Made by a program: the position numbers and the translations under genes. Source: Pseudomonas sp. HR96 (lineage in GTDB: Bacteria > Pseudomonadota > Gammaproteobacteria > Pseudomonadales > Pseudomonadaceae). Taken from it: DNA of 64,000 nucleotides. Where the stretch lies: contig NZ_CP139141.1 of assembly GCF_034059295.1 (NCBI RefSeq), forward strand, positions 3,393,001-3,457,000. Direction: 5' to 3'. How positions within the stretch are numbered: position 1 is the stretch's first letter; every line of letters begins with the position of its first letter. The notes below the pieces were generated by a model. That model ran no database searches. It was given only the letters and a program-made list of their open reading frames with translations, and was not told where the DNA came from. Below, piece after piece: positions 1 through 64,000 of the stretch.

Positions 1-546
1 TCGGTCACCGACGGCAGCGCCAGCCACCCAGGCTCCGCACTCTGGCCCAGCCAGCGCCTGAGCGTGGTCCGCCCGCAGGAGAGCGCTCAGGCCTTGCACC
101 GCCTGGGTCTGCCCCTGCACAGCCTGCAGTGGCTACGCGGCGGCTTCGCTGACAGCGGCGTCGCCGGGCAGGAAGCCGAGCTGCGTGAGTTTCTCGAACG
201 CTACCTGCGCGCCGATGACGTGGTCTTCAGCACTTGGCGCGAAGACGGGCACACCGACCACGAAGCGGTAGGCCGCGCCAGCCACCAGGCCGCACAGGCC
301 TGCGGCTGCACCTTTCACGAGCTGCCGATCTGGACCTGGCATTGGGCTAGCCCCGAAGACAGCCAAGTGCCCTGGTACCGCGCCCGCAAGCTTCACCTCA
401 GCCCGCAGATGGTGGCGCGCAAACGCCACGCTGCCCATGCCTTCGCTAGCCAACTGCAGGGTGACCCCGCCATCGGCCTGCCGCCGGTACTCGCCCCCTA
501 CGTGCTCGACCGCCTGCTGCGGCCCTTCGAAGTGGTGTTTCTATGA
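1..546 (+). CDS. PIG-L family deacetylase, 5' truncated by window edge
   Basis: This is the C-terminal 181 codons of a protein whose start lies upstream of the window; the frame is open from base 1. PIG-L/LmbE enzymes are zinc-dependent N-deacetylases acting on GlcNAc-type substrates. The fragment opens with a VTDGSASHPGS stretch, the usual TDGExSHPG loop following the metal-binding motif, and has a second family motif GHTDHEAVGR that supplies metal and catalytic His/Asp residues. A GTG at 64 could be mistaken for the start, but the conserved motif lies upstream of it. The stop overlaps the methyltransferase start as ATGA (543-546), so the two are translationally coupled, probably in one carbohydrate or lipid modification operon. 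The substrate is unknown. Confidence 0.88.
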   Translation, partial: SVTDGSASHPGSALWPSQRLSVVRPQESAQALHRLGLPLHSLQWLRGGFADSGVAGQEAELREFLERYLRADDVVFSTWREDGHTDHEAVGRASHQAAQACGCTFHELPIWTWHWASPEDSQVPWYRARKLHLSPQMVARKRHAAHAFASQLQGDPAIGLPPVLAPYVLDRLLRPFEVVFL

Positions 547-1142
547 GCGTTGAAGACACCTACTTCGACAGCCTGTTCAAGGGCAACGACGACCCTTGGG
601 CGATGCGTGATCGCTGGTATGAGCAACGCAAGCGCGCCCTGTTGATGGCCTGCCTGCCCCGTCGGCAGTATCGCTCGGTATTCGAGCCAGGCTGTGCCAA
701 CGGCGAGACCAGCGCCGAGCTCGCCGGCCGTTGCGCGGCGCTGCTGTGCAGCGATACCGCGGCCGCTGCCGTGGCGCTCACACGCCAACGACTGCAGGGC
801 CAGCCCCATGTTCGCGTCGAGCATGGACGCCAGCCGCAGCAATGGCCGGCGGGAACCTTCGATCTGATCGTCCTCAACGAATTGTGCTACTACCTGGACA
901 GCGCTGCGCTGGATGAACTGATCGAGCGCGCCCTCGCCTCGTTGAGCGCTGACGGCCAATTGCTGGCCTGTCACTGGCGCGCGCCGATCGAGGGTTGCGA
1001 GCTGGATGCCGAGCAGGTGCATCGGCGTTTGCGGCACAAACTGCCCATGACCCACCTGCTGCAGCACGAGGAACCCGACTTCCTGCTCGACCTGTTCAGC
1101 CGCGACCCACTGTCGGTTGCCCAGCACGAAGGCCTGGCCTAG
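543..1142 (+). CDS. NodS-like SAM-dependent methyltransferase
   Basis: 199 residues, the usual size of NodS-type class I methyltransferases. The SAM-binding glycine motif FEPGCANGETSAEL is at about residues 47-60, followed by an acidic strand end (CSD) and the GTFDLIVLNELCYYL motif IV/post-I region near 103-117. NodS N-methylates an amino sugar after deacetylation, so coupling to a PIG-L deacetylase just upstream (4-base overlap) makes a deacetylate-then-methylate sequence plausible. That functional link is inference; the fold assignment is firm. No membrane segment or signal peptide is visible, so it is cytoplasmic. Confidence 0.85.
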   Translation: MSVEDTYFDSLFKGNDDPWAMRDRWYEQRKRALLMACLPRRQYRSVFEPGCANGETSAELAGRCAALLCSDTAAAAVALTRQRLQGQPHVRVEHGRQPQQWPAGTFDLIVLNELCYYLDSAALDELIERALASLSADGQLLACHWRAPIEGCELDAEQVHRRLRHKLPMTHLLQHEEPDFLLDLFSRDPLSVAQHEGLA

Positions 1143-1212
1143 AGAGGTGCGGCCGAACTCCGGCGCGGGGATCCAGTCCCAATAGACAGGACCCTCGCGA
1201 CAGGACGCTCTT

Positions 1213-2001
1213 GTGGACGCCGAAACCGAAACGCCGCCGCTGCCCGTGGATGCTCGCCCCGTACATCGCCTGCGGGTGCTGACGGTCAATACCCATAAGG
1301 GTTTCACCACCTTCAACCGGCGGTTCATTCTGCCGGAGCTGCGCGAGGCGGTGCGCAGCACCAGCGCCGACCTGGTGTTCCTCCAGGAAGTGCTCGGTGG
1401 CCACGACGGCCATGCCTCGCGCTTCAGCAACTGGCCACAAATGTCGCAGTACGAGTTTCTCGCCGATACCATGTGGAGCGACTTCGCTTACGGGCGCAAC
1501 GCGGTCTACCCCGACGGCCATCATGGCAACGCCCTGCTCTCCAAGTACCCGATCCTGCGCCATCGCAATCTCGACGTTTCCATCACTGGCCCCGAGCGTC
1601 GAGGGTTGCTGCACTGCGTACTGCAGGTGCCAGGGCACGACGAGGTGCACGCCATTTGCGTGCACCTCTCGTTGCTGGAAAGTCATCGTCAGCAGCAGCT
1701 GGTGCTGATGCGCCAGTTGCTCGACTCGCTGCCGCCCGACGCGCCGGTCATCATCGCCGGGGATTTCAACGACTGGAAATTGCGAGGGAATTCAACGCTG
1801 AGCCAAGGCAAGGACCTGCATGAAGCGTTCGAGCGCCACCATGGCAAGTTGGCCAAGACCTACCCTGCACGGTTTCCGCTATTGCGCCTGGATCGGATCT
1901 ACCTGCGCAATGCGACCAGCCATGAGCCGAGGATTCTGGGCAACAAGCCCTGGAGTCATCTGTCCGATCATTTGCCGCTGGCGGTTGAAGTGCACCTGTA
2001 G
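1213..2001 (+). CDS. endonuclease/exonuclease/phosphatase (EEP) family hydrolase
   Basis: 262 residues starting at GTG 1213; AGGA at 1202-1205 sits 7 bases upstream. All EEP landmarks are present in order: TVNTHKGF (metal-site Asn), FLQEV (metal Glu), GNALLSKYPI, CVHLSLLE (catalytic His), IIAGDFNDWK (Asp/Asn), RLDRIYLR and a terminal LSDHLPL (Asp-His). These Mg-dependent enzymes cut phosphodiester or phosphomonoester bonds. No signal peptide is evident, so it is probably cytosolic. In pseudomonads such genes often sit with cardiolipin synthase genes, but none is in view here. The substrate (nucleic acid, phospholipid headgroup or inositol phosphate) cannot be read from sequence. It follows the methyltransferase by 70 bases and could be co-transcribed. 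Confidence 0.85.
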   Translation: MDAETETPPLPVDARPVHRLRVLTVNTHKGFTTFNRRFILPELREAVRSTSADLVFLQEVLGGHDGHASRFSNWPQMSQYEFLADTMWSDFAYGRNAVYPDGHHGNALLSKYPILRHRNLDVSITGPERRGLLHCVLQVPGHDEVHAICVHLSLLESHRQQQLVLMRQLLDSLPPDAPVIIAGDFNDWKLRGNSTLSQGKDLHEAFERHHGKLAKTYPARFPLLRLDRIYLRNATSHEPRILGNKPWSHLSDHLPLAVEVHL

Positions 2002-2013
2002 CCGACTCTGCGG

Positions 2014-2223
2014 CTACTTGCCCTGGAAATAGAACAACATGCCGTACAAGGTCAAGATGATCACAGCGGGCAGACCCATCTCCCATAGACCAATCCTTTC
2101 AGCCCAGGTGGGTTTGCGCGAAGCACGCTCATCCAGCTCTTGCAGGTATCGCAAATCGGATTCGAGCGCTCGGCGGCAGACCTCATCCATATCAATTTTG
2201 CCATTCGAGGTTTGATCGTTCAT
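2014..2223 (-). CDS. small membrane protein, C-terminal TM anchor
   Basis: 69 residues beginning MNDQTSNGK; ATG 2223 is preferred over an upstream in-frame ATG because GGGAGG lies just before it. The N-terminal two thirds is charged and helical (ESDLRYLQELDERA). A single hydrophobic segment (LPAVIILTLYGMLFYF) ends the protein, so the topology is probably tail-anchored in the inner membrane. It follows the 2240-2431 gene by 16 bases and is presumably in its operon. I do not recognise a named family. Placement beside stress-solute genes hints at an envelope or osmotic stress role, but that is guesswork. Confidence 0.65.
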   Translation of the reverse strand: MNDQTSNGKIDMDEVCRRALESDLRYLQELDERASRKPTWAERIGLWEMGLPAVIILTLYGMLFYFQGK

Positions 2224-2239
2224 GGCGCCTCCCAGGCGT

Positions 2240-2431
2240 TCACGACAGCAACAATTTGAACAGTGCCACAATGGCAGTGAGAAGCCCGGCCATCACAACG
2301 ACGGGATAGAGTTTGCCCTCGCGCCGGAGTTTTTTTATCTCCTCCTGCAGCTTGTCCGATTCGATTTGCGTCTTGCGGTTGGCCAGTACCCGTTGACTGA
2401 GTTCGAGGCTTTCCAGGCTCTCTTGCGACAT
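2240..2431 (-). CDS. small coiled-coil protein with C-terminal TM segment
   Basis: 63 residues from MSQESLESLE; the ATG at 2431 follows an excellent GGAGGGAAG ribosome site, so longer upstream readings are not used. Residues about 5-40 form a charged heptad-like helix (QIESDKLQEEIKKLRREGK) and the end is a hydrophobic helix (VVVMAGLLTAIVALFKLLL). It has the same layout as the next gene downstream (2014-2223): a soluble helix followed by a tail anchor, which suggests the two may pair. No known domain is recognised. Confidence 0.65.
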   Translation of the reverse strand: MSQESLESLELSQRVLANRKTQIESDKLQEEIKKLRREGKLYPVVVMAGLLTAIVALFKLLLS

Positions 2432-2508
2432 GGCTTCCCTCCCAGTGTGTGCGTATCCATACGCTAGATCGGGTGGAATTATGCGCTTAAATGACGCGGA
2501 AGAAGCGC

Positions 2509-2538
2509 CTTGGCAAATGCGGTAACACATTTGCCAGG
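2509..2538 (-). terminator. stem-loop downstream of glgB
   Basis: Perfect 9-bp inverted repeat TGGCAAATG / CATTTGCCA (2511-2519 and 2528-2536) with an 8-base loop, extendable by a G-T and a C-G pair. It lies 18 bases after the glgB stop on the minus strand, between that operon and the small-protein operon. There is no clear T-run, so a role as attenuator or RNA 3'-end stabiliser is as likely as classical termination. Confidence 0.45.
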
Positions 2539-2555
2539 ACGCCCCAAGGGGAAGG

Positions 2556-4784
2556 TCAGGACTGCGGCTTGAGAATCAGCACGCCGAGGGGAGGCAAGTT
2601 AAGGCTCAACGACAAGGGTTGGCCATGGCTGGGAACATGCTCGGTCTCCACCGCGCCGCCGTTGCCGAAGTTGGAGCCGGCATACAGGTCGGCGTCACTG
2701 TTGAGCACCTCGCTCCAGCGTTCGGCGAACGGCACGCCCACCCGGTAGTTTTCGCGCGGTACCGGGGTGAAGTTACCTACCACCAGCACCGGCTCGCCCT
2801 CGCGACTCCAGCGCAACCAGGCGAACACGCTGTTGGCGGCATCGTCACCAATCAGCCACTGGAAGCCTTGGGGTTGGCAATCCTGATCGTGCAACGCGGG
2901 CTCGCTGCGGTACAGGCGGTTGAGGTCGCCTACCAGCTTCTGGACACCCAAGTGCTCGGAATACTGGGTAAGGTACCAGTCCAGCTGGTGGTCATGGTTC
3001 CATTCGCGCCATTGGCCAAATTCACAGCCCATGAACAACAGCTTCTTGCCCGGGTGCGTCCACATGAACGTCAGGTAGGCGCGCAGGTTGGCAAACTTCT
3101 GCCAGCGATCACCGGGCATCTTGTCGATCAGCGAATGCTTGCCATGCACCACTTCATCGTGGGAGATCGGCAGTACGAAGCGCTCGGAAAACGCGTACAT
3201 CAAGCCGAAGCTCAGCTCGCTGTGATGGTGCGCGCGATGAATCGGGTCGTTCTGCATGTAGTGCAGCGTGTCATGCATCCAGCCCATGTTCCATTTGTAG
3301 TCGAACCCCAGGCCACCCTGCTGGGTTGGCTGGCTGACCCCCGGCCAGGCCGTGGACTCCTCGGCGATCACCAGGGCACCGGGTGCCTCGATGGCCACCA
3401 CGTCGTTGAGGTGACGGAGAAACTCGATGGCCTCGATATTCTCGCGACCGCCGTACTTGTTGGGGATCCACTCGCCGGCCTTGCGCGAATAGTCGCGGTA
3501 GAGCATCGACGCCACGGCGTCCACGCGCAGCCCATCGATATGGTAGTTCTTCAACCAGTGCACCGCCGAGGCAATCATGAAGCCATGCACCTCGGTGCGG
3601 CCCAGATTGTAGATCAGTGTGTCCCAATCCTGGTGGAAACCTTCCAGCGGGTTGTCGTACTCGTACAGGGCGGTACCGTCGAAACGGGCCAGGCCGTGAG
3701 TGTCGGTGGGAAAATGCGCCGGCACCCAGTCGAGGATGATGCCGATGCCGGCCTTGTGGCAGGCATTGACGAATTCGGCGAAGTCTTCCGGAGTGCCATA
3801 GCGCGCCGACGGAGCGAACTGCGACAGCGGTTGGTAGCCCCAGGAGCCGCCGAACGGGTGCTCCATGATCGGCATCAACTCGATGTGGGTAAAGCCGGTC
3901 TGCTGCACGTAGGGGATCAGCCGTTCGGCCAGCTCGTGCCAGTTATAGGAACGCACCACTTCGCCCGCCTCGTCCAACTCGCACATCCACGAGCCGGCAT
4001 GCAGCTCGTAGATGGACAGGGGGGCATGGACGCTGTGGCGCTCGGGGCGCTTGTCGAGCCACTCCTGGTCGTCCCAGTTGAACTGCAACGGCTTGGCCAC
4101 CCGCGAACCGGTTGCCGGCGGCAGTTCGGTCTGCAGCGCTACTGGGTCGGCCTTGAGCGGCAGAATGCCGCTGTGCGCCAGCACTTCGTACTTGTACGAC
4201 TCGCCAGGCTGCAGGCGCGGGATGAAAATCTCCCAGACCCCGCTGGGGTGACGAAGGCGCATCGGGTGGCGACGGCCATCCCAGACGTTGAAGTCACCGA
4301 CCACCGAGACGCGCCGGGCGTTCGGCGCCCAGACGGCGAACCGCACGCCCTCGACGCCATCGACCTGCACGAACTGCGCGCCCAGGGCATGGCCGAGATC
4401 GCGATGGTTGCCTTCGGCGAACAGATAGAGGTCCATCTCGCCGAGCAATTCACCATAGCTGTAGGGGTCTTCGCTGACCTGCTCACCGCCTGCCCACTGA
4501 ACCTTCAGCAGGTAGGGTTGGCGCTGGTCGAAGTGGCCGACGAAAAATCCCGGTGTGGTGCTGAGCTCCAGTTGACCCAGGGCTTCACCGGAGTCCCGGG
4601 CCAACACTTGGACACTCAACGCATTGGGCAGGTAGGCGCGAATATATTGCCCCTGCGCGCCATCGTGGTGCGGGCCGAGGATCGAAAACGGGTCGTGGTG
4701 CTCGGCGCGGATCAGCGCTTCGATGTCGGCTTGGCTCGGCAGCGCGCCGCCCTGGCCTGGTCCTTGTTCTTTTTGCGCACTCAT
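2556..4784 (-). CDS. glgB: 1,4-alpha-glucan branching enzyme GlgB
   Basis: 742 residues, the full GlgB length. It transfers alpha-1,4 oligoglucan segments to 6-OH positions, making alpha-1,6 branches. Order of domains: N1/CBM48 modules (about 20-230), a GH13 (beta/alpha)8 barrel (about 250-610) and a C-terminal all-beta domain. The nucleophile is D422 in [12 protein letters not shown] and the acid/base is E475 in [22 protein letters not shown] carries the third acidic residue. The start codon overlaps the treS stop by one base (TAATG), so it is translated with treS. It is the last step of the GlgE pathway: branched alpha-glucan made here is extended by GlgE from maltose 1-phosphate. Confidence 0.97.
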
Positions 4785-7700
4785 TACGACTCTCCCCTTG
4801 TGCTTAGCAGCCCGAACAAGCCATGCAAAGGCACGGCCAGCCAGCTCGGACGATTCTCGGCTTCGTAAGCTATTTCATAGGCAGCCTTTTCCAGGCTGAA
4901 CAATTCCAGCGCTGCGCGCTCGCCGTCGGCATGTTGCCAGGCGTGCGGCAAGCTGGCGGTGGCCAGACCATAGGCCTCGATGAAGGCCTGTCTGGCCTCT
5001 TTCAAATAGCGCTCGGCAACACGCTCACGGGCCTGCGCAGCCTGCTCCGAGACGTCGACGCTCTGCGCGTTGCGCACCGCCATGGCCGCGGCGTAGTCGA
5101 AGGAGCGCAGCACACCGCTGACATCCTTGTACGGGCTGTACATGCCGCGGCGCTCTTCCAGCGGCCGTGCCGGTTCGCCTTCGAAGTCGATCAGGTAGGC
5201 GTCGCCCTGCACCACCAGGATCTGCCCCAGGTGCAGGTCGCCGTGCACCCGCATGATCAGGCCGCCCACCGCTTGCTGGCACAGCTGCTCGACATGCGCG
5301 AGAAGGCCCTGGCGCTGGCCGAGCAGTTTATCCACCAGGGTGCGCGACTCTTCGTCCAGGTCAGGCTTGCGCTGCTCAAGCAGCTGCAAAGCGCGCTCGA
5401 CCTGAGTGGTGATGCTCTGCTGCCAGAGCTCGGCGTCCTGCTGGGCGCTGGGCCGCGAGCGAAACGCCGGGTCATCGGTCGGCGCCCCCAGCACCTGGTG
5501 CATTTCGCCCAGGCGCTGGCCCAGCAGGCCGGCGAAATCGGCCAGCTCGCCCAAGGCGTTGTAATGCTGTTGCTGCTCTGAACGGGCAGTGTCCATCTCG
5601 TCGCGGATGGCCCGATCAAGGTTGTTCTGGGTCCACTCCCAGGCATCACCCTGGTTGGCCAGGAAACCTTGGGCGATCATCAGCAGGTTCGGCGTGCCAT
5701 CAGCGCCCACCCGGCTCACCGAGCCCGACAGAGGCGAAATATTGGCGTAGCCGGCGTTGGTCAGGTAGGCACCCATCTCAAGCTCGGGGTGGATGCCGGG
5801 GTTGACCCGGCGAATCATCTTGAGAACCATGGCGCCACCGACCACCACCGAGCTGTTGGACTGCTCGGCGGCCAGGTAGCGGATCGGCGATTCGTCGTTC
5901 AGGCCAAGCCTGGCGAGCTGCGCGGTCGGTTCGAAACGGATCTCGCCGTCGCCGGTGGCCAGCTTCAGATTGCCCTGCACAGCCGCGACGACCGCGTGGA
6001 TGAACGTCTCGAGGACGAACGCGTCGGTGATCAGGCCAACCTGGCGACCGCGACGCACCCGTGACAACGCCAGCTGCTGCGGCAAGGCACTGCTGAAGTG
6101 CTCTTCACCGAGGAAGCCGAACGGAAACTGATAGCGGCTGACCGAGTTGTCGCCGCCAGTGACTTCGATCTCGCTGAACAGCACCGGGCTGGTCGGCTTG
6201 CCGAAACGCACGCCGTAAGCGATGCGCACCTGGGCAACCCCTGCATCCTTGCCGCCGAACCAGCGGCGCTTGGGCAGGTACTGCGGCAAGGCGTTGTCTT
6301 CCAGGGCCGTACGGGACGGCTGGTCGAGCAACTCTTCCATGCGCTTTTTCAGCACAAGGGTGGTGAAGTCCGGCAGACTTTGCGCCGGTTCGACGTGCCA
6401 ACTGGGCATTTGCGCCTCCGGGGCGAGCAAGAACCAATAGAACCCATAAGGTGGCAGGGTGAGCAGGAAGTTCAACTGCCCGATCGGCGGGAACGCGCTG
6501 CCGCCGAGCATCTCCACTGGCACCATACCCGCGTACTGCGACAATTCCAGCTCGGCCGCCTGGGCCGCGCGCGAGACGTTGGCCACGCACAGGATGATTT
6601 CCGACTTGCCATCCGGCGCCGTGTACTCGCGTATGTAGGCCAGGATGCGGCGGTTGGTCGGGGTCAGCATCTTCAGCGTTCCGCGGCCGAACGCCTTTTG
6701 CTGCTTGCGCACACCGAGCATGCGCCGGTGCCAGTTAAGCAACGAGTGGGCGTCGCTGGCCTGGGTCTCGACATTGACCGACAGGTACCCGTAAAGCGGG
6801 TCCTGAATCGGCGGCAGGACCAGGCTGGCCGGGTCGGCGCGGGAGAAACCGCCATTGCGGTCGATGGACCATTGCATCGGCGTGCGCACGCCATCGCGGT
6901 CGCCCAGGTAGATGTTGTCGCCCATGCCGATCTCGTCGCCATAGTAGATGGTCGGCGTGCCGGGCATGGACAGCAGCAGACTGTTGAGCAGTTCGATGCG
7001 CCGACGATCACGCTCGAGCAGCGGCGCCAGGCGCCGGCGGATGCCCAGGTTGATCCGCGCGCGGCGATCGGCGGCGTAGTAGTTCCACAGATAGTCGCGC
7101 TCGCGATCGGTGACCATTTCCAGGGTCAGCTCGTCGTGGTTGCGCAAAAATATCGCCCATTGGCAGTTGGCCGGAATCTCCGGGGTCTGGCGCAGAATAT
7201 CGGTGATCGGAAAGCGGTCTTCCTGAGCCACGGCCATGTACATGCGCGGCATCAACGGGAAATGGAAAGCCATGTGGCATTCGTCGCCGTCCTTGCCATG
7301 CACGTCGCCGAAGTACTGCTGAGTGTCCTCCGGCCATTGGTTGGCCTCTGCCAGCAGCATGCGGTCAGGATAATTGGCGTCGATTTCGGCGCGAATCTGT
7401 TTGAGCACCTGGTGAGTCTCGGGCAGGTTCTCGTTGTTGGTGCCGTCGCGCTCGATCAGGTAGGGGATGGCATCCAGCCGCAGGCCGTCGATGCCCATGT
7501 CCAGCCAGTAGCGCATCACCCCGAGCACCGCTTTCATGACCTGCGGGTTATCGAAGTTGAGATCCGGCTGGTGCGAATAGAATCGATGCCAGAAGTACTG
7601 GCCGGCCACCGGGTCCCAGGTCCAGTTGGACTTCTCGGTGTCGAGAAAGATGATCCGCGTGCCGTCGTACTTGCTGTCGGTGTCCGACCACACGTAGAAG

Positions 7701-8107
7701 TCACGAGCCCGCGAGCCAGGCTTGGCCCGGCGCGCGCGCTGGAACCAGGGGTGCTGGTCGGAAGTGTGGTTGATGACCAGTTCGGTGATCACCCGCAGGT
7801 TGCGCGCATGGGCCTCGGCGATGAAGCGACGCACATCGGCCATGGTCCCGTAGTCGCTGTGCACCGCTTTGTATTCGGAGATGTCGTAGCCGTCGTCGCG
7901 CCGTGGCGAGGGGTAGAACGGCAACAGCCAGATGGTGTTGACGCCCAGCTCGGCGATGTAGTCGAGCTTGCCGATCAGGCCCGGAAAGTCACCGATGCCG
8001 TCATTGTTGGAGTCGGCATAGGACTTCACGTGAACCTGATAGATGACCGCATCCTTGTACCAGAGCGGGTCCTTGATGAATTCGGCGGACCGGGGTTTCT
8101 TCGCCAT
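4784..8107 (-). CDS. treS: trehalose synthase / maltokinase fusion TreS-Mak
   Basis: 1107 residues, twice the size of a lone TreS, because a maltokinase is fused at the C terminus. The N-terminal GH13 domain (1 to about 545) interconverts trehalose and maltose; D212 ([10 protein letters not shown]), E254 ([11 protein letters not shown]) and D325 ([10 protein letters not shown]) are the catalytic triad. From about residue 580 the Pep2/Mak kinase domain begins ([12 protein letters not shown] cap). It carries HGDLHLGQ at 955-962 as catalytic loop and DFEGEP as metal site, and makes maltose 1-phosphate with ATP. It lies between glgE (46-bp gap upstream) and glgB (1-base overlap), so one polypeptide supplies the GlgE substrate from trehalose. 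Confidence 0.97.
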
Positions 8108-8153
8108 TGTTATTCCCTGTCAATCATGAGCGACGGTGGCATTTGCGCAGCGG

Positions 8154-10178
8154 TTACTCCGGCTTGCTGAATCGCCAGATCCCGAACGGCGTGCGCCAGG
8201 GCTCGATGCGCATCCATTGGGTCTTGCCGTACCAGGTCCAGCGATGGCCGGTCATCAGGTCTTCGCCATAGGAGGCCGCATTGTCGTCCAGCCCCAACTC
8301 CCACAACGGCAGTTCGAAGTTGGCTTCCTGGGCGTTGTGCGGATCGAGGCTGACGGCGACCAGAATGAAATTCTGGCGATCGGCCGTGCGTTTGCCGAAG
8401 TACAGGATGTTGTCGTTGTAGGCCTGGTAGAACTCGACCCCCAGATGCGTCTGCAATGCCGGGTTCTGCCGGCGGATGCGGTTGAGCTGAGCGATTTCGG
8501 CAATGATGTTGCCCGCCTGGGTGTAGTCGCGCGGGCGGATCTCGTACTTCTCCGAGTCCAGGTACTCTTCCTTGCCCGGGATGGGCGCGGATTCACACAG
8601 TTCGAAACCGGAGTACATGCCCCACAGCCCCGAACCCATGGTCGCCAGCGCAGCGCGGATGAGGAAACCCGCGCGCCCGGAGTCGTGCAGGAAGAAGGGG
8701 TTGATGTCCGGAGTGTTGACGAAGAAGTTGGGCCGGTAGCACCACGACAGCGGCGGCGAGTTCAGCTCGCCAAGGTAGGTCGCCAACTCGGTTTTGCTGT
8801 TGCGCCAGGTGAAATAGGTGTAGCTCTGGGAATAACCGACCTTGCCCAGCCGCGCCATCATCGCCGGCTTGGTGAAGGCCTCGGCGAGAAACATCACCGA
8901 CGGATCCTTGCTGCGCACGTCCTCGATCAGCCACTGCCAGAACGGCAAGGGCTTGGTGTGCGGGTTGTCGACCCGGAAAACCTTCACGCCCTCCTCGACC
9001 CAGCCGAGGATCACGTCGCGCAGCTCCAGCCACAGGCCGGGCACGGCGTCGGCGGCATAGAAATCGACGTTGACGATGTCCTGGTATTTTTTCGGCGGGT
9101 TTTCCGCGTAGCGGATGGTGCCGTCCGGGCGCCATGAGAACCAGCCAGGATGCTGCTGCAGCCAAGGGTGGTCCTGAGAACACTGGATGGCGAAATCCAG
9201 GGCGATTTCCAGGCCATGCTCGGCGGCGGCGGCCACCAGCCGACGGAAGTCTTCGCGGCTGCCTAGCTGCGGGTGGATGGCGTCATGGCCACCGTCGGCG
9301 CTCCCGATGGCATAGGGGCTGCCGACATCATCCGGGCCGGCGGTTAGGGAATTGTTGGGGCCCTTGCGGTGGGCGCGACCGATGGGGTGGATGGGCGGGA
9401 AATACAGCACATCAAAACCCATGTCGCGGATCATCGGCAGGCGGTTATGCACGTCGTTGAAAGTGCCGTGGCGCGACTTGTCATCGGTGATCGAGCGTGG
9501 GAACAGCTCGTACCAACTGGCGAATTGCGCTAGCGAGCGCTCCACTTCGACGGGAAACTCGGCGCTTTTGCTGAGAAACGCGCGGTGATCGGCCGACGCC
9601 ATCAAGGTGGCGGTTTCACTGTGCAGCAAGAGTTCGACCTGAGCCTCGCTGTCGAGGCCGGCAAGCCGGTCATGGAGGGCCATCAGCGACGCCTTCAGCG
9701 CGTCATCGCTGCGCTCGGCACTGTTGAGAATATGCAGCCGGCCTTCTTCCAACTCCAGTTTGATGGGCACGGCGGCAGCGTATTTCTTGCCCAACTCGTA
9801 TTGGTAACTGGCGAACTGGTCGATCCAGGCTTCGATGGCGAACACGTGGCGGCCGACCGTATCAATGGTCAGCGACGCCTGCCAGCTGTCGTTGCCCAGG
9901 TCGCGCATGCCGACGCTGTGCCAGTCACTTGCATTGACTTCGCGCCAGCGCAGCACGACGGCCAGCTTGTCATGACCATCGGCGTAGACCTTGCTGTCCA
10001 CGGTCAGGGTCTGGCCAACCACCGCCTTGACCGCGAACAGGCCACCCTCGATCACAGGGGTGGTCGACTCGATCACGATGCGCGGCAGTAACAGCGCCTG
10101 CGAGAGGCTCAGGGGCTGCCCCTGGGTCGCCTGCTGATCGGCGTTCTGGCCGGCTTCGAAAGGTTGATCTGCAGTCAT
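8154..10178 (-). CDS. glgE: alpha-1,4-glucan:maltose-1-phosphate maltosyltransferase GlgE
   Basis: 674 residues from MTADQPFEAG. ATG 10178 is chosen because AAAGGAG sits 9 bases upstream; the longer reading would place that site inside the protein. GlgE (GH13_3) adds maltosyl units from maltose 1-phosphate to alpha-glucan. Visible: an N-terminal beta domain (IVIESTTPVIEGG, about 35-135), a barrel with nucleophile D404 (VFRVDNPHTK) and acid E433 (FLAEAFTKP), and NTPDINPF, which carries the transition-state Asp. It is first in the minus-strand operon glgE-treS-glgB. The operon is expected to respond to osmotic or desiccation stress, as known for pseudomonad trehalose genes. Confidence 0.96.
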   Translation of the reverse strand: MTADQPFEAGQNADQQATQGQPLSLSQALLLPRIVIESTTPVIEGGLFAVKAVVGQTLTVDSKVYADGHDKLAVVLRWREVNASDWHSVGMRDLGNDSWQASLTIDTVGRHVFAIEAWIDQFASYQYELGKKYAAAVPIKLELEEGRLHILNSAERSDDALKASLMALHDRLAGLDSEAQVELLLHSETATLMASADHRAFLSKSAEFPVEVERSLAQFASWYELFPRSITDDKSRHGTFNDVHNRLPMIRDMGFDVLYFPPIHPIGRAHRKGPNNSLTAGPDDVGSPYAIGSADGGHDAIHPQLGSREDFRRLVAAAAEHGLEIALDFAIQCSQDHPWLQQHPGWFSWRPDGTIRYAENPPKKYQDIVNVDFYAADAVPGLWLELRDVILGWVEEGVKVFRVDNPHTKPLPFWQWLIEDVRSKDPSVMFLAEAFTKPAMMARLGKVGYSQSYTYFTWRNSKTELATYLGELNSPPLSWCYRPNFFVNTPDINPFFLHDSGRAGFLIRAALATMGSGLWGMYSGFELCESAPIPGKEEYLDSEKYEIRPRDYTQAGNIIAEIAQLNRIRRQNPALQTHLGVEFYQAYNDNILYFGKRTADRQNFILVAVSLDPHNAQEANFELPLWELGLDDNAASYGEDLMTGHRWTWYGKTQWMRIEPWRTPFGIWRFSKPE

Positions 10179-10448
10179 CGAGCATTGCTCCTTTACGCCC
10201 CATGGACGCACATGTTCGGGTTCAGGTCGGTTGTACACCGGCCCGCCTGGCCTCGCGCGCAACTCGCGGAGAGCACTCGCGCAGAACAGTGGGGTTATTA
10301 CTGCTTATGTTCGAAGCCCGGGCCGAGGGGAAAGTTCAGATGGATTCGCGCGCCAGTGCCGTATCAGGCCATGGGGATCGAACGGCATTGACCGGGGTCA
10401 ACAGAATGTACGAATGCTCGCCCGACCGCCATCTTCGAGGACTGTGCC
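10179..10448. other. 270-bp divergent intergenic region, glgE / small protein
   Basis: No gene is supported here. On the minus strand it must hold the promoter of glgE-treS-glgB; on the plus strand it leads to the small ORF at 10449, preceded by GAGGA (10437-10441). A TTGAC-CGGG-GTCAA dyad (10388-10401) lies about 50 bases before that ORF and could be an operator or part of a -35 region. Confidence 0.6.
10310..10337 (-). promoter_or_regulatory. candidate AlgU (sigma-22) promoter for glgE-treS-glgB
   Basis: On the minus strand GAACTT (10337-10332) is followed after 17 bases by TCGAA (10314-10310), which fits the AlgU/RpoE-type pattern GAACTT-N16/17-TCnnA, although the -10 is imperfect. It points toward glgE, 132 bases upstream of its start. 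Trehalose genes in pseudomonads are known stress-regulon members, which motivates the reading; the match alone is weak. Confidence 0.3.
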
Positions 10449-10601
10449 ATGACATTGCCCATACCCGCTGAAACACCGGATCCGAACATCGACGACCCAG
10501 AGATTCCGCCTCCGGTGATTGACCCGACCGAAGTGCCGCCAGTCCCGGTCAAGCCGCCAGAAGGCGACCCTCCGACCGATGTACCCGCCCGCCAGGTATG
10601 A
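10449..10601 (+). CDS. small proline-rich acidic protein (50 aa)
   Basis: Short ORF of 50 codons: it begins MTLPIPAETPDPNIDDPEIP and ends DVPARQV. GAGGA is 7 bases before the ATG. Sixteen of fifty residues are proline with regularly spaced acidic residues (PDPNIDDPE, IDPTEVPP, KPPEGDPP), which predicts an extended, unfolded chain with polyproline character. There is no signal peptide or TM helix. The composition is unlike a chance ORF in this GC-rich DNA. The function is unknown; it could be a flexible binding peptide or a stress-induced disordered protein next to the trehalose operon. Confidence 0.6.
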   Translation: MTLPIPAETPDPNIDDPEIPPPVIDPTEVPPVPVKPPEGDPPTDVPARQV

Positions 10602-10766
10602 TTCCCCTAGGTGACTCGGCCCGGCCATGGGCGCAGCTTAGCCGCTGTGCGCTCGGACGCCAGGCGGGTCACCCTGAATCTGATACGTTATATTTCTGTT
10701 ACCGCTCGCCTGTTCTGTTTCCGCGCCCGCTGGCATAGTAGGGACCCTCCCTGCGCCGCAGACACC

Positions 10767-12179
10767 ATGAAACGCTACGAGAAATTCGCCGACGAGATTG
10801 CCGAACTGATCCGCACCGGCGTGCTGGCGGCCGACGCCCGCGTGCCCTCGGTACGCTACGCCAGCCAGTCCTACGGGATCAGCCCCTCCACGGTGTTCCA
10901 GGCCTATTACTTGCTGGAGCGCCGGGGCCTGATCAGGGCGATGCCGCGCTCGGGCTACTTCGTCAATCCTTCGCTCACCGGCCACCTGGGCGAGCCCAGC
11001 GTCAGCCCCGCCTCGGGCGAGACCACCCCGGTGGACGTCAGCGAACTGGTGTTCTCGATCCTCAGCTCAATCAAGAACCCACAAACCGTCGCGTTTGGTT
11101 CGGCCTTCCCCAGCCCGACACTGTTTCCACTGCAGCGCCTGGCGCGTTCGCTGGCCAGCACCAGTCGCAGCATGGACCCCAACCTGGTGGTGACCGACCT
11201 GTCACCGGGCAACCCGCACCTGCGCCGGCAGATCGCCTTGCGCTACCGGGTGGCTGGCATGGCCGTCACGGCCGATGAATTGCTGATCACCAACGGCGCG
11301 CTGGAAGCCCTGAATTTGTGCCTGCAGGCAGTGACGGAGCCGGGCGACCTGGTGGCGATCGAGTCCCCGGCCTTTTATGCCTGCCTGCAGGTGCTGGAGC
11401 GCCTGAAACTGCGCGCGGTGGAGATCCCCGTGCACCCGCGCGACGGCATCGACCTGCAAGTGCTCGCCGAACACCTGCAGCGCCTGCCCATCAAGGCCTG
11501 CTGGAGCATGAGCAACTTCCAGAATCCGATGGGCGCCAGCATGCCCGAGGCACGCAAGCAGGCGCTGGTCGCGCTGCTGGAGCGTTATCAGGTGCCGCTG
11601 ATCGAGGATGACGTATACGCCGAGCTCTACTATGGCCAGCATGCACCCAAGCCGTGCAAAGCTTTCGACCAGGACGGCCTGGTGCTGCACTGCGGCTCCT
11701 TTGCCAAGAGCCTGGCACCTGGCTACCGCATTGGCTGGGTGGCCGCTGGACGCTACGCGCAGAAAATCGAACGCCTCAAATTGATGACCTCGCTCTGCGC
11801 GTCGATGCCGGCACAGGCTGCGATCGCCGACTACCTCGAGCACGGCGGTTATGACCGCCACCTGCGCAAGCTGCGCCAGGCGCTGGAGCAGCAACAACGA
11901 GCGATGCTGGCAGCGGTGGCGCGTTACCTGCCCGCCGACACCCGAGTGAGCCGCCCTGCCGGTGGCTATTTCCTCTGGCTGGAGTTGCCCACTGGCGTGG
12001 ACTCGCTCGAACTGTTTCGTCAGGCGCTGGCCCAGGGCATCAGCATCGCCCCGGGGCCGATCTTCTCTCCTACCCGGCGTTTTCGCCACTGCGTGCGCCT
12101 GAATTACGGCAAACCCTGGGACAAGGATTCGGAACAGGCGATGGCCACGCTCGGCCGGCTGATCAGCGCGCTAGCCTGA
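10767..12179 (+). CDS. MocR/GntR-type PLP-dependent transcriptional regulator
   Basis: 470 residues from ATG 10767; upstream in-frame codons are not used because the conserved GntR domain starts MKRYEKFADEIAELIRTGVL. The winged helix (1-70, with SQSYGISPSTVFQAYYLLERRGLI) is joined to a fold-type I aminotransferase domain (about 100-470). The PLP lysine is K314 in CGSFAKSLAPGYRIGW, and SNFQNPMG and IEDDVYAELYY are the other cofactor motifs. MocR proteins sense PLP or an amino compound and usually control the neighbouring gene. The next gene is a YahK-like dehydrogenase 126 bp downstream with a dyad in between, so autonomous control of that gene is plausible but unproven. Confidence 0.9.
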   Translation: MKRYEKFADEIAELIRTGVLAADARVPSVRYASQSYGISPSTVFQAYYLLERRGLIRAMPRSGYFVNPSLTGHLGEPSVSPASGETTPVDVSELVFSILSSIKNPQTVAFGSAFPSPTLFPLQRLARSLASTSRSMDPNLVVTDLSPGNPHLRRQIALRYRVAGMAVTADELLITNGALEALNLCLQAVTEPGDLVAIESPAFYACLQVLERLKLRAVEIPVHPRDGIDLQVLAEHLQRLPIKACWSMSNFQNPMGASMPEARKQALVALLERYQVPLIEDDVYAELYYGQHAPKPCKAFDQDGLVLHCGSFAKSLAPGYRIGWVAAGRYAQKIERLKLMTSLCASMPAQAAIADYLEHGGYDRHLRKLRQALEQQQRAMLAAVARYLPADTRVSRPAGGYFLWLELPTGVDSLELFRQALAQGISIAPGPIFSPTRRFRHCVRLNYGKPWDKDSEQAMATLGRLISALA

Positions 12180-12207
12180 TTGTTCCATCAATCCGATGCA
12201 TGAATCA

Positions 12208-12224
12208 CATCAAGCAACTTGATG
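12208..12224. promoter_or_regulatory. 7-bp dyad, possible operator before alcohol dehydrogenase
   Basis: CATCAAG (12208-12214), CAA, CTTGATG (12218-12224) is a perfect inverted repeat with a 3-base centre in the 126-bp gap upstream of the dehydrogenase. A CCATCAATC direct repeat also occurs once on each side of the gap (near 12185 and 12280). It could serve the MocR-type regulator encoded just upstream. Confidence 0.4.
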
Positions 12225-12305
12225 GGTTATTCATTTACTGGAACGGTTCAGTCGCTATGCTGGTCTGCTAGTTCTCGCTCCATCAATCAAAAGGTGACAA
12301 CACCC

Positions 12306-13373
12306 ATGGCCAAGACTTACAGCTACGCTGCCAAGGATCCCAAGGATTCGCTCAAGCCCTTCACCTTCGAACGTCGCGCGCCGGGTGCCGATGACGTCCA
12401 GATCGATATCCTCTACTGCGGCGTCTGCCACTCCGACCTGCACACCGCCCGCAACGAATGGCACAACACCCTCTACCCGTCGGTACCTGGCCATGAAATC
12501 GTCGGCCGCGTGACTGCCGTAGGCTCTGCCGTGACCAAGTTCAAGGTCGGCGACCTGGCCGGTGTCGGCTGCATGGTCGACAGCTGCCAGCACTGTGCAT
12601 CGTGCGCAGAGGGCGAAGAACAGTATTGCGAGAACGGCTTCACCGGCACCTACAACGGCCCGGTGTTCGGAGGCGAAAACACCTACGGCGGCTATTCGGA
12701 CAACATCGTGGTCAAGGAAAAGTTCGTCCTGCACATCTCCCACGACGAAGCTGACCTGGCTGCCGTGGCGCCGCTGCTGTGCGCAGGCATCACCACCTAT
12801 TCGCCCCTGCACCACTGGAAAGTCGGCCCCGGCATGAAGGTCGGCGTGGTCGGCCTGGGTGGCCTCGGCCATATGGCGGTGAAGATCGCCCACGCCATGG
12901 GCGCCCACGTGGTGCTGTTCACCACCTCGCCGAACAAGCGCGAAGACGGCCTGCGCCTGGGCGCCAGCGAAGTGGTGGTGTCCAAAAACCCGGATGAAAT
13001 GGCCAAGCAGGTCAACAGCCTGGACTTCATCCTCAACACCGTGGCGGCGCCCCACGACCTGGATGTTTTCCTCAACCTGCTCAAGCGCGATGGCACCATG
13101 ACCCTGGTCGGCGCCCCAGACAGCCCGCACCCCTCGCCAGGCGTGTTCAACCTGATCTTCAAGCGCCGCAGCCTGGCTGGCTCGTTGATCGGCGGCATCC
13201 AGGAGACCCAGGACATGCTGGATTTCTGCGCCAAGCACGGCATTCTCTCGGACATCGAGATGATCGACATCCAGACCATCAACGAGTCCTACGAGCGCAT
13301 GGTCAAGGGCGACGTGAAATACCGCTTCGTGATCGACATGGCAAGCCTGAAGAAAGAAGCCGCTGCGGCTTGA
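12306..13373 (+). CDS. yahK: YahK-type NADP-dependent zinc alcohol dehydrogenase
   Basis: 355 residues; start at MAKTYSYAAKDPKDSLKPF. It is a medium-chain dehydrogenase of the cinnamyl alcohol dehydrogenase/YahK branch, reducing aldehydes broadly with NADPH. Catalytic zinc ligands: Cys in GVCHSDLH, His-Glu in VPGHEIVG. The structural zinc is held by a CQHCASCAEGEEQYC four-cysteine lobe. The Rossmann motif is GVVGLGGLGHMAVKIAHAMG. It is likely cytosolic and used for aldehyde detoxification. It has its own promoter region with a dyad and is convergent with hemB. Confidence 0.92.
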   Translation: MAKTYSYAAKDPKDSLKPFTFERRAPGADDVQIDILYCGVCHSDLHTARNEWHNTLYPSVPGHEIVGRVTAVGSAVTKFKVGDLAGVGCMVDSCQHCASCAEGEEQYCENGFTGTYNGPVFGGENTYGGYSDNIVVKEKFVLHISHDEADLAAVAPLLCAGITTYSPLHHWKVGPGMKVGVVGLGGLGHMAVKIAHAMGAHVVLFTTSPNKREDGLRLGASEVVVSKNPDEMAKQVNSLDFILNTVAAPHDLDVFLNLLKRDGTMTLVGAPDSPHPSPGVFNLIFKRRSLAGSLIGGIQETQDMLDFCAKHGILSDIEMIDIQTINESYERMVKGDVKYRFVIDMASLKKEAAAA

Positions 13374-13428
13374 TGGCTTGACCTCGGTGGTGTCGGGCGG
13401 CCGGTTGCCGGTCGCTGACGCTGCCGCT

Positions 13429-13459
13429 GCCATCGCGAGCCAAGCCTGCTCGCGATGGC
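13429..13459. repeat. REP-like palindrome between convergent adh and hemB
   Basis: GCCATCGCGAGC (13429-13440), 7-base loop, GCTCGCGATGGC (13448-13459): a perfect 12-bp stem of the common Pseudomonas intergenic REP type. It lies in the 190-bp gap between two genes that end facing each other, and can act as a bidirectional terminator or mRNA 3' protector. It is a different REP family from the array at 45046-45424. Confidence 0.75.
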
Positions 13460-13563
13460 CACCTTTCCTTTCCTGAGCGCCATCCGCTCAGAGCATCAAC
13501 TGCATCCCTTGGTCGGGCCTCAGGTTCAAGTGCTGAACGCTCACAGCCGTTTTCACGCCGCGC

Positions 13564-14538
13564 TCAAATCCCGCCCAATGCCAGGTCCATGGCGAAATAG
13601 GTGAAGATCAGGTCCGCGCCTGCACGCTTGATCGCGCCAAGGCTCTCGCGTACCACGCGCCCTTCATCGATGGCACCGGCCTGGGCGCCGAATTTGATCA
13701 TGGCGTATTCGCCGCTGACCTGATAGGCCGCCAGCGGCAGGCGCGAGGCTTCGCGGATGTCGCGAATGATGTCCAGATAGGCCCCGGCCGGCTTGACCAT
13801 CAGCGCGTCGGCACCCTCCTGCTCGTCGAGCAGCGACTCGCGCACCGCTTCACGGCGGTTCATCGGGTTCATCTGGTAGCTCTTGCGGTCACCCTTGAGG
13901 GCGCTGCCGCCGGCTTCGCGGAATGGGCCATAAAGCGAGGAGGCAAACTTGGTCGAATACGCCATGATCGAAGTGTCATGAAAGCCCGCCCCGTCCAGCG
14001 CGGCACGGATGGCCTGAACCTGACCGTCCATGGCCGCCGAAGGCGCGATGAAGTCGGCACCCGCCCGGGCAGCCACCACGGCCTGGCGGCCGAGGTTGAC
14101 CAAAGTGGCGTCGTTGTCGACCTTGCCGTCATGCAGCACGCCACAGTGGCCGTGGGCGGTGTATTCGCAAAAACAGGTGTCGGACATGACGATCATTTCC
14201 GGCACCGCCTCCTTGCAGATGCGATTGATCCGCGCCACCAGGCCGTTGTCGTTCCAGGTGTCGCTGCCATCGTCATCCAGGTGGTGGGAAACGCCGAAGG
14301 TCATCACCGACTTGATGCCAGCTCGCGCGTAGCGCTCGATCTCGCTGGCCAGGCGCGACTCGGGAATGCGCCGCACCCCTGGCATGCTGTTGATCGGCAC
14401 GAAGTCGTCGATCTCCTCTTCGACGAAAATCGGCAGCACCAGATCGTCGAGGCTGAACTCCACTTCCTGGAACAGCGACCGCAGGCTTTCGGAACCCCGC
14501 AGGCGGCGTGGGCGTGTGTACGGAAACTGACTGGACAT
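13564..14538 (-). CDS. hemB: delta-aminolevulinic acid dehydratase, zinc-type paralogue
   Basis: 324 residues from [15 protein letters not shown]. It condenses two 5-aminolevulinates to porphobilinogen. The Schiff-base lysines are K197 ([13 protein letters not shown]) and K249 ([10 protein letters not shown]). C122, C124 and C132 in [15 protein letters not shown] form the catalytic zinc site, as in E. coli HemB. The housekeeping HemB of pseudomonads is the longer Mg-type lacking these cysteines, so this is probably a second isozyme. No strong Shine-Dalgarno sequence is visible (AAGGTTG only). The gene is divergent from an MHS transporter and not next to other heme genes. Confidence 0.93.
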
Positions 14539-14883
14539 CTTGCAACCTTGCATGAAGAAACATGGGCGATATTGCCTGGCTGGCCACGAGCTTATGCCCG
14601 CCGCAGGTGCAGGAACAAGCGCCCGCCAACGAAACTTCATTGCGCGCTTTGCAACAATTGCCTCGCCAACTGCATCAACACTTGCGCCAACAATTGCAGC
14701 AGGCCGGCTCGACGTCGGTCGCTGCGGATCAAAGTGCTGTGCGACTATCGAACACTCGCGTATCAGCTAGCATTGACACTGTCTGGAAGGTGCTGATAAA
14801 TATGTACTATCCAGTTAGTTTTGCTCGTTCGCGCTTCATTACTGGCCCAAGAGATTCAATAATAAAAACAACGGAGACACAGC
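14539..14883. other. 345-bp divergent intergenic region, hemB / MHS transporter
   Basis: No convincing gene. A plus-strand frame is open across it but reads as Gln/Ala-rich low-complexity and runs on as a shadow of the transporter. A 10-base direct repeat CAACAATTGC occurs at 14652-14661 and 14688-14697, spaced 36 bases, which could be paired regulator sites. The last 120 bases are clearly more AT-rich and hold the likely transporter promoter. Confidence 0.6.
14773..14802 (+). promoter_or_regulatory. candidate sigma-70 promoter for the MHS transporter
   Basis: A perfect -35 TTGACA (14773-14778) is followed after 18 bases by TAAATA (14797-14802), a poor -10. It lies in AT-rich DNA about 80 bases before the transporter start. 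Confidence 0.3.
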
Positions 14884-16275
14884 ATGAGCAGCCCCGCAGA
14901 CACTTCGTCGCACGGCTCCACACAGTCGAAGAAAGCCACCGCCAGCGGTTGGATCGGCTCGGCGCTGGAATACTACGACTTCTTTATCTACGCCCAGGCA
15001 GCGGCGCTGATATTCCCGCAGATCTTTTTCCCCAACACCGACCCCAAAGTCGCCATCGTCGCTTCGTTGGCCACTTATGGCGTGGGCTACGTGGCGCGCC
15101 CTATCGGGGCATTCTTCCTGGGTCACTGGGGAGACACCCGCGGGCGCAAGAACGTACTGCTGTTGTGCATGTTCATGATGGGGTTTGCGACCATGGCGGT
15201 GGGGCTGCTGCCTACCTATGGCCAGGTCGGCGTGCTGGCTCCGTTGCTGCTGGTGATCCTGCGCCTGATCCAGGGTTTCGCGGTGGCCGGGGAGATTTCC
15301 GGGGCCAGCTCGATGATCCTCGAACATGCCCCGTTCGGCCGACGCGGATTCTTTGCCAGCTTCACCCTGCAGGGCGTGCAGGCCGGGCAGATCTTCGCCG
15401 CCGCGATCTTTCTGCCATTGGCCTACTTCATGCCGGACGAGGCCTTCAATACCTGGGGCTGGCGCATTCCGTTCCTGCTGAGCGCCATCGTGCTGATCGC
15501 CGGCTACATCATCCGCAAGGAAGTCCACGAAACCCCGGCCTTCACCAAGGAAGAGCAAGCCAGCAGCGTAGCCCGCTCGCCGATCAAGGATGCGTTCAAG
15601 CACAGCTGGAAAAGCATGGCCCTGGTGGTGTGCATGGCGCTGATGAACGTGATCCCGGTGGTTGCCACCATCTTCGGCGCCGCCTATGCCGTGCAGCCTG
15701 CCTACGGCATCGGCTTCGCCAAAAGCGTGTACCTGTGGATTCCGGTGGTGGGCAATATCATCGCGGTGCTGGTCATCCCGTTCGTGGGCAACCTGTCGGA
15801 CAAGATCGGCCGGCGCCCAACCATGATCTTCGGCTGCCTGAGCTCCGGACTGCTGTCGTTCGGCTACCTGTATGCGATCAGCATCCACAGCGTACCGCTG
15901 GCCATGGCCATGTCGTTCCTGATGTGGGGCGTGTTCTACCAGGGCTACAACGCGGTGTTTCCAAGCTTTTACCCGGAGCTGTTCCACACTCGCTATCGCG
16001 TATCGGCCATGGCCATTGCGCAGAACGTCGGCACGCTGATCACCGCGCTGTTGCCAGCCCTGTTCGCCGCCTATGCGCCACCCGGTTCGACCGATATCCC
16101 GCTGATCGTCGGCAGCATGGCATTCGGCATTACCATCATCGCCGCCGCTGCGGCCTACTTTGCCCCGGAGACTTATCGTATCCCGATGAATGAACTGGGC
16201 AAGCCTGATGCCAAGGCGATGGAGAAGAAAGAGTACGATGAGGCGCGTTCGCGGGCCCTCAGTGTTTCGGTGTAG
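14884..16275 (+). CDS. MHS-family MFS metabolite:H+ symporter
   Basis: 463 residues with 12 predicted TM helices. Family marks: WIGSALEYYDFFIYAQAAAL in TM1, GHWGDTRGRKNVLL in loop 2-3, RLIQGFAVAGEISGA in TM4-5, and GNLSDKIGRRPTM in loop 8-9. These are typical of ProP/ShiA/YhjE-type importers of carboxylates, betaines or aromatic acids. GGAGA precedes the ATG. It is divergent from the zinc-type hemB; a link to 5-aminolevulinate or a related zwitterion is tempting but only inference. A strong terminator follows, so it is monocistronic. Confidence 0.9.
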   Translation: MSSPADTSSHGSTQSKKATASGWIGSALEYYDFFIYAQAAALIFPQIFFPNTDPKVAIVASLATYGVGYVARPIGAFFLGHWGDTRGRKNVLLLCMFMMGFATMAVGLLPTYGQVGVLAPLLLVILRLIQGFAVAGEISGASSMILEHAPFGRRGFFASFTLQGVQAGQIFAAAIFLPLAYFMPDEAFNTWGWRIPFLLSAIVLIAGYIIRKEVHETPAFTKEEQASSVARSPIKDAFKHSWKSMALVVCMALMNVIPVVATIFGAAYAVQPAYGIGFAKSVYLWIPVVGNIIAVLVIPFVGNLSDKIGRRPTMIFGCLSSGLLSFGYLYAISIHSVPLAMAMSFLMWGVFYQGYNAVFPSFYPELFHTRYRVSAMAIAQNVGTLITALLPALFAAYAPPGSTDIPLIVGSMAFGITIIAAAAAYFAPETYRIPMNELGKPDAKAMEKKEYDEARSRALSVSV

Positions 16276-16310
16276 GCGCGCGTTGCGGTAAATCAGGCGC
16301 AGCCCCGAGC

Positions 16311-16330
16311 CGGGGCATCATGATGCCCCG
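16311..16330. repeat. 20-bp perfect palindrome
   Basis: CGGGGCATCA directly followed by TGATGCCCCG, with no spacer, 36 bases after the transporter stop and 10 bases before a strong terminator stem. It may be part of a compound 3' structure or a protein-binding site. Confidence 0.6.
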
Positions 16331-16339
16331 CATCAAGTC

Positions 16340-16386
16340 GCAAGCCCGCGAGTCGTCGATCATCGATCAATGACTCGCGGGCTTGC
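16340..16386 (+). terminator. strong intrinsic terminator after MHS transporter
   Basis: A 15-bp perfect GC-rich stem (GCAAGCCCGCGAGTC at 16340-16354, complement at 16372-16386) with a 17-base loop, followed by TCATTTTTG. It separates the transporter from the signalling block that starts at 16514. Confidence 0.85.
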
Positions 16387-16513
16387 TCATTTTTGCAGCC
16401 TGAAAAAGGCCGCAGTGCGGTTGCCGGGAGATATTTGCGCATATCCGTATGGATGATCCTGCCAACCCGGCGTAAGCTCCCCGCCACTGCCCTCACTGCC
16501 GACGCCGCGCCCC

Positions 16514-17647
16514 ATGAAACCGTCCGACATTTTCCATACGGCCGCCGAGCATCACCGCCGCTACGAGCTGCTGGTCCAGTCGGTCATGGACTACGCCATC
16601 TACATGCTCGACCTGGATGGCCGGATCATCACCTGGAACGCCGGCGCCCAGCGCATCAAGGGCTACAGCACCGAGGACATCATCGGCCAGCACTTCTCGC
16701 GATTCTTCGGCGCCGATGATCAGGCCGACGGCAAGCCGCACCGCCTGCTCAGCCAGGCCTACGCCCAAGGTCGCTGCCAGGATGAAGGCTGGCGGGTACG
16801 CAAGGACGGCAGCCGCTTCTGGGCCCGGATCGCCCTGGACCTGATCCGCGACGACAGCGGCAACCCGATCGGCTTCGCCAAGGTCACCCGCGATATCACC
16901 GAGCGCCATGAGGCCGAGCGTCAGCTCGACCAGGTACGGGCCGAGCTGTTCCAGGCACAGAAGCTCGAGGCCCTCGGGCAGCTGACCGGTGGCCTGGCCC
17001 ACGACTTCAACAACCTGCTGACGATCATCCTCAGCTCGGCGAAGATGGCGCAAAAAAGCGCCAACCCCGAGCGGGTGGCGGCCATGCTGGCGAATATCGT
17101 CGACGCCGGTGAACGCGGCAGCCGCCTGACCCGCCAGTTGCTGACGTTTGCCCGGCACAAGGAGGCCGGCAGCCAGCGACTGGACGTTGGCGAAATGCTC
17201 GCCACCACCCAAGCGCTGCTGGCCCAGGCGTTGCCCAAGCGCATCACACTGCAGGTGCAGGCCCCACCGGACCTGTGGCAGGTAGACGCCGACCCCAGCC
17301 AGCTGGAAATGGTCCTGCTCAATCTGACGCTCAATGCCCGCGACGCCATCAGCGCCGAGGGCTGCATCCATGTGCACGCCAGCAACCAGCATCTGGACGA
17401 AGGCACCCATGGCCTGCTGGGGGATTTCGTCTGCATCACCGTCGCCGACACCGGCGCCGGCATCGACGAGTACACCCGCCAGCGGATCTTCGAGCCGTTC
17501 TTCACGACCAAGGCGTTCGGCCAGGGTACCGGGCTGGGGCTCAGCCAGGCCTACGGCTTCGCACGCCACGTCAATGGTGACCTGCGAGTCGACAGCGTGG
17601 TGGGGGAAGGTACGCAGATGCACCTGTACATTCCGGCGGCCTTATAG
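16514..17647 (+). CDS. PAS-domain sensor histidine kinase
   Basis: 377 residues, cytosolic (no TM helix). A PAS domain (about 15-135: [39 protein letters not shown]) is followed by a dimerisation/phosphoacceptor domain with H163 in [11 protein letters not shown] and an HATPase domain ([11 protein letters not shown] box, [10 protein letters not shown]1, [14 protein letters not shown]2). There is no receiver domain, unlike many HDFNN-type hybrid kinases, so it needs a separate partner; the lone receiver at 19252 is the nearest candidate. It is the first gene of the KaiC/stressosome block and lies 119 bp before kaiC. Confidence 0.92.
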
Positions 17648-17766
17648 CGGATAGCGCAAAAAGTGCCATGCGACGATTCTGAAAAGCGGGTTAGAATTGA
17701 CCGATCAGATCGACAGCCCGTTTTCGCGCCCCATTCCTGGCTCGGAACGAGGCAAGCACCGTACTC

Positions 17767-19230
17767 ATGACAAAAGGCAGCCCGATATTGGAACAGCTAA
17801 AACGCCTTGCAACCGGAATCGTCGGCTTCGACGCTCTATTGAAAGGTGGCCTGGTGGCCGGTGCTTCATACATCGTCCAGGGCCGACCCGGCTCGGGCAA
17901 GACCATCCTCGCCAACCAGCTGGGCTTTTACCACGTGCGCGAAGGTGGCCGTGTGCTGGTGGCGACATTGCTCTCCGAATCCCACGAGCGGCTGTTCCAG
18001 TACCTGTCCACCCTGTCCTTCTTCGACCCCTCGCGCATCGGCAACGAGATCCAGTTCGTCAGCGCCTTCGACACCCTTGAGAATGAAGGGCTGGACGAAG
18101 TGGTCAAGCTGCTGCGCCGCGAAATCGTCCGCCAGAAAGCCACGGTATTGATCGTCGACGGCTTGCTCAACGCCCGTTCCAAGGCCGAATCGCAGATCGA
18201 CACCAAGAAGTTCATCGCCGAACTGCAAGGCCACGCCGCCTTCGCCGGCTGCACCGTGCTGTTCCTGACCAGCTCGCGGCTGGACGACGGCAGCCCGGAA
18301 CACACCATGGTCGATGGCGTCATCGAGCTGGGCGAAGAGCTGTTCGGTACCCGCTCGGTGCGCCGCATCCAGCTGCGCAAGACCCGCGGTAGCGGCGCCC
18401 TCTCCGGCCTGCACGAATGCGAGATCACCGACGACGGCCTGGTCATCTACCCACGCCTGGAAAGCCTGTACAGCCGCCCGTCCCATGTCGAAACCACCGA
18501 CATGAAGCCGCTGCCCAGCGGCGTTCCGGCCCTGGACGGGCTGATCGGCGGCGGCCTGCCGCGCGCCTCGGTGACCCTGGCCATGGGCCCCTCCGGGGTC
18601 GGCAAGACCACCCTGGGCATTCGTTTTCTCAGCGTCGCCACGCCTGAGGAGCCGGGGCTGCACTTCGGCTTCTACGAAACCCCAGACCGTCTGCGCGCCA
18701 AAGCCAACGCCATCGGCGTCGACTTCGCCAGCATGGAAGAAACCGGTGCACTGCACATGGCCTGGCAGCCGACCACCGAAGGCCTGCTCGACGGCCTCGG
18801 TGCGCGCCTGCTGAGGCTGGTGGACCAACACGGCATCAAGCGGGTGAGCATCGACAGCTTCGGCGGCATGACCCGCATGGCCAACAACCCGGCCCGCCTG
18901 ACCCCGTTCTTCAGCGCCCTGATGGGCGAACTGCGCGCCCGCGGCGTACTGGTGTTCGCCTCCTGGGAGATCCGCGGCCTGTTCGGCCCCGAGCTGGACG
19001 CGCCCAGCCCGGACCTGTCGAGCATCGTCGACAACATCCTGGTGCTGCGCTTCGTGGAGTATGAGTCTGAACTTAAACGCCTGTTATCCATCCTTAAGAT
19101 AAGAGACAGCGTTTACGATCCCGCTTTGCTGGAGCTGGTCGTCAACGACCATGGGGTCGATTTGAGGAAGGCTTTCAAAAATGCAGAAGCCGTTATGTCG
19201 GGCAGCGCATCGACGATATCGAAGCCGTGA
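17767..19230 (+). CDS. KaiC-like double-RecA ATPase/autokinase
   Basis: 487 residues with two tandem KaiC domains. CI has Walker A GRPGSGKT (39-46); CII has GPSGVGKT (274-281). KaiC of cyanobacteria is a hexameric ATPase that autophosphorylates adjacent Ser/Thr near the CII C terminus. Here the aligned stretch PDLSSIVDNILVLRFVE has S418-S419 at that position, and YETPDRL carries a Glu near the CII active site. KaiA and KaiB are absent from the window, so circadian oscillation is not implied. ATG 19231 directly follows the stop, so the receiver gene is coupled. It probably acts as an ATP-driven or phospho-switch scaffold in the stress pathway downstream. Confidence 0.92.
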   Translation: MTKGSPILEQLKRLATGIVGFDALLKGGLVAGASYIVQGRPGSGKTILANQLGFYHVREGGRVLVATLLSESHERLFQYLSTLSFFDPSRIGNEIQFVSAFDTLENEGLDEVVKLLRREIVRQKATVLIVDGLLNARSKAESQIDTKKFIAELQGHAAFAGCTVLFLTSSRLDDGSPEHTMVDGVIELGEELFGTRSVRRIQLRKTRGSGALSGLHECEITDDGLVIYPRLESLYSRPSHVETTDMKPLPSGVPALDGLIGGGLPRASVTLAMGPSGVGKTTLGIRFLSVATPEEPGLHFGFYETPDRLRAKANAIGVDFASMEETGALHMAWQPTTEGLLDGLGARLLRLVDQHGIKRVSIDSFGGMTRMANNPARLTPFFSALMGELRARGVLVFASWEIRGLFGPELDAPSPDLSSIVDNILVLRFVEYESELKRLLSILKIRDSVYDPALLELVVNDHGVDLRKAFKNAEAVMSGSASTISKP

Positions 19231-19251
19231 ATGCGACGGAGTCGAGCTGAC

Positions 19252-19620
19252 ATGGCTACTATCCTGATCGTCGACGACGAGTACGTGATCGCCGATATCC
19301 TGGGCTATGCCCTCGAGGATGAAGGCTACACGGTCGTCAAGGCCGGCAATGGCCGCAAGGGCCTGGAAATCCTCGAGCGCGATCGGCCGACGCTGGTAAT
19401 TACCGACTTCATGATGCCGCTGATGGATGGCCTGGAGTTCGCCAGGGCCATCCGTGAGCGGCCGGCGTTCGAGCAGACTCCAATCGTGCTCATGTCCGGC
19501 GCCCAAGCCAATCTTGGCCGCGACAATCCCCATATATTCGCTGCGGTTTTCGACAAGCCCTTCGACATCGACAAGGTGATTGCCAAGGTCAGTGAACTGC
19601 TCGGCGAGGAGACACATTAG
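19252..19620 (+). CDS. single-domain response regulator (CheY-like)
   Basis: 122 residues from MATILIVDDEYV; an alternative ATG at 19231, right after the kaiC stop, would add seven residues (MRRSRAD). It is a complete receiver: acidic pair D8-D9, phosphoacceptor D52 (LVITDFMMPLMDG), switch Ser in VLMSGA, and the conserved Lys-Pro in FDKPFD. It lacks an output domain, so it acts by protein contact. Close coupling to KaiC and position downstream of a receiverless kinase suggest phosphotransfer from H163 of that kinase, or from the hybrid kinases at the end of the block. Confidence 0.92.
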   Translation: MATILIVDDEYVIADILGYALEDEGYTVVKAGNGRKGLEILERDRPTLVITDFMMPLMDGLEFARAIRERPAFEQTPIVLMSGAQANLGRDNPHIFAAVFDKPFDIDKVIAKVSELLGEETH

Positions 19621-19824
19621 GCGCTTTTTTCTCGGCACCGCCGCACCATTTCCTTTCCCTGCAATCTGATGATCGCCATGGCCCGAACCCCACGGTTTGC
19701 GAGCCAGGGGCGGCATTTTTCCCGTAATGTGCAATGATCTTTTGTTTGGTAAGGCACTTTGCTAGTGTGCGTTGCCTTGAATGCTCCACCGTACCCCTTT
19801 GAAACCCAGCAACAGGAATTTGCC
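19621..19824 (+). promoter_or_regulatory. 204-bp leader of the rsbRST operon
   Basis: The gap between the receiver gene and rsbR holds no gene. It begins with a T6 run right after the stop (no clear stem before it) and becomes AT-richer from about 19715, so the rsbR-to-kinase operon probably has its own promoter here. AGGAA stands 7 bases before the rsbR ATG. I could not identify a convincing -35/-10 pair. Confidence 0.4.
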
Positions 19825-20664
19825 ATGTCCTCCGCCGTCCTTGCCGAACTGTTGAAGCAGCACGAAGCTACCCTTATCGATCACTGGATCGCTGCCCAAC
19901 GCAGCGCCGGCATCCGCTCGGACCTGATCGACGAACGCACCGTGCAGCAGAACTCGCGCGACCTGTTCAAGGCACTCAGCCTGGCCATTGCCGAAGGCAA
20001 CGACGATTTCGACGCGCCGGCCTGGCGCCCGGTCAAAGCTTTCATCGAACGCCTGTCCCAGGCCCAGAGCCGTCAGGGCTTCAGTCCCAGCGAGACCGCG
20101 ACCTTCGTCTTCTCGCTCAAGGAAGCGCTGTTCCAGACCATCCAGGAACACAGCAGCAACCCGGTGCAGGTCACCCTCTCGGCCAGCCGCCTGCTGGACA
20201 AGATCGGCCTGTTCAGCATGCAGTGCTTCATGACCGGCCGCGAAGCGGTGATCCGCGAGCAACAGGAAAGCATGCTCGAGCTCTCCACCCCGGTGGTCCA
20301 GCTGTGGAAAGGCGTGCTGGCCATCCCGCTGATCGGCGCGCTGGATTCCAACCGCACCCAGATCGTCATGGAAGCGCTGCTGCAGAAGATCGTCGACACC
20401 GAGTCGGACATCGCCATCATCGACATCACCGGCGTGCCCACCGTGGACACCATGGTTGCCCAGCACCTGCTCAAGACCATCACCGCCGCCAAGCTGATGG
20501 GCGCCAAGTGCATCATCAGCGGCATCCGCCCGCAGATCGCCGCGACCATCGTGCACCTGGGTGTGGAACTGGGCGACGTGGTCACCAAGGCCTCGCTGGC
20601 CGACGCCTTCCAGCTCGCCCTCAAAGAGCTGAATGTGCGCCTGGTCACCCCGCAGACCCGCTAA
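19825..20664 (+). CDS. rsbR: RsbR-type stressosome sensor/scaffold (STAS)
   Basis: 279 residues from MSSAVLAELLKQHEATL. The N-terminal half (about 1-150) is an RsbRD-like all-helical sensor (HWIAAQRSAGIR, SETATFVFSLKEALF) and the C-terminal half is a STAS domain. DITGVPTVDTMVAQHLL and GAKCIISGIRPQIAATIV closely match Bacillus RsbRA. T209 and T241 are the candidate residues for phosphorylation by RsbT. With RsbS it should form the large stressosome core that captures RsbT until stress. It heads a tight operon: rsbS follows 12 bases after the stop. Confidence 0.92.
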   Translation: MSSAVLAELLKQHEATLIDHWIAAQRSAGIRSDLIDERTVQQNSRDLFKALSLAIAEGNDDFDAPAWRPVKAFIERLSQAQSRQGFSPSETATFVFSLKEALFQTIQEHSSNPVQVTLSASRLLDKIGLFSMQCFMTGREAVIREQQESMLELSTPVVQLWKGVLAIPLIGALDSNRTQIVMEALLQKIVDTESDIAIIDITGVPTVDTMVAQHLLKTITAAKLMGAKCIISGIRPQIAATIVHLGVELGDVVTKASLADAFQLALKELNVRLVTPQTR

Positions 20665-20676
20665 GGAGGCCGAGCC

Positions 20677-21099
20677 ATGGTGGACAGAATCCCCGTCCTG
20701 AAAATGGGCAAGTACCTGTTGTTGACCATCCAGGTCGACATGCATGACCAACTGGCGTTGGACCTGCAGGAAGACCTGACCGAGCAGATCGTGCGCCATA
20801 ACGCCAAGGGCGTACTCATCGATATCTCCTCGCTGGAAATCGTCGACTCGTTCATCGGCCGCATGCTCTCGCATATTGCCAACGTGTCGCGCATTCTCGA
20901 CGCCAAGGTGATCGTCGTCGGCATGCAACCGGCAGTGGCCATCACCCTGGTCGAGCTCGGGCTTTCGCTGGAAGGCATCGCCACCGCGCTCAACGTGGAA
21001 AAAGGCATGCGCTGGCTGGAAAACAATGTAAACGACGACCTGGTTCAGGAGCTTGAGAGTGACGAAGACAGAGACGCTGCCGCTGAAGCAGGAAACTGA
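20677..21099 (+). CDS. rsbS: RsbS-type STAS protein
   Basis: 140 residues; AAGGAGG sits 7 bases before the ATG. A single STAS domain (VLKMGKYLLLTIQVDM, GVLIDISSLEIVDSFIGRML). S58 in EIVDSF is the counterpart of the Bacillus RsbS phosphoserine controlled by RsbT and RsbX. It is longer than Bacillus RsbS by a charged tail (ELESDEDRDAAAEAGN) which is also the region overlapping rsbT on the DNA. Expected role: stressosome core subunit that binds RsbT when unphosphorylated. Confidence 0.92.
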   Translation: MVDRIPVLKMGKYLLLTIQVDMHDQLALDLQEDLTEQIVRHNAKGVLIDISSLEIVDSFIGRMLSHIANVSRILDAKVIVVGMQPAVAITLVELGLSLEGIATALNVEKGMRWLENNVNDDLVQELESDEDRDAAAEAGN

Positions 21100-21457
21100 C
21101 ATCGTCGTCATTCGCCAGCGAGTGCGCAAGGCTGCCGAAGAAATACGACTGGGTCTGGTGTCGCAAACCAAGGTGGTCACCGCAGCCAGCGAAATCGCTC
21201 GCAACGGCCTGATCTACGGCGGCGGCGGCGAATGCGTGATCGAGATCACCCAGCGTGACGGGCGTACTGCCCTGCACTTGATCATCGCCGACAACGGCCC
21301 TGGCATCGACAACCTCGAGCGCGCCATGACCGATGGCTTCACCTCCGGCGGCGGCCTGGGCCTGGGCCTTTCCGGCGCCAAGCGGCTGGTGGACGATTTT
21401 GCAATCCAGACCGTGCCGGGCTCCGGCACAACGATTGAACTGTGGAAATGGCGATGA
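21059..21457 (+). CDS. rsbT: RsbT-type serine/threonine switch kinase
   Basis: 132 residues from GTG 21059; AGGAG (21047-21051) is 7 bases upstream, whereas the upstream TTG at 21053 is too close to that site. It is a GHKL ATPase: N box EIARNGLIYGGGG, G1 DNGPGID and G2 GGGLGLGLSGAKRLVDDF. RsbT phosphorylates RsbR and RsbS and, once released, binds an output partner (RsbU in Bacillus). It overlaps rsbS by 41 bases and the phosphatase gene by 4 bases, giving strong translational coupling and fixed stoichiometry. Confidence 0.92.
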   Translation: MTKTETLPLKQETDIVVIRQRVRKAAEEIRLGLVSQTKVVTAASEIARNGLIYGGGGECVIEITQRDGRTALHLIIADNGPGIDNLERAMTDGFTSGGGLGLGLSGAKRLVDDFAIQTVPGSGTTIELWKWR

Positions 21458-22452
21458 ACGAGCTACTTTTCGACATGAGCATCCCGGTGAGCGACAGCGC
21501 TCACGTCGACGCCGCGCGCCGCCAGATCGTGCGCGCGGCGGCCGAGCTCAACAATGACGACACTCTGCTCGGCAAACTCACCGTGGTGGTGCAGGAAGCG
21601 GCGCGCAACCTGGTCAACCATGCCGGCAGCGGTGAATTGCTGTATTGCCAGGACAGCCAGGCGTTGCGCCTGCTCACGGTCGACAGCGGCCCGGGCATGG
21701 CCAACGTCGCCCAGTGCCTGACCGACAGCTACTCCACCACCGGCACCATGGGCGCGGGCCTGGGTGCCATGCAGCGCATGTCCGACCTGTTCGACGTGTT
21801 CTCGCAGCCGGGCCAGGGTACGGTGCTCTACACCCAGTTCGACCTGCCGCACGCGGTCGCCAGCCTCGATCCGGGTTTCAGCGTCGGCGCTGTCTGCACG
21901 CCCTACCCTGGCGAGGAGATCTGCGGTGACGCCTGGGCCATGCGCGGCAACCGGGTCATGATCGCCGACGGCCTGGGCCACGGCCACGCGGCCAGCGTTG
22001 CCAGTCAGAAGGCCCGCCAGGTGTTTCTCGACCACGACCCGGCGCTGACCATCGAGCAGGTCATGGAGCAGATGCACCGCGCGTTGATGCCCACTCGGGG
22101 CGGCGCGGTGTCGATCGCCGAAATCAATGTCGAGCAACGTCAGCTGCGCTTTTGCGGCATGGGCAACGTCGCCGGCATCCTGGTCAGCGACAAGCAGCGC
22201 AGCCTGGTCTCCAGCAATGGCACGGTCGGCTACCGCATGGGCCGCATCCACGGCTTCAGCTACCCCTGGGAGCCGGGCAATGTCCTGCTGCTGGCGTCCG
22301 ACGGCATCGGCACCAAATTGAACCTCGGGGCCTATCCCGGACTCTATGGGCGACACCCTGCGGTGATTGCCGGGCTGGTACATCGAGATTTCAAACGGCA
22401 CAACGACGACGCCACTGTGGTGGTGGTCAAGTACGACACGCCGCGTCACTAA
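21454..22452 (+). CDS. RsbT-like ATPase / SpoIIE-type phosphatase fusion (RsbX-like)
   Basis: 332 residues from ATG 21454, which overlaps the rsbT stop as ATGA (GTG 21442 and ATG 21448 are alternatives). Residues about 10-125 are an RsbT-like GHKL domain (VVQEAARNLVNHA, VDSGPGMANV, GTMGAGLGAMQRMSDLF). Residues about 140-330 are a PP2C/SpoIIE phosphatase (GEEICGDAW, MIADGLGHGHAAS, LLASDGIGTKLNL, DDATVVVV). Bacillus RsbX is only the phosphatase part and resets RsbR/RsbS by dephosphorylation. Here the same chain carries a kinase-like domain, so it could combine or switch between opposing activities. That combination is seen; its activity is inference. Confidence 0.88.
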   Translation: MNELLFDMSIPVSDSAHVDAARRQIVRAAAELNNDDTLLGKLTVVVQEAARNLVNHAGSGELLYCQDSQALRLLTVDSGPGMANVAQCLTDSYSTTGTMGAGLGAMQRMSDLFDVFSQPGQGTVLYTQFDLPHAVASLDPGFSVGAVCTPYPGEEICGDAWAMRGNRVMIADGLGHGHAASVASQKARQVFLDHDPALTIEQVMEQMHRALMPTRGGAVSIAEINVEQRQLRFCGMGNVAGILVSDKQRSLVSSNGTVGYRMGRIHGFSYPWEPGNVLLLASDGIGTKLNLGAYPGLYGRHPAVIAGLVHRDFKRHNDDATVVVVKYDTPRH

Positions 22453-22519
22453 GCATCCATCTTGAGCAAAACCACCGTGCCTGAGCCTATTTCGAGCAAA
22501 TCCCTGTGAGCTACCTGTC

Positions 22520-24277
22520 GTGAGCAACTACCGGCGCATCACCACAGTGAGCATTACCCACGAGGTCGATGTGGTTGCCTGTCGCCAGAGCGCCAAGCAG
22601 ATTGCCGCCTGGCTGGGCCTGTCGACCCTGGAGCAGATTCGCCTGGCCACGTCGGTATCCGAGCTGGCCCGCAATGTCTACCAGTATGTCGGCTCGGGCA
22701 CCTTCCACTTCGACCTGCGCAAGGACCCCCACGGCCTGGTCAACGCCATCGGCTTCGAGGCGGTGGACGAAGGCAGTGGCATTGCCGATATCGAGCGCAT
22801 CCTCGATGGCAGCTACGTCTCGCCTACGGGCATGGGCGTAGGCCTGCGCGGTGCGCAGCGGCTGATGGACGAGTTCGACATCCAGACCTCTGCCGCCGGC
22901 ACGCGCATCCGCGCGCTGAAGAGCGTATACCCGCCGCGGCCGTTCCCCAGCGAGAAACGCATTCAGGAGATCCGCCGCCAGCTGCAGACCGAGGGCGCGT
23001 CGGACCCCTACGTCGAGCTGCAGGTGCGCGGTTCGGAGCTGCTGCTGACAAGTTCCGAACTGCGCAGCAAGCAGCAGGAACTGGAAGCCACCAATCTTGA
23101 GCTGGAGAACACCAACAAGGGTGTGGTGGCGCTGTATTCGGAGCTGGAGAAGGCCTCGCAGGAGCTGCAGGAGGCCAGCGAGTCCAAGAGCCGCTTCTTC
23201 TCCAACATGACCCACGAATTTCGCACGCCGATCAACATCATCGAGAACATCTCCAAGCTGCTGCTCAAAGGTGCCGACGGCGAGTTGAACCCTGAGCAGT
23301 ACAAGCAGGTGCGCTTCATCAGTTCGGCGGCCAGCGAGCTGTCCGATCTGGTCAACGAGCTGCTGGACCTGGCAGAAGCAGAGTCCGGGCGCATGGAAAT
23401 CGTCCCGGCGCGCTTCAGCCTGGTCGAGTTCATGGAACAGCTGCGCCAGTTCACCGGGGCCTTGTCGATGCGCTACCCGACCCTGGACTGGCAGGTCACG
23501 CCGATCCTGGTCGATGTGATCCTGGACACCGACCGCAACCGGCTGTTCCAGATCATGCGCAACCTGATCAGCAACGCCTTCAAGTACACCCCGCAAGGGG
23601 CGATCAGCGTCCGCTGCTTCCTGCCTGACTCCGACACCGTCGAGTTCATGGTCGAGGACAGCGGTGTGGGCATCGGCGCCGAGGACCAGGCGCGGATCTT
23701 CGAGGAGTTCGCCCGGGTACGCATTCCAGGCCTGGCCCATGTCCAGGGCAATGGCCTTGGCCTGCCCCTGGCGGTGCGCCTGGCCAGCCTGCTGCGTGGC
23801 GACATCGAACTGACCAGCGAAGTCGGCAAAGGCAGCCGCTTCACCGCGCGCATCGCCCGCGAGTTCGTCGAGCGCGAGGCCGATCTGCAGAATCTCGACC
23901 TGACCGGCATCACCGTGCTGATCATCGATGACAACGAAGCGGACCGCTACCTGGTGCGCCATCTGCTCGAACCCTACCATGCGGTGGTGATCGAGTCGGA
24001 GAACGCCAGCGCCAGCATCGACAAGATGCATGCGGTGCGCCCCGACATCATCCTGCTCGACCTTGACCTGCCCGACATCTACGGCGCCGACCTGCTCGAA
24101 AGCATGGATTGGAGCCTGCACTCGCGGGTACTGGTCAATACTGCCAAACTGCTCGACGACACCGAGCGCGATCGCCTGCTGAGCCAAAGTCAGGGCGTGC
24201 TGATCAAAACCCAACCCGACTATGCCGAGGCGTTGCTGCAACAAGTGCAGCGACTGGCGGGGAGCTACCGCCCATGA
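22520..24277 (+). CDS. hybrid histidine kinase with N-terminal RsbT-like domain
   Basis: 585 residues from GTG 22520 (weak ribosome site). Residues 1 to about 135 are a third RsbT-like GHKL domain (SVSELARNVYQYVG, DEGSGIADIERIL, GMGVGLRGAQRLMDEFDI). A long coiled coil follows (about 170-225, SELRSKQQELEATNLELENT), then HisKA with H232 (NMTHEFRTPINI) and a second HATPase (NLISNAFKYTPQG, VEDSGVGIG, GNGLGLPLAV). The receiver has D514 (LLDLDLPD). There are no TM helices. The RsbT-like head may bind the stressosome and so feed stress status into a phosphorelay. Its stop overlaps the next kinase start as ATGA. Confidence 0.9.
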   Translation: MSNYRRITTVSITHEVDVVACRQSAKQIAAWLGLSTLEQIRLATSVSELARNVYQYVGSGTFHFDLRKDPHGLVNAIGFEAVDEGSGIADIERILDGSYVSPTGMGVGLRGAQRLMDEFDIQTSAAGTRIRALKSVYPPRPFPSEKRIQEIRRQLQTEGASDPYVELQVRGSELLLTSSELRSKQQELEATNLELENTNKGVVALYSELEKASQELQEASESKSRFFSNMTHEFRTPINIIENISKLLLKGADGELNPEQYKQVRFISSAASELSDLVNELLDLAEAESGRMEIVPARFSLVEFMEQLRQFTGALSMRYPTLDWQVTPILVDVILDTDRNRLFQIMRNLISNAFKYTPQGAISVRCFLPDSDTVEFMVEDSGVGIGAEDQARIFEEFARVRIPGLAHVQGNGLGLPLAVRLASLLRGDIELTSEVGKGSRFTARIAREFVEREADLQNLDLTGITVLIIDDNEADRYLVRHLLEPYHAVVIESENASASIDKMHAVRPDIILLDLDLPDIYGADLLESMDWSLHSRVLVNTAKLLDDTERDRLLSQSQGVLIKTQPDYAEALLQQVQRLAGSYRP

Positions 24278-25383
24278 AGACCCGGCGTATTCTGATCATC
24301 GACGACATGGATGCCAACCGCTACGTGTTGCGCAAGATCCTCGAAGCAGAAAGCGGCTTCGAAGTGCTCGAGGCCGGCAACGGCGAAGCAGGCCTGGCGC
24401 AACTGGATGCCAGCATCGACCTGGTCATCCTCGATATCAACCTGCCGGACATGACCGGCTTCGAGCTGATCCAGCAGGCCGAGGCCAAGCTGGGCCATGG
24501 CAAGTTGCCGGCGGTGATCAACATCTCGGCCACCTTTGTCACGGGCAAGGACAAGGCCATGGGCTTGAACAAGGGCGCGCGGGCCTACCTTACGCACCCG
24601 ATCAACCCCGATGAGGTGCTGGCGACCATCTCCAGCCTGATGAAATCCAACCATCGTTTCGAGCGCATGGAAAAGCAGCGCCAGGTGGCCCTGGCGCGCA
24701 GCGAGAACCTGCGCAGCGAGAAAATCATGCTCGAACGGTTCATGCGCTCGTTCAGCCATGACCTGCGCTCGCCGCTGGCGGCGGCGGTGATGGTCACCGG
24801 GTTGATGTCCAAGAACCCGGCGCGGCGCACCGAGGAAATGCTCAAGATCCTTGCCGACAACCTCAAGCGTATCGACCAGATGGTCACCAACGTGCTCGAC
24901 ATTTCCCACGTCAGCATGGGCGGCGGCATCAAGTTGATCGGCGAGCCGCTGGCACTGGCGGGCATGCTCGGCGAAGCCGTGGAAAACCTGCGCCTGCAGG
25001 TGACCCAGCAGATCCTTGTCGATGATCAACTGGGCGATGCCCGGGTATTCTGGGACAAACACGCCTTTCTGCGCATCTTCGACAACCTGGTGATCAATGC
25101 CAGCAAGCATGGCGCGGCCGACTCATCGATCCGCATCAGCCAGGCGGTCGAGGAAGACATGGCGGTGATCTGTGTCAGCAACCACGGCAACTTTCCCGAG
25201 GAAGTCCTGACCAACCTGGCCACGCCCTATTTCATTTCCACCAAGAGCGAAACCAAGGGTTGGGGCCTGGGCCTGCCAATCGTCAAGGCGCTCTGCGAGA
25301 GCTTCGGCGGGCGGGTGTCGTTCCTCAACGATGAAGGGCTGGCCAAGGTCGAGCTGCGCCTGCCTTTGTCGGTGGCGGTGTAG
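24274..25383 (+). CDS. receiver-histidine kinase (REC-HisKA-HATPase)
   Basis: 369 residues from MKTRRILIIDDMDANRYVLRK; GGGGAG precedes it and the start overlaps the previous stop. The N-terminal receiver has D54 (LVILDINLPD) and K-like switch end THPINPDE. HisKA has H162 (SFSHDLRSPLAAA), and the HATPase shows NLVINASKHG, SNHGNFPEE and GWGLGLPIVKALCESFGG. Receiver-first order means its kinase is gated by phosphorylation from another kinase, most simply the 22520 hybrid. It is the last gene of the block; no DNA-binding or cyclic-nucleotide output follows, so the final target is not local. It ends 1 bp from the convergent LysR gene. Confidence 0.92.
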   Translation: MKTRRILIIDDMDANRYVLRKILEAESGFEVLEAGNGEAGLAQLDASIDLVILDINLPDMTGFELIQQAEAKLGHGKLPAVINISATFVTGKDKAMGLNKGARAYLTHPINPDEVLATISSLMKSNHRFERMEKQRQVALARSENLRSEKIMLERFMRSFSHDLRSPLAAAVMVTGLMSKNPARRTEEMLKILADNLKRIDQMVTNVLDISHVSMGGGIKLIGEPLALAGMLGEAVENLRLQVTQQILVDDQLGDARVFWDKHAFLRIFDNLVINASKHGAADSSIRISQAVEEDMAVICVSNHGNFPEEVLTNLATPYFISTKSETKGWGLGLPIVKALCESFGGRVSFLNDEGLAKVELRLPLSVAV

Positions 25384-25384
25384 G

Positions 25385-26266
25385 CTACAGGGCTGGGACG
25401 CCCAGCAACACCCGCATGAACGCCCGCTTCAAAGCACTGTCCGGCTCGGTCCAGGCCAGACCGATGCCCGCCCCTGGCAATGCCAGCGCCAATGGCCGGG
25501 TGACCACCCCTGGCGGCAGCGCCGAGGCCGCCTGGGCGGGCACCAGGCCGATGCCCTGCCCGGCGGCCACCAACGCCAGCATGGTGGTGAACTCGCCCAG
25601 CTCCAACGCCCAGTGCAATTGCAGGCCCAGCTGATGGAAGGCCACCAGCATCAGGTCATGCAGCCCCGGGGCGAACTTGCGAGCCAACACGAACAGCGGC
25701 CGCGTCGCCAGCTGGCTCGGCTGCACCTGCTCGGCGGCGGCCAGCGGGTCGCCCTGGGGCATCGCCACCACCAGGCCTTCGCTGAACAACAGACGCGTGT
25801 GCACGCCGGGCACGCTCAATGGCATGCGCACCAGGCCCAGATCCAGTGAATTATCCAGCAGCGCCCGCACCTGCATCGGTGATGGCAGATCCTTGAGCTC
25901 CAGTTCGACGCCCGGCAATTGTTCACGCAAGGCTCGCAGCAGACTGGGCAACAGATGCGCCAATACCGAAGACACGAAGGCCACGCGCAGCAGGCCCACC
26001 TCCCCGCTCTGGGCCTGGCGCACCACTTCGACGGTGCGCGCAGCCTGGCGCAAGGTCGCCAGCGCCTCGGGCAGCATCAGCCGGCCCTGCTCGGTGAGAG
26101 CGACATGATGGCGGTCGCGCTCGAACAGACGCGCCCCGACGCTCTCCTCCAGCGCCCGGATCTGCGCGCTAAGCGCCGGTTGCACGATGTGCAGGCGCGC
26201 CGCCGCACGGCCGAAATGCAGCTCTTCGGCCAGCGCGGCGAAGGCGCGAAGGTGCTTGAGGTCCAT
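25385..26266 (-). CDS. LysR-family transcriptional regulator
   Basis: 293 residues from MDLKHLRAFAALAEELHFGR. N-terminal winged HTH (HFGRAAARLHIVQPALSAQIRALEE) and a two-lobe effector domain (EVGLLRVAFVSSVLAHLLP onward). The upstream in-frame ATG is rejected because the LysR fold starts at this Met. It is divergent from the SDR-AroE-MFS operon with a 147-bp shared promoter carrying a symmetric T-N11-A site (26305-26329). It should therefore sense the compound imported by the operon, probably a shikimate/quinate-like acid, and auto-regulate. Confidence 0.92.
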   Translation of the reverse strand: MDLKHLRAFAALAEELHFGRAAARLHIVQPALSAQIRALEESVGARLFERDRHHVALTEQGRLMLPEALATLRQAARTVEVVRQAQSGEVGLLRVAFVSSVLAHLLPSLLRALREQLPGVELELKDLPSPMQVRALLDNSLDLGLVRMPLSVPGVHTRLLFSEGLVVAMPQGDPLAAAEQVQPSQLATRPLFVLARKFAPGLHDLMLVAFHQLGLQLHWALELGEFTTMLALVAAGQGIGLVPAQAASALPPGVVTRPLALALPGAGIGLAWTEPDSALKRAFMRVLLGVPAL

Positions 26267-26304
26267 ACCTTGATCCTGTGGTGATGAAAATCCCGGAGCA
26301 CGCT

Positions 26305-26329
26305 TGGTGATCACATTCGGTGATGACCA
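26305..26329. promoter_or_regulatory. LysR-type operator (interrupted palindrome)
   Basis: TGGTgATCAC-N5-GTGATgACCA: ten-base half-sites, nine bases symmetric in each, centred on ATTCG, with an internal T-N11-A core (ATCAC-N5-GTGAT). It sits 39 bases upstream of the LysR start and 85 bases upstream of the SDR start, the usual place for a recognition site in a divergent LysR promoter. A further GGTGAT copy occurs near 26278-26283, a possible activation half-site. Confidence 0.6.
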
Positions 26330-26413
26330 TATCAGCACATACGATTGGCGCTCGCCAGCATTCGGCGCTCAACTGGATGCATTGCCCAACAACAAGAAAC
26401 GAGGAGGCAGCCC

Positions 26414-27184
26414 ATGCCCACCCCTGACCCCTTCCGCCTCGACGATCGCCGCGCTCTCGTTACCGGCTCGGTGCGCGGCATCGGCCTGACCCTGGCCCGC
26501 GGCCTGGCCGCTGCCGGCGCCACCGTGGTGATCAACGGCCGTCATGCCGCCGCCGCCGAGGACGTCTGCGCGACCTTGCGCAGCGAAGGCATCGACGCCG
26601 ACTTCAGTGCCTTCGACGTCGCCGAACACGCCGAGGTCGCCGCCGCTGTCGACGCCCTCGAACAACGCCTGGGCGCCATCGACATTCTCGTCAACAACGC
26701 CGGCATCCAGCATCGCGCGGCGCTTGAGGATTTCACCAGCGCTGATTGGCAGCGGCTGATGCGCACCAACCTGGACGGCGTGTTCAACGTTTCCCAGGCG
26801 GTGGCACGGCACATGATCGGCCGCGGCCAGGGCAAGATCATCAACATTGGCTCGGTGCAAAGCGAGCTGGCCCGGCCGACCATCGCGCCCTACGCCGCCA
26901 GCAAGGGCGCTGTGCGCATGCTGACCCGTGGCATGTGCGCCGACTGGGCGCGGCACGGCTTGCAGATCAACGGGCTGGCGCCGGGCTACTTCCAGACCGA
27001 ACTCAATCGCGCCCTGGTCGACGACCCGGCATTCTCCGAATGGCTGTGCCAGCGCACCCCCGCCGGGCGCTGGGGCAAGGTCGAGGAACTGTGCGGCGCG
27101 GCGGTGTTTCTGGCTTCCCCCGCGGCCGACTTCGTCAACGGCCAGATGCTCTACGTCGATGGCGGCCTGACCAGCGTCGTCTAA
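26414..27184 (+). CDS. short-chain dehydrogenase/reductase (gluconate 5-dehydrogenase-like)
   Basis: 256 residues; GAGGAGG precedes the ATG at 26414. Classical SDR: NAD(P) motif TGSVRGIGLTLARG, NNAG, catalytic Ser in NIGSVQSELARP and YAASKGA (Tyr-x3-Lys), C-terminal YVDGG. Closest in character to gluconate 5-dehydrogenase/2-keto-3-deoxy type SDRs. In context with an AroE-like enzyme and a ShiA-like transporter it may oxidise a second hydroxyl of a cyclohexane carboxylic acid such as quinate or a dihydroshikimate. The last codons and stop are tandemly duplicated in the DNA (27170-27203). Confidence 0.88.
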   Translation: MPTPDPFRLDDRRALVTGSVRGIGLTLARGLAAAGATVVINGRHAAAAEDVCATLRSEGIDADFSAFDVAEHAEVAAAVDALEQRLGAIDILVNNAGIQHRAALEDFTSADWQRLMRTNLDGVFNVSQAVARHMIGRGQGKIINIGSVQSELARPTIAPYAASKGAVRMLTRGMCADWARHGLQINGLAPGYFQTELNRALVDDPAFSEWLCQRTPAGRWGKVEELCGAAVFLASPAADFVNGQMLYVDGGLTSVV

Positions 27185-27203
27185 CTACCAGCGTCGTCTA
27201 ACT
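27170..27203 (+). repeat. 17-bp perfect tandem duplication across the SDR stop codon
   Basis: ACCAGCGTCGTCTAACT occurs twice head-to-tail (27170-27186 and 27187-27203). The first copy encodes the last residues (TSVV) plus the TAA stop, and the second copy lies in the spacer before aroE. It looks like a recent slippage or repair duplication; the protein is unchanged because translation ends in copy one. Confidence 0.9.
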
Positions 27204-27221
27204 GCAGATCAAGGATGCGCC

Positions 27222-28037
27222 ATGCCCACTTCCCTTCCCATCCTGTGCGGCTCGATCATGGGCTCGCCGTTCTCGCTCAGCGCCAAGATCCATAACGCCG
27301 CCTACGCCGAGCTGGGCCTGGACTATACCTTCGTCTGCTTCGGCGTCGACGACCCCGAAGCCGCCGTGCAGGCCATCCGCACCCTGGGCGTGCGCGGCAT
27401 GAATGTGTCGATGCCGTACAAGCAGGCGGTGATACCGTTTCTCGACGCCATCGACGAGTCGGCCCAGGCCATTGGTGCGGTCAATACCATCAACAATATC
27501 GACGGCCACCTCACCGGTTACAACACCGACCACCTGGGCGCCGTGCGCGCCTTGCAGGAAGTGCAGCGCCTGCGCGGCAAGCGCGTGGCGCTGCTGGGCG
27601 CGGGCGGCGCAGCACGGGCCGTGGCCTATGGCTGCCGCGCAGCGGGCGCCGAAGTGCAGGTGTTCAACCGCAACGCCGAGCGCGGCCAGAGGCTGGCCGC
27701 CGACCTGCAGGTGCGCTATGCCGGTGATATCGGTGCCTTCAGCGCCGAGGCCTTCGACCTGGTGGTCAACGCCACCTCGGTCGGCTTCAAGGACCCCGCC
27801 AGCAACCCGCTGGACGGGCGTCTGGCACCGCACCTGCTGGTCATGGACGTGGCCTTCATGCCGGTGCGCACCGCCCTGCTCAAGCAGGCCCAGGCGCTGG
27901 GCTGCCGCACCGTCGCCGGCACTCGCATGCTGGTGCACCAGGCCTGTCGGCAGATCGAGCTGTACACCGGCTGCGACGCGCCCATCGAAGTGATGGAACG
28001 AGCCATGCTGGCGCAAATCCAGCGGCTGAACCTGTAG
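27222..28037 (+). CDS. shikimate dehydrogenase-like (AroE paralogue)
   Basis: 271 residues. Substrate-binding N domain: GSPFSLSAKIHNAAYAELGL (the Ser-Leu-Ser signature), NVSMPYKQAV with the catalytic Lys, and NTDHLGA with the catalytic Asp partner. NAD(P) domain: LGAGGAARAVAYGCRAAGA then NRNAERG, which resembles NADP-binding AroE. It lacks any neighbouring aromatic-pathway gene and instead sits with an SDR and an MHS importer, so a catabolic quinate/shikimate dehydrogenase role is more likely than biosynthesis. It is the second gene of the LysR-controlled operon. Confidence 0.88.
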   Translation: MPTSLPILCGSIMGSPFSLSAKIHNAAYAELGLDYTFVCFGVDDPEAAVQAIRTLGVRGMNVSMPYKQAVIPFLDAIDESAQAIGAVNTINNIDGHLTGYNTDHLGAVRALQEVQRLRGKRVALLGAGGAARAVAYGCRAAGAEVQVFNRNAERGQRLAADLQVRYAGDIGAFSAEAFDLVVNATSVGFKDPASNPLDGRLAPHLLVMDVAFMPVRTALLKQAQALGCRTVAGTRMLVHQACRQIELYTGCDAPIEVMERAMLAQIQRLNL

Positions 28038-28113
28038 GCACGCCACTTCCCACATCACAACAAGACGCCCGCTGCGGCGCGCACCCGGCGCCCGCATAAA
28101 CGAGGACTGCAGC

Positions 28114-29568
28114 ATGAGTACAGCACAGCACACCCACCACTCGGCGCCCGACGAGCACAGCGTCAGCAGCGGCGACCTCAAGCGCGCCGCCTGGGCCTGC
28201 TCGCTGGGCAGCGCCCTGGAGTACTACGACTTTGCCTTGTACAGCCTGGCCTCGGCGCTGATTTTCGGGCCGCTGTTCTTTCCCGAACAAACCCGCACCA
28301 TGGCCTTGATCGCCAGCTTCGGCACCTACTTTCTGGGCTTTGCGGTGCGCCCCCTGGGTGGCGTGCTGTTCGGCATGGTCGGCGACCGTATCGGGCGCAA
28401 GTTCGTGCTTTCGGCCACGGTGCTGCTGATGGGCGTGTCGAGCACCCTGATCGGCGCATTGCCGACCTTCCACGACGCCGGTTACCTGGCCCCGGTGCTG
28501 CTTGTTCTGCTGCGCCTGCTGCAAGGCCTGGGCGCCGGCGCCGAGCAGGCGGGGGCGGCGGTGATGATGACCGAATACGCGCCCCGGGGCCGCCGTGGCT
28601 TTTTTGCCGCCCTGCCATTTCTCGGCATCCAGCTGGGTACTATCCTGGCCGCCGTGGTGTATTTCTTCGTGGTCAGCAGCAGCGAGCACGTCACCGAGAC
28701 CTGGCTATGGCGCCTGCCGTTCTTCCTCAGCCTGCTGATCGTCGGCGTCGGCCTGTGGATGCGCCTGCGCCTCAAGGAGTCGCCCACTTTCATACGCCTG
28801 AAGGCGCTCAAGCGCGAAACCGGCAACCCGCTGCACAGCGCCTTCAAGCATTCGAAAAAGACCCTGTTGATCGGCGTGGGCCTGCGCTTGGCAGAAAACG
28901 GTGGCTCGTCCATCTACCAGGCGCTGGCCGTCAGCTACATCGTCAACGTGGTGGGGCTCAAGGGCCCGGTGGGCGTGCTGACGCTGATCTGCGCCGCCAG
29001 CGTCGGCGCCATTGTCACGCCGCTGGCCGGGCGCATCAGCGACCGTTTCGGGCGGGTCAAGGTGTATCGCTTCTTCGCCCTGCTGCAATTGGCCTTGGCG
29101 TTTCCGGTGTGGTGGGTGCTGAGCCTGGGCAACGTAGCCGCGAGCATTGTCGCCATCGCCATTGCCCTGGGCGTCGGCACCTGGGGCATGTTCGGCACCC
29201 AGGCATCGTTGATGCCCGAGCTGTTCGGCTCGCGCCATCGCTACATGGGCGTGTCGATCGCCCGCGAGGCCTCGGCGGTGATCGCCGGCGGCATCGCGCC
29301 GATGATCGGCGCCGGCATCATCGCCTTGGTGGTGCTGGGCAATGCAGGCCTGGCTCGCCCCGGCCTGGGCGCCTGGCTACCGATTGCCGGGTACCTGGCC
29401 GTGCTCACGTTGATCACCCTGTACACCACCTTCAAGATGCCGGAAACCCTCAACCGCGACCTCGACGAGCCGCGTGATGCGCTGCAGGTGCATGAGGACG
29501 AGCTCAGGTCGCAGGCGAACGGCCACGTCCGGCAAACCGTTGCCACAGCTTCGGCCCCGCTACGTTGA
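28114..29568 (+). CDS. ShiA-like MHS transporter (shikimate/related acid importer)
   Basis: 484 residues, 12 TM helices with a His-rich polar N terminus. MHS signature: CSLGSALEYYDFALYSLASA in TM1, GDRIGRKFVLSA loop 2-3, RLLQGLGAGAEQAGAAVMM, and GRISDRFGRVKV loop 8-9. It resembles E. coli ShiA and other alpha-ketoglutarate/shikimate H+ symporters. It ends the operon LysR//SDR-aroE-MFS and supplies the pathway substrate. Its last 65 bases overlap the end of the convergent EamA gene. Confidence 0.9.
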   Translation: MSTAQHTHHSAPDEHSVSSGDLKRAAWACSLGSALEYYDFALYSLASALIFGPLFFPEQTRTMALIASFGTYFLGFAVRPLGGVLFGMVGDRIGRKFVLSATVLLMGVSSTLIGALPTFHDAGYLAPVLLVLLRLLQGLGAGAEQAGAAVMMTEYAPRGRRGFFAALPFLGIQLGTILAAVVYFFVVSSSEHVTETWLWRLPFFLSLLIVGVGLWMRLRLKESPTFIRLKALKRETGNPLHSAFKHSKKTLLIGVGLRLAENGGSSIYQALAVSYIVNVVGLKGPVGVLTLICAASVGAIVTPLAGRISDRFGRVKVYRFFALLQLALAFPVWWVLSLGNVAASIVAIAIALGVGTWGMFGTQASLMPELFGSRHRYMGVSIAREASAVIAGGIAPMIGAGIIALVVLGNAGLARPGLGAWLPIAGYLAVLTLITLYTTFKMPETLNRDLDEPRDALQVHEDELRSQANGHVRQTVATASAPLR

Positions 29569-30400
29569 CCACCAACCCGGCCATCACCAGCAAGCCGCCG
29601 GCGCACTGCAAGGCGCTCAGGCGCTCGCCCAGCAGCAGCGCCGAAGAGCTCAGGCCGACCACCGGCACCAGCAGGGAAAACGGCGCCACGCGCCCGGTGG
29701 GGTAGCGCGACAGCAGCTTGCTCCAGCTGATGTAGCCAAACAGCGTGGCGACGAACGCCAGGTAGGCCAGCGACAGCAGCGAGCTCAGGCCGATGTTGCG
29801 CAGCGAATGCTCCACCAGCGCCGGGCCCTCGAGCCACAGCGACATGCCGAGAAATGGCAGCGGCGGCACGATCGCTCCCCACACTACCAGGGCCACCAGG
29901 TCGACGTGACCAAAGCGTCGCGTGATGATATTGCCCATCGCCCACATCGACGCTGCGCAGAGGGTCAGCAATACGGCCACCAGGGGCGTGGCGGCGCCAG
30001 TGTCCAGACCGATCAGCGCCAGGCCGGCTGCGGCGATCAGCAAGCCCAGCACACTGGCCACGCGCAGGCGCTCGCCGATGAACAGCGCGGCAAACAGTAG
30101 GGTGAAGAAGGCCTGTGCCTGCAGTACCAGCGAGGCCAGGCCCGGTGGCATGCCGTGGGCCATGCTCTCGAAGAGAAAGGCGAACTGACCGAACGAGATG
30201 GTTGCGCCGTAGGCCAGCAGCCAGACCCAGGGCAGCTGTGGCCGGCGAATGAAGAAGATCGCCGGTATCGCCACCAGGGTGAAGCGCAGGCACCCCAGCA
30301 GCATCGGCGGCAGGCCATCCAGGCCGTACTTGATCACGACAAAGTTGAGGCCCCAGGCAATGATGACCAACAGGGCCAGGCACAGATCTTTGGGCGACAT
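29504..30400 (-). CDS. EamA/DMT-family exporter
   Basis: 298 residues with ten hydrophobic helices in two EamA repeats (repeat 1 from LCLALLVIIAWGLNFVVIKYG; repeat 2 from VAVLLTLCAASMWAMGNIITRRFG). It resembles E. coli EamA (YdeD), an O-acetylserine/cysteine exporter, but the substrate is not readable from sequence. Inner membrane. It is convergent with the ShiA-like transporter and overlaps it by 65 bases at the 3' ends. Confidence 0.88.
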   Translation of the reverse strand: MSPKDLCLALLVIIAWGLNFVVIKYGLDGLPPMLLGCLRFTLVAIPAIFFIRRPQLPWVWLLAYGATISFGQFAFLFESMAHGMPPGLASLVLQAQAFFTLLFAALFIGERLRVASVLGLLIAAAGLALIGLDTGAATPLVAVLLTLCAASMWAMGNIITRRFGHVDLVALVVWGAIVPPLPFLGMSLWLEGPALVEHSLRNIGLSSLLSLAYLAFVATLFGYISWSKLLSRYPTGRVAPFSLLVPVVGLSSSALLLGERLSALQCAGGLLVMAGLVVNVAGPKLWQRFAGRGRSPAT

Positions 30401-30521
30401 CGCTATTCCTTGGCAGGGTGAACGGTGGCGCGCAGTCTATTGGATTTATAGGGTGGGTGTCTGTCTTGAGGTTCAAGATGGCCATCATCGGCCACCCTGA
30501 CCCGCGTCAACGACGATTCCG

Positions 30522-31706
30522 TCAGCGCCCCAACGCCCACTGCCGGCAGTGCTCCAGATACCCCTGCTCGTGGCTGCCCACCAGCTGCACCACGCTGGTC
30601 CACAGCCACGAGGGCGCGGCCAGGTCCTTGGCGTGGTTGAGCTGCAGGTCGGCCAGCCAGGCCTTGCGGGTGGCGGCGTCCATCTGCCGGGCGTGGGCCA
30701 CGCCGACCACCTGAGCCAGGTAGGCGGCGGCGGCCATGGCATCGGTCTGGCTGAGGTTGTCGATGTCCAGCTTCATGTCCTGGGGCAACAGCTCGCGGAT
30801 GAACACACCCTGGTCGAGAAAACGCGTGGCCAGCATCCGCTCGCCCAGCGCCGGCGACAGCTGGCGCGCGCCCTCGACCACGCGTTTGGCGTTGTCACGT
30901 GGCATGTGCGTGCGCGAAGCCCGTGGCGCCGCGGCGGCCACCGCCTGCTTGACGTCGATCAGGCAGTACTCCTGGTCGTCGCCCGTGCCTACGCCAAGCA
31001 GCACCGCGTAGCGCAGCAGCCCCAGCGAACTGCAGCCCTTGACCCAATAGGCAGCATCCAGCAGCTCCACCTCGGCATCGTCCGGACGGCCCTTGAGCGA
31101 GGTCACCAGCTGGTGCAACTCGGGCGTGGCGCACAGGGCCTGGATCGCCGACTTCTCGTCGCGCGCCAGTGGCCAGAAGCTCTTGCCCTGGGGAATGGTC
31201 GGCCGGGCGTTGTCGATACGCTCCTTGGCCAGGTGCTTCCAGGTCCGCTTGACCGCGCTGCGCATGCCGGATGCCACCTGCGGCGGGCGTTCCAGTTCGG
31301 TGCCGGGACGCAGCTTGAACGCCTGCATGTAGCCGCGCATCATCTCCTCGAGCATGCGCGCAGTGGTCACCCCCGGCAGGTCGGAGCCGCGCGCGGCGGT
31401 GGCCAGCGACAGCGCCAGGCGCACCAGGTCGTGCACCGGATTGCCGATCACGGTCTGGTCGAGGTCGCGGATGTGCATGCCGATCTGCCCGTGGCGGTCA
31501 CCCGTAGGACCGAGGTTGCCGGCATGGCAGTCGCCGCAGATCCACACATGTGGGCCCTGGGGCAGGCGTCGTCCACGCTGGCTGTGCAGCCATTCATAGA
31601 ACTGCACCGTACTGCCACGCACATAGGCATGGGCCGAGCGGGCCATTTTTTCGTTGCGCAATTGCTTGAGGATGTCGGCGCGGGCAGATCGGCTGGGTAA
31701 TTTCAT
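30522..31706 (-). CDS. DUF2252 family protein (kinase-like fold)
   Basis: 394 residues from MKLPSRSARADILKQLR; no clear Shine-Dalgarno, so the start is tentative (Met21 of this reading, MARSAHAYVRG, is the alternative). Motifs: AHAYVRGSTVQFYEW, WICGDCHAGNLGP (55-67) and HIRDLDQTVIGNPVHDLVRL (about 77-96). These resemble the catalytic and metal loops of aminoglycoside phosphotransferase/HipA-like folds, so an unknown small-molecule or protein kinase activity is plausible. The biological role is not known to me. It is divergent from the FUSC gene with a 103-bp promoter gap. Confidence 0.85.
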   Translation of the reverse strand: MKLPSRSARADILKQLRNEKMARSAHAYVRGSTVQFYEWLHSQRGRRLPQGPHVWICGDCHAGNLGPTGDRHGQIGMHIRDLDQTVIGNPVHDLVRLALSLATAARGSDLPGVTTARMLEEMMRGYMQAFKLRPGTELERPPQVASGMRSAVKRTWKHLAKERIDNARPTIPQGKSFWPLARDEKSAIQALCATPELHQLVTSLKGRPDDAEVELLDAAYWVKGCSSLGLLRYAVLLGVGTGDDQEYCLIDVKQAVAAAAPRASRTHMPRDNAKRVVEGARQLSPALGERMLATRFLDQGVFIRELLPQDMKLDIDNLSQTDAMAAAAYLAQVVGVAHARQMDAATRKAWLADLQLNHAKDLAAPSWLWTSVVQLVGSHEQGYLEHCRQWALGR

Positions 31707-31809
31707 TACAAAATATTTCGAAGAGAGAGATTGGTAGACGCAGGGCTGCGCAGTTGGTTCTAAACCTTTGCTATGCTCGTGCGCTCGACTTCGCAAAGCA
31801 CCCGCCTAC

Positions 31810-32877
31810 ATGTCCCACCGTTTCGTTCACACCCTGGTCTCAGGGTCTCGCCGCCTGCTGCGCCCGCTGTTCGACCCCTATCGCCGCTACCGCCATGCCC
31901 GCCTGATCCACGCCGCGCGGGTGGTGATGGGGCTCCTGGTGTCGATACTGCTGACCACCGGCATTCACCTGCCCCACGGTGAATGGGCCTCGGTGACCCT
32001 GCTGATCGTCATCGGCGGCCTGCAGCACCACGGCAACATCGGCAAGAAATCCGTGGAGCGCGCCTACGGCACCTTGATCGGCGCGGGCCTCGGCCTGCTG
32101 GTGGTGGCGCAGCAGAACTACCTGGGGCTGCCCTTGCTGACCTACCTGCTGATGTCGGTGGCCTGCGGTTTCTTCGCCTACCACGCCATCGGCAAGGGTG
32201 GCTATACCGCCCTGCTCTCGGCCATCACCCTGTTCATCGTCGCCGGGCACGGCGACAACCCGCTCAGCGACGGCCTGTGGCGCACCGTCGACATCCTCAT
32301 CGGCATTGTCCTGGCTTTGGCTTTCTCCTTCGCCCTGCCGCTCTATGCGGTCTACTCCTGGCGCTACAACCTGGCCGACGGCCTGCGCGGCTGCGCCCAG
32401 GTCTACAAACGCATCATCCGTGGCGAGGCGGTGGGCAGCGACGAGCACCTCAAATTGATGCGCAAGCTCAACCTGATCATGCTGCAACTGCGCTCGCTGA
32501 TGCCCTCGGTGTCCAAGGAGGTGCGTATCTCGGTGACCGAGCTGGACGCCATCCAGGGCCATTTCCGCCTGTGCCTGAGTACCCTTGAGCTGCTCGGCAA
32601 CCTGCGCCCGCCGGTCAGCGACGCCTATGCCATGGCGCAGCTGCAGTCGACCCTGGCCGCCGAGCACCGTCAACTGTCCCGCCAGCTGCTGGGCATGGCC
32701 CGAGCGCTCAAGGGCGGCGCCACCGCACGCCTGGGCCGTGGCGCCGACCCGGCGGTGACCGCCGCCGGCGCCCCTGCGCAGCTGGCCGGCTACGCACTGC
32801 TGACCCTGGAGCTGTTGAAAAACGTCGACGCCCTGCAACGCAAACTGGCGCAGACGTCGGGCCGATGGAAAATCTGA
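31810..32877 (+). CDS. FUSC-family inner membrane protein (AaeB-like)
   Basis: 355 residues from MSHRFVHTLVSG. A hydrophobic N-terminal half has about six TM helices (AARVVMGLLVSILLTTGIHL, VTLLIVIGGLQ, LGLPLLTYLLMSVACGFFAY, TALLSAITLFIVAGH, ILIGIVLALAFSFALPLY). The cytosolic C-terminal half is helical. It carries the GKKSVERAYGTLIGAGLG motif of fusaric acid resistance/AaeB proteins. It is half the length of a full AaeB and lacks a partner membrane fusion protein here, so an efflux role is uncertain. Confidence 0.85.
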   Translation: MSHRFVHTLVSGSRRLLRPLFDPYRRYRHARLIHAARVVMGLLVSILLTTGIHLPHGEWASVTLLIVIGGLQHHGNIGKKSVERAYGTLIGAGLGLLVVAQQNYLGLPLLTYLLMSVACGFFAYHAIGKGGYTALLSAITLFIVAGHGDNPLSDGLWRTVDILIGIVLALAFSFALPLYAVYSWRYNLADGLRGCAQVYKRIIRGEAVGSDEHLKLMRKLNLIMLQLRSLMPSVSKEVRISVTELDAIQGHFRLCLSTLELLGNLRPPVSDAYAMAQLQSTLAAEHRQLSRQLLGMARALKGGATARLGRGADPAVTAAGAPAQLAGYALLTLELLKNVDALQRKLAQTSGRWKI

Positions 32878-32957
32878 GGCACTAATCCTGGTGGGCGGCG
32901 TCCAGAACCTGACACCTATTGCCGAATGCCGGCTCCCAACCGCGAAGGACCTTGCCG

Positions 32958-33581
32958 ATGATCACCGTTCACCACCTCAACAATTCGCGCTCGCAGCGCA
33001 TCCTCTGGCTGCTGGAAGAGCTGGGGGTGCCCTACGAGCTGAAGTTCTACCAGCGCGACCCGCAGAGCAACCTGGCCCCGGCCGAGCTCAAGGCGATCAA
33101 CCCGCTGGGCAAGTCGCCGGTGATCCAGGACGGTCCGCACACGCTGATCGAGTCCGGTGCAATCATCGACTACCTGATCCGCCGCCACGGCGACGGCCGC
33201 CTGCAACCGGACCCGGCCTCCGCCACCTACGACGAGTACGTGCAATGGCTGCATTTCGCCGAAGGCTCGGCGATGCTGCCGCTGATGCTCAACCTCTACG
33301 TCGGCCGCCTGGGCGACGCCGGTGCGCCCCTGCAGCCACGGATCAAGAGCGAGCTGGCCAACTACCTGGGCTACTTGGACAACGCCTTGAGCCAGGTCGA
33401 CTACCTGCTGGGCGACGAGCTCAGCGGCGCCGACATCCAGATGAGCTTCATCGGCGAGATCGCCCGCAAGCAGGGCCTGCTGGGCCCATACCCGCACCTG
33501 TCGGCGTGGGTCGAGCGCTTCCAGGCGCGCCCGGCCTACAAGGCTGCGGTGAAAAAAGGCGGGGCCTACAGCTACGAGTAG
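32958..33581 (+). CDS. glutathione S-transferase
   Basis: 207 residues from MITVHHLNNSRSQRILWLLEE; AAGGA lies 8 bases before the ATG. Thioredoxin-like N domain with the Ser-Arg-Ser site (NSRSQR), the glutathione-binding cis-Pro (GKSPVI) and ESGAIIDYL. The all-helical C domain starts near residue 85 and carries the GADIQMSF N-capping region. It probably conjugates or reduces electrophiles in the cytosol. Single gene; it converges with the SfnB-like gene, 33 bp apart. Confidence 0.92.
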   Translation: MITVHHLNNSRSQRILWLLEELGVPYELKFYQRDPQSNLAPAELKAINPLGKSPVIQDGPHTLIESGAIIDYLIRRHGDGRLQPDPASATYDEYVQWLHFAEGSAMLPLMLNLYVGRLGDAGAPLQPRIKSELANYLGYLDNALSQVDYLLGDELSGADIQMSFIGEIARKQGLLGPYPHLSAWVERFQARPAYKAAVKKGGAYSYE

Positions 33582-33614
33582 GACCGAGCTTGTTCGGCAA
33601 CCGCAGACCCCAGA

Positions 33615-34823
33615 TCAAAACAACCCTGAAGTCGGCGGCGGCGTGCCCTTGAGTTGCCAGGCGCCGACCGCAGCGGCCTTCCACTGGCGTGGGTTGTGGT
33701 TGGCCACGGTACGTGCGTTGCGCCAGTGTCGGTCGAGGTTGTGGCTGCGCCCAGTCGTGGAGGCGCCGCCGACGTCGAACAGCAGTTCTGCGGCCTTGAG
33801 CGCCGATTCGGCGGCAAGGAACTGGGCCTGGGCAACATCCACGGCCGCCTGGTCGACGTCCAGTTCGGTCAACTGCGCCTGCCACGCCCGATCAATGCTG
33901 CGCGCCGCGAGCAGCACGGCTGCCTCGGCGGCGAAGGCGCGGGCGCTGATATCACCCACGCTGAGCTCCACGTAGGGATCGTCCACCGAGCGCGCGGCGC
34001 TGCTGTGCTTGATCGGTCGGGCGAAGTCGCGGGCGAACCTGACCGCATCCTCCAGCGCATTGCGAGCGATTCCGGCTTGCACGGTGGCCAGGAACAACTG
34101 CAGGAACGGCGTGACGATACTGCGCTTGCCCTCCTCCACAGTGCGCGGGCGGATCTCGTCGGGATAGACGATGACATTGTCCAGGCGCGTGGTGCCGCTG
34201 GCCGTCAGGCGCTGGCCCATGGCATCGAAGTCGTCGAGCAGCACCAGGCCCTGACGGTCACGGGGCAGCACGAACGACACCGGCTGATCATCTTCGTCCA
34301 GCGCCACGGCGCTGACCCAGTCGGCGTATAGCGAGCCGGTGCTGTAGTACTTGCTGCCGTTGGCCCGGTAATGCTCGCCCTCGCGAACGATGCGCGCGCT
34401 GACCACCCCATTGGCCCCGCCCAACTCCCAACCGGCATTGCCCAGCACTGCCCCTTGCAGGTAACGCTCGAACCAGCGCTGGCGCTCGACCTCGGCACCG
34501 TCGGCGGCAGAGGCCAGCAGCCCTTCGACGAAGCCCAGCCCGGGGCGCAGGGCCTGGGCGACATTGGAATCGGCGGCCGCGACGCGCAACAGCAAGGCAA
34601 TCACCTCGCTGACCGTAGCGCCCGGCCCGCCGTATTGCGCCGGGATGCGCGCGGTGTAGAGGCCGGCCGCCGCCAGGCTGGCGATGGCCTCGTAGGGCAG
34701 TTGCCGTTCGCGCTCGCGTTCGGCGGCGCCGGCAGCGATCTGCGGCAGCAGCGCGTCGAGGCGGGTATGCAGGTCGGCGACAGAAGTGGCCGCACGCGTG
34801 CGGACGACAGACAGAGGGGGCAT
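33615..34823 (-). CDS. sfnB: SfnB/DszC-like acyl-CoA dehydrogenase-fold flavin monooxygenase
   Basis: 402 residues from ATG 34823 (AGGA is 6 bases upstream; ATG 34829 two codons earlier is too close to it). Acyl-CoA dehydrogenase fold: ARIPAQYGGPGATVSEV, VLGNAGWELGGANG, GSKYYSTGSLYADWVSAVAL, TASGTTRLDNV, and a C-terminal helical domain ending VGGASTTGRSHNLDRHWRNARTV. This branch (DszC, SfnB, SoxC) uses reduced flavin and O2 on organosulfur compounds and serves sulfur starvation. No flavin reductase or sfnG is nearby, so the symbol is by similarity only. Confidence 0.8.
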   Translation of the reverse strand: MPPLSVVRTRAATSVADLHTRLDALLPQIAAGAAERERERQLPYEAIASLAAAGLYTARIPAQYGGPGATVSEVIALLLRVAAADSNVAQALRPGLGFVEGLLASAADGAEVERQRWFERYLQGAVLGNAGWELGGANGVVSARIVREGEHYRANGSKYYSTGSLYADWVSAVALDEDDQPVSFVLPRDRQGLVLLDDFDAMGQRLTASGTTRLDNVIVYPDEIRPRTVEEGKRSIVTPFLQLFLATVQAGIARNALEDAVRFARDFARPIKHSSAARSVDDPYVELSVGDISARAFAAEAAVLLAARSIDRAWQAQLTELDVDQAAVDVAQAQFLAAESALKAAELLFDVGGASTTGRSHNLDRHWRNARTVANHNPRQWKAAAVGAWQLKGTPPPTSGLF

Positions 34824-35051
34824 GAGCATTCCTGGACAAAGAGATGACCAGGCAGCTTTGCAGTATCCATGCCTGCGCTCCAGGCCCTGGAAAACGGGGA
34901 TCGGCGCCGTGCGCCTGTTCGTGCAAGCAACATTCTGTGGAACCGCTGTTGCCCAGCCGACAGCCCGGTGCGACCTTTGGTCCGAGGCTGGCTTAATGCT
35001 ATCAATGACAGGATACACTTCACGCTGAACCCGTGCCCTGACAGTCAACCC

Positions 35052-36077
35052 ATGATACGCACCATCGGATCCTTCGCTAAACGCATCTACCTGCCGCGCA
35101 TCATCGGCTGCGGCATCGGCTTCTGGGCGGTGGCCGCTGTGCTCTGGACCTTGCCAACGCCGCTATGGATCTGGGCCTTGCTGGTGTTCAATGGTTTTAT
35201 CTGGCCCCACGTGGCGTTCGTTCTGGCACGTGGGCAGAAGGTCCAGTACGACGGCGAACGTCGCAACATGGTGCTCGAATCGGCTCTGGGCGGGTTGTGG
35301 GTCGCGGCCATGCATTTCAACCTGCTGCCCACCACCATCCTGGTGTCGATGCTGTGCATGAACTGCATCGCGGTCGGCGGGCCGGGCCTGCTGCGTGCGT
35401 GCCTGGCGGCAATGACGGCCGCCCTGCTCGCCGGCGTGGCGCTGCTGCGCCCAGGCTTCGTGCCCGAGACCACCCATCTGCAGGTGTATGCCTGCCTGCC
35501 GATGCTGGCGATCTACCCTTTGGCGCTGGGCGCGGCAACCTATCGGCTGGCGGCCAAGCTGGCCGAGCACAAGCGCGCGTTTCGTGACTTCAGCCGCACC
35601 GACAGCCTCACCGGCCTGCTCAACCAGGGCGCCTGGCGGCTGATGCTCGACGCCGAATACACCCTGGGCCTGCGCCGAGCCGGGACGACGTCGCTGGCAC
35701 TGATCGACATCGATCATTTCAAGGCGATCAACGACGGCTACGGCCACCTGATCGGCGATGAAGTGATCAAGCTGTTCGGCGCCGTGCTGGCCGAGGTCAA
35801 GCGGTCCAGCGACATCGCCGGGCGGATCGGCGGCGACGAATTCGGGCTGATCCTGCGCGGCGCCGATGTCGACCAGGCCGAGGTATTGCTCAAGCGCCTG
35901 CAGACCCGCCTGCGCGAAACCTTCGAACACCGCCTGGACCTTCCCGCCGTTTCCCTGAGTATCGGCGTGGTGGGCTTTGCCAGCGCCCATGCAAACGTCG
36001 AAGACTGGCTACGGGCCTGCGACCATGCCTTGTACGACGCCAAGCGCCGCGGCCGCAATCAGATCGTCGCGGCCTGA
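35052..36077 (+). CDS. MASE2-GGDEF diguanylate cyclase
   Basis: 341 residues from MIRTIGSFAKRIYLPRIIG. The RIYLPRIIGCGIGF start is the MASE2 signature; several TM helices follow (about 17-165). The C-terminal GGDEF domain has an intact active site G260-G261-D262-E263-F264 and an inhibitory I-site RSSD at 251-254, five residues upstream. It should make c-di-GMP from two GTP with product feedback, at the inner membrane, like AdrA/DgcC. It abuts the convergent ABC ATPase gene: the two stop codons touch. Confidence 0.92.
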   Translation: MIRTIGSFAKRIYLPRIIGCGIGFWAVAAVLWTLPTPLWIWALLVFNGFIWPHVAFVLARGQKVQYDGERRNMVLESALGGLWVAAMHFNLLPTTILVSMLCMNCIAVGGPGLLRACLAAMTAALLAGVALLRPGFVPETTHLQVYACLPMLAIYPLALGAATYRLAAKLAEHKRAFRDFSRTDSLTGLLNQGAWRLMLDAEYTLGLRRAGTTSLALIDIDHFKAINDGYGHLIGDEVIKLFGAVLAEVKRSSDIAGRIGGDEFGLILRGADVDQAEVLLKRLQTRLRETFEHRLDLPAVSLSIGVVGFASAHANVEDWLRACDHALYDAKRRGRNQIVAA

Positions 36078-37247
<1,170 letters not shown>

Positions 37248-37304
37248 GATGCAGTCCTCTTTGTTGTTTTGGTTGAGGTGGCGGCCAGCGCCGAAAAAAC
37301 CGCC

Positions 37305-37332
37305 TTGACAGCAAGCCTTTTCGCTCTACGAT
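37305..37332 (+). promoter_or_regulatory. sigma-70 promoter of the polyol dehydrogenase/ABC operon
   Basis: TTGACA (37305-37310), 16-base spacer, TACGAT (37327-37332). The -10 is immediately followed by the operator dyad, and AAGGAGGGAG then precedes the ATG at 37375. Confidence 0.6.
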
Positions 37333-37358
37333 CATTTGTAATTCAGATATTACAAATG
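37333..37358. promoter_or_regulatory. operator dyad at the polyol operon start site
   Basis: CATTTGTAAT (37333-37342), six bases, ATTACAAATG (37349-37358): a perfect 10-bp inverted repeat centred about where transcription should begin. Its position just downstream of the -10 is that of a repressor site. The SorC-type regulator gene at the end of the same operon (41672) is the best candidate to bind it. Confidence 0.7.
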
Positions 37359-37374
37359 TCAAGGAGGGAGAAAA

Positions 37375-38403
37375 ATGCGTGCGGCCTACATCCACGGCAT
37401 TCGCGACATCCGCATCGGCGAACGCCCGGTGCCGGTGCCGGTTGGCGACCAAGTACTGCTGCGGGTCAGCGCGGTCGGCGTCTGCGGCAGCGACCTGCAT
37501 TACTTCAAGGAGGGCGCCATCGGCCATGCGCGGATCACCCAGCCGTTCATCGCCGGGCATGAATTCGCCGGACGCGTGGTCGATGACCAGCCGCACCTGG
37601 GGCTGCGCGCCGGCCAGCTGGTGGCGGTCGACCCGGCTCGGCCGTGCGGCCAGTGCGAATGGTGCGGCCGCGGCCATGTCAACCTGTGCCCACACGTGGT
37701 GTTTCTCGGCTCGCCACCGCACACCCACGGCGCCATGACCGAATACATCGTGGTTGCGCCGAGCCAGATCTACCCGGTGCCGGAGCACTTCACCGCGGTG
37801 CAGGCGGTCATGCTCGAACCCCTGGGCGTGGCCATTCACGCCATGGACCTGGCCGGCTCGAAGAAGACCTTTGAAACCGTCGCCATCATCGGCTGCGGGC
37901 CCATTGGCCTGTGCCTGCTGCAATTGGCCAGGCAGATGTGCAAGAAGGCCATCTACGCCATCGACCCCATTGCCTACCGCGCCAACAAGGCCCTGGAGCT
38001 GGGCGCCGACAAGAGCGCGGCGAGCTATGAAGCCATCAGCGAATGGACCGAAGGGCGCGGCGTCGACCTGGTGCTGGAGGCGACCAACTCGCCGCAGGGC
38101 TTCCAGATTGCCGCGCACTCGGCACGCATCGGTGGCCGCGTAGTGCTGGTGGGCATTCCCGACGGCGACCAGTACACCCCGCTCAGCGCTTCCCTGCTGC
38201 GGCGCAAGGGCCTGGACATCCGCATGTCACGGCGCATGGGGCATGTGTACGACCGCGCCATCGAGCTGGTAGCGCGCGGCGCGGTGGACGTCGAAGGCCT
38301 GGTGACCCACCGCTTCGACCTGAGCGACACCAACTCGGCCTTCAGCTTTCCATCGGACTTCGTCGATGGGGCGCTCAAGACCATCATCCTGCCGAACCCC
38401 TGA
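37375..38403 (+). CDS. zinc-dependent polyol dehydrogenase (sorbitol/L-iditol type MDR)
   Basis: 342 residues; AAGGAGGGAG precedes the ATG. Catalytic zinc ligands: C37 (GVCGSDLHYF), H62-E63 (AGHEFAG). Structural zinc cysteines: CGQCEWCGRGHVNLC. The nucleotide motif is IIGCGPIGLCLLQLAR followed by an acidic residue (AIDPIAYRANKA), favouring NAD. It resembles sorbitol/xylitol dehydrogenases. It is first in an operon with a carbohydrate ABC importer and a SorC regulator, so it oxidises the imported polyol to a ketose. The exact substrate is unknown; no kinase gene is present. Confidence 0.9.
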   Translation: MRAAYIHGIRDIRIGERPVPVPVGDQVLLRVSAVGVCGSDLHYFKEGAIGHARITQPFIAGHEFAGRVVDDQPHLGLRAGQLVAVDPARPCGQCEWCGRGHVNLCPHVVFLGSPPHTHGAMTEYIVVAPSQIYPVPEHFTAVQAVMLEPLGVAIHAMDLAGSKKTFETVAIIGCGPIGLCLLQLARQMCKKAIYAIDPIAYRANKALELGADKSAASYEAISEWTEGRGVDLVLEATNSPQGFQIAAHSARIGGRVVLVGIPDGDQYTPLSASLLRRKGLDIRMSRRMGHVYDRAIELVARGAVDVEGLVTHRFDLSDTNSAFSFPSDFVDGALKTIILPNP

Positions 38404-38460
38404 CAGGCGCTTTAGCACAAAAAAGTAGTCCTCAACCAAAACAATAAAGAGGTCACCCCC

Positions 38461-39795
38461 ATGAACAAGCTCGTCGTCAACGCCCTCGCGCTGTCGGTCG
38501 CCCTGGCGGCCGGCACGGCCCACGCCTGGACCTTGCAGGAGGCTGCCGCGCCCTACAAGGGCACCGAGATCAAGGCCATCTTCCTTGACCGCCCGGGCTA
38601 CGCCGCCGCCATCAAGCTGCTGCCCGAGTTCGAGAAGGCCACCGGCATCAAGGTCAGCTACGAGACCGTGCCCTATGAAAACAGCCGCGAGCGCGAGGTG
38701 CTCAGCTTCACCTCCGGCGAGCAACTGGACGTGGTGCTGACCGACGTGGTGTGGATCGGCGAGTTCGCCGGCAACGGCTGGCTGGAACCGGTCACCACCT
38801 TCAGCAACGACCCCAAGCTGGCTGACCCGGCGCTGAACCTGGCCGGTTTCTTCCCGATCCTGCTGGAGTCGTTTGGCAGCTGGGACAAGCAGACCTACGG
38901 CCTGCCCTTCGATAACTACTCGGGGCTGCTGTTCTACAACAAGTGCATGCTCAAGGACGCCGGCTTCGACAAGCCGCCCGCCACCTGGGACGAACTGCTC
39001 AAGGTCTACGCGCCCAAGCTCACCGACAAGAGCAAGGACCGCTACGCCTTCGCCTTGCAATCGCGGCGTGGCGAGACCCAATCAGCCGACAGCTTCATGC
39101 GTTTTCTCTGGCCATTCGGCGGCTCGCTGCTGGACGACAAGTTCAAGTCCAACCTCAATTCCAAGGCATCCCAGCAGGGCCTGCAATTTCGCCAGGACCT
39201 GATGCAGTACATGCCCCCGGGGATCGTCGACTACGACCACAACGAGTCGGTCAACGCGCTGGCCCAGGGCAAGGTGGCGATGATCACCGAGTGGTCGGCG
39301 TTCTACGCCACCCTGGCCGACCCGGCCAAGTCGAAGATCACCGACTGCCTGGCAGTGGCGACCGAGCCCAAGGGCAGCGCGGGGTTGAAACCGGCGCTGG
39401 GGGGCTTCTCGCTGGGGGTCAATGCCAAGTCCGACGACAAGCAGAAAGCCGCTGCGTGGCTGTTCATTCAGTGGATCACCTCCGAAGCCATGGCCAAGCC
39501 GTACCTGGAGGCCGGCGGCGTCAGCGGGCGCATGGCGGTGTACAAGGACCCAGCGGTGCAGAGCCGCTATCCATTCGTGCAACCCATGGTCACTTCCTGG
39601 GAAGGCGGAGTCCCGGACTACCGTCCGCGCTTCCCGCAATGGCCGGAGATTTCCGAAGTCATCGGCGAGAACGGCACGGCGATCATGCTCGGCAAGACCA
39701 GCGTCGCCGACGGCGCCAAAACCATTGGCAGCAAGGTCGAGGAGATCCTGCAAAAGGCCGGCTACTACGACGGCAAGGCGAAGTTGTTGAAGTAG
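38461..39795 (+). CDS. carbohydrate ABC transporter periplasmic binding protein
   Basis: 444 residues with an N-terminal signal peptide ([18 protein letters not shown], cleavage after AHA at about 22). It is a cluster B/MalE-type solute-binding protein: [63 protein letters not shown] and [15 protein letters not shown]. It is periplasmic and delivers ligand to the permeases encoded next. The aromatic-rich face (Trp, Tyr) fits sugar or polyol binding. Confidence 0.92.
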
Positions 39796-39882
39796 CGCCA
39801 AGCGGGCCTGGCGGTCGCCAACGACTCAGTGGCAGAGGCCGCCAGGCCGGCTTCATGACAGCACACCGTGCAGCGAGGCCCC

Positions 39883-40779
39883 ATGTCCAAGCCCGTCTTC
39901 CCTACCCTGTGGAACAACACCCGCGCAGCCTTCGCCTTCCTCGCCCCGGCCACCGTGGCGCTGGCCCTGATCGGCATCTTTCCAACGCTGTTCGCGTTGG
40001 TCAATTCGTTTCGCCAGTACAACCTGGCCAAGCCGCGCGACCCGACGCCCTTCGTCGGCCTGGACAACTACGCCAACGTCCTGCACGACGCATCATTCTG
40101 GGCCGCGCTGGGTCTTACCGGGCTGTTTCTCGTCACCGTGGTGCCCATCCAGCTGGCCCTGGGGCTAATCGTCGCGCTGCTGCTGCACAAGCCCGGCCTG
40201 GCCGGCTTCAAGCTGCTGGCGCGGATGAGCCTGGTCATTCCACTGGCCACCGCACCGGCCGTCGCCGGCCTGATCGGCCGGCTGATCTTCAACCGCGACT
40301 TTGGCGTGGCCAACGCCCTGCTCGCCCTGGTCGGCGCCGGGCCGGTGGAATGGCTGGGCGACACCGGCAATGCCTTCATGGCCGTGGCGCTGATGGACAT
40401 CTGGCAGTGGACGCCCTTCTGCGCCCTGGTGCTGCTGGCCGGGCTGACCATGGTGCCGACCGAGGTCGAGGAAGCGGCCCGCCTGCAGACCCGCAACCGC
40501 TGGCAGATCGTGCGGCATGTGCAGCTGCCGTTCCTGCTGCCCAGCGTCACGGTGATCCTGATCCTGCGCACCGCCGACATCCTCAAGATGTTCGACACCG
40601 TGTTCACCATGACCCGCGGCGGCCCGGGTGCGGCCACCGAGCTGGTCAGCGTGTACATCCAGCGCATCGGCTTTCGCGTGTTCGACCAGGGCCTGGCCTC
40701 GGCGCAGGCCATCGTCCTGCTGATTCTGACCATTGTCCTGGCGCGCCTGTACATCAAGTTCGTCTATCGGGAGATCTGA
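39883..40779 (+). CDS. carbohydrate ABC permease, MalF-like
   Basis: 298 residues from [16 protein letters not shown] is 5 bases before the ATG, and the upstream GTG/ATG reading adds only five residues. Six TM helices ([20 protein letters not shown] first). The EAA cytoplasmic loop [21 protein letters not shown] couples to the ATPase. [17 protein letters not shown] is the typical MalF/UgpA end motif. It ends 1 bp before the second permease. Confidence 0.93.
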
Positions 40780-40780
40780 C

Positions 40781-41644
40781 ATGAGTACCCTGGCCATCCC
40801 AGCCCGCCAAGCAAATCCACGCGCGCGCCCGGCTTTCAAGGTCAACGCCTGGCACCTGGTCGGCCTGCTGGCGATCTTCCTGTTCGCGGTATTCCCGTTC
40901 TACTGGATGGTCGCCACCAGCCTCAAGACTCAGGCCGAGGCACTGGCCTCACCGCCGGTGTGGCTGTTCACCCCGCATCTGGATAACTACGTGCAGGTGC
41001 TGTTCCAGCGCGACGTGCTGCACAGCCTGGGCAACTCGCTGATGGTCGCGGTGAGCACCACGGTGCTGGCGGTCGGCCTTGGTACACCGGCGGCCTACGC
41101 ACTGGCGCGCTTCGAGTTCAAGGGCAAGGAGGACCTGTGGTTCTGGTTCATCACCAACCGCATGCTCAGTCCGATCGTCGTCGCGCTGCCGATCTTCCTG
41201 ATGGCGCGCAGCCTGAACCTGATCGACACCCAACTGGTGCTGATCCTGGTGTACCTGACCTTCAACCTGCCGATCGTGGTGTGGATCTGCACCGACCAGT
41301 TTCGCGCCGTGCCCCGGGACCTCGACGAAGCGGCGCGGCTGTCCGGCGCCTCGCGCTTGACCATCTTCTGGCGCATCGCCCTGCCGCTGGCCATGCCCGG
41401 GGTGGCGGTGTCGGCAATCTTTTCGTTCATCTTTTCCTGGAACGAGCTGCTCTACGCGCTGGTGCTCACACGCAACAACGCGCGCACCGCACCGGTCACT
41501 GCCACCAGTTTCATGAGCGGCTACGACCTGCCGTGGGGGGAAATCATGGCCACCGGCACGCTGATCGTGTTTCCCGTGATCATTTTTGCGTTGATGGTTT
41601 CCCGCCATCTGGTACAAGGTCTGACCATGGGCGCCGTCAAGTAG
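40781..41644 (+). CDS. carbohydrate ABC permease, MalG-like
   Basis: 287 residues from [18 protein letters not shown] precedes it. Six TM helices; MalG-type motifs [13 protein letters not shown] in the first loop and [21 protein letters not shown] as EAA loop, with the C-terminal QGLTMGAVK typical of this family. It forms the heterodimer with the 39883 permease. One base separates the two genes. Confidence 0.93.
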
Positions 41645-41671
41645 CCGCCCCCGATAGAATCGAGGAACCCC

Positions 41672-42640
41672 GTGCACAACCCGGCAGAGCCCATGCAGAA
41701 CGAAGCGGTCAATCCCGACGAGCAGTTGAATGTGCGCATCGCCTGGCACTACTACGTTGGCAACATGACCCAGCAGCAGATTGCCGACCTGTTCGGCATT
41801 ACCCGGGTACGGGTCAACAAGGCGCTGGCCGTGTGTCGCGAAACCGGTCTGGTGCAGATCCGCATCAATTCGCGCCTGGCCTCCTGCGTGGCCCTCGAAC
41901 AGCGCCTGTTAGAGCGTTATCGGCTGCAGCGGGTCAGCGTGGTGCCCTCGCCGCAGGATCCGGCGCAGATCTTCCGGGTGCTAGGGGTCGGCGTTGCGCC
42001 GACCCTGGAAGAACACCTGCGCGACGGCTGCACCCTGGCCGTCGGCTGGGGCCGCACCTTGCGCGAAGCGGTGCGTGAGCTGCAAGGCAAGGCGCTCAAC
42101 GAGATGACCGTAGTGTCGCTGCTCGGCGGCCTGCACTACGGCTCGGCGAACAACACCGTGGAGCTGGCCTCGAGCCTGGCCGGGCTGTTCGGCGGCGCCT
42201 ATTACTACCTGGCCGCCCCGGTGTTCGCGCCCTCCGAGCAGTACCGCGACATGATTCTCGCCGAGCCCTCGGTGCAGAGCGTGTTGGCTCGGGCGCGGCA
42301 GGCCGACCTGGCCTTGCTCACCGTGGGCGATCTGAGCGAGCGTTCGTTGATGCTCGAGCTGGGTCTGGTCAATGCCGAGGATGCGCAGTCATTGCGGGCC
42401 GCCGGCGCGGTGGGCGACCTGCTGGGGCGCTGGCTGGACCGCGACGGCGAGGAAGTCGACCACCCGTTCAATCGCCGGGCGATCTCCCTGGAGCTCACAG
42501 ATCTGGCGCGCATCGCCAAGGTGGTGCTGGTGTCTGGCGGGCCGTACAAGACCGAGATCATCGGCGCGGTGCTCAAGCGCGGCGTGGTGCACGAACTGGT
42601 GATCGATGAAGTGGCGGCGCTGGAGTTGCTGGCCAGCTAG
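41672..42640 (+). CDS. SorC-family sugar-binding transcriptional regulator
   Basis: 322 residues from GTG 41672 (GAGGA 5 bases upstream; ATG 41693 is an alternative). N-terminal HTH: TQQQIADLFGITRVRVNKAL (about 33-52). The large C-terminal effector domain is of the SorC/DeoR-like sugar-phosphate isomerase fold (LAVGWGRTLREAVREL, VVSLLGGLHYG, VLVSGGPYKTEIIGAVLKRG). It is the last gene of the dehydrogenase-ABC operon, so it probably binds the dyad at 37333-37358 and is relieved by the polyol or its phosphate. That pairing is inference from context. Confidence 0.9.
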   Translation: MHNPAEPMQNEAVNPDEQLNVRIAWHYYVGNMTQQQIADLFGITRVRVNKALAVCRETGLVQIRINSRLASCVALEQRLLERYRLQRVSVVPSPQDPAQIFRVLGVGVAPTLEEHLRDGCTLAVGWGRTLREAVRELQGKALNEMTVVSLLGGLHYGSANNTVELASSLAGLFGGAYYYLAAPVFAPSEQYRDMILAEPSVQSVLARARQADLALLTVGDLSERSLMLELGLVNAEDAQSLRAAGAVGDLLGRWLDRDGEEVDHPFNRRAISLELTDLARIAKVVLVSGGPYKTEIIGAVLKRGVVHELVIDEVAALELLAS

Positions 42641-42676
42641 TCTGGCTCCTTCTCGCGATGCAGGCCCCGCCGTGAC

Positions 42677-43525
42677 TCAGGATTGCGGAAAATCAGCCCC
42701 TACCGTCACCGCCTCCCAGGCGTCGAAGTCGGCACGCAAGGTTTCCAGCTTCTGCCGCGCCAGCTGCAACGCCTGTTTGCCCAGCAGCAGGCGCAGTGGC
42801 GGCTTCGGCGAGGTGGCGGCCTGGATGATCGCTTCAGCCGCGCGCACCGGGTCGCCGGCCTGGTTGCCACTGCGCGCGGCAGTCTGCCGGCGGCGCTCGC
42901 CGGCGGTGGCGTCGTAGTCGTCGATCACCGTGGCCGACGACTTGATCGACGGCCCGGCCCAGTGGGTCCGGAAAGGCCCCGGCTCGACGATCAGCACATC
43001 GATACCCAGTGGCTTGACCTCCAGCGCCAGCGATTCGGAGATGCCTTCCACTGCGTACTTGGTGCCGTGGTAGTAGCCCGTCGCGCCGAAGCTGGTCAGG
43101 CCGCCAATGGACGACAGGTTGATGATGATGCCGCTGCGCTGCTCGCGCATGATCGGCAGCACCGCCTTGGTCATCTCCACCAGACCGAACACGTTGGCCT
43201 CGAACATCGCCCGTACCGCCGCGTCCTCGCCCTCCTCGATGGCCGCCAGGTAGCCATAGCCGGCGTTGTTGACCAGCGCATCGATCCGCCCGAAATGACT
43301 TTTGGCATGGGCCACGGCGGCCAGTACCTGACGCGGCTGGGTTACATCCAGATCCAGAGCCAGCGCCCTGTCCTCATGGCCCTTGACCAGCTCTTCGAGG
43401 GTTGCGGGATTGCGCGCCGTCACCACTGCGCGCCAACCACGGGCCAGCACCAGCCGGGCCAGTTCACGGCCAAAGCCGGTGGAGCAGCCGGTTATCAGCC
43501 ATACGGGGTTGTCTTGGTTGAGCAT
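42677..43525 (-). CDS. short-chain dehydrogenase/reductase
   Basis: 282 residues from MLNQDNPVWLITGCSTGFG; AAAGGAC lies upstream, and longer readings have no support. Classical SDR: TGCSTGFGRELARL, NNAGYGYLAAIEE, NLSSIGGL and YYHGTKYAVEG (Tyr-x3-Lys). The C-terminal part is longer than core SDRs. Substrate not identifiable. It is divergent from an MFS transporter (181-bp gap), suggesting a shared substrate. Confidence 0.88.
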   Translation of the reverse strand: MLNQDNPVWLITGCSTGFGRELARLVLARGWRAVVTARNPATLEELVKGHEDRALALDLDVTQPRQVLAAVAHAKSHFGRIDALVNNAGYGYLAAIEEGEDAAVRAMFEANVFGLVEMTKAVLPIMREQRSGIIINLSSIGGLTSFGATGYYHGTKYAVEGISESLALEVKPLGIDVLIVEPGPFRTHWAGPSIKSSATVIDDYDATAGERRRQTAARSGNQAGDPVRAAEAIIQAATSPKPPLRLLLGKQALQLARQKLETLRADFDAWEAVTVGADFPQS

Positions 43526-43706
43526 GGGGAGAAGTCCTTTGCGCGCAGGGTGTGTGATCTGGAAACTGCGCGGCCGATGGAGTTCCCCCGGCCCGCGCAC
43601 ATAAACAGAATCGCGGGCTGCATCAGCCATTCGCAGCCCTGCCCGCGCGTGCCTGCCATTAGCATGGCGCTCAGCTGAACATCACAACAACAAGGGTTGG
43701 CACGCT

Positions 43707-44999
43707 ATGCGATTAGGTTGGTACTCGGCGCTTACGGCTACGGAAAAGCGCACCTACTGGGCCTGCTTCGGCGGTTTCACGCTCGATTCGATGGACTCCA
43801 CCATCTATGCCCTGATGATGCCCGTGCTGATGACGGTGCTGGCCCTGAGCAAGTCCGACGCCGGCCTGCTCGGCTCGGTCTCGCTGATCGGCAGTGCTTT
43901 GGGAGGATGGGCCGCCGGCCTGCTCGCCGACCGTTTCGGGCGGGTCAAGGTGATGCAGGGCACGGTCATGTGGGTGGCTGCGTTCACCTGCCTGGCAGGC
44001 CTGTGCAGCAGCTTCTGGGAGTTTCTGCCGGTGCGCTTCCTGCAAGGCATCGGCTATGGCGGGGAGGCGGTGGTGGGTGCCGTGCTGATCAGCGAAGCCA
44101 TCGCCCCGGCCCTGCGCGGCCGCGTCGCGGCCTCGGTGCAGAGCGGCTATGCCGTGGGCTACGCGATCTCCCTGACCTTGATGCCCGTGGTATTCGCCTT
44201 TCTGCCCGAGGACATCGCCTGGCGCGCGTTCTTCGCCATCGGCCTGCTGCCGGCCTTGCTGATCTGGTTCATCCGCCGTCTGGTGCCCGAGTCCGAGGCC
44301 TTCAACCGGGCCAGCCGTGGCGCGAAGAAAAAGCTCAACCTGCGGGAAATCTTCGGCCACGATCATCGTCGGGTGACACTGATCAGCACGGTGCTGGCCA
44401 GCGGCATCTTCGGCGGAGCCTACATCATGATCACCTGGCTGCCGACCTACATGCGCATGGTCCTCAATCTGCCCGTGGCCTCTACCTCCGGCTACCTGGC
44501 GGTGAACATCGTCGGCTCGCTGCTCGGTCCGTTCATCTATGGCCGCATCAGCGACCACATCAGCCGCGCCAAGGCCTTCATGCTGTTCCTGGCCTGCCAG
44601 GCCTGCGTGGTGGCGGTGTACACCTTCGCGCCGATCAACATGGCAGTGACCCTGGGCCTGGGCCTGCTGCTCGGCGCTTTCCAGGGAGGGCTGGCCTCGG
44701 GTCTGCCGGTTGCCTTCGCCGAGCTCTACCCAACGCGAATCCGCGCCAACGGCGCGGGTTTCTGTACCAGCTTCGGGCGAGGCTTCGGCTCGATCATGCC
44801 TGCGGCCGTTGGCTTTGCCTCCACCGGTATGGGCCTGCCCACCGCGATGGGCGTGTTTGCCATCAGCTCGTACGCGATTGCCTTCATCGCAGCGCTGTGC
44901 CTGCCGAACGCGACCGGGGCGGACATGACGATGGAACCCAGTGTGGCCAACGCTGACAGGCCGGTTGGCGGGCAGGCAGAGGCCTATCGAAGCCATTAG
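43707..44999 (+). CDS. MFS transporter (sugar/aromatic acid symporter type)
   Basis: 430 residues with 12 TM helices. Signature loop 2-3 GLLADRFGRVKVMQG, RFLQGIGYGGEAVVGAVL in TM4, loop 8-9 GRISDHISRAKAFM. The N-terminal FGGFTLDSMDSTIYALMMP places it among proton symporters for sugars, sialic acid or carboxylates (NanT/AAHS-like). It is divergent from an SDR gene. The REP array starts 46 bases after its stop. Confidence 0.88.
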   Translation: MRLGWYSALTATEKRTYWACFGGFTLDSMDSTIYALMMPVLMTVLALSKSDAGLLGSVSLIGSALGGWAAGLLADRFGRVKVMQGTVMWVAAFTCLAGLCSSFWEFLPVRFLQGIGYGGEAVVGAVLISEAIAPALRGRVAASVQSGYAVGYAISLTLMPVVFAFLPEDIAWRAFFAIGLLPALLIWFIRRLVPESEAFNRASRGAKKKLNLREIFGHDHRRVTLISTVLASGIFGGAYIMITWLPTYMRMVLNLPVASTSGYLAVNIVGSLLGPFIYGRISDHISRAKAFMLFLACQACVVAVYTFAPINMAVTLGLGLLLGAFQGGLASGLPVAFAELYPTRIRANGAGFCTSFGRGFGSIMPAAVGFASTGMGLPTAMGVFAISSYAIAFIAALCLPNATGADMTMEPSVANADRPVGGQAEAYRSH

Positions 45000-45045
45000 A
45001 ACGGCGTTGCCACGCTCGCCAGGATATGCAGCAAGCGAGGGTGGC

Positions 45046-45424
45046 GTAGGAGCCGGCGCAGCTGGCGAGGGCTGCAACCCGAACGGCGCTGGCCGAACGC
45101 GACCGGCATTGGGGCGGCGGTGCATCGCTCGCCAGCTTCGCCGGCTCCTACAACGGCAGGTGCTGCAACCGAACCGGCATTGGGGCGGCGGTGCATCGTT
45201 CGCCAGCTGCGCCGGCTCCTACAACGGCAGGTGCTGCAACCGAACCGGCATTGGGGCGGGGTGCCCCGTTCGCCAGCTTCGCCGGCTCCTACTACGGCGG
45301 TGCAGCAACCGAGTGCGGCGTAGGAGCCGGCGCAGCTGGCGAGGGCTGCAACCCGAACGGCGCTGGCGGAACGCGCCATGCATTGGGGCGGGGTGACCCG
45401 TTCGCCAGCTTCGCCGGCTCCTGC
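45046..45424. repeat. REP array: six 23-bp REP copies, two REPIN-like inverted pairs
   Basis: The consensus GTAGGAGCCGGCGMAGCTGGCGA occurs six times: plus at 45046-45068 and 45320-45342; minus at 45129-45151, 45200-45222, 45270-45292 and 45402-45424. Each folds into a short imperfect hairpin (GCCAGC/GCCGGC) with a conserved GTAGGAG head. Copies 1-2 and 5-6 form facing pairs about 105 bp long with nearly identical middles, as expected of REPINs; copies 3-4 are extra. The array fills the gap between the MFS gene and the RAYT gene, and is almost certainly mobilised by that transposase. Confidence 0.9.
45152..45292. repeat. two tandem 70/71-bp repeats inside the REP array
   Basis: 45152-45222 (71 bp) and 45223-45292 (70 bp) each contain AACGGCAGGTGCTGCAACCG, then GAACCGGCATTGGGGCGG, and end with a minus-oriented REP. 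They differ at only a few positions, which points to recent unequal crossing over or slippage that added REP copies. Confidence 0.85.
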
Positions 45425-45459
45425 CTCGAGGTGTGTAACGGCCAAGATGGCGTAGGACA

Positions 45460-45912
45460 TCAGATCCAACAGGCATCCCATAACGGGTAATCCCCGACCC
45501 GCTCGACCAGGCCGGCTCTGATCGGGTTGCGCACTATGTATCGGGCTATGGCTTGCAGGTCTTGTTCACGACGGATCGCTCGATCATGAAAACCTCTCTG
45601 CCAAACAGCGCCCCTGGTGCCCAATGCTCGGTTGATCGACTGCGCCGACAAGCATTTCACCCGCAAGACCAGCGCTGAGATGTCGCCATCATGTAACTGG
45701 ACCAGCCAATGAAGGTGGTCGGGCATCAGCACCCAGGCGATGCTGCGGGCGCAGCCCCGGTGCTCCTGGGACCTGAGTTCAGCCACCACCAGACGGCCCA
45801 GCTGCCAATCGCTGAAGAACGTCTGACGCCTGATAGTAGCGGTAGAGATCAGATAGATGCGCCCTGTTTCGGACACTCGACCGGTGCGCAGATGACTGGC
45901 TTTCTCGAACAT
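45460..45912 (-). CDS. rayT: REP-associated tyrosine transposase (RAYT)
   Basis: 150 residues; AGGAGGG precedes the ATG. It is a Y1-type single-strand transposase of the IS200/IS605 (HUH) superfamily: metal-binding H66-L-H68 in VLMPDHLHWLV and the nucleophile Y125 in AIARYIVRNPIRAGLV, plus GAVWQRGFHDR. RAYTs cut and rejoin REP hairpins at the GTAG-like head and are domesticated single-copy genes rather than selfish elements. The gene sits 35 bp from the last REP copy, with the array downstream of it. The open frame and all catalytic residues are intact, so it may be active. Confidence 0.93.
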   Translation of the reverse strand: MFEKASHLRTGRVSETGRIYLISTATIRRQTFFSDWQLGRLVVAELRSQEHRGCARSIAWVLMPDHLHWLVQLHDGDISALVLRVKCLSAQSINRALGTRGAVWQRGFHDRAIRREQDLQAIARYIVRNPIRAGLVERVGDYPLWDACWI

Positions 45913-45998
45913 TCCCTTGCCCTCCTGTTGAGAGAGGCAAGGTCAGGCGTCACGGGTGAAGCGTCCAGCAGCAACAGGTGTCGGGGTATGTCGGGAGC

Positions 45999-47624
45999 TC
46001 AAACCCGAAACCGCGCCACCGCATCATTCAGTGTGCCCGCCAGGCGTGACAGCTCGTGGCTGGAGCCGCTGATCTGCCCGGCGCCCGAGGAGGACTCGGT
46101 AGACAGGTCGCGGATGTTGGTGATGTTGCGGTCGACTTCCTTGGCCACCTGGGCCTGCTCTTCGGCGGCGCTGGCGATGACGATGTTGCGCTGGTGGATC
46201 TGGTCGATGGAGGCGGTGATTTCGCTCAGCGCGCCGCCGGCACCTTCGGCCAGGGCCAGGGTGGCGCTGGCGCGTTGGGTGCTCGATTGCATCGAGTCCA
46301 ACGCCTGGGAGGAGCCGCTGCGCATGGCGGTGATCATCTGGTCGATTTCCAGGGTCGACTGCTGGGTGCGATGGGCCAGGGCGCGGACCTCGTCGGCGAC
46401 CACGGCGAAACCGCGCCCCGACTCGCCGGCGCGGGCGGCCTCGATGGCGGCGTTGAGCGCCAGCAGGTTGGTCTGCTCGGCGATGGAACGAATCACGTCG
46501 AGGACCTTGCCGATGTCGCGGGACTGGTCGGCGAGGTTCTGCACCAGGGTCGAGCTTTCGTCGATATTGCCGCTCAGGGCCTGGATCGCTGCCACGGTTT
46601 CGCCGACGCGCTGCTGGCCGGCCAGGGCGGTGTCATTGGAGTGCTGGGTGGCCTGGGAGGTGGACACGGCATTGCGTGCCACCTCTTCGGCGGCCGAAGT
46701 CATCTGGTTGACTGCGGTGGCAGCCTGTTCGATTTCTGCGGTCTGACGTTGCAGGCCCAGGTTGCTCTGGTCGGTGATGTCGTTGAGCGCCTCGGCGGCG
46801 GCCGCCATCTGCCCGGCCGAGCCATGGATCAACTGCAAGGTGCCGCGCAGGCTGCTTTGCATGGTTTGCAGGGCGGTCTGCAGGCGGGTCACTTCGTCGT
46901 TGCCGCTGACCTCGACGCGCTGGGTCAGGTCGCCTTCGGCCACGCTTTCGGCCGCGCGCATGGCCAGCTTCAACGGGCCGACGATGCTGCGGGTCAGCAG
47001 CCAGGCCAGCAGCACGGTGCCCAGTGCGGCCAGCGACACTAGCAGGATGACCATCAGCCGCGAACGGCCGTACTGCGCCTCGGCGGCCTGGCCCTGGGCG
47101 GTGATCTGCGCGTTGTAGTAGTCGGCGATGGCATTGAGCTGGGTGCCGGAGCCATCGACCACGGTTTTCATGTCCACCAGCAGCAGCTTGTCGAGGGCGT
47201 CGGTCTGCTGCTTCTCGGCCAAAGTGAAGGACTGCGCAATGCCTTGCTGATACTGGCCCAGGGTGACCTGGAACTGGTCATACAGGCCGTGCACCTGCGG
47301 CGTATCGAGCAGGCCGCTGAGGCGTTGCAGCTGTTTGCTCAGGTCCTGGTTGCGGGTGTCCATCTGGCTGCGGTACTGGGCGATGCTGGCCGGGTTGGGG
47401 TCCAGCGCCATGCGCAGGGAAATGGTGCGGATGCGCAGCATGACTTCGCGGATGTCGCTGACCAGGCGCATTTTCGGCACCAGGTCGTCCTCGACCTGCA
47501 CGGCGCGCTCGCGGATGCTTGCCATGTGCGACAGCGCCATGGCGCCGAGCAGCGCCACCAGCAGGGCAATCAAGGCAAAACCCAGGCCGGCGCGGCGGGC
47601 GATGGAGAGGCTGCGAAGTGACAT
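45999..47624 (-). CDS. methyl-accepting chemotaxis protein
   Basis: 541 residues from [22 protein letters not shown]1 (about 11-33), a periplasmic four-helix-bundle ligand domain (about 35-190; [21 protein letters not shown]), TM2 (about 191-212), HAMP ([23 protein letters not shown]), and a long cytoplasmic coiled coil whose hairpin tip is [24 protein letters not shown]. No C-terminal CheR-binding pentapeptide is present. Ligand unknown. It is divergent from crtZ (121 bp) but with no functional link visible. Confidence 0.94.
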
Positions 47625-47745
47625 TGTGCTTATCTCGCTTGTGGTCAGAGGTCGTACAAGCATTATCGGCGCACTCGGCGCCGACTTGAGGCGAACCGCG
47701 CAGGTTTGCCAGGGTCCAAAGCGGGTCCCTCCACAGGCCCCGCCC

Positions 47746-48243
47746 ATGCTGCTCGATGCCCTGGTGTTTCTCGTCACTCTGACCCTCATGGAGGGTTTCG
47801 CCTATGTCGCGCACAAGTACGTGATGCACGGCTGGGGCTGGGGCTGGCATCGCTCGCACCATGAGCCGCGCGGAGGTTGGTTCGAAAAGAACGATCTGTA
47901 CGCGCTGGTGTTCGCCGGGGTGGCGATCCTGTTGATCTGGCTGGGCACGCGCGGCGCCCATCCACTGGAGTGGATAGGCGCCGGCATGACCGGTTACGGG
48001 CTGCTGTATTTCCTCGTGCATGATGGCCTGGTGCACAAGCGCTGGCCTTTGCGTTATGTGCCGCGCAGTGGTTACCTCAAGCGCCTGTATCAGGCCCACC
48101 GCATGCACCACGCGGTCGACGGCAAGGAGCGCTGCGTGTCCTTCGGCTTCCTGTATGCGCCTTCGGCCGAGAGGCTCAGGCGCGAGTTGCGCGAGCTGCA
48201 TGGCGGGCCGCTGCGGCGCGAGGATCAGAGCCCGCGGTCTTGA
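47746..48243 (+). CDS. crtZ: beta-carotene 3-hydroxylase CrtZ
   Basis: 165 residues from [12 protein letters not shown]; an open frame runs upstream for 160 codons but is antisense to the chemoreceptor. It is a non-heme diiron membrane hydroxylase making zeaxanthin from beta-carotene. The histidine boxes are all present: HKYVMH (H23, H28), HRSHH (H35, H38, H39), HDGLVHKRW and HRMHH. Four hydrophobic segments. It lies at the end of the cluster facing crtB, with which it overlaps by 19 bases at the 3' ends. Confidence 0.94.
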
Positions 48244-49199
48244 GGGTCAGGCCGGCCTGACGGCCGCTGAAACAGCTGCGGATCACGCGGCGGCCAATCC
48301 ACTCCGCGAGCACTCAGCGCGCTGATGCCACCTTGCAGCACCAGGCGCAGCTTGTCCGCCTTGGACGTCGACACCCGTGCATCCCACGCCTGAGCGCCGA
48401 GCTTGTCGACCCGCACGCCAATCTGCCGGTAGACGTTGCGGGCGGTGCCGACCGCCCACGCCGAACGCAACGGCAATCGCGCGATGCCGGCGCTGGCGCT
48501 CATGTAGTAAGGCTCGGCCAGGGCCACCAGGCGCCGCGAGAGCACCGCCAGGGCCTCGCGGTTGGCACCCTCGGCGACCTGCTCGGGGGCGATGTGCAGC
48601 TCGTGCAGCCATTGGCGCGGCAGGTAGCAGCGGCCGGCCTGGGCGTCTTCGACGATGTCACGGGCGATGTTGGTCAGCTGGAAGGCAATGCCCAGGTCGC
48701 AGGCGCGGTCCAGAGTCGCTTCATCGTGCACGCCCATGACCCGAGCCATCATCAACCCGACCACCCCGGCCACGTGGTAGCAATAGCGCAGGGTGTCGTC
48801 CAGGGTCTGGTAAATCTGCCCCTGGACGTCCATGGCGAAGCCTTCGAGATGATCGAACGCGTCGCGCTGAGGAATGGCATGGCGCCGGGCAACCTCCTGG
48901 AAGGCGGCGAAGGCCGGCTCGCTCATGGCCATGCCGGCATAGGCGGCGCGGGTCTGCTCGTACAGGCGCCCCAGACGCCGCCGATGCTCATCGGCCGGCA
49001 CCGCCTGGGCGTCGAAGCCCAGTACCTGACCGTCGATGACATCGTCGCAATGCCGGCACCAGGCGTACAGCATGACCGCGCTGCGCCGGGTCGCCGGGTC
49101 GAACAGGCGCGCGGCGGCGGCGAAGCTTTTCGAGCCGACCGAGATGCTCTGCTCGGCATGTTCGAGCAACGACGGCTGGGAGGGCGACGGTGCGTTCAT
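48225..49199 (-). CDS. crtB: phytoene synthase CrtB
   Basis: 324 residues. It joins two geranylgeranyl diphosphates head to head to give 15-cis-phytoene. The two Mg-diphosphate motifs are visible: CDDVIDG (D52-D56) and NIARDIVEDAQAGRCYLP near residue 180. It is the last gene of the fni-crtX-crtY-crtI-crtB operon and its start overlaps the crtI stop by 4 bases (ATGA). Cytosolic or membrane-peripheral. Confidence 0.95.
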   Translation of the reverse strand: MNAPSPSQPSLLEHAEQSISVGSKSFAAAARLFDPATRRSAVMLYAWCRHCDDVIDGQVLGFDAQAVPADEHRRRLGRLYEQTRAAYAGMAMSEPAFAAFQEVARRHAIPQRDAFDHLEGFAMDVQGQIYQTLDDTLRYCYHVAGVVGLMMARVMGVHDEATLDRACDLGIAFQLTNIARDIVEDAQAGRCYLPRQWLHELHIAPEQVAEGANREALAVLSRRLVALAEPYYMSASAGIARLPLRSAWAVGTARNVYRQIGVRVDKLGAQAWDARVSTSKADKLRLVLQGGISALSARGVDWPPRDPQLFQRPSGRPDPQDRGL

Positions 49200-50713
49200 T
49201 CGCCTACCTCCTGCAGCATCAGCCCGGCGGTGGCCTTGGCCGAGCCGATCACCCCCGGCACGCCAGCGCCGGGATGGGTACCGGCGCCCACCAGGTAGAC
49301 ATTGGCCAGCTGCCCATCGCGATTGTGCGGGCGGAACCAGGCACTCTGGGTCAGCAATGGCTCAAGGGAAAAGGCCGAGCCGACGTGGGCATTGAGCTGA
49401 TCACGAAAATCCACCGGGGTGAAGATCCGGCTGGTCACCAGGTGATCGCGCAGGCCCGGCATGTAGTGGCGTTCCAGGTAGGCGAAGATCCGCTCGCGGT
49501 AGCGCGGCCCCTCCTCTTCCCAGTCCAGCGGCGCATTGCCCAGGTGCGGCACCGGTGACAACACGTAATGGCTGGAGCAACCGGCAGGCGCCAGGCTCGG
49601 GTCGGTGATGCAAGGTGCATGCAGGTAGAGGGAAAAGTCCTCGGCCAGGCCCGGGCCCTTGAAGATCTGGTCGATCAGCCCGCGGTAGCGGGCGCCGAAA
49701 CACACCGTGTGGTGCTGCAGTTGCGGCTGCGGCCGGTCGAGGCCGAAATGGATGACGAACAGCGAGTTGCTGAAGCGCTGCTTCTTCAGGCGCTGCCCTT
49801 CGCTGCGCCCGCGCGGGTGGCCGCCGAGCAGGCCAGCATAGGTGTGCACCACGTCGGCGTTGGAGGCGACCTGGTCGCAGGGGAACTGACGGCCATCGAC
49901 CAGCTGCACGCCTGTGGCCCGGGCCTCACGGGTCTCGATCCGGGCGACCTCGGCGTTCAGTTCCAGGCGCCCGCCCAGATCCTCGAACAGGCGCACCAGG
50001 CCCTGCACCAGCGCTCCGGTACCGCCCCGGGGAAACCACACGCCCCAACGACGCTCCAGGGCATGGATCAGGGTGTAGATCGACGAGGTGGCGAACGGGT
50101 TGCCACCCACCAACAGGGAATGGAAGGAAAACGCCTGGCGCAGTTTGTCATGCTCGATAAAGCGCGAAACCATCGCGTACACGCTTTTCCAGGCCTGCAG
50201 CCTGGCCAGCTGCGGGCCAGCCTGGAGCATGTCGCGAAAGCTCAGGAACGGCACGGCACCAAGCTTCAGATAGCCCTCTTCGAACACCGCCCGGGAATAG
50301 GCAAGAAACCGCTGGTAGCCGGCCACGTCGCGGGGGTTGAGGGCATGAATCTGGCGGTCGAGCGCAGCCTGGTCGTCGGCGTAGTCGAATACCGTACCGT
50401 CTTCCCAGCACAGCCGATAGAACGGCGCCACCGGCAGCAGTTCGACATAGTCGGATAGACGCTTGCCGGCCACTTCAAACAGCTCCTCGATGGCCGTGGG
50501 GTCGGTGATGACTGTCGGCCCGGCGTCGAAGGTGAACCCCTGGTCCTGGTAGACATAGGCACGACCGCCGGGCTTGTCGCGTTTTTCCAGCAAGGTGGTG
50601 GCGACCCCGCCGGCCTGCAGGCGGATGGCCAGGGCCAGGCCGCCAAATCCTGCACCGATGACCACGGCGCGGCGCGGCTCGCCCGGGGTGGCGCTACTGT
50701 GCACTGATGTCAT
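49196..50713 (-). CDS. crtI: phytoene desaturase CrtI
   Basis: 505 residues, the CrtI length. FAD dinucleotide motif VVIGAGFGGLALAIRL (about 17-32), substrate-proximal FDAGPTVITDP, WFPRGGTGALVQGL, and the C-terminal bacterial phytoene dehydrogenase signature NVYLVGAGTHPGAGVPGVIG. It carries out the four desaturations from phytoene to all-trans lycopene. It overlaps crtY (its start at 50713 lies inside the crtY 3' end, 4 bases) and crtB by 4 bases, so translation is coupled through the operon. Confidence 0.96.
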   Translation of the reverse strand: MTSVHSSATPGEPRRAVVIGAGFGGLALAIRLQAGGVATTLLEKRDKPGGRAYVYQDQGFTFDAGPTVITDPTAIEELFEVAGKRLSDYVELLPVAPFYRLCWEDGTVFDYADDQAALDRQIHALNPRDVAGYQRFLAYSRAVFEEGYLKLGAVPFLSFRDMLQAGPQLARLQAWKSVYAMVSRFIEHDKLRQAFSFHSLLVGGNPFATSSIYTLIHALERRWGVWFPRGGTGALVQGLVRLFEDLGGRLELNAEVARIETREARATGVQLVDGRQFPCDQVASNADVVHTYAGLLGGHPRGRSEGQRLKKQRFSNSLFVIHFGLDRPQPQLQHHTVCFGARYRGLIDQIFKGPGLAEDFSLYLHAPCITDPSLAPAGCSSHYVLSPVPHLGNAPLDWEEEGPRYRERIFAYLERHYMPGLRDHLVTSRIFTPVDFRDQLNAHVGSAFSLEPLLTQSAWFRPHNRDGQLANVYLVGAGTHPGAGVPGVIGSAKATAGLMLQEVGE

Positions 50714-51882
50714 ACCGGCCTCTCGAAATGCCTGGGAGCGAAACGCAGCGCCGCCGCGAGGGCGGCACCGACGGGTACCGGCGGCTTGCCGGTGAGGATG
50801 CGCAGCTTGTCCAGCACGCCCAGCCGTTCGGCATAGAAGCGCGTGATCAGCGGCTCGGGGAGACGGTAGAAGCGCTGCATGACCTGCCAGCGGTCCGCAG
50901 GCTCGCCGGCCAGAAACAGCATGCGATTGAGCAAACGATAGAAGCCCTGCTGGCGCCAGGCGTGCAGCGCATGGCGCCGCAGCGCCTCGAACAGCCGCTC
51001 GGAATGAAAGCTGTGGAACTGCCCCAGCCAGCGCGCCAGGCGCACCGCGTGGGGCAGCGAATAACCGGTGGTGCAGTGATACAGGCCGGCGCGCAGGCCG
51101 GCACGTGGCTGGCCCTCGGCTTCGGCCCAGAAGGCGTCGGCGTCGCCGGCCAGGGTGATGGGCAGCAGGCCCTGTTCTTCGCGCAGCACCTCGGCGATCT
51201 GCCAGCCCTGGGCCGCGACGTAGCGGGCGATGTTGTCGCGCAGGCGCTCCACCGCCAGCGGCTGGTCGTCGATGTAGTGGGTGTCCTCGACCAGCAGGGT
51301 GTCGGGGCTGAACGGCAGCACATAGACGAAGCGATAGCCGTCGCCCTGCTCCACCCGCGCGTCCATGATGATCGGTGCGTCAAGCCCATGGGGCCGGTGC
51401 AGGCGCAGCAGCTGCCCGACGAACGCCTGCCGGCCCAGCGCCACGTGCCGGCTGTTGACCGCACCGCGGCCATCTATGACAGCGGCGGCGTGGAGAATCT
51501 GGCCGTTGTCCAGCAGCACCTCGCGCGGGGTCAGGCTGGCGATCCGGGTGTGGCTCAGCAGGCCTTGGCCCAGCGCTGTGCCAATCACCCGGGCAAAACG
51601 CTCGGAGGTGATGCTGGCGTAGCCACTGGGCATTTCCCGACTGAGGTTGGCGAAATGCACCTGGTAACGGTCCCAGCGCTTGACCACCAAGGGGTCCAGC
51701 CAGCGGTGCTGCTCGGCGTCCAGATCCCCCTGGTGGAACGACCAGGTGTGGTTGCCGCCCAGGGTGGCCTGCTCTTCGACCAGCAGCACCCGCAGCTGCG
51801 GCTGGCGGCGTTTGAGCTCCCAGGCGATCAAGCCGTTGGCCAGGCCGCCGCCGGCGAGGATCAAATCGTATTCATCATTCAT
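50710..51882 (-). CDS. crtY: lycopene beta-cyclase CrtY
   Basis: 390 residues from [21 protein letters not shown]; the ATG overlaps the crtX stop (ATGA), so longer upstream readings are rejected. FAD motif at the N terminus, GGNHTWSFH typical of CrtY, PFSPDTLLVEDTHY, and ATGYSLPHA-like TTGYSLPHAVRLA. It cyclises both ends of lycopene to beta-carotene. Position crtX-crtY-crtI matches the Pantoea order. Confidence 0.94.
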   Translation of the reverse strand: MNDEYDLILAGGGLANGLIAWELKRRQPQLRVLLVEEQATLGGNHTWSFHQGDLDAEQHRWLDPLVVKRWDRYQVHFANLSREMPSGYASITSERFARVIGTALGQGLLSHTRIASLTPREVLLDNGQILHAAAVIDGRGAVNSRHVALGRQAFVGQLLRLHRPHGLDAPIIMDARVEQGDGYRFVYVLPFSPDTLLVEDTHYIDDQPLAVERLRDNIARYVAAQGWQIAEVLREEQGLLPITLAGDADAFWAEAEGQPRAGLRAGLYHCTTGYSLPHAVRLARWLGQFHSFHSERLFEALRRHALHAWRQQGFYRLLNRMLFLAGEPADRWQVMQRFYRLPEPLITRFYAERLGVLDKLRILTGKPPVPVGAALAAALRFAPRHFERPV

Positions 51883-53153
51883 GCCGAGCGCTCCTGCGCG
51901 GCGCCTGCGGGCCGCAGCGACGCCTCGATCACGCCGGCCGCGCGGCTTACGCCGCCGGCCTGTTGCAGCACTGCGGCCAGACGTTGCAACGGCTCGCCGG
52001 GCAGCTCGCGCAAGGCCAGCAGCCCTTGCATCAGCGCCCGCGGGCGGGCTCGCCGCGACAGGCGCAGGCCGATGCGCTGGTAACTGACCCGCGCGGCCAC
52101 GCCAGCCTGGTCGAAGGCGATAGGCAGCACCAGCATCGGCGTGGCGCTGGCGATGGCGTCCATCACCGTGTTCAGACCGCCATGGGTGATCAGCGCATCG
52201 GCCCGGGCCAGCACCGCCTGCTGGGCGGCGAAGTCGCCGACCCAGCTGGCACCGGCGGCGCGCACACGCTGCTCCTGCGCGCTGTCGAGGCCACCGCAGT
52301 GGGCCACCAACAGTTGCGTATCGAGCTGGCGACAGGCCTGGGCGATCCGCAGAAACATGTCCAGCCGCCCGCCCTGCAGGGTGCCCAGGCTGGCGAATAC
52401 CAGCGGCCGACCTGATTCGACGAGCACCGGCAGGGCTTGGCTGGCAGTCGACTCGCCACGCAGTGGACCTACCTCGTGCCAATTGACCGGCGGCTGCCGG
52501 CGCGGGAAATCGAAGCCGGCGATGGTCTGGCTGATGGTCGCCAAGGGCGACAGGCAGTCGTGCAAACCATCGCGCGGCGCCACGCCCAGCTGCCGGCAGG
52601 CCCGGTGCAGCTGGCGCCGCAATGGTTGCATGAGCCAGTCATGCACCCGGGTGCTGCCTTGATACAGCTGCAGGTCGAAGGGCCGCGTGCCGTAGGCGAA
52701 CGGCATGACCGGCAGCGGCAGACCCGGCTCGCGGTCGATCGGCAGCGCGCAGGCCACCGAAATGAACGGCAGGCCCAGCGCGCTCGCCACCAGGCCGCCA
52801 GCGGCCTCCATTTGATCGCACAACAGCGCATCGATCTGCAGCGCCGCCAGCGCCGCAGGCAACTCGGCACACAGCATCGCGGTGGTGTTGGCCAGCTCGC
52901 CGATCAGCCGGTGCAGGCCACGCACGCCCCCCGGCTGCGCCGCCAGGCGCAGCAACGCCGCCAGGCTGCCGGGTGGATGGCTGCTCGCGCCCAGCGCAAC
53001 GAAGCCGATCCGGGGGTCGTCGAGCCAGCCCCGGGCATCGGCCTGATGCATGAAGGTGACCCGATGACCGCGCTCCAGCAGCTCGCCGGCCAAGGCCTGC
53101 AGGGCTTTGTAGTGGCTGTAGAACGGCGGCGCGACGACGGCGAAATGAGTCAT
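51879..53153 (-). CDS. crtX: zeaxanthin glucosyltransferase CrtX
   Basis: 424 residues from [21 protein letters not shown]; the ATG at 53153 overlaps the fni stop as ATGA, so the longer 548-codon reading is rejected. GT1/MGT fold: N-terminal acceptor domain ([21 protein letters not shown]) and a C-terminal UDP-sugar motif ([20 protein letters not shown], then [13 protein letters not shown]). It glucosylates the 3-hydroxyls of zeaxanthin, giving mono- and diglucosides that increase polarity and membrane packing. Its presence fixes the pathway end product. Confidence 0.92.
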
Positions 53154-54199
53154 CCAAGGTCCTGGGCAGGCGCGGCCAGCAGCGGCGCCTGGCGCAACGC
53201 CGCCAGGTTCGCCGAACCGGTGCACAGGCAGGCGATGGCCAGCTGGCGAATGATGACCTCGAAGTGTTCGATGACCGCTGCAGTGGACTGCGTGGCGCAC
53301 GCCAGGACCCCCGCCGCCTGCCCGGCCAGGTCGGCACCCAGGCGCAAGGCACGGGCGACGTCGAGCCCGTCGCGAATGCCCCCCGAGGCGATCAGCGGGA
53401 CCTGCGGCAGGGCGGCGCGCACGCCGGCGATACACTGCGCGGTGGGGATGCCCCAATCGGCGAAGGCTGCGGCCACAGCGCGATCGGCCGGGCTGAGGGC
53501 ACGCTCGGCTTCGACCGCCGCCCAACTGGTGCCGCCGGCACCGGCTACGTCGATGACCTGGACACCCGCCGCCACCAGCTGCACGGCCACCCGCGCACTG
53601 ATCCCGGCACCGACCTCCTTGACCACCAAAGGTACGCCGAGGGCCTGGGCGGCTTCGGCGATCGCCTCGAGCACCCCGCGCCAGTCGCGGTCGCCTTCGG
53701 TCTGGAGCATTTCCTGCAAGGGGTTCAGGTGCACGATCAGGGCATCGGCCTTGAGCATGTCGACGGCGCGCCGGGCATTGTCCAGGCCCTGGCTGCCGAG
53801 CAGCTGCGCGGCGCCGAGGTTGGCCAGCAGCGGCACGTCCGGTGCCAGCCGCCGCAGCTCGCGCGTCAGGCCATGATCATTGGCGCCGCGCAAGGCCACA
53901 CGCTGGGAGCCGACCGCCATGGCAATGCCCAAGGCCTGGGCCGCTTCAGCGAGATGACGGTTGATCGCGGCGCTGCGCTGCGCTCCGCCGGTCATCGAGC
54001 TGATCAACAGCGGGGCGCGCAGCGACCGACCGAGCAGCGAGGCGCGCAGGTCGATGTCGGCCAGGCGCAACTGCGGCAGGGCGCAATGCTCGAATTGCAC
54101 CGCCGCCAGCCCCGAATGAGTGTCGCGCTGGGCACGCCGCGGGTCGAGGACGATGTCCAAGTGGTCATCCTTGCGCTGTGTCAGCTCGGCTTCGCTCAT
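53150..54199 (-). CDS. fni: type 2 isopentenyl-diphosphate isomerase
   Basis: 349 residues from [24 protein letters not shown] is 5 bases before the ATG. The FMN/NADPH-dependent type 2 [13 protein letters not shown] terminus (substrate Arg-Lys), [48 protein letters not shown] and [20 protein letters not shown]. It interconverts IPP and DMAPP, feeding CrtE. It is first in the minus-strand crt operon, divergent from crtE. Carotenoid operons often carry this isozyme to boost the isoprenoid supply. Confidence 0.95.
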
Positions 54200-54394
54200 G
54201 GCGGCTCCTTCAATCCCGCTTGCGGCAGGGAGTCTTTTGCCGATTTGGCTGTCAGTAATACGTGGCACTGTTGTACGCGACAGCGGAAACTGCATAAGTC
54301 ATGTATAAGAAAATGACGTGCGTATGGCAACTGCCAGCGTCAGGCGTTCCCTGAACTCGTGCAAAAGACTGGACTGATGACTGCGGGGGAGCAC
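54200..54394. promoter_or_regulatory. divergent fni-crtX-Y-I-B / crtE promoter region
   Basis: 195 bases that must drive both halves of the pathway. The centre (54250-54330) is AT-richer and contains GTCAT-N10-ATGAC (54298-54302 and 54313-54317), a weak dyad, and CATAAG/TATAAG near-repeats at 54293-54309. I cannot assign -35/-10 boxes or a known light-regulator site with confidence; no CarH/LitR gene is in the window. Confidence 0.4.
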
Positions 54395-55327
54395 ATGACG
54401 ACACAGCTGGAACTGAGCAAGCACAGGCGCAGCAGCCCCAAGGCTGGGGAGCGTCAGCCGGCGGACCTGACACGGGTTCGCGATGAAATCGAAAACCGTC
54501 TGGGCCAGCTGTTGCCTGCGGTGGGCAACGAACGTGATCTGGTGGCGCGGGCCATGCGCGACAGCACCCTGGCCCCCGGCAAACGCATGCGCCCTATGCT
54601 GCTTGTGCTGGCAGCCCGCGGTCTGGGTTGCCCGGCCGAGCAGGCGCTGGAGCTGGGCTGCGCGATCGAGATGGTGCATGCCGCCTCGCTGGTGCTCGAC
54701 GACATGCCGTGCATGGACAACGCCCAGCTGCGCCGCGGCCAGCCGACGACGCACATCCGCTATGGCGAGGACGTCGCCATCCTGTCGGCAGTGGCGCTGC
54801 TCAGTCGCGCGTTCGGCGTAGTCGCCAGCACTCCGGGGCTGGCACCCGAGGTCCGTACCCAGGTGGTGCTCACCCTGGCCAACGCCGTGGGCATGCAGGG
54901 TTTGGTCCGCGGCCAATTCGAAGACCTGCGCGAAGGCGCGCGGCCGCGCTCGGCCGATGAAATCACCGTGACCAACGATTTGAAGACCGGCGTGCTGTTC
55001 GGCGCCACCTTGCAGATGGCCGCCCTGCTCGGCGGCGCCGACGAAGTCACCAGCTGCGCCCTGCAGGGCTTTGCCCTGGAGCTGGGCCAGGCCTTCCAAC
55101 TCTATGACGACCTGCAGGACAACTGTGCCGACAACGCCAAGGACCAAGGCAAGGACCAGGGCAAGTCGACCCTCGTCGCCCTGCTGGGCGAAGCCCACGT
55201 GCGCGAGCGCCTGCACGCGCATCTGCAGCGCGCCGAGCATTACCTGCGCCAGGTGTTCGGAGAAGAGCAGGAGATCCGTTGCTACGTGGCGGGGATTTTT
55301 CGGCGGGTGGTCGGTGGGGAGGTTTGA
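54395..55327 (+). CDS. crtE: geranylgeranyl diphosphate synthase CrtE
   Basis: 310 residues from ATG 54395 (GGGGGAG just upstream; in-frame GTG 54359 and ATG 54377 are alternatives). It is a trans-prenyltransferase: the first Asp-rich motif is LVLDDMPCMDNAQLRRG and the second is YDDLQDN, with GKRMRPMLL binding IPP. It makes the C20 precursor for CrtB. In Pantoea-type clusters crtE usually leads the same operon as crtX-Y-I-B; here it is inverted and divergent from fni. Confidence 0.94.
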   Translation: MTTQLELSKHRRSSPKAGERQPADLTRVRDEIENRLGQLLPAVGNERDLVARAMRDSTLAPGKRMRPMLLVLAARGLGCPAEQALELGCAIEMVHAASLVLDDMPCMDNAQLRRGQPTTHIRYGEDVAILSAVALLSRAFGVVASTPGLAPEVRTQVVLTLANAVGMQGLVRGQFEDLREGARPRSADEITVTNDLKTGVLFGATLQMAALLGGADEVTSCALQGFALELGQAFQLYDDLQDNCADNAKDQGKDQGKSTLVALLGEAHVRERLHAHLQRAEHYLRQVFGEEQEIRCYVAGIFRRVVGGEV

Positions 55328-55349
55328 GGGGGCGTGTGCATGGCGAAAT

Positions 55350-55403
55350 GTTCAATATGGCGACCATCGGCCGCCCGGGCGGCCGGTGGTGGCCATATTG
55401 AAC
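55350..55403. terminator. 54-nt near-perfect palindrome between convergent crtE and kinase
   Basis: 27-base arms (55350-55376 and 55377-55403) around CCCGGG with only two mismatches; the outer 12 bases are GTTCAATATGGC / GCCATATTGAAC. It starts 23 bases after the crtE stop and ends 11 bases before the kinase stop on the other strand, so it can terminate both. No long T-run is present on either side. Confidence 0.7.
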
Positions 55404-55413
55404 CTATCGCCCC

Positions 55414-57384
55414 TCAAGGCAATATCTCGCGAATCCTCTGCGCCAGCATGTCAATGGTGAAGGGCTTGTTGATCACTTGCATGCCCGGCAGCAGGTTGTC
55501 GTGGGCGCCGGTGCCCTGGGCGTGGCCGGTCGCGAACAGCACGGGCAGGTGCGGTCGATGCTGGCGGGCGATCAGGGCCAGCTGGCGCCCGTCCAGCCCG
55601 GGCAGGCCGACGTCCGAGACCAGCAGGTCAATGCGTCCCGACCCCTGCAGCACCGGGATCGCCTCATGGGCATCCTGCGCCTGCAACACCACGTAGCCTA
55701 GCTCCAGCAACACTTCCACCACCAGGCTGCGCACCACCGGTTCGTCTTCCACTACCAGCACCACCTCCCCGGAGCCCGCGCGCGGCTCGGCCTGCACGCC
55801 CACCAGCGGCGCCTCGGGCTGGCCCTCGTAGCGCGGCAGGTACAGGCAGACGCGGCTGCCCTTGCCGACCTGCGAGGAGATTTCCACATGCCCGCGCGAC
55901 TGCTTGGCATAGCCGTAGATCATCGACAGGCCCAACCCGGTGCCCTGCCCCGTGGGCTTGGTGGTGAAGAAAGGCTCGAACGCGCGCGCTCGCACTTCGG
56001 GCGTCATGCCGGTGCCGCTGTCGACCACGCAGACGCGCAGATAATGCCCGGGAGCCAGCTCGCCGGCGCTGCGTCGGTCGGTCTCGGTGATGGTCACCGC
56101 CGAGGTCTCCAGGCTCATGACGCCGCCGAACGGCATGGCGTCGCGGGCGTTGATCACCAGGTTGAGCAGCGCGCTTTCCAACTGGTTGGCGTCGGTCAAG
56201 GCCTGGCCCAGGCCGCTGCCCAGGCGGGTGTCCAGGGTGATGTTCTCGGCCAAAGTGCGCCGCAGCAGGTCTTCGAGCGAGGCAATCAGGCCGTTGAGGT
56301 CGGTAGGTTGCAGGTCCATGGTCTGGCGCCGCGAGAACGCCAGCAGACGCTGAGTCAGGGCCGCAGCCCGCTGCGCCGAGGTGGTGGCGGCGCTCATGTA
56401 GCGCTCCAGCTTGTCGGTGCGCCCCGACTCGTAGCGGCGCTGCATCAGGTCCAGGCTCCCGATGATGCCGGTCAGCAGGTTGTTGAAGTCGTGGGCTATG
56501 CCGCCGGTCAGTTGACCCACGGCTTCCATTTTCTGCGACTGGCGCAGCTGGTCCTCGGTGTGTCGCAGCTCGGTAATGTCGCGGCCCACGGCGTACACCT
56601 GGTCGCTGGCCGACACTGCCGACCAGGAGATCAGGCGATGGCTGCCATCCTTGTGGGCCATGCGCAGTTCGATCTGAGTGGTGTCCAGACCCTGCCTCAG
56701 GCGGTCCATCTCGGCGCTGGCGGCGGGTGCGTCCTGGGCATGGATCAAGCTGAGGATGTTGGCCCCTACAAGTTCGTCGCTGCTCCAGCCAAGCGCCTGG
56801 CTACAGGCGTCGTTGGCGTTGAGAATCAAGCCGTCGACATTGCTGACGGTCATCAGGTCGTGGGTCAGGCGCCACAGGCGGTCGCGCTCCAGGGTGCGCT
56901 GGGCGATCTCCAGCTGCAGCTGCTCGTGGGACACCGCCAGCGAGGCCTGCAGCAAGCGCAGGCGCTCGGCAACCACGCGCTCGTCGGTGCGGTCGCGCAG
57001 GATCTTGACGTAGCCCACGGGCTCGCCGTCGCGACGCAGAACCACCAACTCGCCCAGGGCCCAGAACAGACTGGCGTCGCGCTTGCAATGCCAGCGCTCG
57101 TCGATGGCCATGCCGTCGCGGGCGGCGATCTGCATTTCCACCCCGGCCCGGCCTTCGGCCTTATCTTGTGGGGTAAAGAACAGGTCGCTGTACTGGCCGA
57201 TCGCTTCGCCCGCGCTCCAGCCCAGCACCCGCTCGGCGCCGGGGTTCCAGTCGAGGATGGTGCCGTGCAGGTCGAGCACCACCACGGCGTAGTCGGCCGT
57301 GTGCTGGAATACCAACTCGTGGCGCTCCAGGGCAGTCATGGCTGCCAACGGGTTGGCAGGGTCGAACGGCGCATCGCAACTCAT
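55414..57384 (-). CDS. PAS-PAS hybrid sensor histidine kinase
   Basis: 656 residues from MSCDAPFDPANPLAAM; GGAGG is 5 bases before the ATG. Two PAS domains (about 20-140, VVVLDLHGTILDWNPGAERV; and about 180-285, VDGLILNANDACSQALGWS), separated by a coiled segment. Then HisKA with H298 ([13 protein letters not shown]), HATPase ([34 protein letters not shown]) and a receiver with D591 (VSDVGLPGLDG). Cytosolic, no TM. It is an orphan hybrid kinase of the common HDFNN type. It is convergent with crtE; any role in pigment control is speculation. Confidence 0.93.
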   Translation of the reverse strand: MSCDAPFDPANPLAAMTALERHELVFQHTADYAVVVLDLHGTILDWNPGAERVLGWSAGEAIGQYSDLFFTPQDKAEGRAGVEMQIAARDGMAIDERWHCKRDASLFWALGELVVLRRDGEPVGYVKILRDRTDERVVAERLRLLQASLAVSHEQLQLEIAQRTLERDRLWRLTHDLMTVSNVDGLILNANDACSQALGWSSDELVGANILSLIHAQDAPAASAEMDRLRQGLDTTQIELRMAHKDGSHRLISWSAVSASDQVYAVGRDITELRHTEDQLRQSQKMEAVGQLTGGIAHDFNNLLTGIIGSLDLMQRRYESGRTDKLERYMSAATTSAQRAAALTQRLLAFSRRQTMDLQPTDLNGLIASLEDLLRRTLAENITLDTRLGSGLGQALTDANQLESALLNLVINARDAMPFGGVMSLETSAVTITETDRRSAGELAPGHYLRVCVVDSGTGMTPEVRARAFEPFFTTKPTGQGTGLGLSMIYGYAKQSRGHVEISSQVGKGSRVCLYLPRYEGQPEAPLVGVQAEPRAGSGEVVLVVEDEPVVRSLVVEVLLELGYVVLQAQDAHEAIPVLQGSGRIDLLVSDVGLPGLDGRQLALIARQHRPHLPVLFATGHAQGTGAHDNLLPGMQVINKPFTIDMLAQRIREILP

Positions 57385-57592
57385 GAAACCTCCGGGGTCG
57401 CTGGGCGACAGGCAATGATTTCTAGACTTCACCGCCAGCGCAAGTTCAATAAAACTCCCAGGTTGTTCGAATCGGGGCGCTGAAGGTCGTCACGCAGCGC
57501 CTGATGGAAACATTGGCGTTGCGGCGTGTCTGTAGAACAGCGCCGGCGGCTTTTGCATTGCCCGCCCGGCTTTACAGACCAAGGAGTGTGCC

Positions 57593-57901
57593 ATGACCGC
57601 AAGCAAGCTTTTCGCCAGTTTGACCCTCGCCGCCCTGTGCGCGGCCAGCGTGCCGGCCTTCGCCGACGACACCAGCGTCACCCTCGACCGCCCGGGCGTT
57701 GGCCAGCATGAAATCAAGAAAGGCGACAAGGTGCCAGACGAATACAAGCGCAAGGAGCTGGCCCTGGGCGACTGGCAGAAGCGTCACCTGGCCGCCCCCG
57801 GCGAGAACGAGCAGTGGGTCGAGATCAAGGACAAGTACGTGCTGGTCAACATCCCCAACGGCACGGCCAAGGACATGGTGATGAAGTCCAAGGTCAAATA
57901 A
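57593..57901 (+). CDS. RcnB-like periplasmic protein
   Basis: 102 residues with a signal peptide (MTASKLFASLTLAALCAAS, cleavage after AFA at about 24). The mature part has the RcnB pattern KKGDKVPDEYKRKELALGDW, WVEIKDKYVLVNIPNGTA. E. coli RcnB is a periplasmic protein affecting nickel/cobalt export. In pseudomonads many copies of this small domain exist and most are of unknown role. No metal exporter lies beside it. A strong terminator follows directly. Confidence 0.82.
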   Translation: MTASKLFASLTLAALCAASVPAFADDTSVTLDRPGVGQHEIKKGDKVPDEYKRKELALGDWQKRHLAAPGENEQWVEIKDKYVLVNIPNGTAKDMVMKSKVK

Positions 57902-57920
57902 ACCTCGGCGGTATCAAGCC

Positions 57921-57971
57921 CGGGGGCGCTGCCCCCTCCCACTCTGCCCGTGGGAGGGGGCAGCGCCCCCG
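57921..57971. terminator. very strong bidirectional terminator
   Basis: A perfect 22-bp GC-rich stem (57921-57942 / 57950-57971) with a 7-base loop TCTGCCC, then AGTTGTTTT on the plus strand. It lies 19 bases after the RcnB-like stop and 16 bases before the end of the convergent aldo-keto reductase gene. Confidence 0.9.
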
Positions 57972-57987
57972 AGTTGTTTTCACAGGC

Positions 57988-59025
57988 TCAAGGCGCCGGG
58001 TTGGGCTGCTTGACGTGGATCGCCTCTATCCCTGCCAGCACCTCTTCGCTCAACACCAGTTCGGCGCTGCCCAGGTTGCTGTGTAGCTGCTCCAGATTGG
58101 TCGCGCCAATGATGTTGCTGGTGACGAAGGGGCGGCTGGTAACGAACGCCAGGGCCATCTGCGCCGGGTCCAGGCCATGCTGCTGAGCCAACGCAACATA
58201 GGCCGCAGCGGCGGCGTCGGTCTCGGGATTGTTGTAGCGCTGGAAGCGCTCGAACAGGGTCAGGCGGCCACCTTCAGGGCGCGCACCGTTCAAGTACTTG
58301 CCGGTCAATACAGCGAAGGCCAGCGGCGAATAGGCCAACAGGCCGATCTGTTCACGGATGGCGATTTCCGCCAGGCCGATTTCGAAGGTGCGGTTGAGCA
58401 GGTTGTAGGGGTTCTGGATCGACACCGCTCGGGCCTTGCCCTGGGTCTCGGCCAGGTGCAGGAAACGCGAGGTGCCCCAGGGGGTTTCGTTGGACAGGCC
58501 GAAATGGCGGATCTTGCCGGCCTTGACCAGTTCGTCGAGCACTTCGAGGGTTTCGCCGATCTCGGTGGCGACGTCATCGGCGTGATGCTGGTAACCCAGC
58601 TCGCCGAAGAAGTTGGTCTTGCGGTCCGGCCAGTGCAGCTGGTAGAGGTCCAGGTAATCGGTGTTCAGGCGCTTGAGGCTGGCCTCGAGCGCGGCGGTGA
58701 TGTTCTTGCGGTCCAGGCGCGGATTGCCGTCGCGGATGTGTTCCATGCGGCCGGGGCCGGCGACCTTGCTGGCGAGCACCCAGTCGGCGCGATCGCCATG
58801 CTGCTTGAAGTACTCACCGATGATCTGCTCGGTCCTGGTGTAGGTCTCGCCACGCGGCGGCACCGGGTACATCTCGGCGGTGTCGAGGAAGTTGACCCCG
58901 GCCGCCTTGGCCGCACGAATCTGTTCGAAGGCCTCGGCCTGGGTGTTCTGCTCGCCCCAGGTCATGGTGCCCAGGGCAATGGCGCTGACCTTGAGGTCGG
59001 TCTTGCCCAGTTTACGAAACTCCAT
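57988..59025 (-). CDS. tas: Tas-type NADP-dependent aldo-keto reductase
   Basis: 345 residues from MEFRKLGKTDLKVSAIALGT; GGAG is 6 bases upstream and ATG is preferred to a TTG five codons earlier. TIM-barrel AKR with catalytic Asp and Tyr (FLDTAEMYPVPP), Lys (LASKVAGPG) and His (LYQLHWPD); NADP motif in LAFVTSRPFVTSNIIGAT. It resembles E. coli Tas, a broad aldehyde reductase. Monocistronic, ends at the strong terminator. Confidence 0.92.
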   Translation of the reverse strand: MEFRKLGKTDLKVSAIALGTMTWGEQNTQAEAFEQIRAAKAAGVNFLDTAEMYPVPPRGETYTRTEQIIGEYFKQHGDRADWVLASKVAGPGRMEHIRDGNPRLDRKNITAALEASLKRLNTDYLDLYQLHWPDRKTNFFGELGYQHHADDVATEIGETLEVLDELVKAGKIRHFGLSNETPWGTSRFLHLAETQGKARAVSIQNPYNLLNRTFEIGLAEIAIREQIGLLAYSPLAFAVLTGKYLNGARPEGGRLTLFERFQRYNNPETDAAAAAYVALAQQHGLDPAQMALAFVTSRPFVTSNIIGATNLEQLHSNLGSAELVLSEEVLAGIEAIHVKQPNPAP

Positions 59026-59155
59026 TGCCTGCTCCGTCAAAATGAATCATCAAATATGAATCGCGAACTGTAGGCAACAGACTGGGCCGAGCGCCAATTC
59101 CTTTTCGATCTAAGACCATTAGCTTGCTTAGCAAAATGGCGCAGCGGCCATTGCC

Positions 59156-60517
59156 TTAGAAGATCGTGCTGTACTGCTCGATCTCCCAGGCGCTGATGGT
59201 GCGGTGATAGGTTTCCCATTCCCTGGTCTTGTAGCGAATGAATTCGTCGCGCAGGCCCTTGCCCAGGGTCTTCTCCACCAGCGGGTCATCGGCGAAGGCC
59301 TTGATCGCCTCGGGCAGGTTCTGCGGCAGGAACTCGATGCCACGGTCGGCGCGCTCGGCCTCGCTCATGGCGTAGAGGTTGTCTTCGTTGGGCTCGCGCG
59401 GGTCGATCTTCAGGCGCACCCCTTCAAGGCCTGCGGCCAGTGCCAGGGCGGCGGCCAGGTAAGGGTTGACCGCGCCGTCGGCGTTGCGCGATTCGCAGCG
59501 CCCGCCCCCCGACGGCACGCGGACCGAGTTGGTGCGGTTGTTCGAGCCGTAGGAATTGAACACTGGCGCCCAGGAGAAATTGCCGCCCGCGCCTTGGCGC
59601 ACCAGCCGCTTGTAGCTGTTGACGGTCGGCGCGAAGGCCGCGCACAGCGCCCGGCCGTGCTTGAGGATACCGCCGATGAAATGGTAGCCGGTTTCGGTCA
59701 GGCCCAGCCCGCGCGGGTCGTCCTTGGGGTCGCACTCGAACACGTTGGCCCCGGTTTCCAGGTCGTACAGCGACATGTTGAAGTGTGCGCCGGTGCCGGT
59801 CTTGTCGGCGAACGGCTTGGGCATCATGGTTGCGATCAGGCCTTGTTCGCTGGCGTAGTGCTTGGCCATGAAGCGGAAGAACACGAAGCGGTCGCACATG
59901 GTCAGTGCGTCGCTGTAGTTGAAGTCGAACTCGTACTGCGAGTTGCCGTCTTCGTGATCCAGCGAGTAGAGGTCCCAGCCGAGCTGGTTGATGGTGCTGG
60001 AGACCTTGTCCAGCCAGGCGAACTGGTTAACGAAGCCCTGCACGTCGTAGCACGGCTTGAGCAATTTGTTCTCGGGGTCCGGCACCACAAGGCTGCCGTC
60101 GGCCTCGCGGCGCAGCAGATAAATCTCGCACTCGATGCCCAGATTCATGCCAAAGCCCATGTCGGCGGCCTGAGCCAGCACGTTCTTCAGGGCCACGCGC
60201 GTGCTCAGCGGATAAGGCTGGCCCTTGAAGGCGTTGTCGGCGGGCATCCAGGCGATTTTCGGTTCCCAGGGCAGCTGGATGATGGCGTCCAGGTCCGGCA
60301 CCGAGGTGATCTCGTCCTCGTGGGGATCCTGGCCGAGGCCGTCGAGGGCATAGCCGGTGTAGCGCTCCGAGCCCTTGGCCATCTGCTTGAGGTGCCCAAC
60401 CGGCACCACCTTGCCCTTGGGCACGCCGTGGATGTCCACATAGGCGCCAATGCAATATTCCACGCCTTTTTCGCGCAGGGTTTTTTCCAGGTCAGCCACT
60501 TCTTGGGCGCTTTTCAT
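59156..60517 (-). CDS. glnT: type III glutamine synthetase (GlnT-like)
   Basis: 453 residues from [18 protein letters not shown]. The GS fold is clear: [22 protein letters not shown] (metal Glu), [37 protein letters not shown] and [12 protein letters not shown] near the active site. No Tyr adenylylation motif of GlnA-I is seen. The type III isozymes of rhizobia and pseudomonads ligate glutamate to ammonia or an amine, and lie near amine-degradation genes. Here an AKR (49 bp upstream), a Rieske oxygenase and an amino-acid ABC importer precede it on the same strand, so it may capture released ammonia or methylamine. Confidence 0.88.
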
Positions 60518-60566
60518 GAGGATTCGCTCTTGCAGGTAAGGGGGGCTGGAGTAAGGGGGGCTGGAG

Positions 60567-61547
60567 TCAGCTGAAACCGACCACGGCATGCGGGATATAA
60601 GGCGCTTCGAGCTGCTGGATTTCTTCGGGCGTGAGGGTCAACTCCAGGGCCGCGGCAGCGTCCTGCAGGTGTTCGACGCGGGTCGCTCCCAACACCGGCG
60701 AGGCCACTGGCTGCTTTTGCAGCAGCCAGGCCATGGCCACCTGCGCCTGGGGGATACCGCGCTGGCCCGCCACTTGCGTCACCGCCTGGATCACCTGCCG
60801 ATCGGCCTGCTCGGTGGCGGCATACAAGGTGCGTGCATAGGGATCGTTGCCGCTGCGCTCGCTCCCGGCGTCCACCGGGCGGGTCAGGCGGCCGCGTGCC
60901 AGAGGGCTCCAGGGCGTCACGGCGACGCCCTCGGCGACGCACAGGCCGAGCATCTCGCGCTCTTCCTCGCGGTATAGCAAATTGAGGTGGTTCTGCATGG
61001 CAATGAAGCGCGTCCAGCCGTTGGCATCGGCCACGTGCAGGGCCTTGCACAGCTGCCAGGCGAACATCGACGAGGCGCCCAGGTAGCGCACCTTGCCCAC
61101 CTTCACCAGGTCGTGCAGGGCCTCAAGGGTCTCTTCCAGCGGCGTGTCGTAGTCCCAGCGATGAATCTCGTACAGGTCGATATAGTCGGTGCCCAGGCGC
61201 GTCAGGCTCTGGTCGATCTCGTGCATGATCACCTTGCGCGACAGGCCACCGCCATTGGGGCCGGGGCGCATGGTGTTGTAGACCTTGCTGGTGATGACCA
61301 CCTCGTCGCGTCGGGCGAAATCCTTCAAGGCCCGGCCCAGCACCTCCTCGCTGGCACCCTTGGCGTAGGCGTTGGCGGTGTCGAAGAAGTTGATGCCCAG
61401 CTCCAGCGCCTGGCGAATGAACGGGCGACTCTGCTCCTCGGTAAAGGTCCAGCTGTAGCCGCTGCGCTCGGGCGGCGCGTAGGTCATGCAGCCCAGGCAC
61501 AGGCGCGAGACTTGCAGGCCGGAGCGGCCCAGACGGGTGTATTGCAT
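60567..61547 (-). CDS. aldo-keto reductase
   Basis: 326 residues from [23 protein letters not shown] barrel with Asp/Tyr ([11 protein letters not shown]), Lys (VITSKVYN) and His ([10 protein letters not shown]), and NADP site [15 protein letters not shown]. It resembles YajO-type broad AKRs. It lies between the Rieske oxygenase and glnT, 33 bp and 49 bp from them, in one minus-strand operon, so it may reduce an aldehyde released by oxidative dealkylation. Substrate unproven. Confidence 0.9.
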
Positions 61548-61580
61548 GATCGAACTCCTCTTGTTGGCGGCGCGCGGCAG

Positions 61581-62756
61581 TCAGCCCAGCACGCGCTCGC
61601 GCAGGTAATTGGCGAGGTCCCAGACGGTGCGTTCGAGATGGCTCAAGCGGCCTGGGCGGGCCAGGGTGGAATGGGTCGCGCGTTGCTGGACGGCGTTGAC
61701 TTCGAGGTCCTCGGCGGCGATCGCCGTGCCGCGCGTCTGCATGCGCGTCACGGTGTCGGCGAAGTCGGCGCGGGCCGCCGCGCGCGGGTCGACCAGCACC
61801 ACTCGGTGCCAGTCGGTGTTCTCGGCATCGAGCGGCAGCAGGCTGGTGACGCTGACCCGGTCCGGGTCCAGGCCCAGCAGGCAGTTGGGGAAGATCTGCA
61901 CCAGCTTGATCTCGCGCTGGTCGTCGCCCTGCACGCCGGCGAAGGTTTCCAGGCCCGGCGTGAGGATTTCGCTGAGCTCGCCCTTGGCCCGCAACGGCTG
62001 ATGGCAGATGCTCCAGCCTTTGCCGCCGGCGCCTATGTAGCTGAGGCGCCCGGGAAAGCTGGTTTCCAGGCTTTTGCGGTGCACGGCCGGGTGGTGATAG
62101 CACTCCATGAAGGTTTCGGCGGCGATTTTCCAGTTGAAATCGCACGGGTAATCCGTGGTGTAGGCGACCTTCAGCTTGGCGAAACTGTGCTTGCGCAGCA
62201 ACGGCACCAGGTCGCTCAAGCGCTCGCCGATGGAGTCGACGCTGGCGCTGAGCGTGATAAAGATCAAGCCTTCGACGATCTCGCAGCGCACCTGCGGCAG
62301 CTGCCACTGGCTGGGGTCGAAATCCTCGGCCTGTTCCATGCTCGGCGCGCCGAGCATCTGCCCGTCCAGGCCGTAGCTCCACTTGTGAAATGGGCAGGCG
62401 AAGCCGCGCGCGTTGCCAGCGCCTTCGACGATCGGCAGCCAGCGATGCAGGCACACGCGCGACATGACCCGGATGCCGTCGCCGGCCCTGACCGCCAGCA
62501 GTGGCTCCTTGACGATGTCGATGGAGAAGTAGTCGCCGACATTGGCCAGTTGCGCGGCGTGGCCGATGCACAGCCAGTCGGCGCGGAACACCTTGTGCAG
62601 TTCCAGTTGGTAGAACGCTGGGCTGTGGTAGGTCTCCGGCGGCAGGGTGCGCGACTGGCTGGCGGGCTTGCCGCGGTCCGCGCGCAGGGCATCGAGCAGG
62701 TGCTCGACGCCAGCGACGGGCGCAGTGAGGTCTTTGAGGCTGATCAATTCGGTCAT
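61581..62756 (-). CDS. Rieske non-heme iron oxygenase, alpha subunit (GbcA/CntA-like)
   Basis: 391 residues from MTELISLKDLTAPVAGVE; GAGGAG upstream. The Rieske [2Fe-2S] ligands are C102, H104, C121 and H124 (CLHR...CPFHKW). The mononuclear iron site reads NWKIAAETFMECYHHPAVH with H221 and H226; the bridging acid is Glu (E218) instead of the usual Asp. A bridging Glu is the mark of oxygenases that dealkylate quaternary amines (CntA, GbcA, stachydrine demethylase). No reductase gene is in the window. With an amino-acid importer upstream and glnT downstream, it probably N-demethylates or hydroxylates an imported betaine-like compound. Confidence 0.9.
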   Translation of the reverse strand: MTELISLKDLTAPVAGVEHLLDALRADRGKPASQSRTLPPETYHSPAFYQLELHKVFRADWLCIGHAAQLANVGDYFSIDIVKEPLLAVRAGDGIRVMSRVCLHRWLPIVEGAGNARGFACPFHKWSYGLDGQMLGAPSMEQAEDFDPSQWQLPQVRCEIVEGLIFITLSASVDSIGERLSDLVPLLRKHSFAKLKVAYTTDYPCDFNWKIAAETFMECYHHPAVHRKSLETSFPGRLSYIGAGGKGWSICHQPLRAKGELSEILTPGLETFAGVQGDDQREIKLVQIFPNCLLGLDPDRVSVTSLLPLDAENTDWHRVVLVDPRAAARADFADTVTRMQTRGTAIAAEDLEVNAVQQRATHSTLARPGRLSHLERTVWDLANYLRERVLG

Positions 62757-62806
62757 TGCGGCGGCTCCTCGATGAGTGGCGGGCAGGTGGCAATGCAAGC
62801 GGTGGC

Positions 62807-63757
62807 TCAGGGCGTGCGGCGGCTTTTGTTGAAGTGCCGCTCGATGCGCCGCTGCAACAGGCTGAGCACACTGGTGGCGAGCAGGTACCAGGTGCAGGCG
62901 ACCATCAGCAGCGGGATGGTCTCGAACGTTCGCGAATAGATGGTCTGCGCGGAATAGAGCAGGTCCGACAGCGAGATCACGCTGACCAGCGAGGTCATCT
63001 TGAGCATGCCGATGGTCTCGTTGCCGGTCGGCGGAATGATGAACGGCATGGCCTGGGGCAGGACGATGCGCGCGGTCACCCGGCGCTCGCGCATGCCCAG
63101 GGCACGGGCAGCTTCCTGCTGGCCGTCGTCGACCGAGGCGATGCCGGCGCGGACGATCTCGGCCATATACGCCGCTTCGTTCAGGCCCAGGCCGAGAATC
63201 GCCGCCACGTAGGGTGTGATCAGGTCGTTGGTGGAGGCCTGGAACAGGGTCGGGCCGAACGGGATGGACAGGCTGACCTGCGGAAACAGGATCGCCAGGT
63301 TGTACCAGAAGATCAGCTGTACCAGCACCGGCGTGCCGCGGAAGAACCAGATGAAGCTGGCGCTGGCGCCAGTGATCAGCGGGTTGCGCGACAAGCGCAT
63401 CACCGCCAGCAGCACCCCCAGGACCACGCCGAGGAGCATGGTGACGATGGTCAGCCAGACGGTCATCCAGACGCCGCTGAGGATGGTGGCATCGAATAGA
63501 TAGTGGCTGACGGTAGGCCAGCCGAAATTTTCGTTGGTGACCACCAGGCGCAGGAACAGCACGGCGAGCACGATCAGCACGGCGGCGACGGCCCAGCGGC
63601 CGGGATGGCGTTGCGGCACGACCACCAGGTGGTCTTCGGGAAAGCGCTCGTTCCAGCTCGCCGCAGTGGCAGCAGCCGCTGCCGAGCCTGCCGGCAAAGC
63701 CGTTGATTCAGGGACTGGCGGCTGAGTGGATCGATCAACGGGTTGCAAGTGAGTCAT
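62807..63757 (-). CDS. polar amino-acid ABC transporter permease
   Basis: 316 residues from MTHLQPVDRSTQPPVPES (GAGAA 6 bases upstream; ATG 63778 seven codons earlier is an alternative). It has an unusually long Ala/Pro-rich cytosolic N terminus (about 1-50), a first TM (RWAVAAVLIVLAVLFLRLVV), then the HisM-type permease core from ILSGVWMTVWLTIVTMLLG. FRGTPVLVQL and the EAA loop EAARALGMRERRVTARIVLP are diagnostic. It works with the ATPase at 63889-64000. The solute-binding protein is not in the window. It leads into the Rieske-AKR-glnT genes, 50 bp before the oxygenase. Confidence 0.92.
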   Translation of the reverse strand: MTHLQPVDRSTQPPVPESTALPAGSAAAAATAASWNERFPEDHLVVVPQRHPGRWAVAAVLIVLAVLFLRLVVTNENFGWPTVSHYLFDATILSGVWMTVWLTIVTMLLGVVLGVLLAVMRLSRNPLITGASASFIWFFRGTPVLVQLIFWYNLAILFPQVSLSIPFGPTLFQASTNDLITPYVAAILGLGLNEAAYMAEIVRAGIASVDDGQQEAARALGMRERRVTARIVLPQAMPFIIPPTGNETIGMLKMTSLVSVISLSDLLYSAQTIYSRTFETIPLLMVACTWYLLATSVLSLLQRRIERHFNKSRRTP

Positions 63758-63831
63758 GGCCGATTCTCGGGAGAACATGCAGCGCGAATTCGAACAAGCA
63801 CCAGGGGGCGTGTCGCCTACCTGCCACTCAT

Positions 63832-63849
63832 ATTAATCAACCGATTAAT
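63832..63849. promoter_or_regulatory. ATTAATC/GATTAAT dyad upstream of the ABC permease
   Basis: ATTAATC (63832-63838), AACC, GATTAAT (63843-63849): a perfect 7-bp inverted repeat in an AT-rich island within the 131-bp gap between the ATPase and permease genes, with a third similar element GATTAAATCGG at 63859-63869. It could be an operator for an internal promoter reading leftward. Confidence 0.45.
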
Positions 63850-63888
63850 TAAGGCAAGGATTAAATCGGTACGGATGGCCACTCGCGG

Positions 63889-64000
63889 TCAGAAGACCTT
63901 GGACAGAAACTCCCGGGTACGCGGGTGTCGAGGCTGCTCGAAGAGCTGCGCGGGGCTCGCGCATTCGACGATCACGCCCTGGTCCATGAACGCCACCTTG
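63889..64000 (-). CDS. amino-acid ABC transporter ATP-binding protein, C-terminal fragment
   Basis: The last 36 codons plus stop of a minus-strand gene whose start lies beyond the window. The peptide KVAFMDQGVIVECASP and its end RTREFLSKVF match the end of HisP/GlnQ-type ATPases, where the D-loop/H-loop domain finishes with a FMD-G-IVE strand pair and a helix. It belongs with the permease 131 bp downstream. Confidence 0.85.
   Translation of the reverse strand, partial: KVAFMDQGVIVECASPAQLFEQPRHPRTREFLSKVF

Follow-up and report, generated by a model that had tools for sequence, protein, structure and literature searches.

Stressosome modules of the RSTX type that feed HisKA/REC phosphorelays have been described, among them those of 'Dogia' and Ruegeria; in the sections of that account drawn on here, the RsbX-type PP2C phosphatase of described RSTX modules is a single-domain protein, and for most modules that have no RsbU_N target the signalling route of the stressosome is an open question (PMC9237108). 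In Vibrio vulnificus, as far as the sections used here describe it, the two-component genes of the rsbRSTX-D1-D2 arrangement stand straight after RSTX, no sigma-factor cascade is involved, and deletion of either module gives similar phenotypes (PMC9237108, PMC10014275). KaiC homologues, in turn, are found in environmental Pseudomonas, and a role in stress resistance and biofilm formation has been reported for them (Terrettaz et al. 2023, as cited in passages of PMC11372060 and PMC11832031). In the open-licence literature, one paper names KaiC and the stressosome together incidentally, and another mentions RsbT in a structural comparison of KaiA with RsbU.

The locus studied here lies in a window of 64,000 nucleotides from Pseudomonas sp. 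HR96 and consists of nine plus-strand open reading frames at 16514-25383. The first-pass annotation had listed nine signalling genes on a single strand and had pointed to histidines H163, H232 and H162 and to the absence of a local output through RsbU, a sigma factor or GGDEF. Our ORF reading and Pfam domains agree on families, positions and strand, the translations carry the three histidines at the expected places, and Pfam gave no hit to RsbU_N, sigma-factor or GGDEF domains in any of the nine proteins (E<=0.001). Neither an HPt domain nor an output regulator was found among them at the same cut-off, nor did Pfam reveal a c-di-GMP domain. HisKA and HATPase domains are present in three kinases, designated hkA, hkB and hkC, and receivers in hkB, hkC and rec. 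The translations and a comparison with Pseudomonas sp. dw_358 place the likely starts of rec (19252), rsbR (19825), rsbT (21059) and hkC (24274) inside their listed ORFs. The genes from rsbR to hkC overlap or are separated from their neighbours by 12-67 bases; the spacers measure 119 bases between hkA and kaiC, 21 between kaiC and rec, and 204, the largest within the block, between rec and rsbR. The spacing thus defines two gene groups.

The first group begins with hkA (16514..17647), which encodes a PAS-HisKA-HATPase histidine kinase carrying H163. It is followed by kaiC (17767..19230), whose product has two KaiC ATPase domains with both Walker A motifs intact (Pfam and PDB alignment), and by rec (19252..19620), a lone receiver domain in which D59 is numbered on the 129-residue ORF starting at 19231. 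We confirmed 162 relatives of this KaiC and kept the best 80 for locus comparison, 67 of them with at least 9 kb upstream and at least 9.5 kb downstream. Within these best 80, rec stood downstream of kaiC in every locus and hkA, at 50% identity or more, immediately upstream in 54; rsbRST lay beside kaiC in one, that of Pseudomonas sp. dw_358, and the other 79 had no rsb genes.

Like KaiC of the cyanobacterial KaiABC clock, the protein combines two KaiC domains and intact Walker A motifs with residues, S418 and S419, that align in the PDB comparison with the phosphorylation-site pair of cyanobacterial KaiC. S418 is kept in 80/80 and S419 in 75/80 of the best relatives, in an alignment for which this genome's second KaiC served as the outside comparison and five more distant KaiCs were left out. 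Unlike the clock protein, it has the first glutamate of the CII EE pair replaced (tyrosine in 79 of the best 80 relatives, the second glutamate being present in all 80), and its scores of 187.4 and 136.8 bits fall far below the respective clock KaiC equivalog cut-offs of 408 and 546.25. The genome also yielded no KaiB match at E<=0.001, a search in which the controls, including S. elongatus, did match. Given these scores and the lack of a KaiB match, a circadian device was set aside.

The second group starts with rsbR (19825..20664), a co-antagonist with RsbRD_N and STAS domains whose S175 and T209 occupy both phosphorylation positions of Vibrio and Listeria RsbR. The STAS antagonist gene rsbS (20677..21099) encodes a protein that matches Listeria RsbS (E 2.4e-30), S58 falling on the phosphoacceptor serine, which is alanine in chain 9o4r. 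Directly after it comes the switch kinase gene rsbT (21059..21457; HATPase_c/HATPase_c_2) and, directly after rsbT, an rsbX-like gene (21442..22452) in which an RsbT/RsbW-type ATPase domain (HATPase_c_2) is fused to a SpoIIE/PP2C phosphatase domain (E 2.4e-11). The group ends with hkB (22520..24277), composed of an RsbT-like ATPase domain (HATPase_c_2), HisKA with H232, HATPase and a receiver, and hkC (24274..25383), composed of a receiver, HisKA with H162 and HATPase. In a midpoint-rooted domain tree, read without support values, the N-terminal domain of HkB is sister to RsbT and not to the ATPase domain of the RsbX-like protein, and the same kind of kinase head recurs in loci from other genera (L238-L240, L242, L243). 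The RsbX counterpart of a type B locus (L158) shows the ATPase domain only, at a cut of E<=1e-6.

All 11 of the wider loci with the window's rsb type, type A (L154, L155, L191-L197, L238 and L239, with L193 covered to about 2.6 kb upstream of rsbR), preserve the order rsbR-S-T-X-hkB-hkC without kaiC, and five further type A loci, viewed 1.5 kb to each side of rsbS, have neither kaiC nor rec. Judged by its domains and conserved residues, this module probably encodes a stressosome with a histidine-kinase output, for which assembly of a shell is predicted. It resembles the V. vulnificus locus in the position of its two-component genes and in having no sigma-factor cascade, and differs, as far as the V. 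vulnificus system is described in the sections used (PMC9237108, PMC10014275), in that RsbR bears RsbRD_N instead of a globin head, the RsbX-like phosphatase has an additional ATPase domain, an RsbT-like domain heads the first kinase, and Pfam shows no c-di-GMP domain in any of the nine proteins. With the 'Dogia' and Ruegeria modules it shares an output through kinase and receiver proteins; there the heads are RsbU_N or none, and an RsbT-like kinase head goes unmentioned in section 10 of PMC9237108.

The two groups meet in a boundary of 204 bases (19621..19824), where an extended -10-like element, TGCTAGTGT, begins at 19760, 65 bases 5' of the rsbR ATG. Its narrower form, CTAGTGT, was seen first, in 8 of the 18 loci that carry the window's type of rsb module; the pattern was later widened to TASTGT, which occurs in 13 of the 18 compared with a mean of 0.8 and a maximum of 4 in mononucleotide shuffles, a count that is therefore post hoc and drawn from related loci. 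The element at 19760, a candidate promoter of the rsb module, is shared with KaiC-free loci. A sigma-70 consensus scan and terminator calling returned neither promoter nor terminator at the window's boundary, and its RNA folds no better than shuffled sequence (z 0.64). The boundary of dw_358 contains no TASTGT, so that read-through from kaiC-rec is possible there.

Both modules are widespread in Pseudomonas, but adjacency of kaiC and rsb is rare and lineage-bound. Both kaiC and rsbS are present in 94 of 398 Pseudomonas genomes, and among the 85 for which both positions were available (nine were left out, a position not being listed or transcribed) this genome is the only one where they lie no more than 50 kb apart on a single contig; 53 of the 85 have them on different contigs, where adjacency across a contig break is thus not strictly excluded. 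Genomes of the window's rsb type show the adjacency in 2 of 18 cases, five of these 18 having been viewed 1.5 kb around rsbS, and no KaiC match was found in 18 rsbS loci outside the genus (14 with about 9 kb on each side, four shorter because of contig ends). Across all loci and genomes compared, it was seen only here and in dw_358, a close relative. These two have all nine genes in common, at 74-94% identity, although the 8.7 kb upstream in dw_358 contain no match of at least 50% identity to the window's flank proteins (downstream, its contig ends); the nine genes may therefore have been kept together as a unit. A conserved nine-gene operon was nevertheless rejected, since each module is conserved alone, adjacency occurs in 1/80 KaiC loci and 1/85 genomes, and neither module needs the other. 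The single integrated block put forward in the first-pass annotation is thus not a conserved KaiC-stressosome device.

We consider it somewhat probable that the locus represents two independently conserved operons juxtaposed in one narrow Pseudomonas lineage, a reading also in keeping with the RSTX modules with HisKA/REC output in the available account (PMC9237108). The genes within each module would be co-transcribed. In the first operon, the KaiC-type ATPase would have the PAS histidine kinase and the single receiver as its partners. In the second, an RsbR/RsbS shell would sequester both RsbT and HkB, the latter docking by means of its RsbT-like N-terminal domain. Perception of a signal at RsbRD_N would lead RsbT to phosphorylate RsbS at S58 and RsbR at S175 and T209, upon which RsbT would be released and HkB freed to autophosphorylate on H232. 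Phosphate might then pass through the HkB receiver to that of HkC and on to a target encoded elsewhere, while the RsbX-like phosphatase, whose ATPase domain may dock on the shell, would reset it. A coupling of KaiC to this stressosome is hypothetical.

The co-occurrence of the two modules bears on that coupling. With cut-offs fixed at 1e-40 for rsbS and 1e-100 for kaiC and kaiC2, an unlinked KaiC family (kaiC hits with one in-frame stop, in G341, G352, G181, G290 and one copy in G296, counted as present), rsbS and kaiC were found together above expectation in the 398 genomes (odds ratio 4.7). The association persisted on a tree of the single gene rpoB from 77 genomes (119 random genomes plus this one, reduced to 80 by dropping every third, and three with missing or split rpoB removed), and the modules may therefore not be indifferent to each other. 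Of the rare adjacency and missing co-occurrence that the first-pass annotation had named together as counting against it, only the rarity was observed. The link is not specific to the neighbouring kaiC, because kaiC2, our specificity control, associates with rsbS as well.

Of the alternatives, we give about even chances to pure lifestyle, in which regulator-rich environmental Pseudomonas keep both systems and the adjacency is accidental; this is compatible with two operons. Association of both distinct KaiC families with rsbS speaks for it, as does the sample of 77, in which the 17 genomes lacking both KaiC families average 4.9 Mb and the others 6.2 Mb, whereas genome size had no positive effect on rsbS once both KaiCs (coefficient -0.7) or an either-KaiC variable (-0.41) was included.

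It is possible, if rather doubtful, that KaiC of either family and the stressosome, though encoded apart, work together across the genus in a shared phosphorelay or stress programme, and that one is therefore kept where the other is; two operons would be compatible with this too. At least one KaiC family is present in 150 of 153 rsbS genomes vs 155 of 245 without rsbS, kaiC itself in all 11 type A genomes sampled. Likelihood ratios on the rpoB tree favour dependent over independent models for kaiC (19.4), kaiC2 (14.7) and either KaiC (21.3), with simulated-trait p values of 0.013-0.02, 0.001-0.005 and 0.0002-0.0005, respectively, whereas kaiC and kaiC2 are not positively associated with each other (p 0.69-0.88). 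The stress and biofilm role reported in passages on Pseudomonas KaiC (PMC11372060, PMC11832031) agrees with such a partnership. Against it, kaiC2 associates about as strongly as kaiC (odds ratio 3.1 vs 4.7 in 398 genomes, 7.9 vs 3.0 in the 77), either KaiC was combined post hoc, after the data were seen, the tree is of one gene with kaiC2 as the sole control, the genome-size coefficient is positive (0.49) with kaiC alone, and 9 of 18 rsbS genomes outside the genus lack a KaiC match at E<=1e-10.

A stricter version, in which the Pseudomonas stressosome depends on a KaiC-family ATPase, seems unlikely; in it, KaiC with its PAS kinase and receiver, usually encoded far off, would set the state of the very phosphorelay that the stressosome activates by way of the RsbT-headed kinase, and this lineage would have joined the halves. 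That the joint phosphorylation of KaiC and RsbR/RsbS stores a stress signal in a single nine-gene device is very improbable: the identical gene sets of two species with unmatched upstream flanks, the missing promoter-like element in dw_358 and the lack of a called terminator are outweighed by the 2/18 and 79/80 counts and by the rsb module's own promoter-like element in the window.

If these ideas hold, the RsbT-headed histidine kinase would be a route from stressosome to phosphorelay without RsbU, a sigma factor or c-di-GMP, and, because only 3 of 153 stressosome genomes are without either KaiC, Pseudomonas KaiC proteins might act in the stressosome response.

In one KaiC-free type A locus (L194), the stretch immediately before rsbR contains receiver-like (30%) and kinase-like (36%) matches; a kinase-receiver pair before rsbR is therefore not unique to the window.

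The positions of the nine plus-strand genes at 16514..25383 agreed with the first-pass annotation, and Pfam identified them as a PAS kinase (hkA), a double KaiC (kaiC), a receiver (rec), an RsbRD_N-STAS protein (rsbR), a STAS protein (rsbS), an RsbT-type ATPase (rsbT), an ATPase-SpoIIE fusion (rsbX-like), an ATPase-HisKA-HATPase-receiver hybrid (hkB) and a receiver-HisKA-HATPase protein (hkC). H163, H232 and H162 are indeed the phosphoacceptor histidines of the three kinases. RsbS matches its Listeria counterpart (E 2.4e-30), its S58 aligning with an Ala of the solved chain 9o4r, and RsbR matches the Vibrio and Listeria proteins, with Ser and Thr at its two phosphorylation positions. Both Walker A motifs are intact in KaiC. 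Among the best 80 of 162 relatives confirmed in the species collection, S418 is unchanged in all 80 and S419 in 75. In contrast to clock KaiC, which carries an EE pair in CII, the window protein has YE, the Tyr being shared by 79 of these 80 relatives; the first Glu of the clock pair is the one we take to be catalytic. A search of the window's genome for KaiB gave no match; S. elongatus was among the controls that gave one.

The block is a rare juxtaposition of two widespread operons. At the same best 80 of 162 KaiC loci, 67 of which span at least 9 kb upstream and at least 9.5 kb downstream, rec lies 3' of kaiC in every case and hkA directly 5' of it in 54 (at least 50% identity). Of 398 genus genomes, 153 have RsbS (E<=1e-40), which falls into two classes, type A (n=11, including the window's genome; 83-100% identity) and type B (n=142; 63-70%, among the matches listed); in type B, as seen in one locus (L158), a short stand-alone kinase plus a receiver-kinase-receiver hybrid take the place of hkB and hkC. 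Seven genomes outside this sample (G057, G065, G069, G084, G090, G516 and G805; 81-94%) brought type A to 18. Wider stretches at 11 of these 18 loci carry rsbR-S-T-X-hkB-hkC without kaiC, and at five others neither kaiC nor rec was found within 1.5 kb on each side of rsbS. The placement of kaiC beside rsbRST, singled out at first pass as unfamiliar in a Pseudomonas, is therefore real in the window but does not hold as a conserved unit, being found in two of the 18 type A genomes (the window's own and G057, Pseudomonas sp. dw_358) and, apart from the window, at one of the best 80 of 162 KaiC loci (L069, of dw_358).

The dw_358 genome (loci L069, L074 and L075) has four KaiC matches: one at 91% that adjoins rsbRST, two of the same family at 78-80% without rsb genes, and one at 31%. 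In one of the 11 KaiC-free type A loci (L194, 11059-12405), weak receiver-like (30%) and kinase-like (36%) matches lie directly 5' of rsbR on the same strand, so kinase-receiver pairs may have come to lie beside a type A stressosome on more than one occasion.

Within the window, rec and rsbR are separated by 204 bases, the rsb genes overlap or almost touch one another, and no terminator was called between the two modules. The element TASTGT occurs no more than 110 bases 5' of rsbR at 13 of the 18 type A loci, the window included (11 as TGNTASTGT), against a mean of 0.8 and a maximum of 4 in shuffled sequence, a post hoc comparison as the element had been spotted beforehand. It is absent from this position in dw_358.

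The kaiC family (E<=1e-100) is present in 156 of the 398 genus genomes, and distance could be assessed in 85 of the 94 that also carry rsbS. The two genes lay on different contigs in 53 and on one contig in 32, at distances from 2.9 kb, in the window's genome, to 4.1 Mb. In a phylum sample, RsbS (E<=1e-15) was detected in 24 of 398 genomes, 18 of them outside the genus; no KaiC match lay near rsbS at these 18 loci (14 of them read over some 9 kb in each direction), and KaiC anywhere in the genome (E<=1e-10) was present in nine and not found in nine. The closest pair seen outside Pseudomonas was in one of these 18, a gammaproteobacterium of another family (G667, contig 10, 116-134 kb; L256, L244), where about 11-18 kb separate rsbS from two KaiC genes (41% and 28%).

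The proposed neighbourhood and co-occurrence check thus gave a divided answer: adjacency is rare, the second smallest of the 32 same-contig distances being 52 kb, but co-occurrence is present (both genes 94 genomes, rsbS alone 59, kaiC alone 62, neither 183; odds ratio 4.7). This association is not specific to the kaiC of the block, since kaiC2, an unlinked second family used as specificity control (221 of 398 genomes), gave an odds ratio with rsbS of 3.1. Between kaiC and kaiC2 the association is negative (odds ratio 0.53), and stratification by kaiC2 yielded a Mantel-Haenszel odds ratio of 8.1 for rsbS and kaiC. One or both KaiC families occur in 150 of 153 rsbS genomes versus 155 of 245 without rsbS. 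In the sample, kaiC is present in all 11 type A genomes and kaiC2 in one. In two of these 11 (G341 and G352) the kaiC match contains one in-frame stop, possibly reflecting decay of kaiC while the stressosome persists, or a match that overruns the gene end.

Among 77 genomes sampled for an rpoB tree, kaiC and kaiC2 gave raw odds ratios with rsbS of 3.0 and 7.9, and either KaiC, a variable set post hoc once the data were known, occurred in 35 of 35 rsbS genomes versus 25 of 42 without. On this tree, dependent models, with two optimiser starts each, outperformed independent ones (kaiC, LR 19.4, p 0.0006; kaiC2, LR 14.7, p 0.005; either KaiC, LR 21.3, p 0.0003), although tests of this type are known to be liberal. 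When one trait was simulated along the tree and the other kept fixed, p was 0.013-0.02 for kaiC, 0.001-0.005 for kaiC2 and 0.0002-0.0005 for either KaiC; the same simulation showed no positive link between kaiC and kaiC2 in the 77 genomes (p 0.69-0.88). In logistic models the coefficient of genome size was negative with kaiC and kaiC2 together or with either KaiC, and positive (0.49) with kaiC alone. Adjacency alone does not show that stressosome and KaiC are functionally tied. Across the genus such a tie is possible, though to us less likely than not, and it is now open to testing.

In a midpoint-rooted domain tree, read for its branching order alone, the N-terminal domain of HkB grouped as sister to RsbT, apart from the phosphatase's ATPase domain, which formed its own group. 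From this position we infer that HkB would dock on the RsbR:RsbS shell in the manner of RsbT and be released along with it. The Vibrio work describes RSTX modules whose output is a phosphatase, c-di-GMP or a phosphorelay; some are joined to it via RsbU_N heads, and the majority lack such a head (PMC9237108; PMC10014275). The section of PMC9237108 on RSTX outputs makes no mention of a kinase with an RsbT-like head such as that of HkB, although one may have been described elsewhere.

Downstream of kaiC2 in the window's genome (L001:712-2211, minus strand) follows a same-strand ORF (731-3, truncated where the locus ends). Judged by eye, its translation resembles a receiver-like and PAS sensor protein, so a sensor kinase may be the partner of kaiC2 as well. 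Elsewhere in the window, three consecutive glycogen/alpha-glucan genes of GlgB, alpha-amylase/maltogenic-amylase and GlgE type occupy 2559-10262 on the minus strand. Carotenoid-type genes lie at 48228-57432, comprising a squalene/phytoene synthase (48228-49199), an amine-oxidase-family protein (49199-50713) and a polyprenyl synthetase (54359-55327), adjoined by a PAS-HATPase-receiver hybrid kinase (55417-57432).
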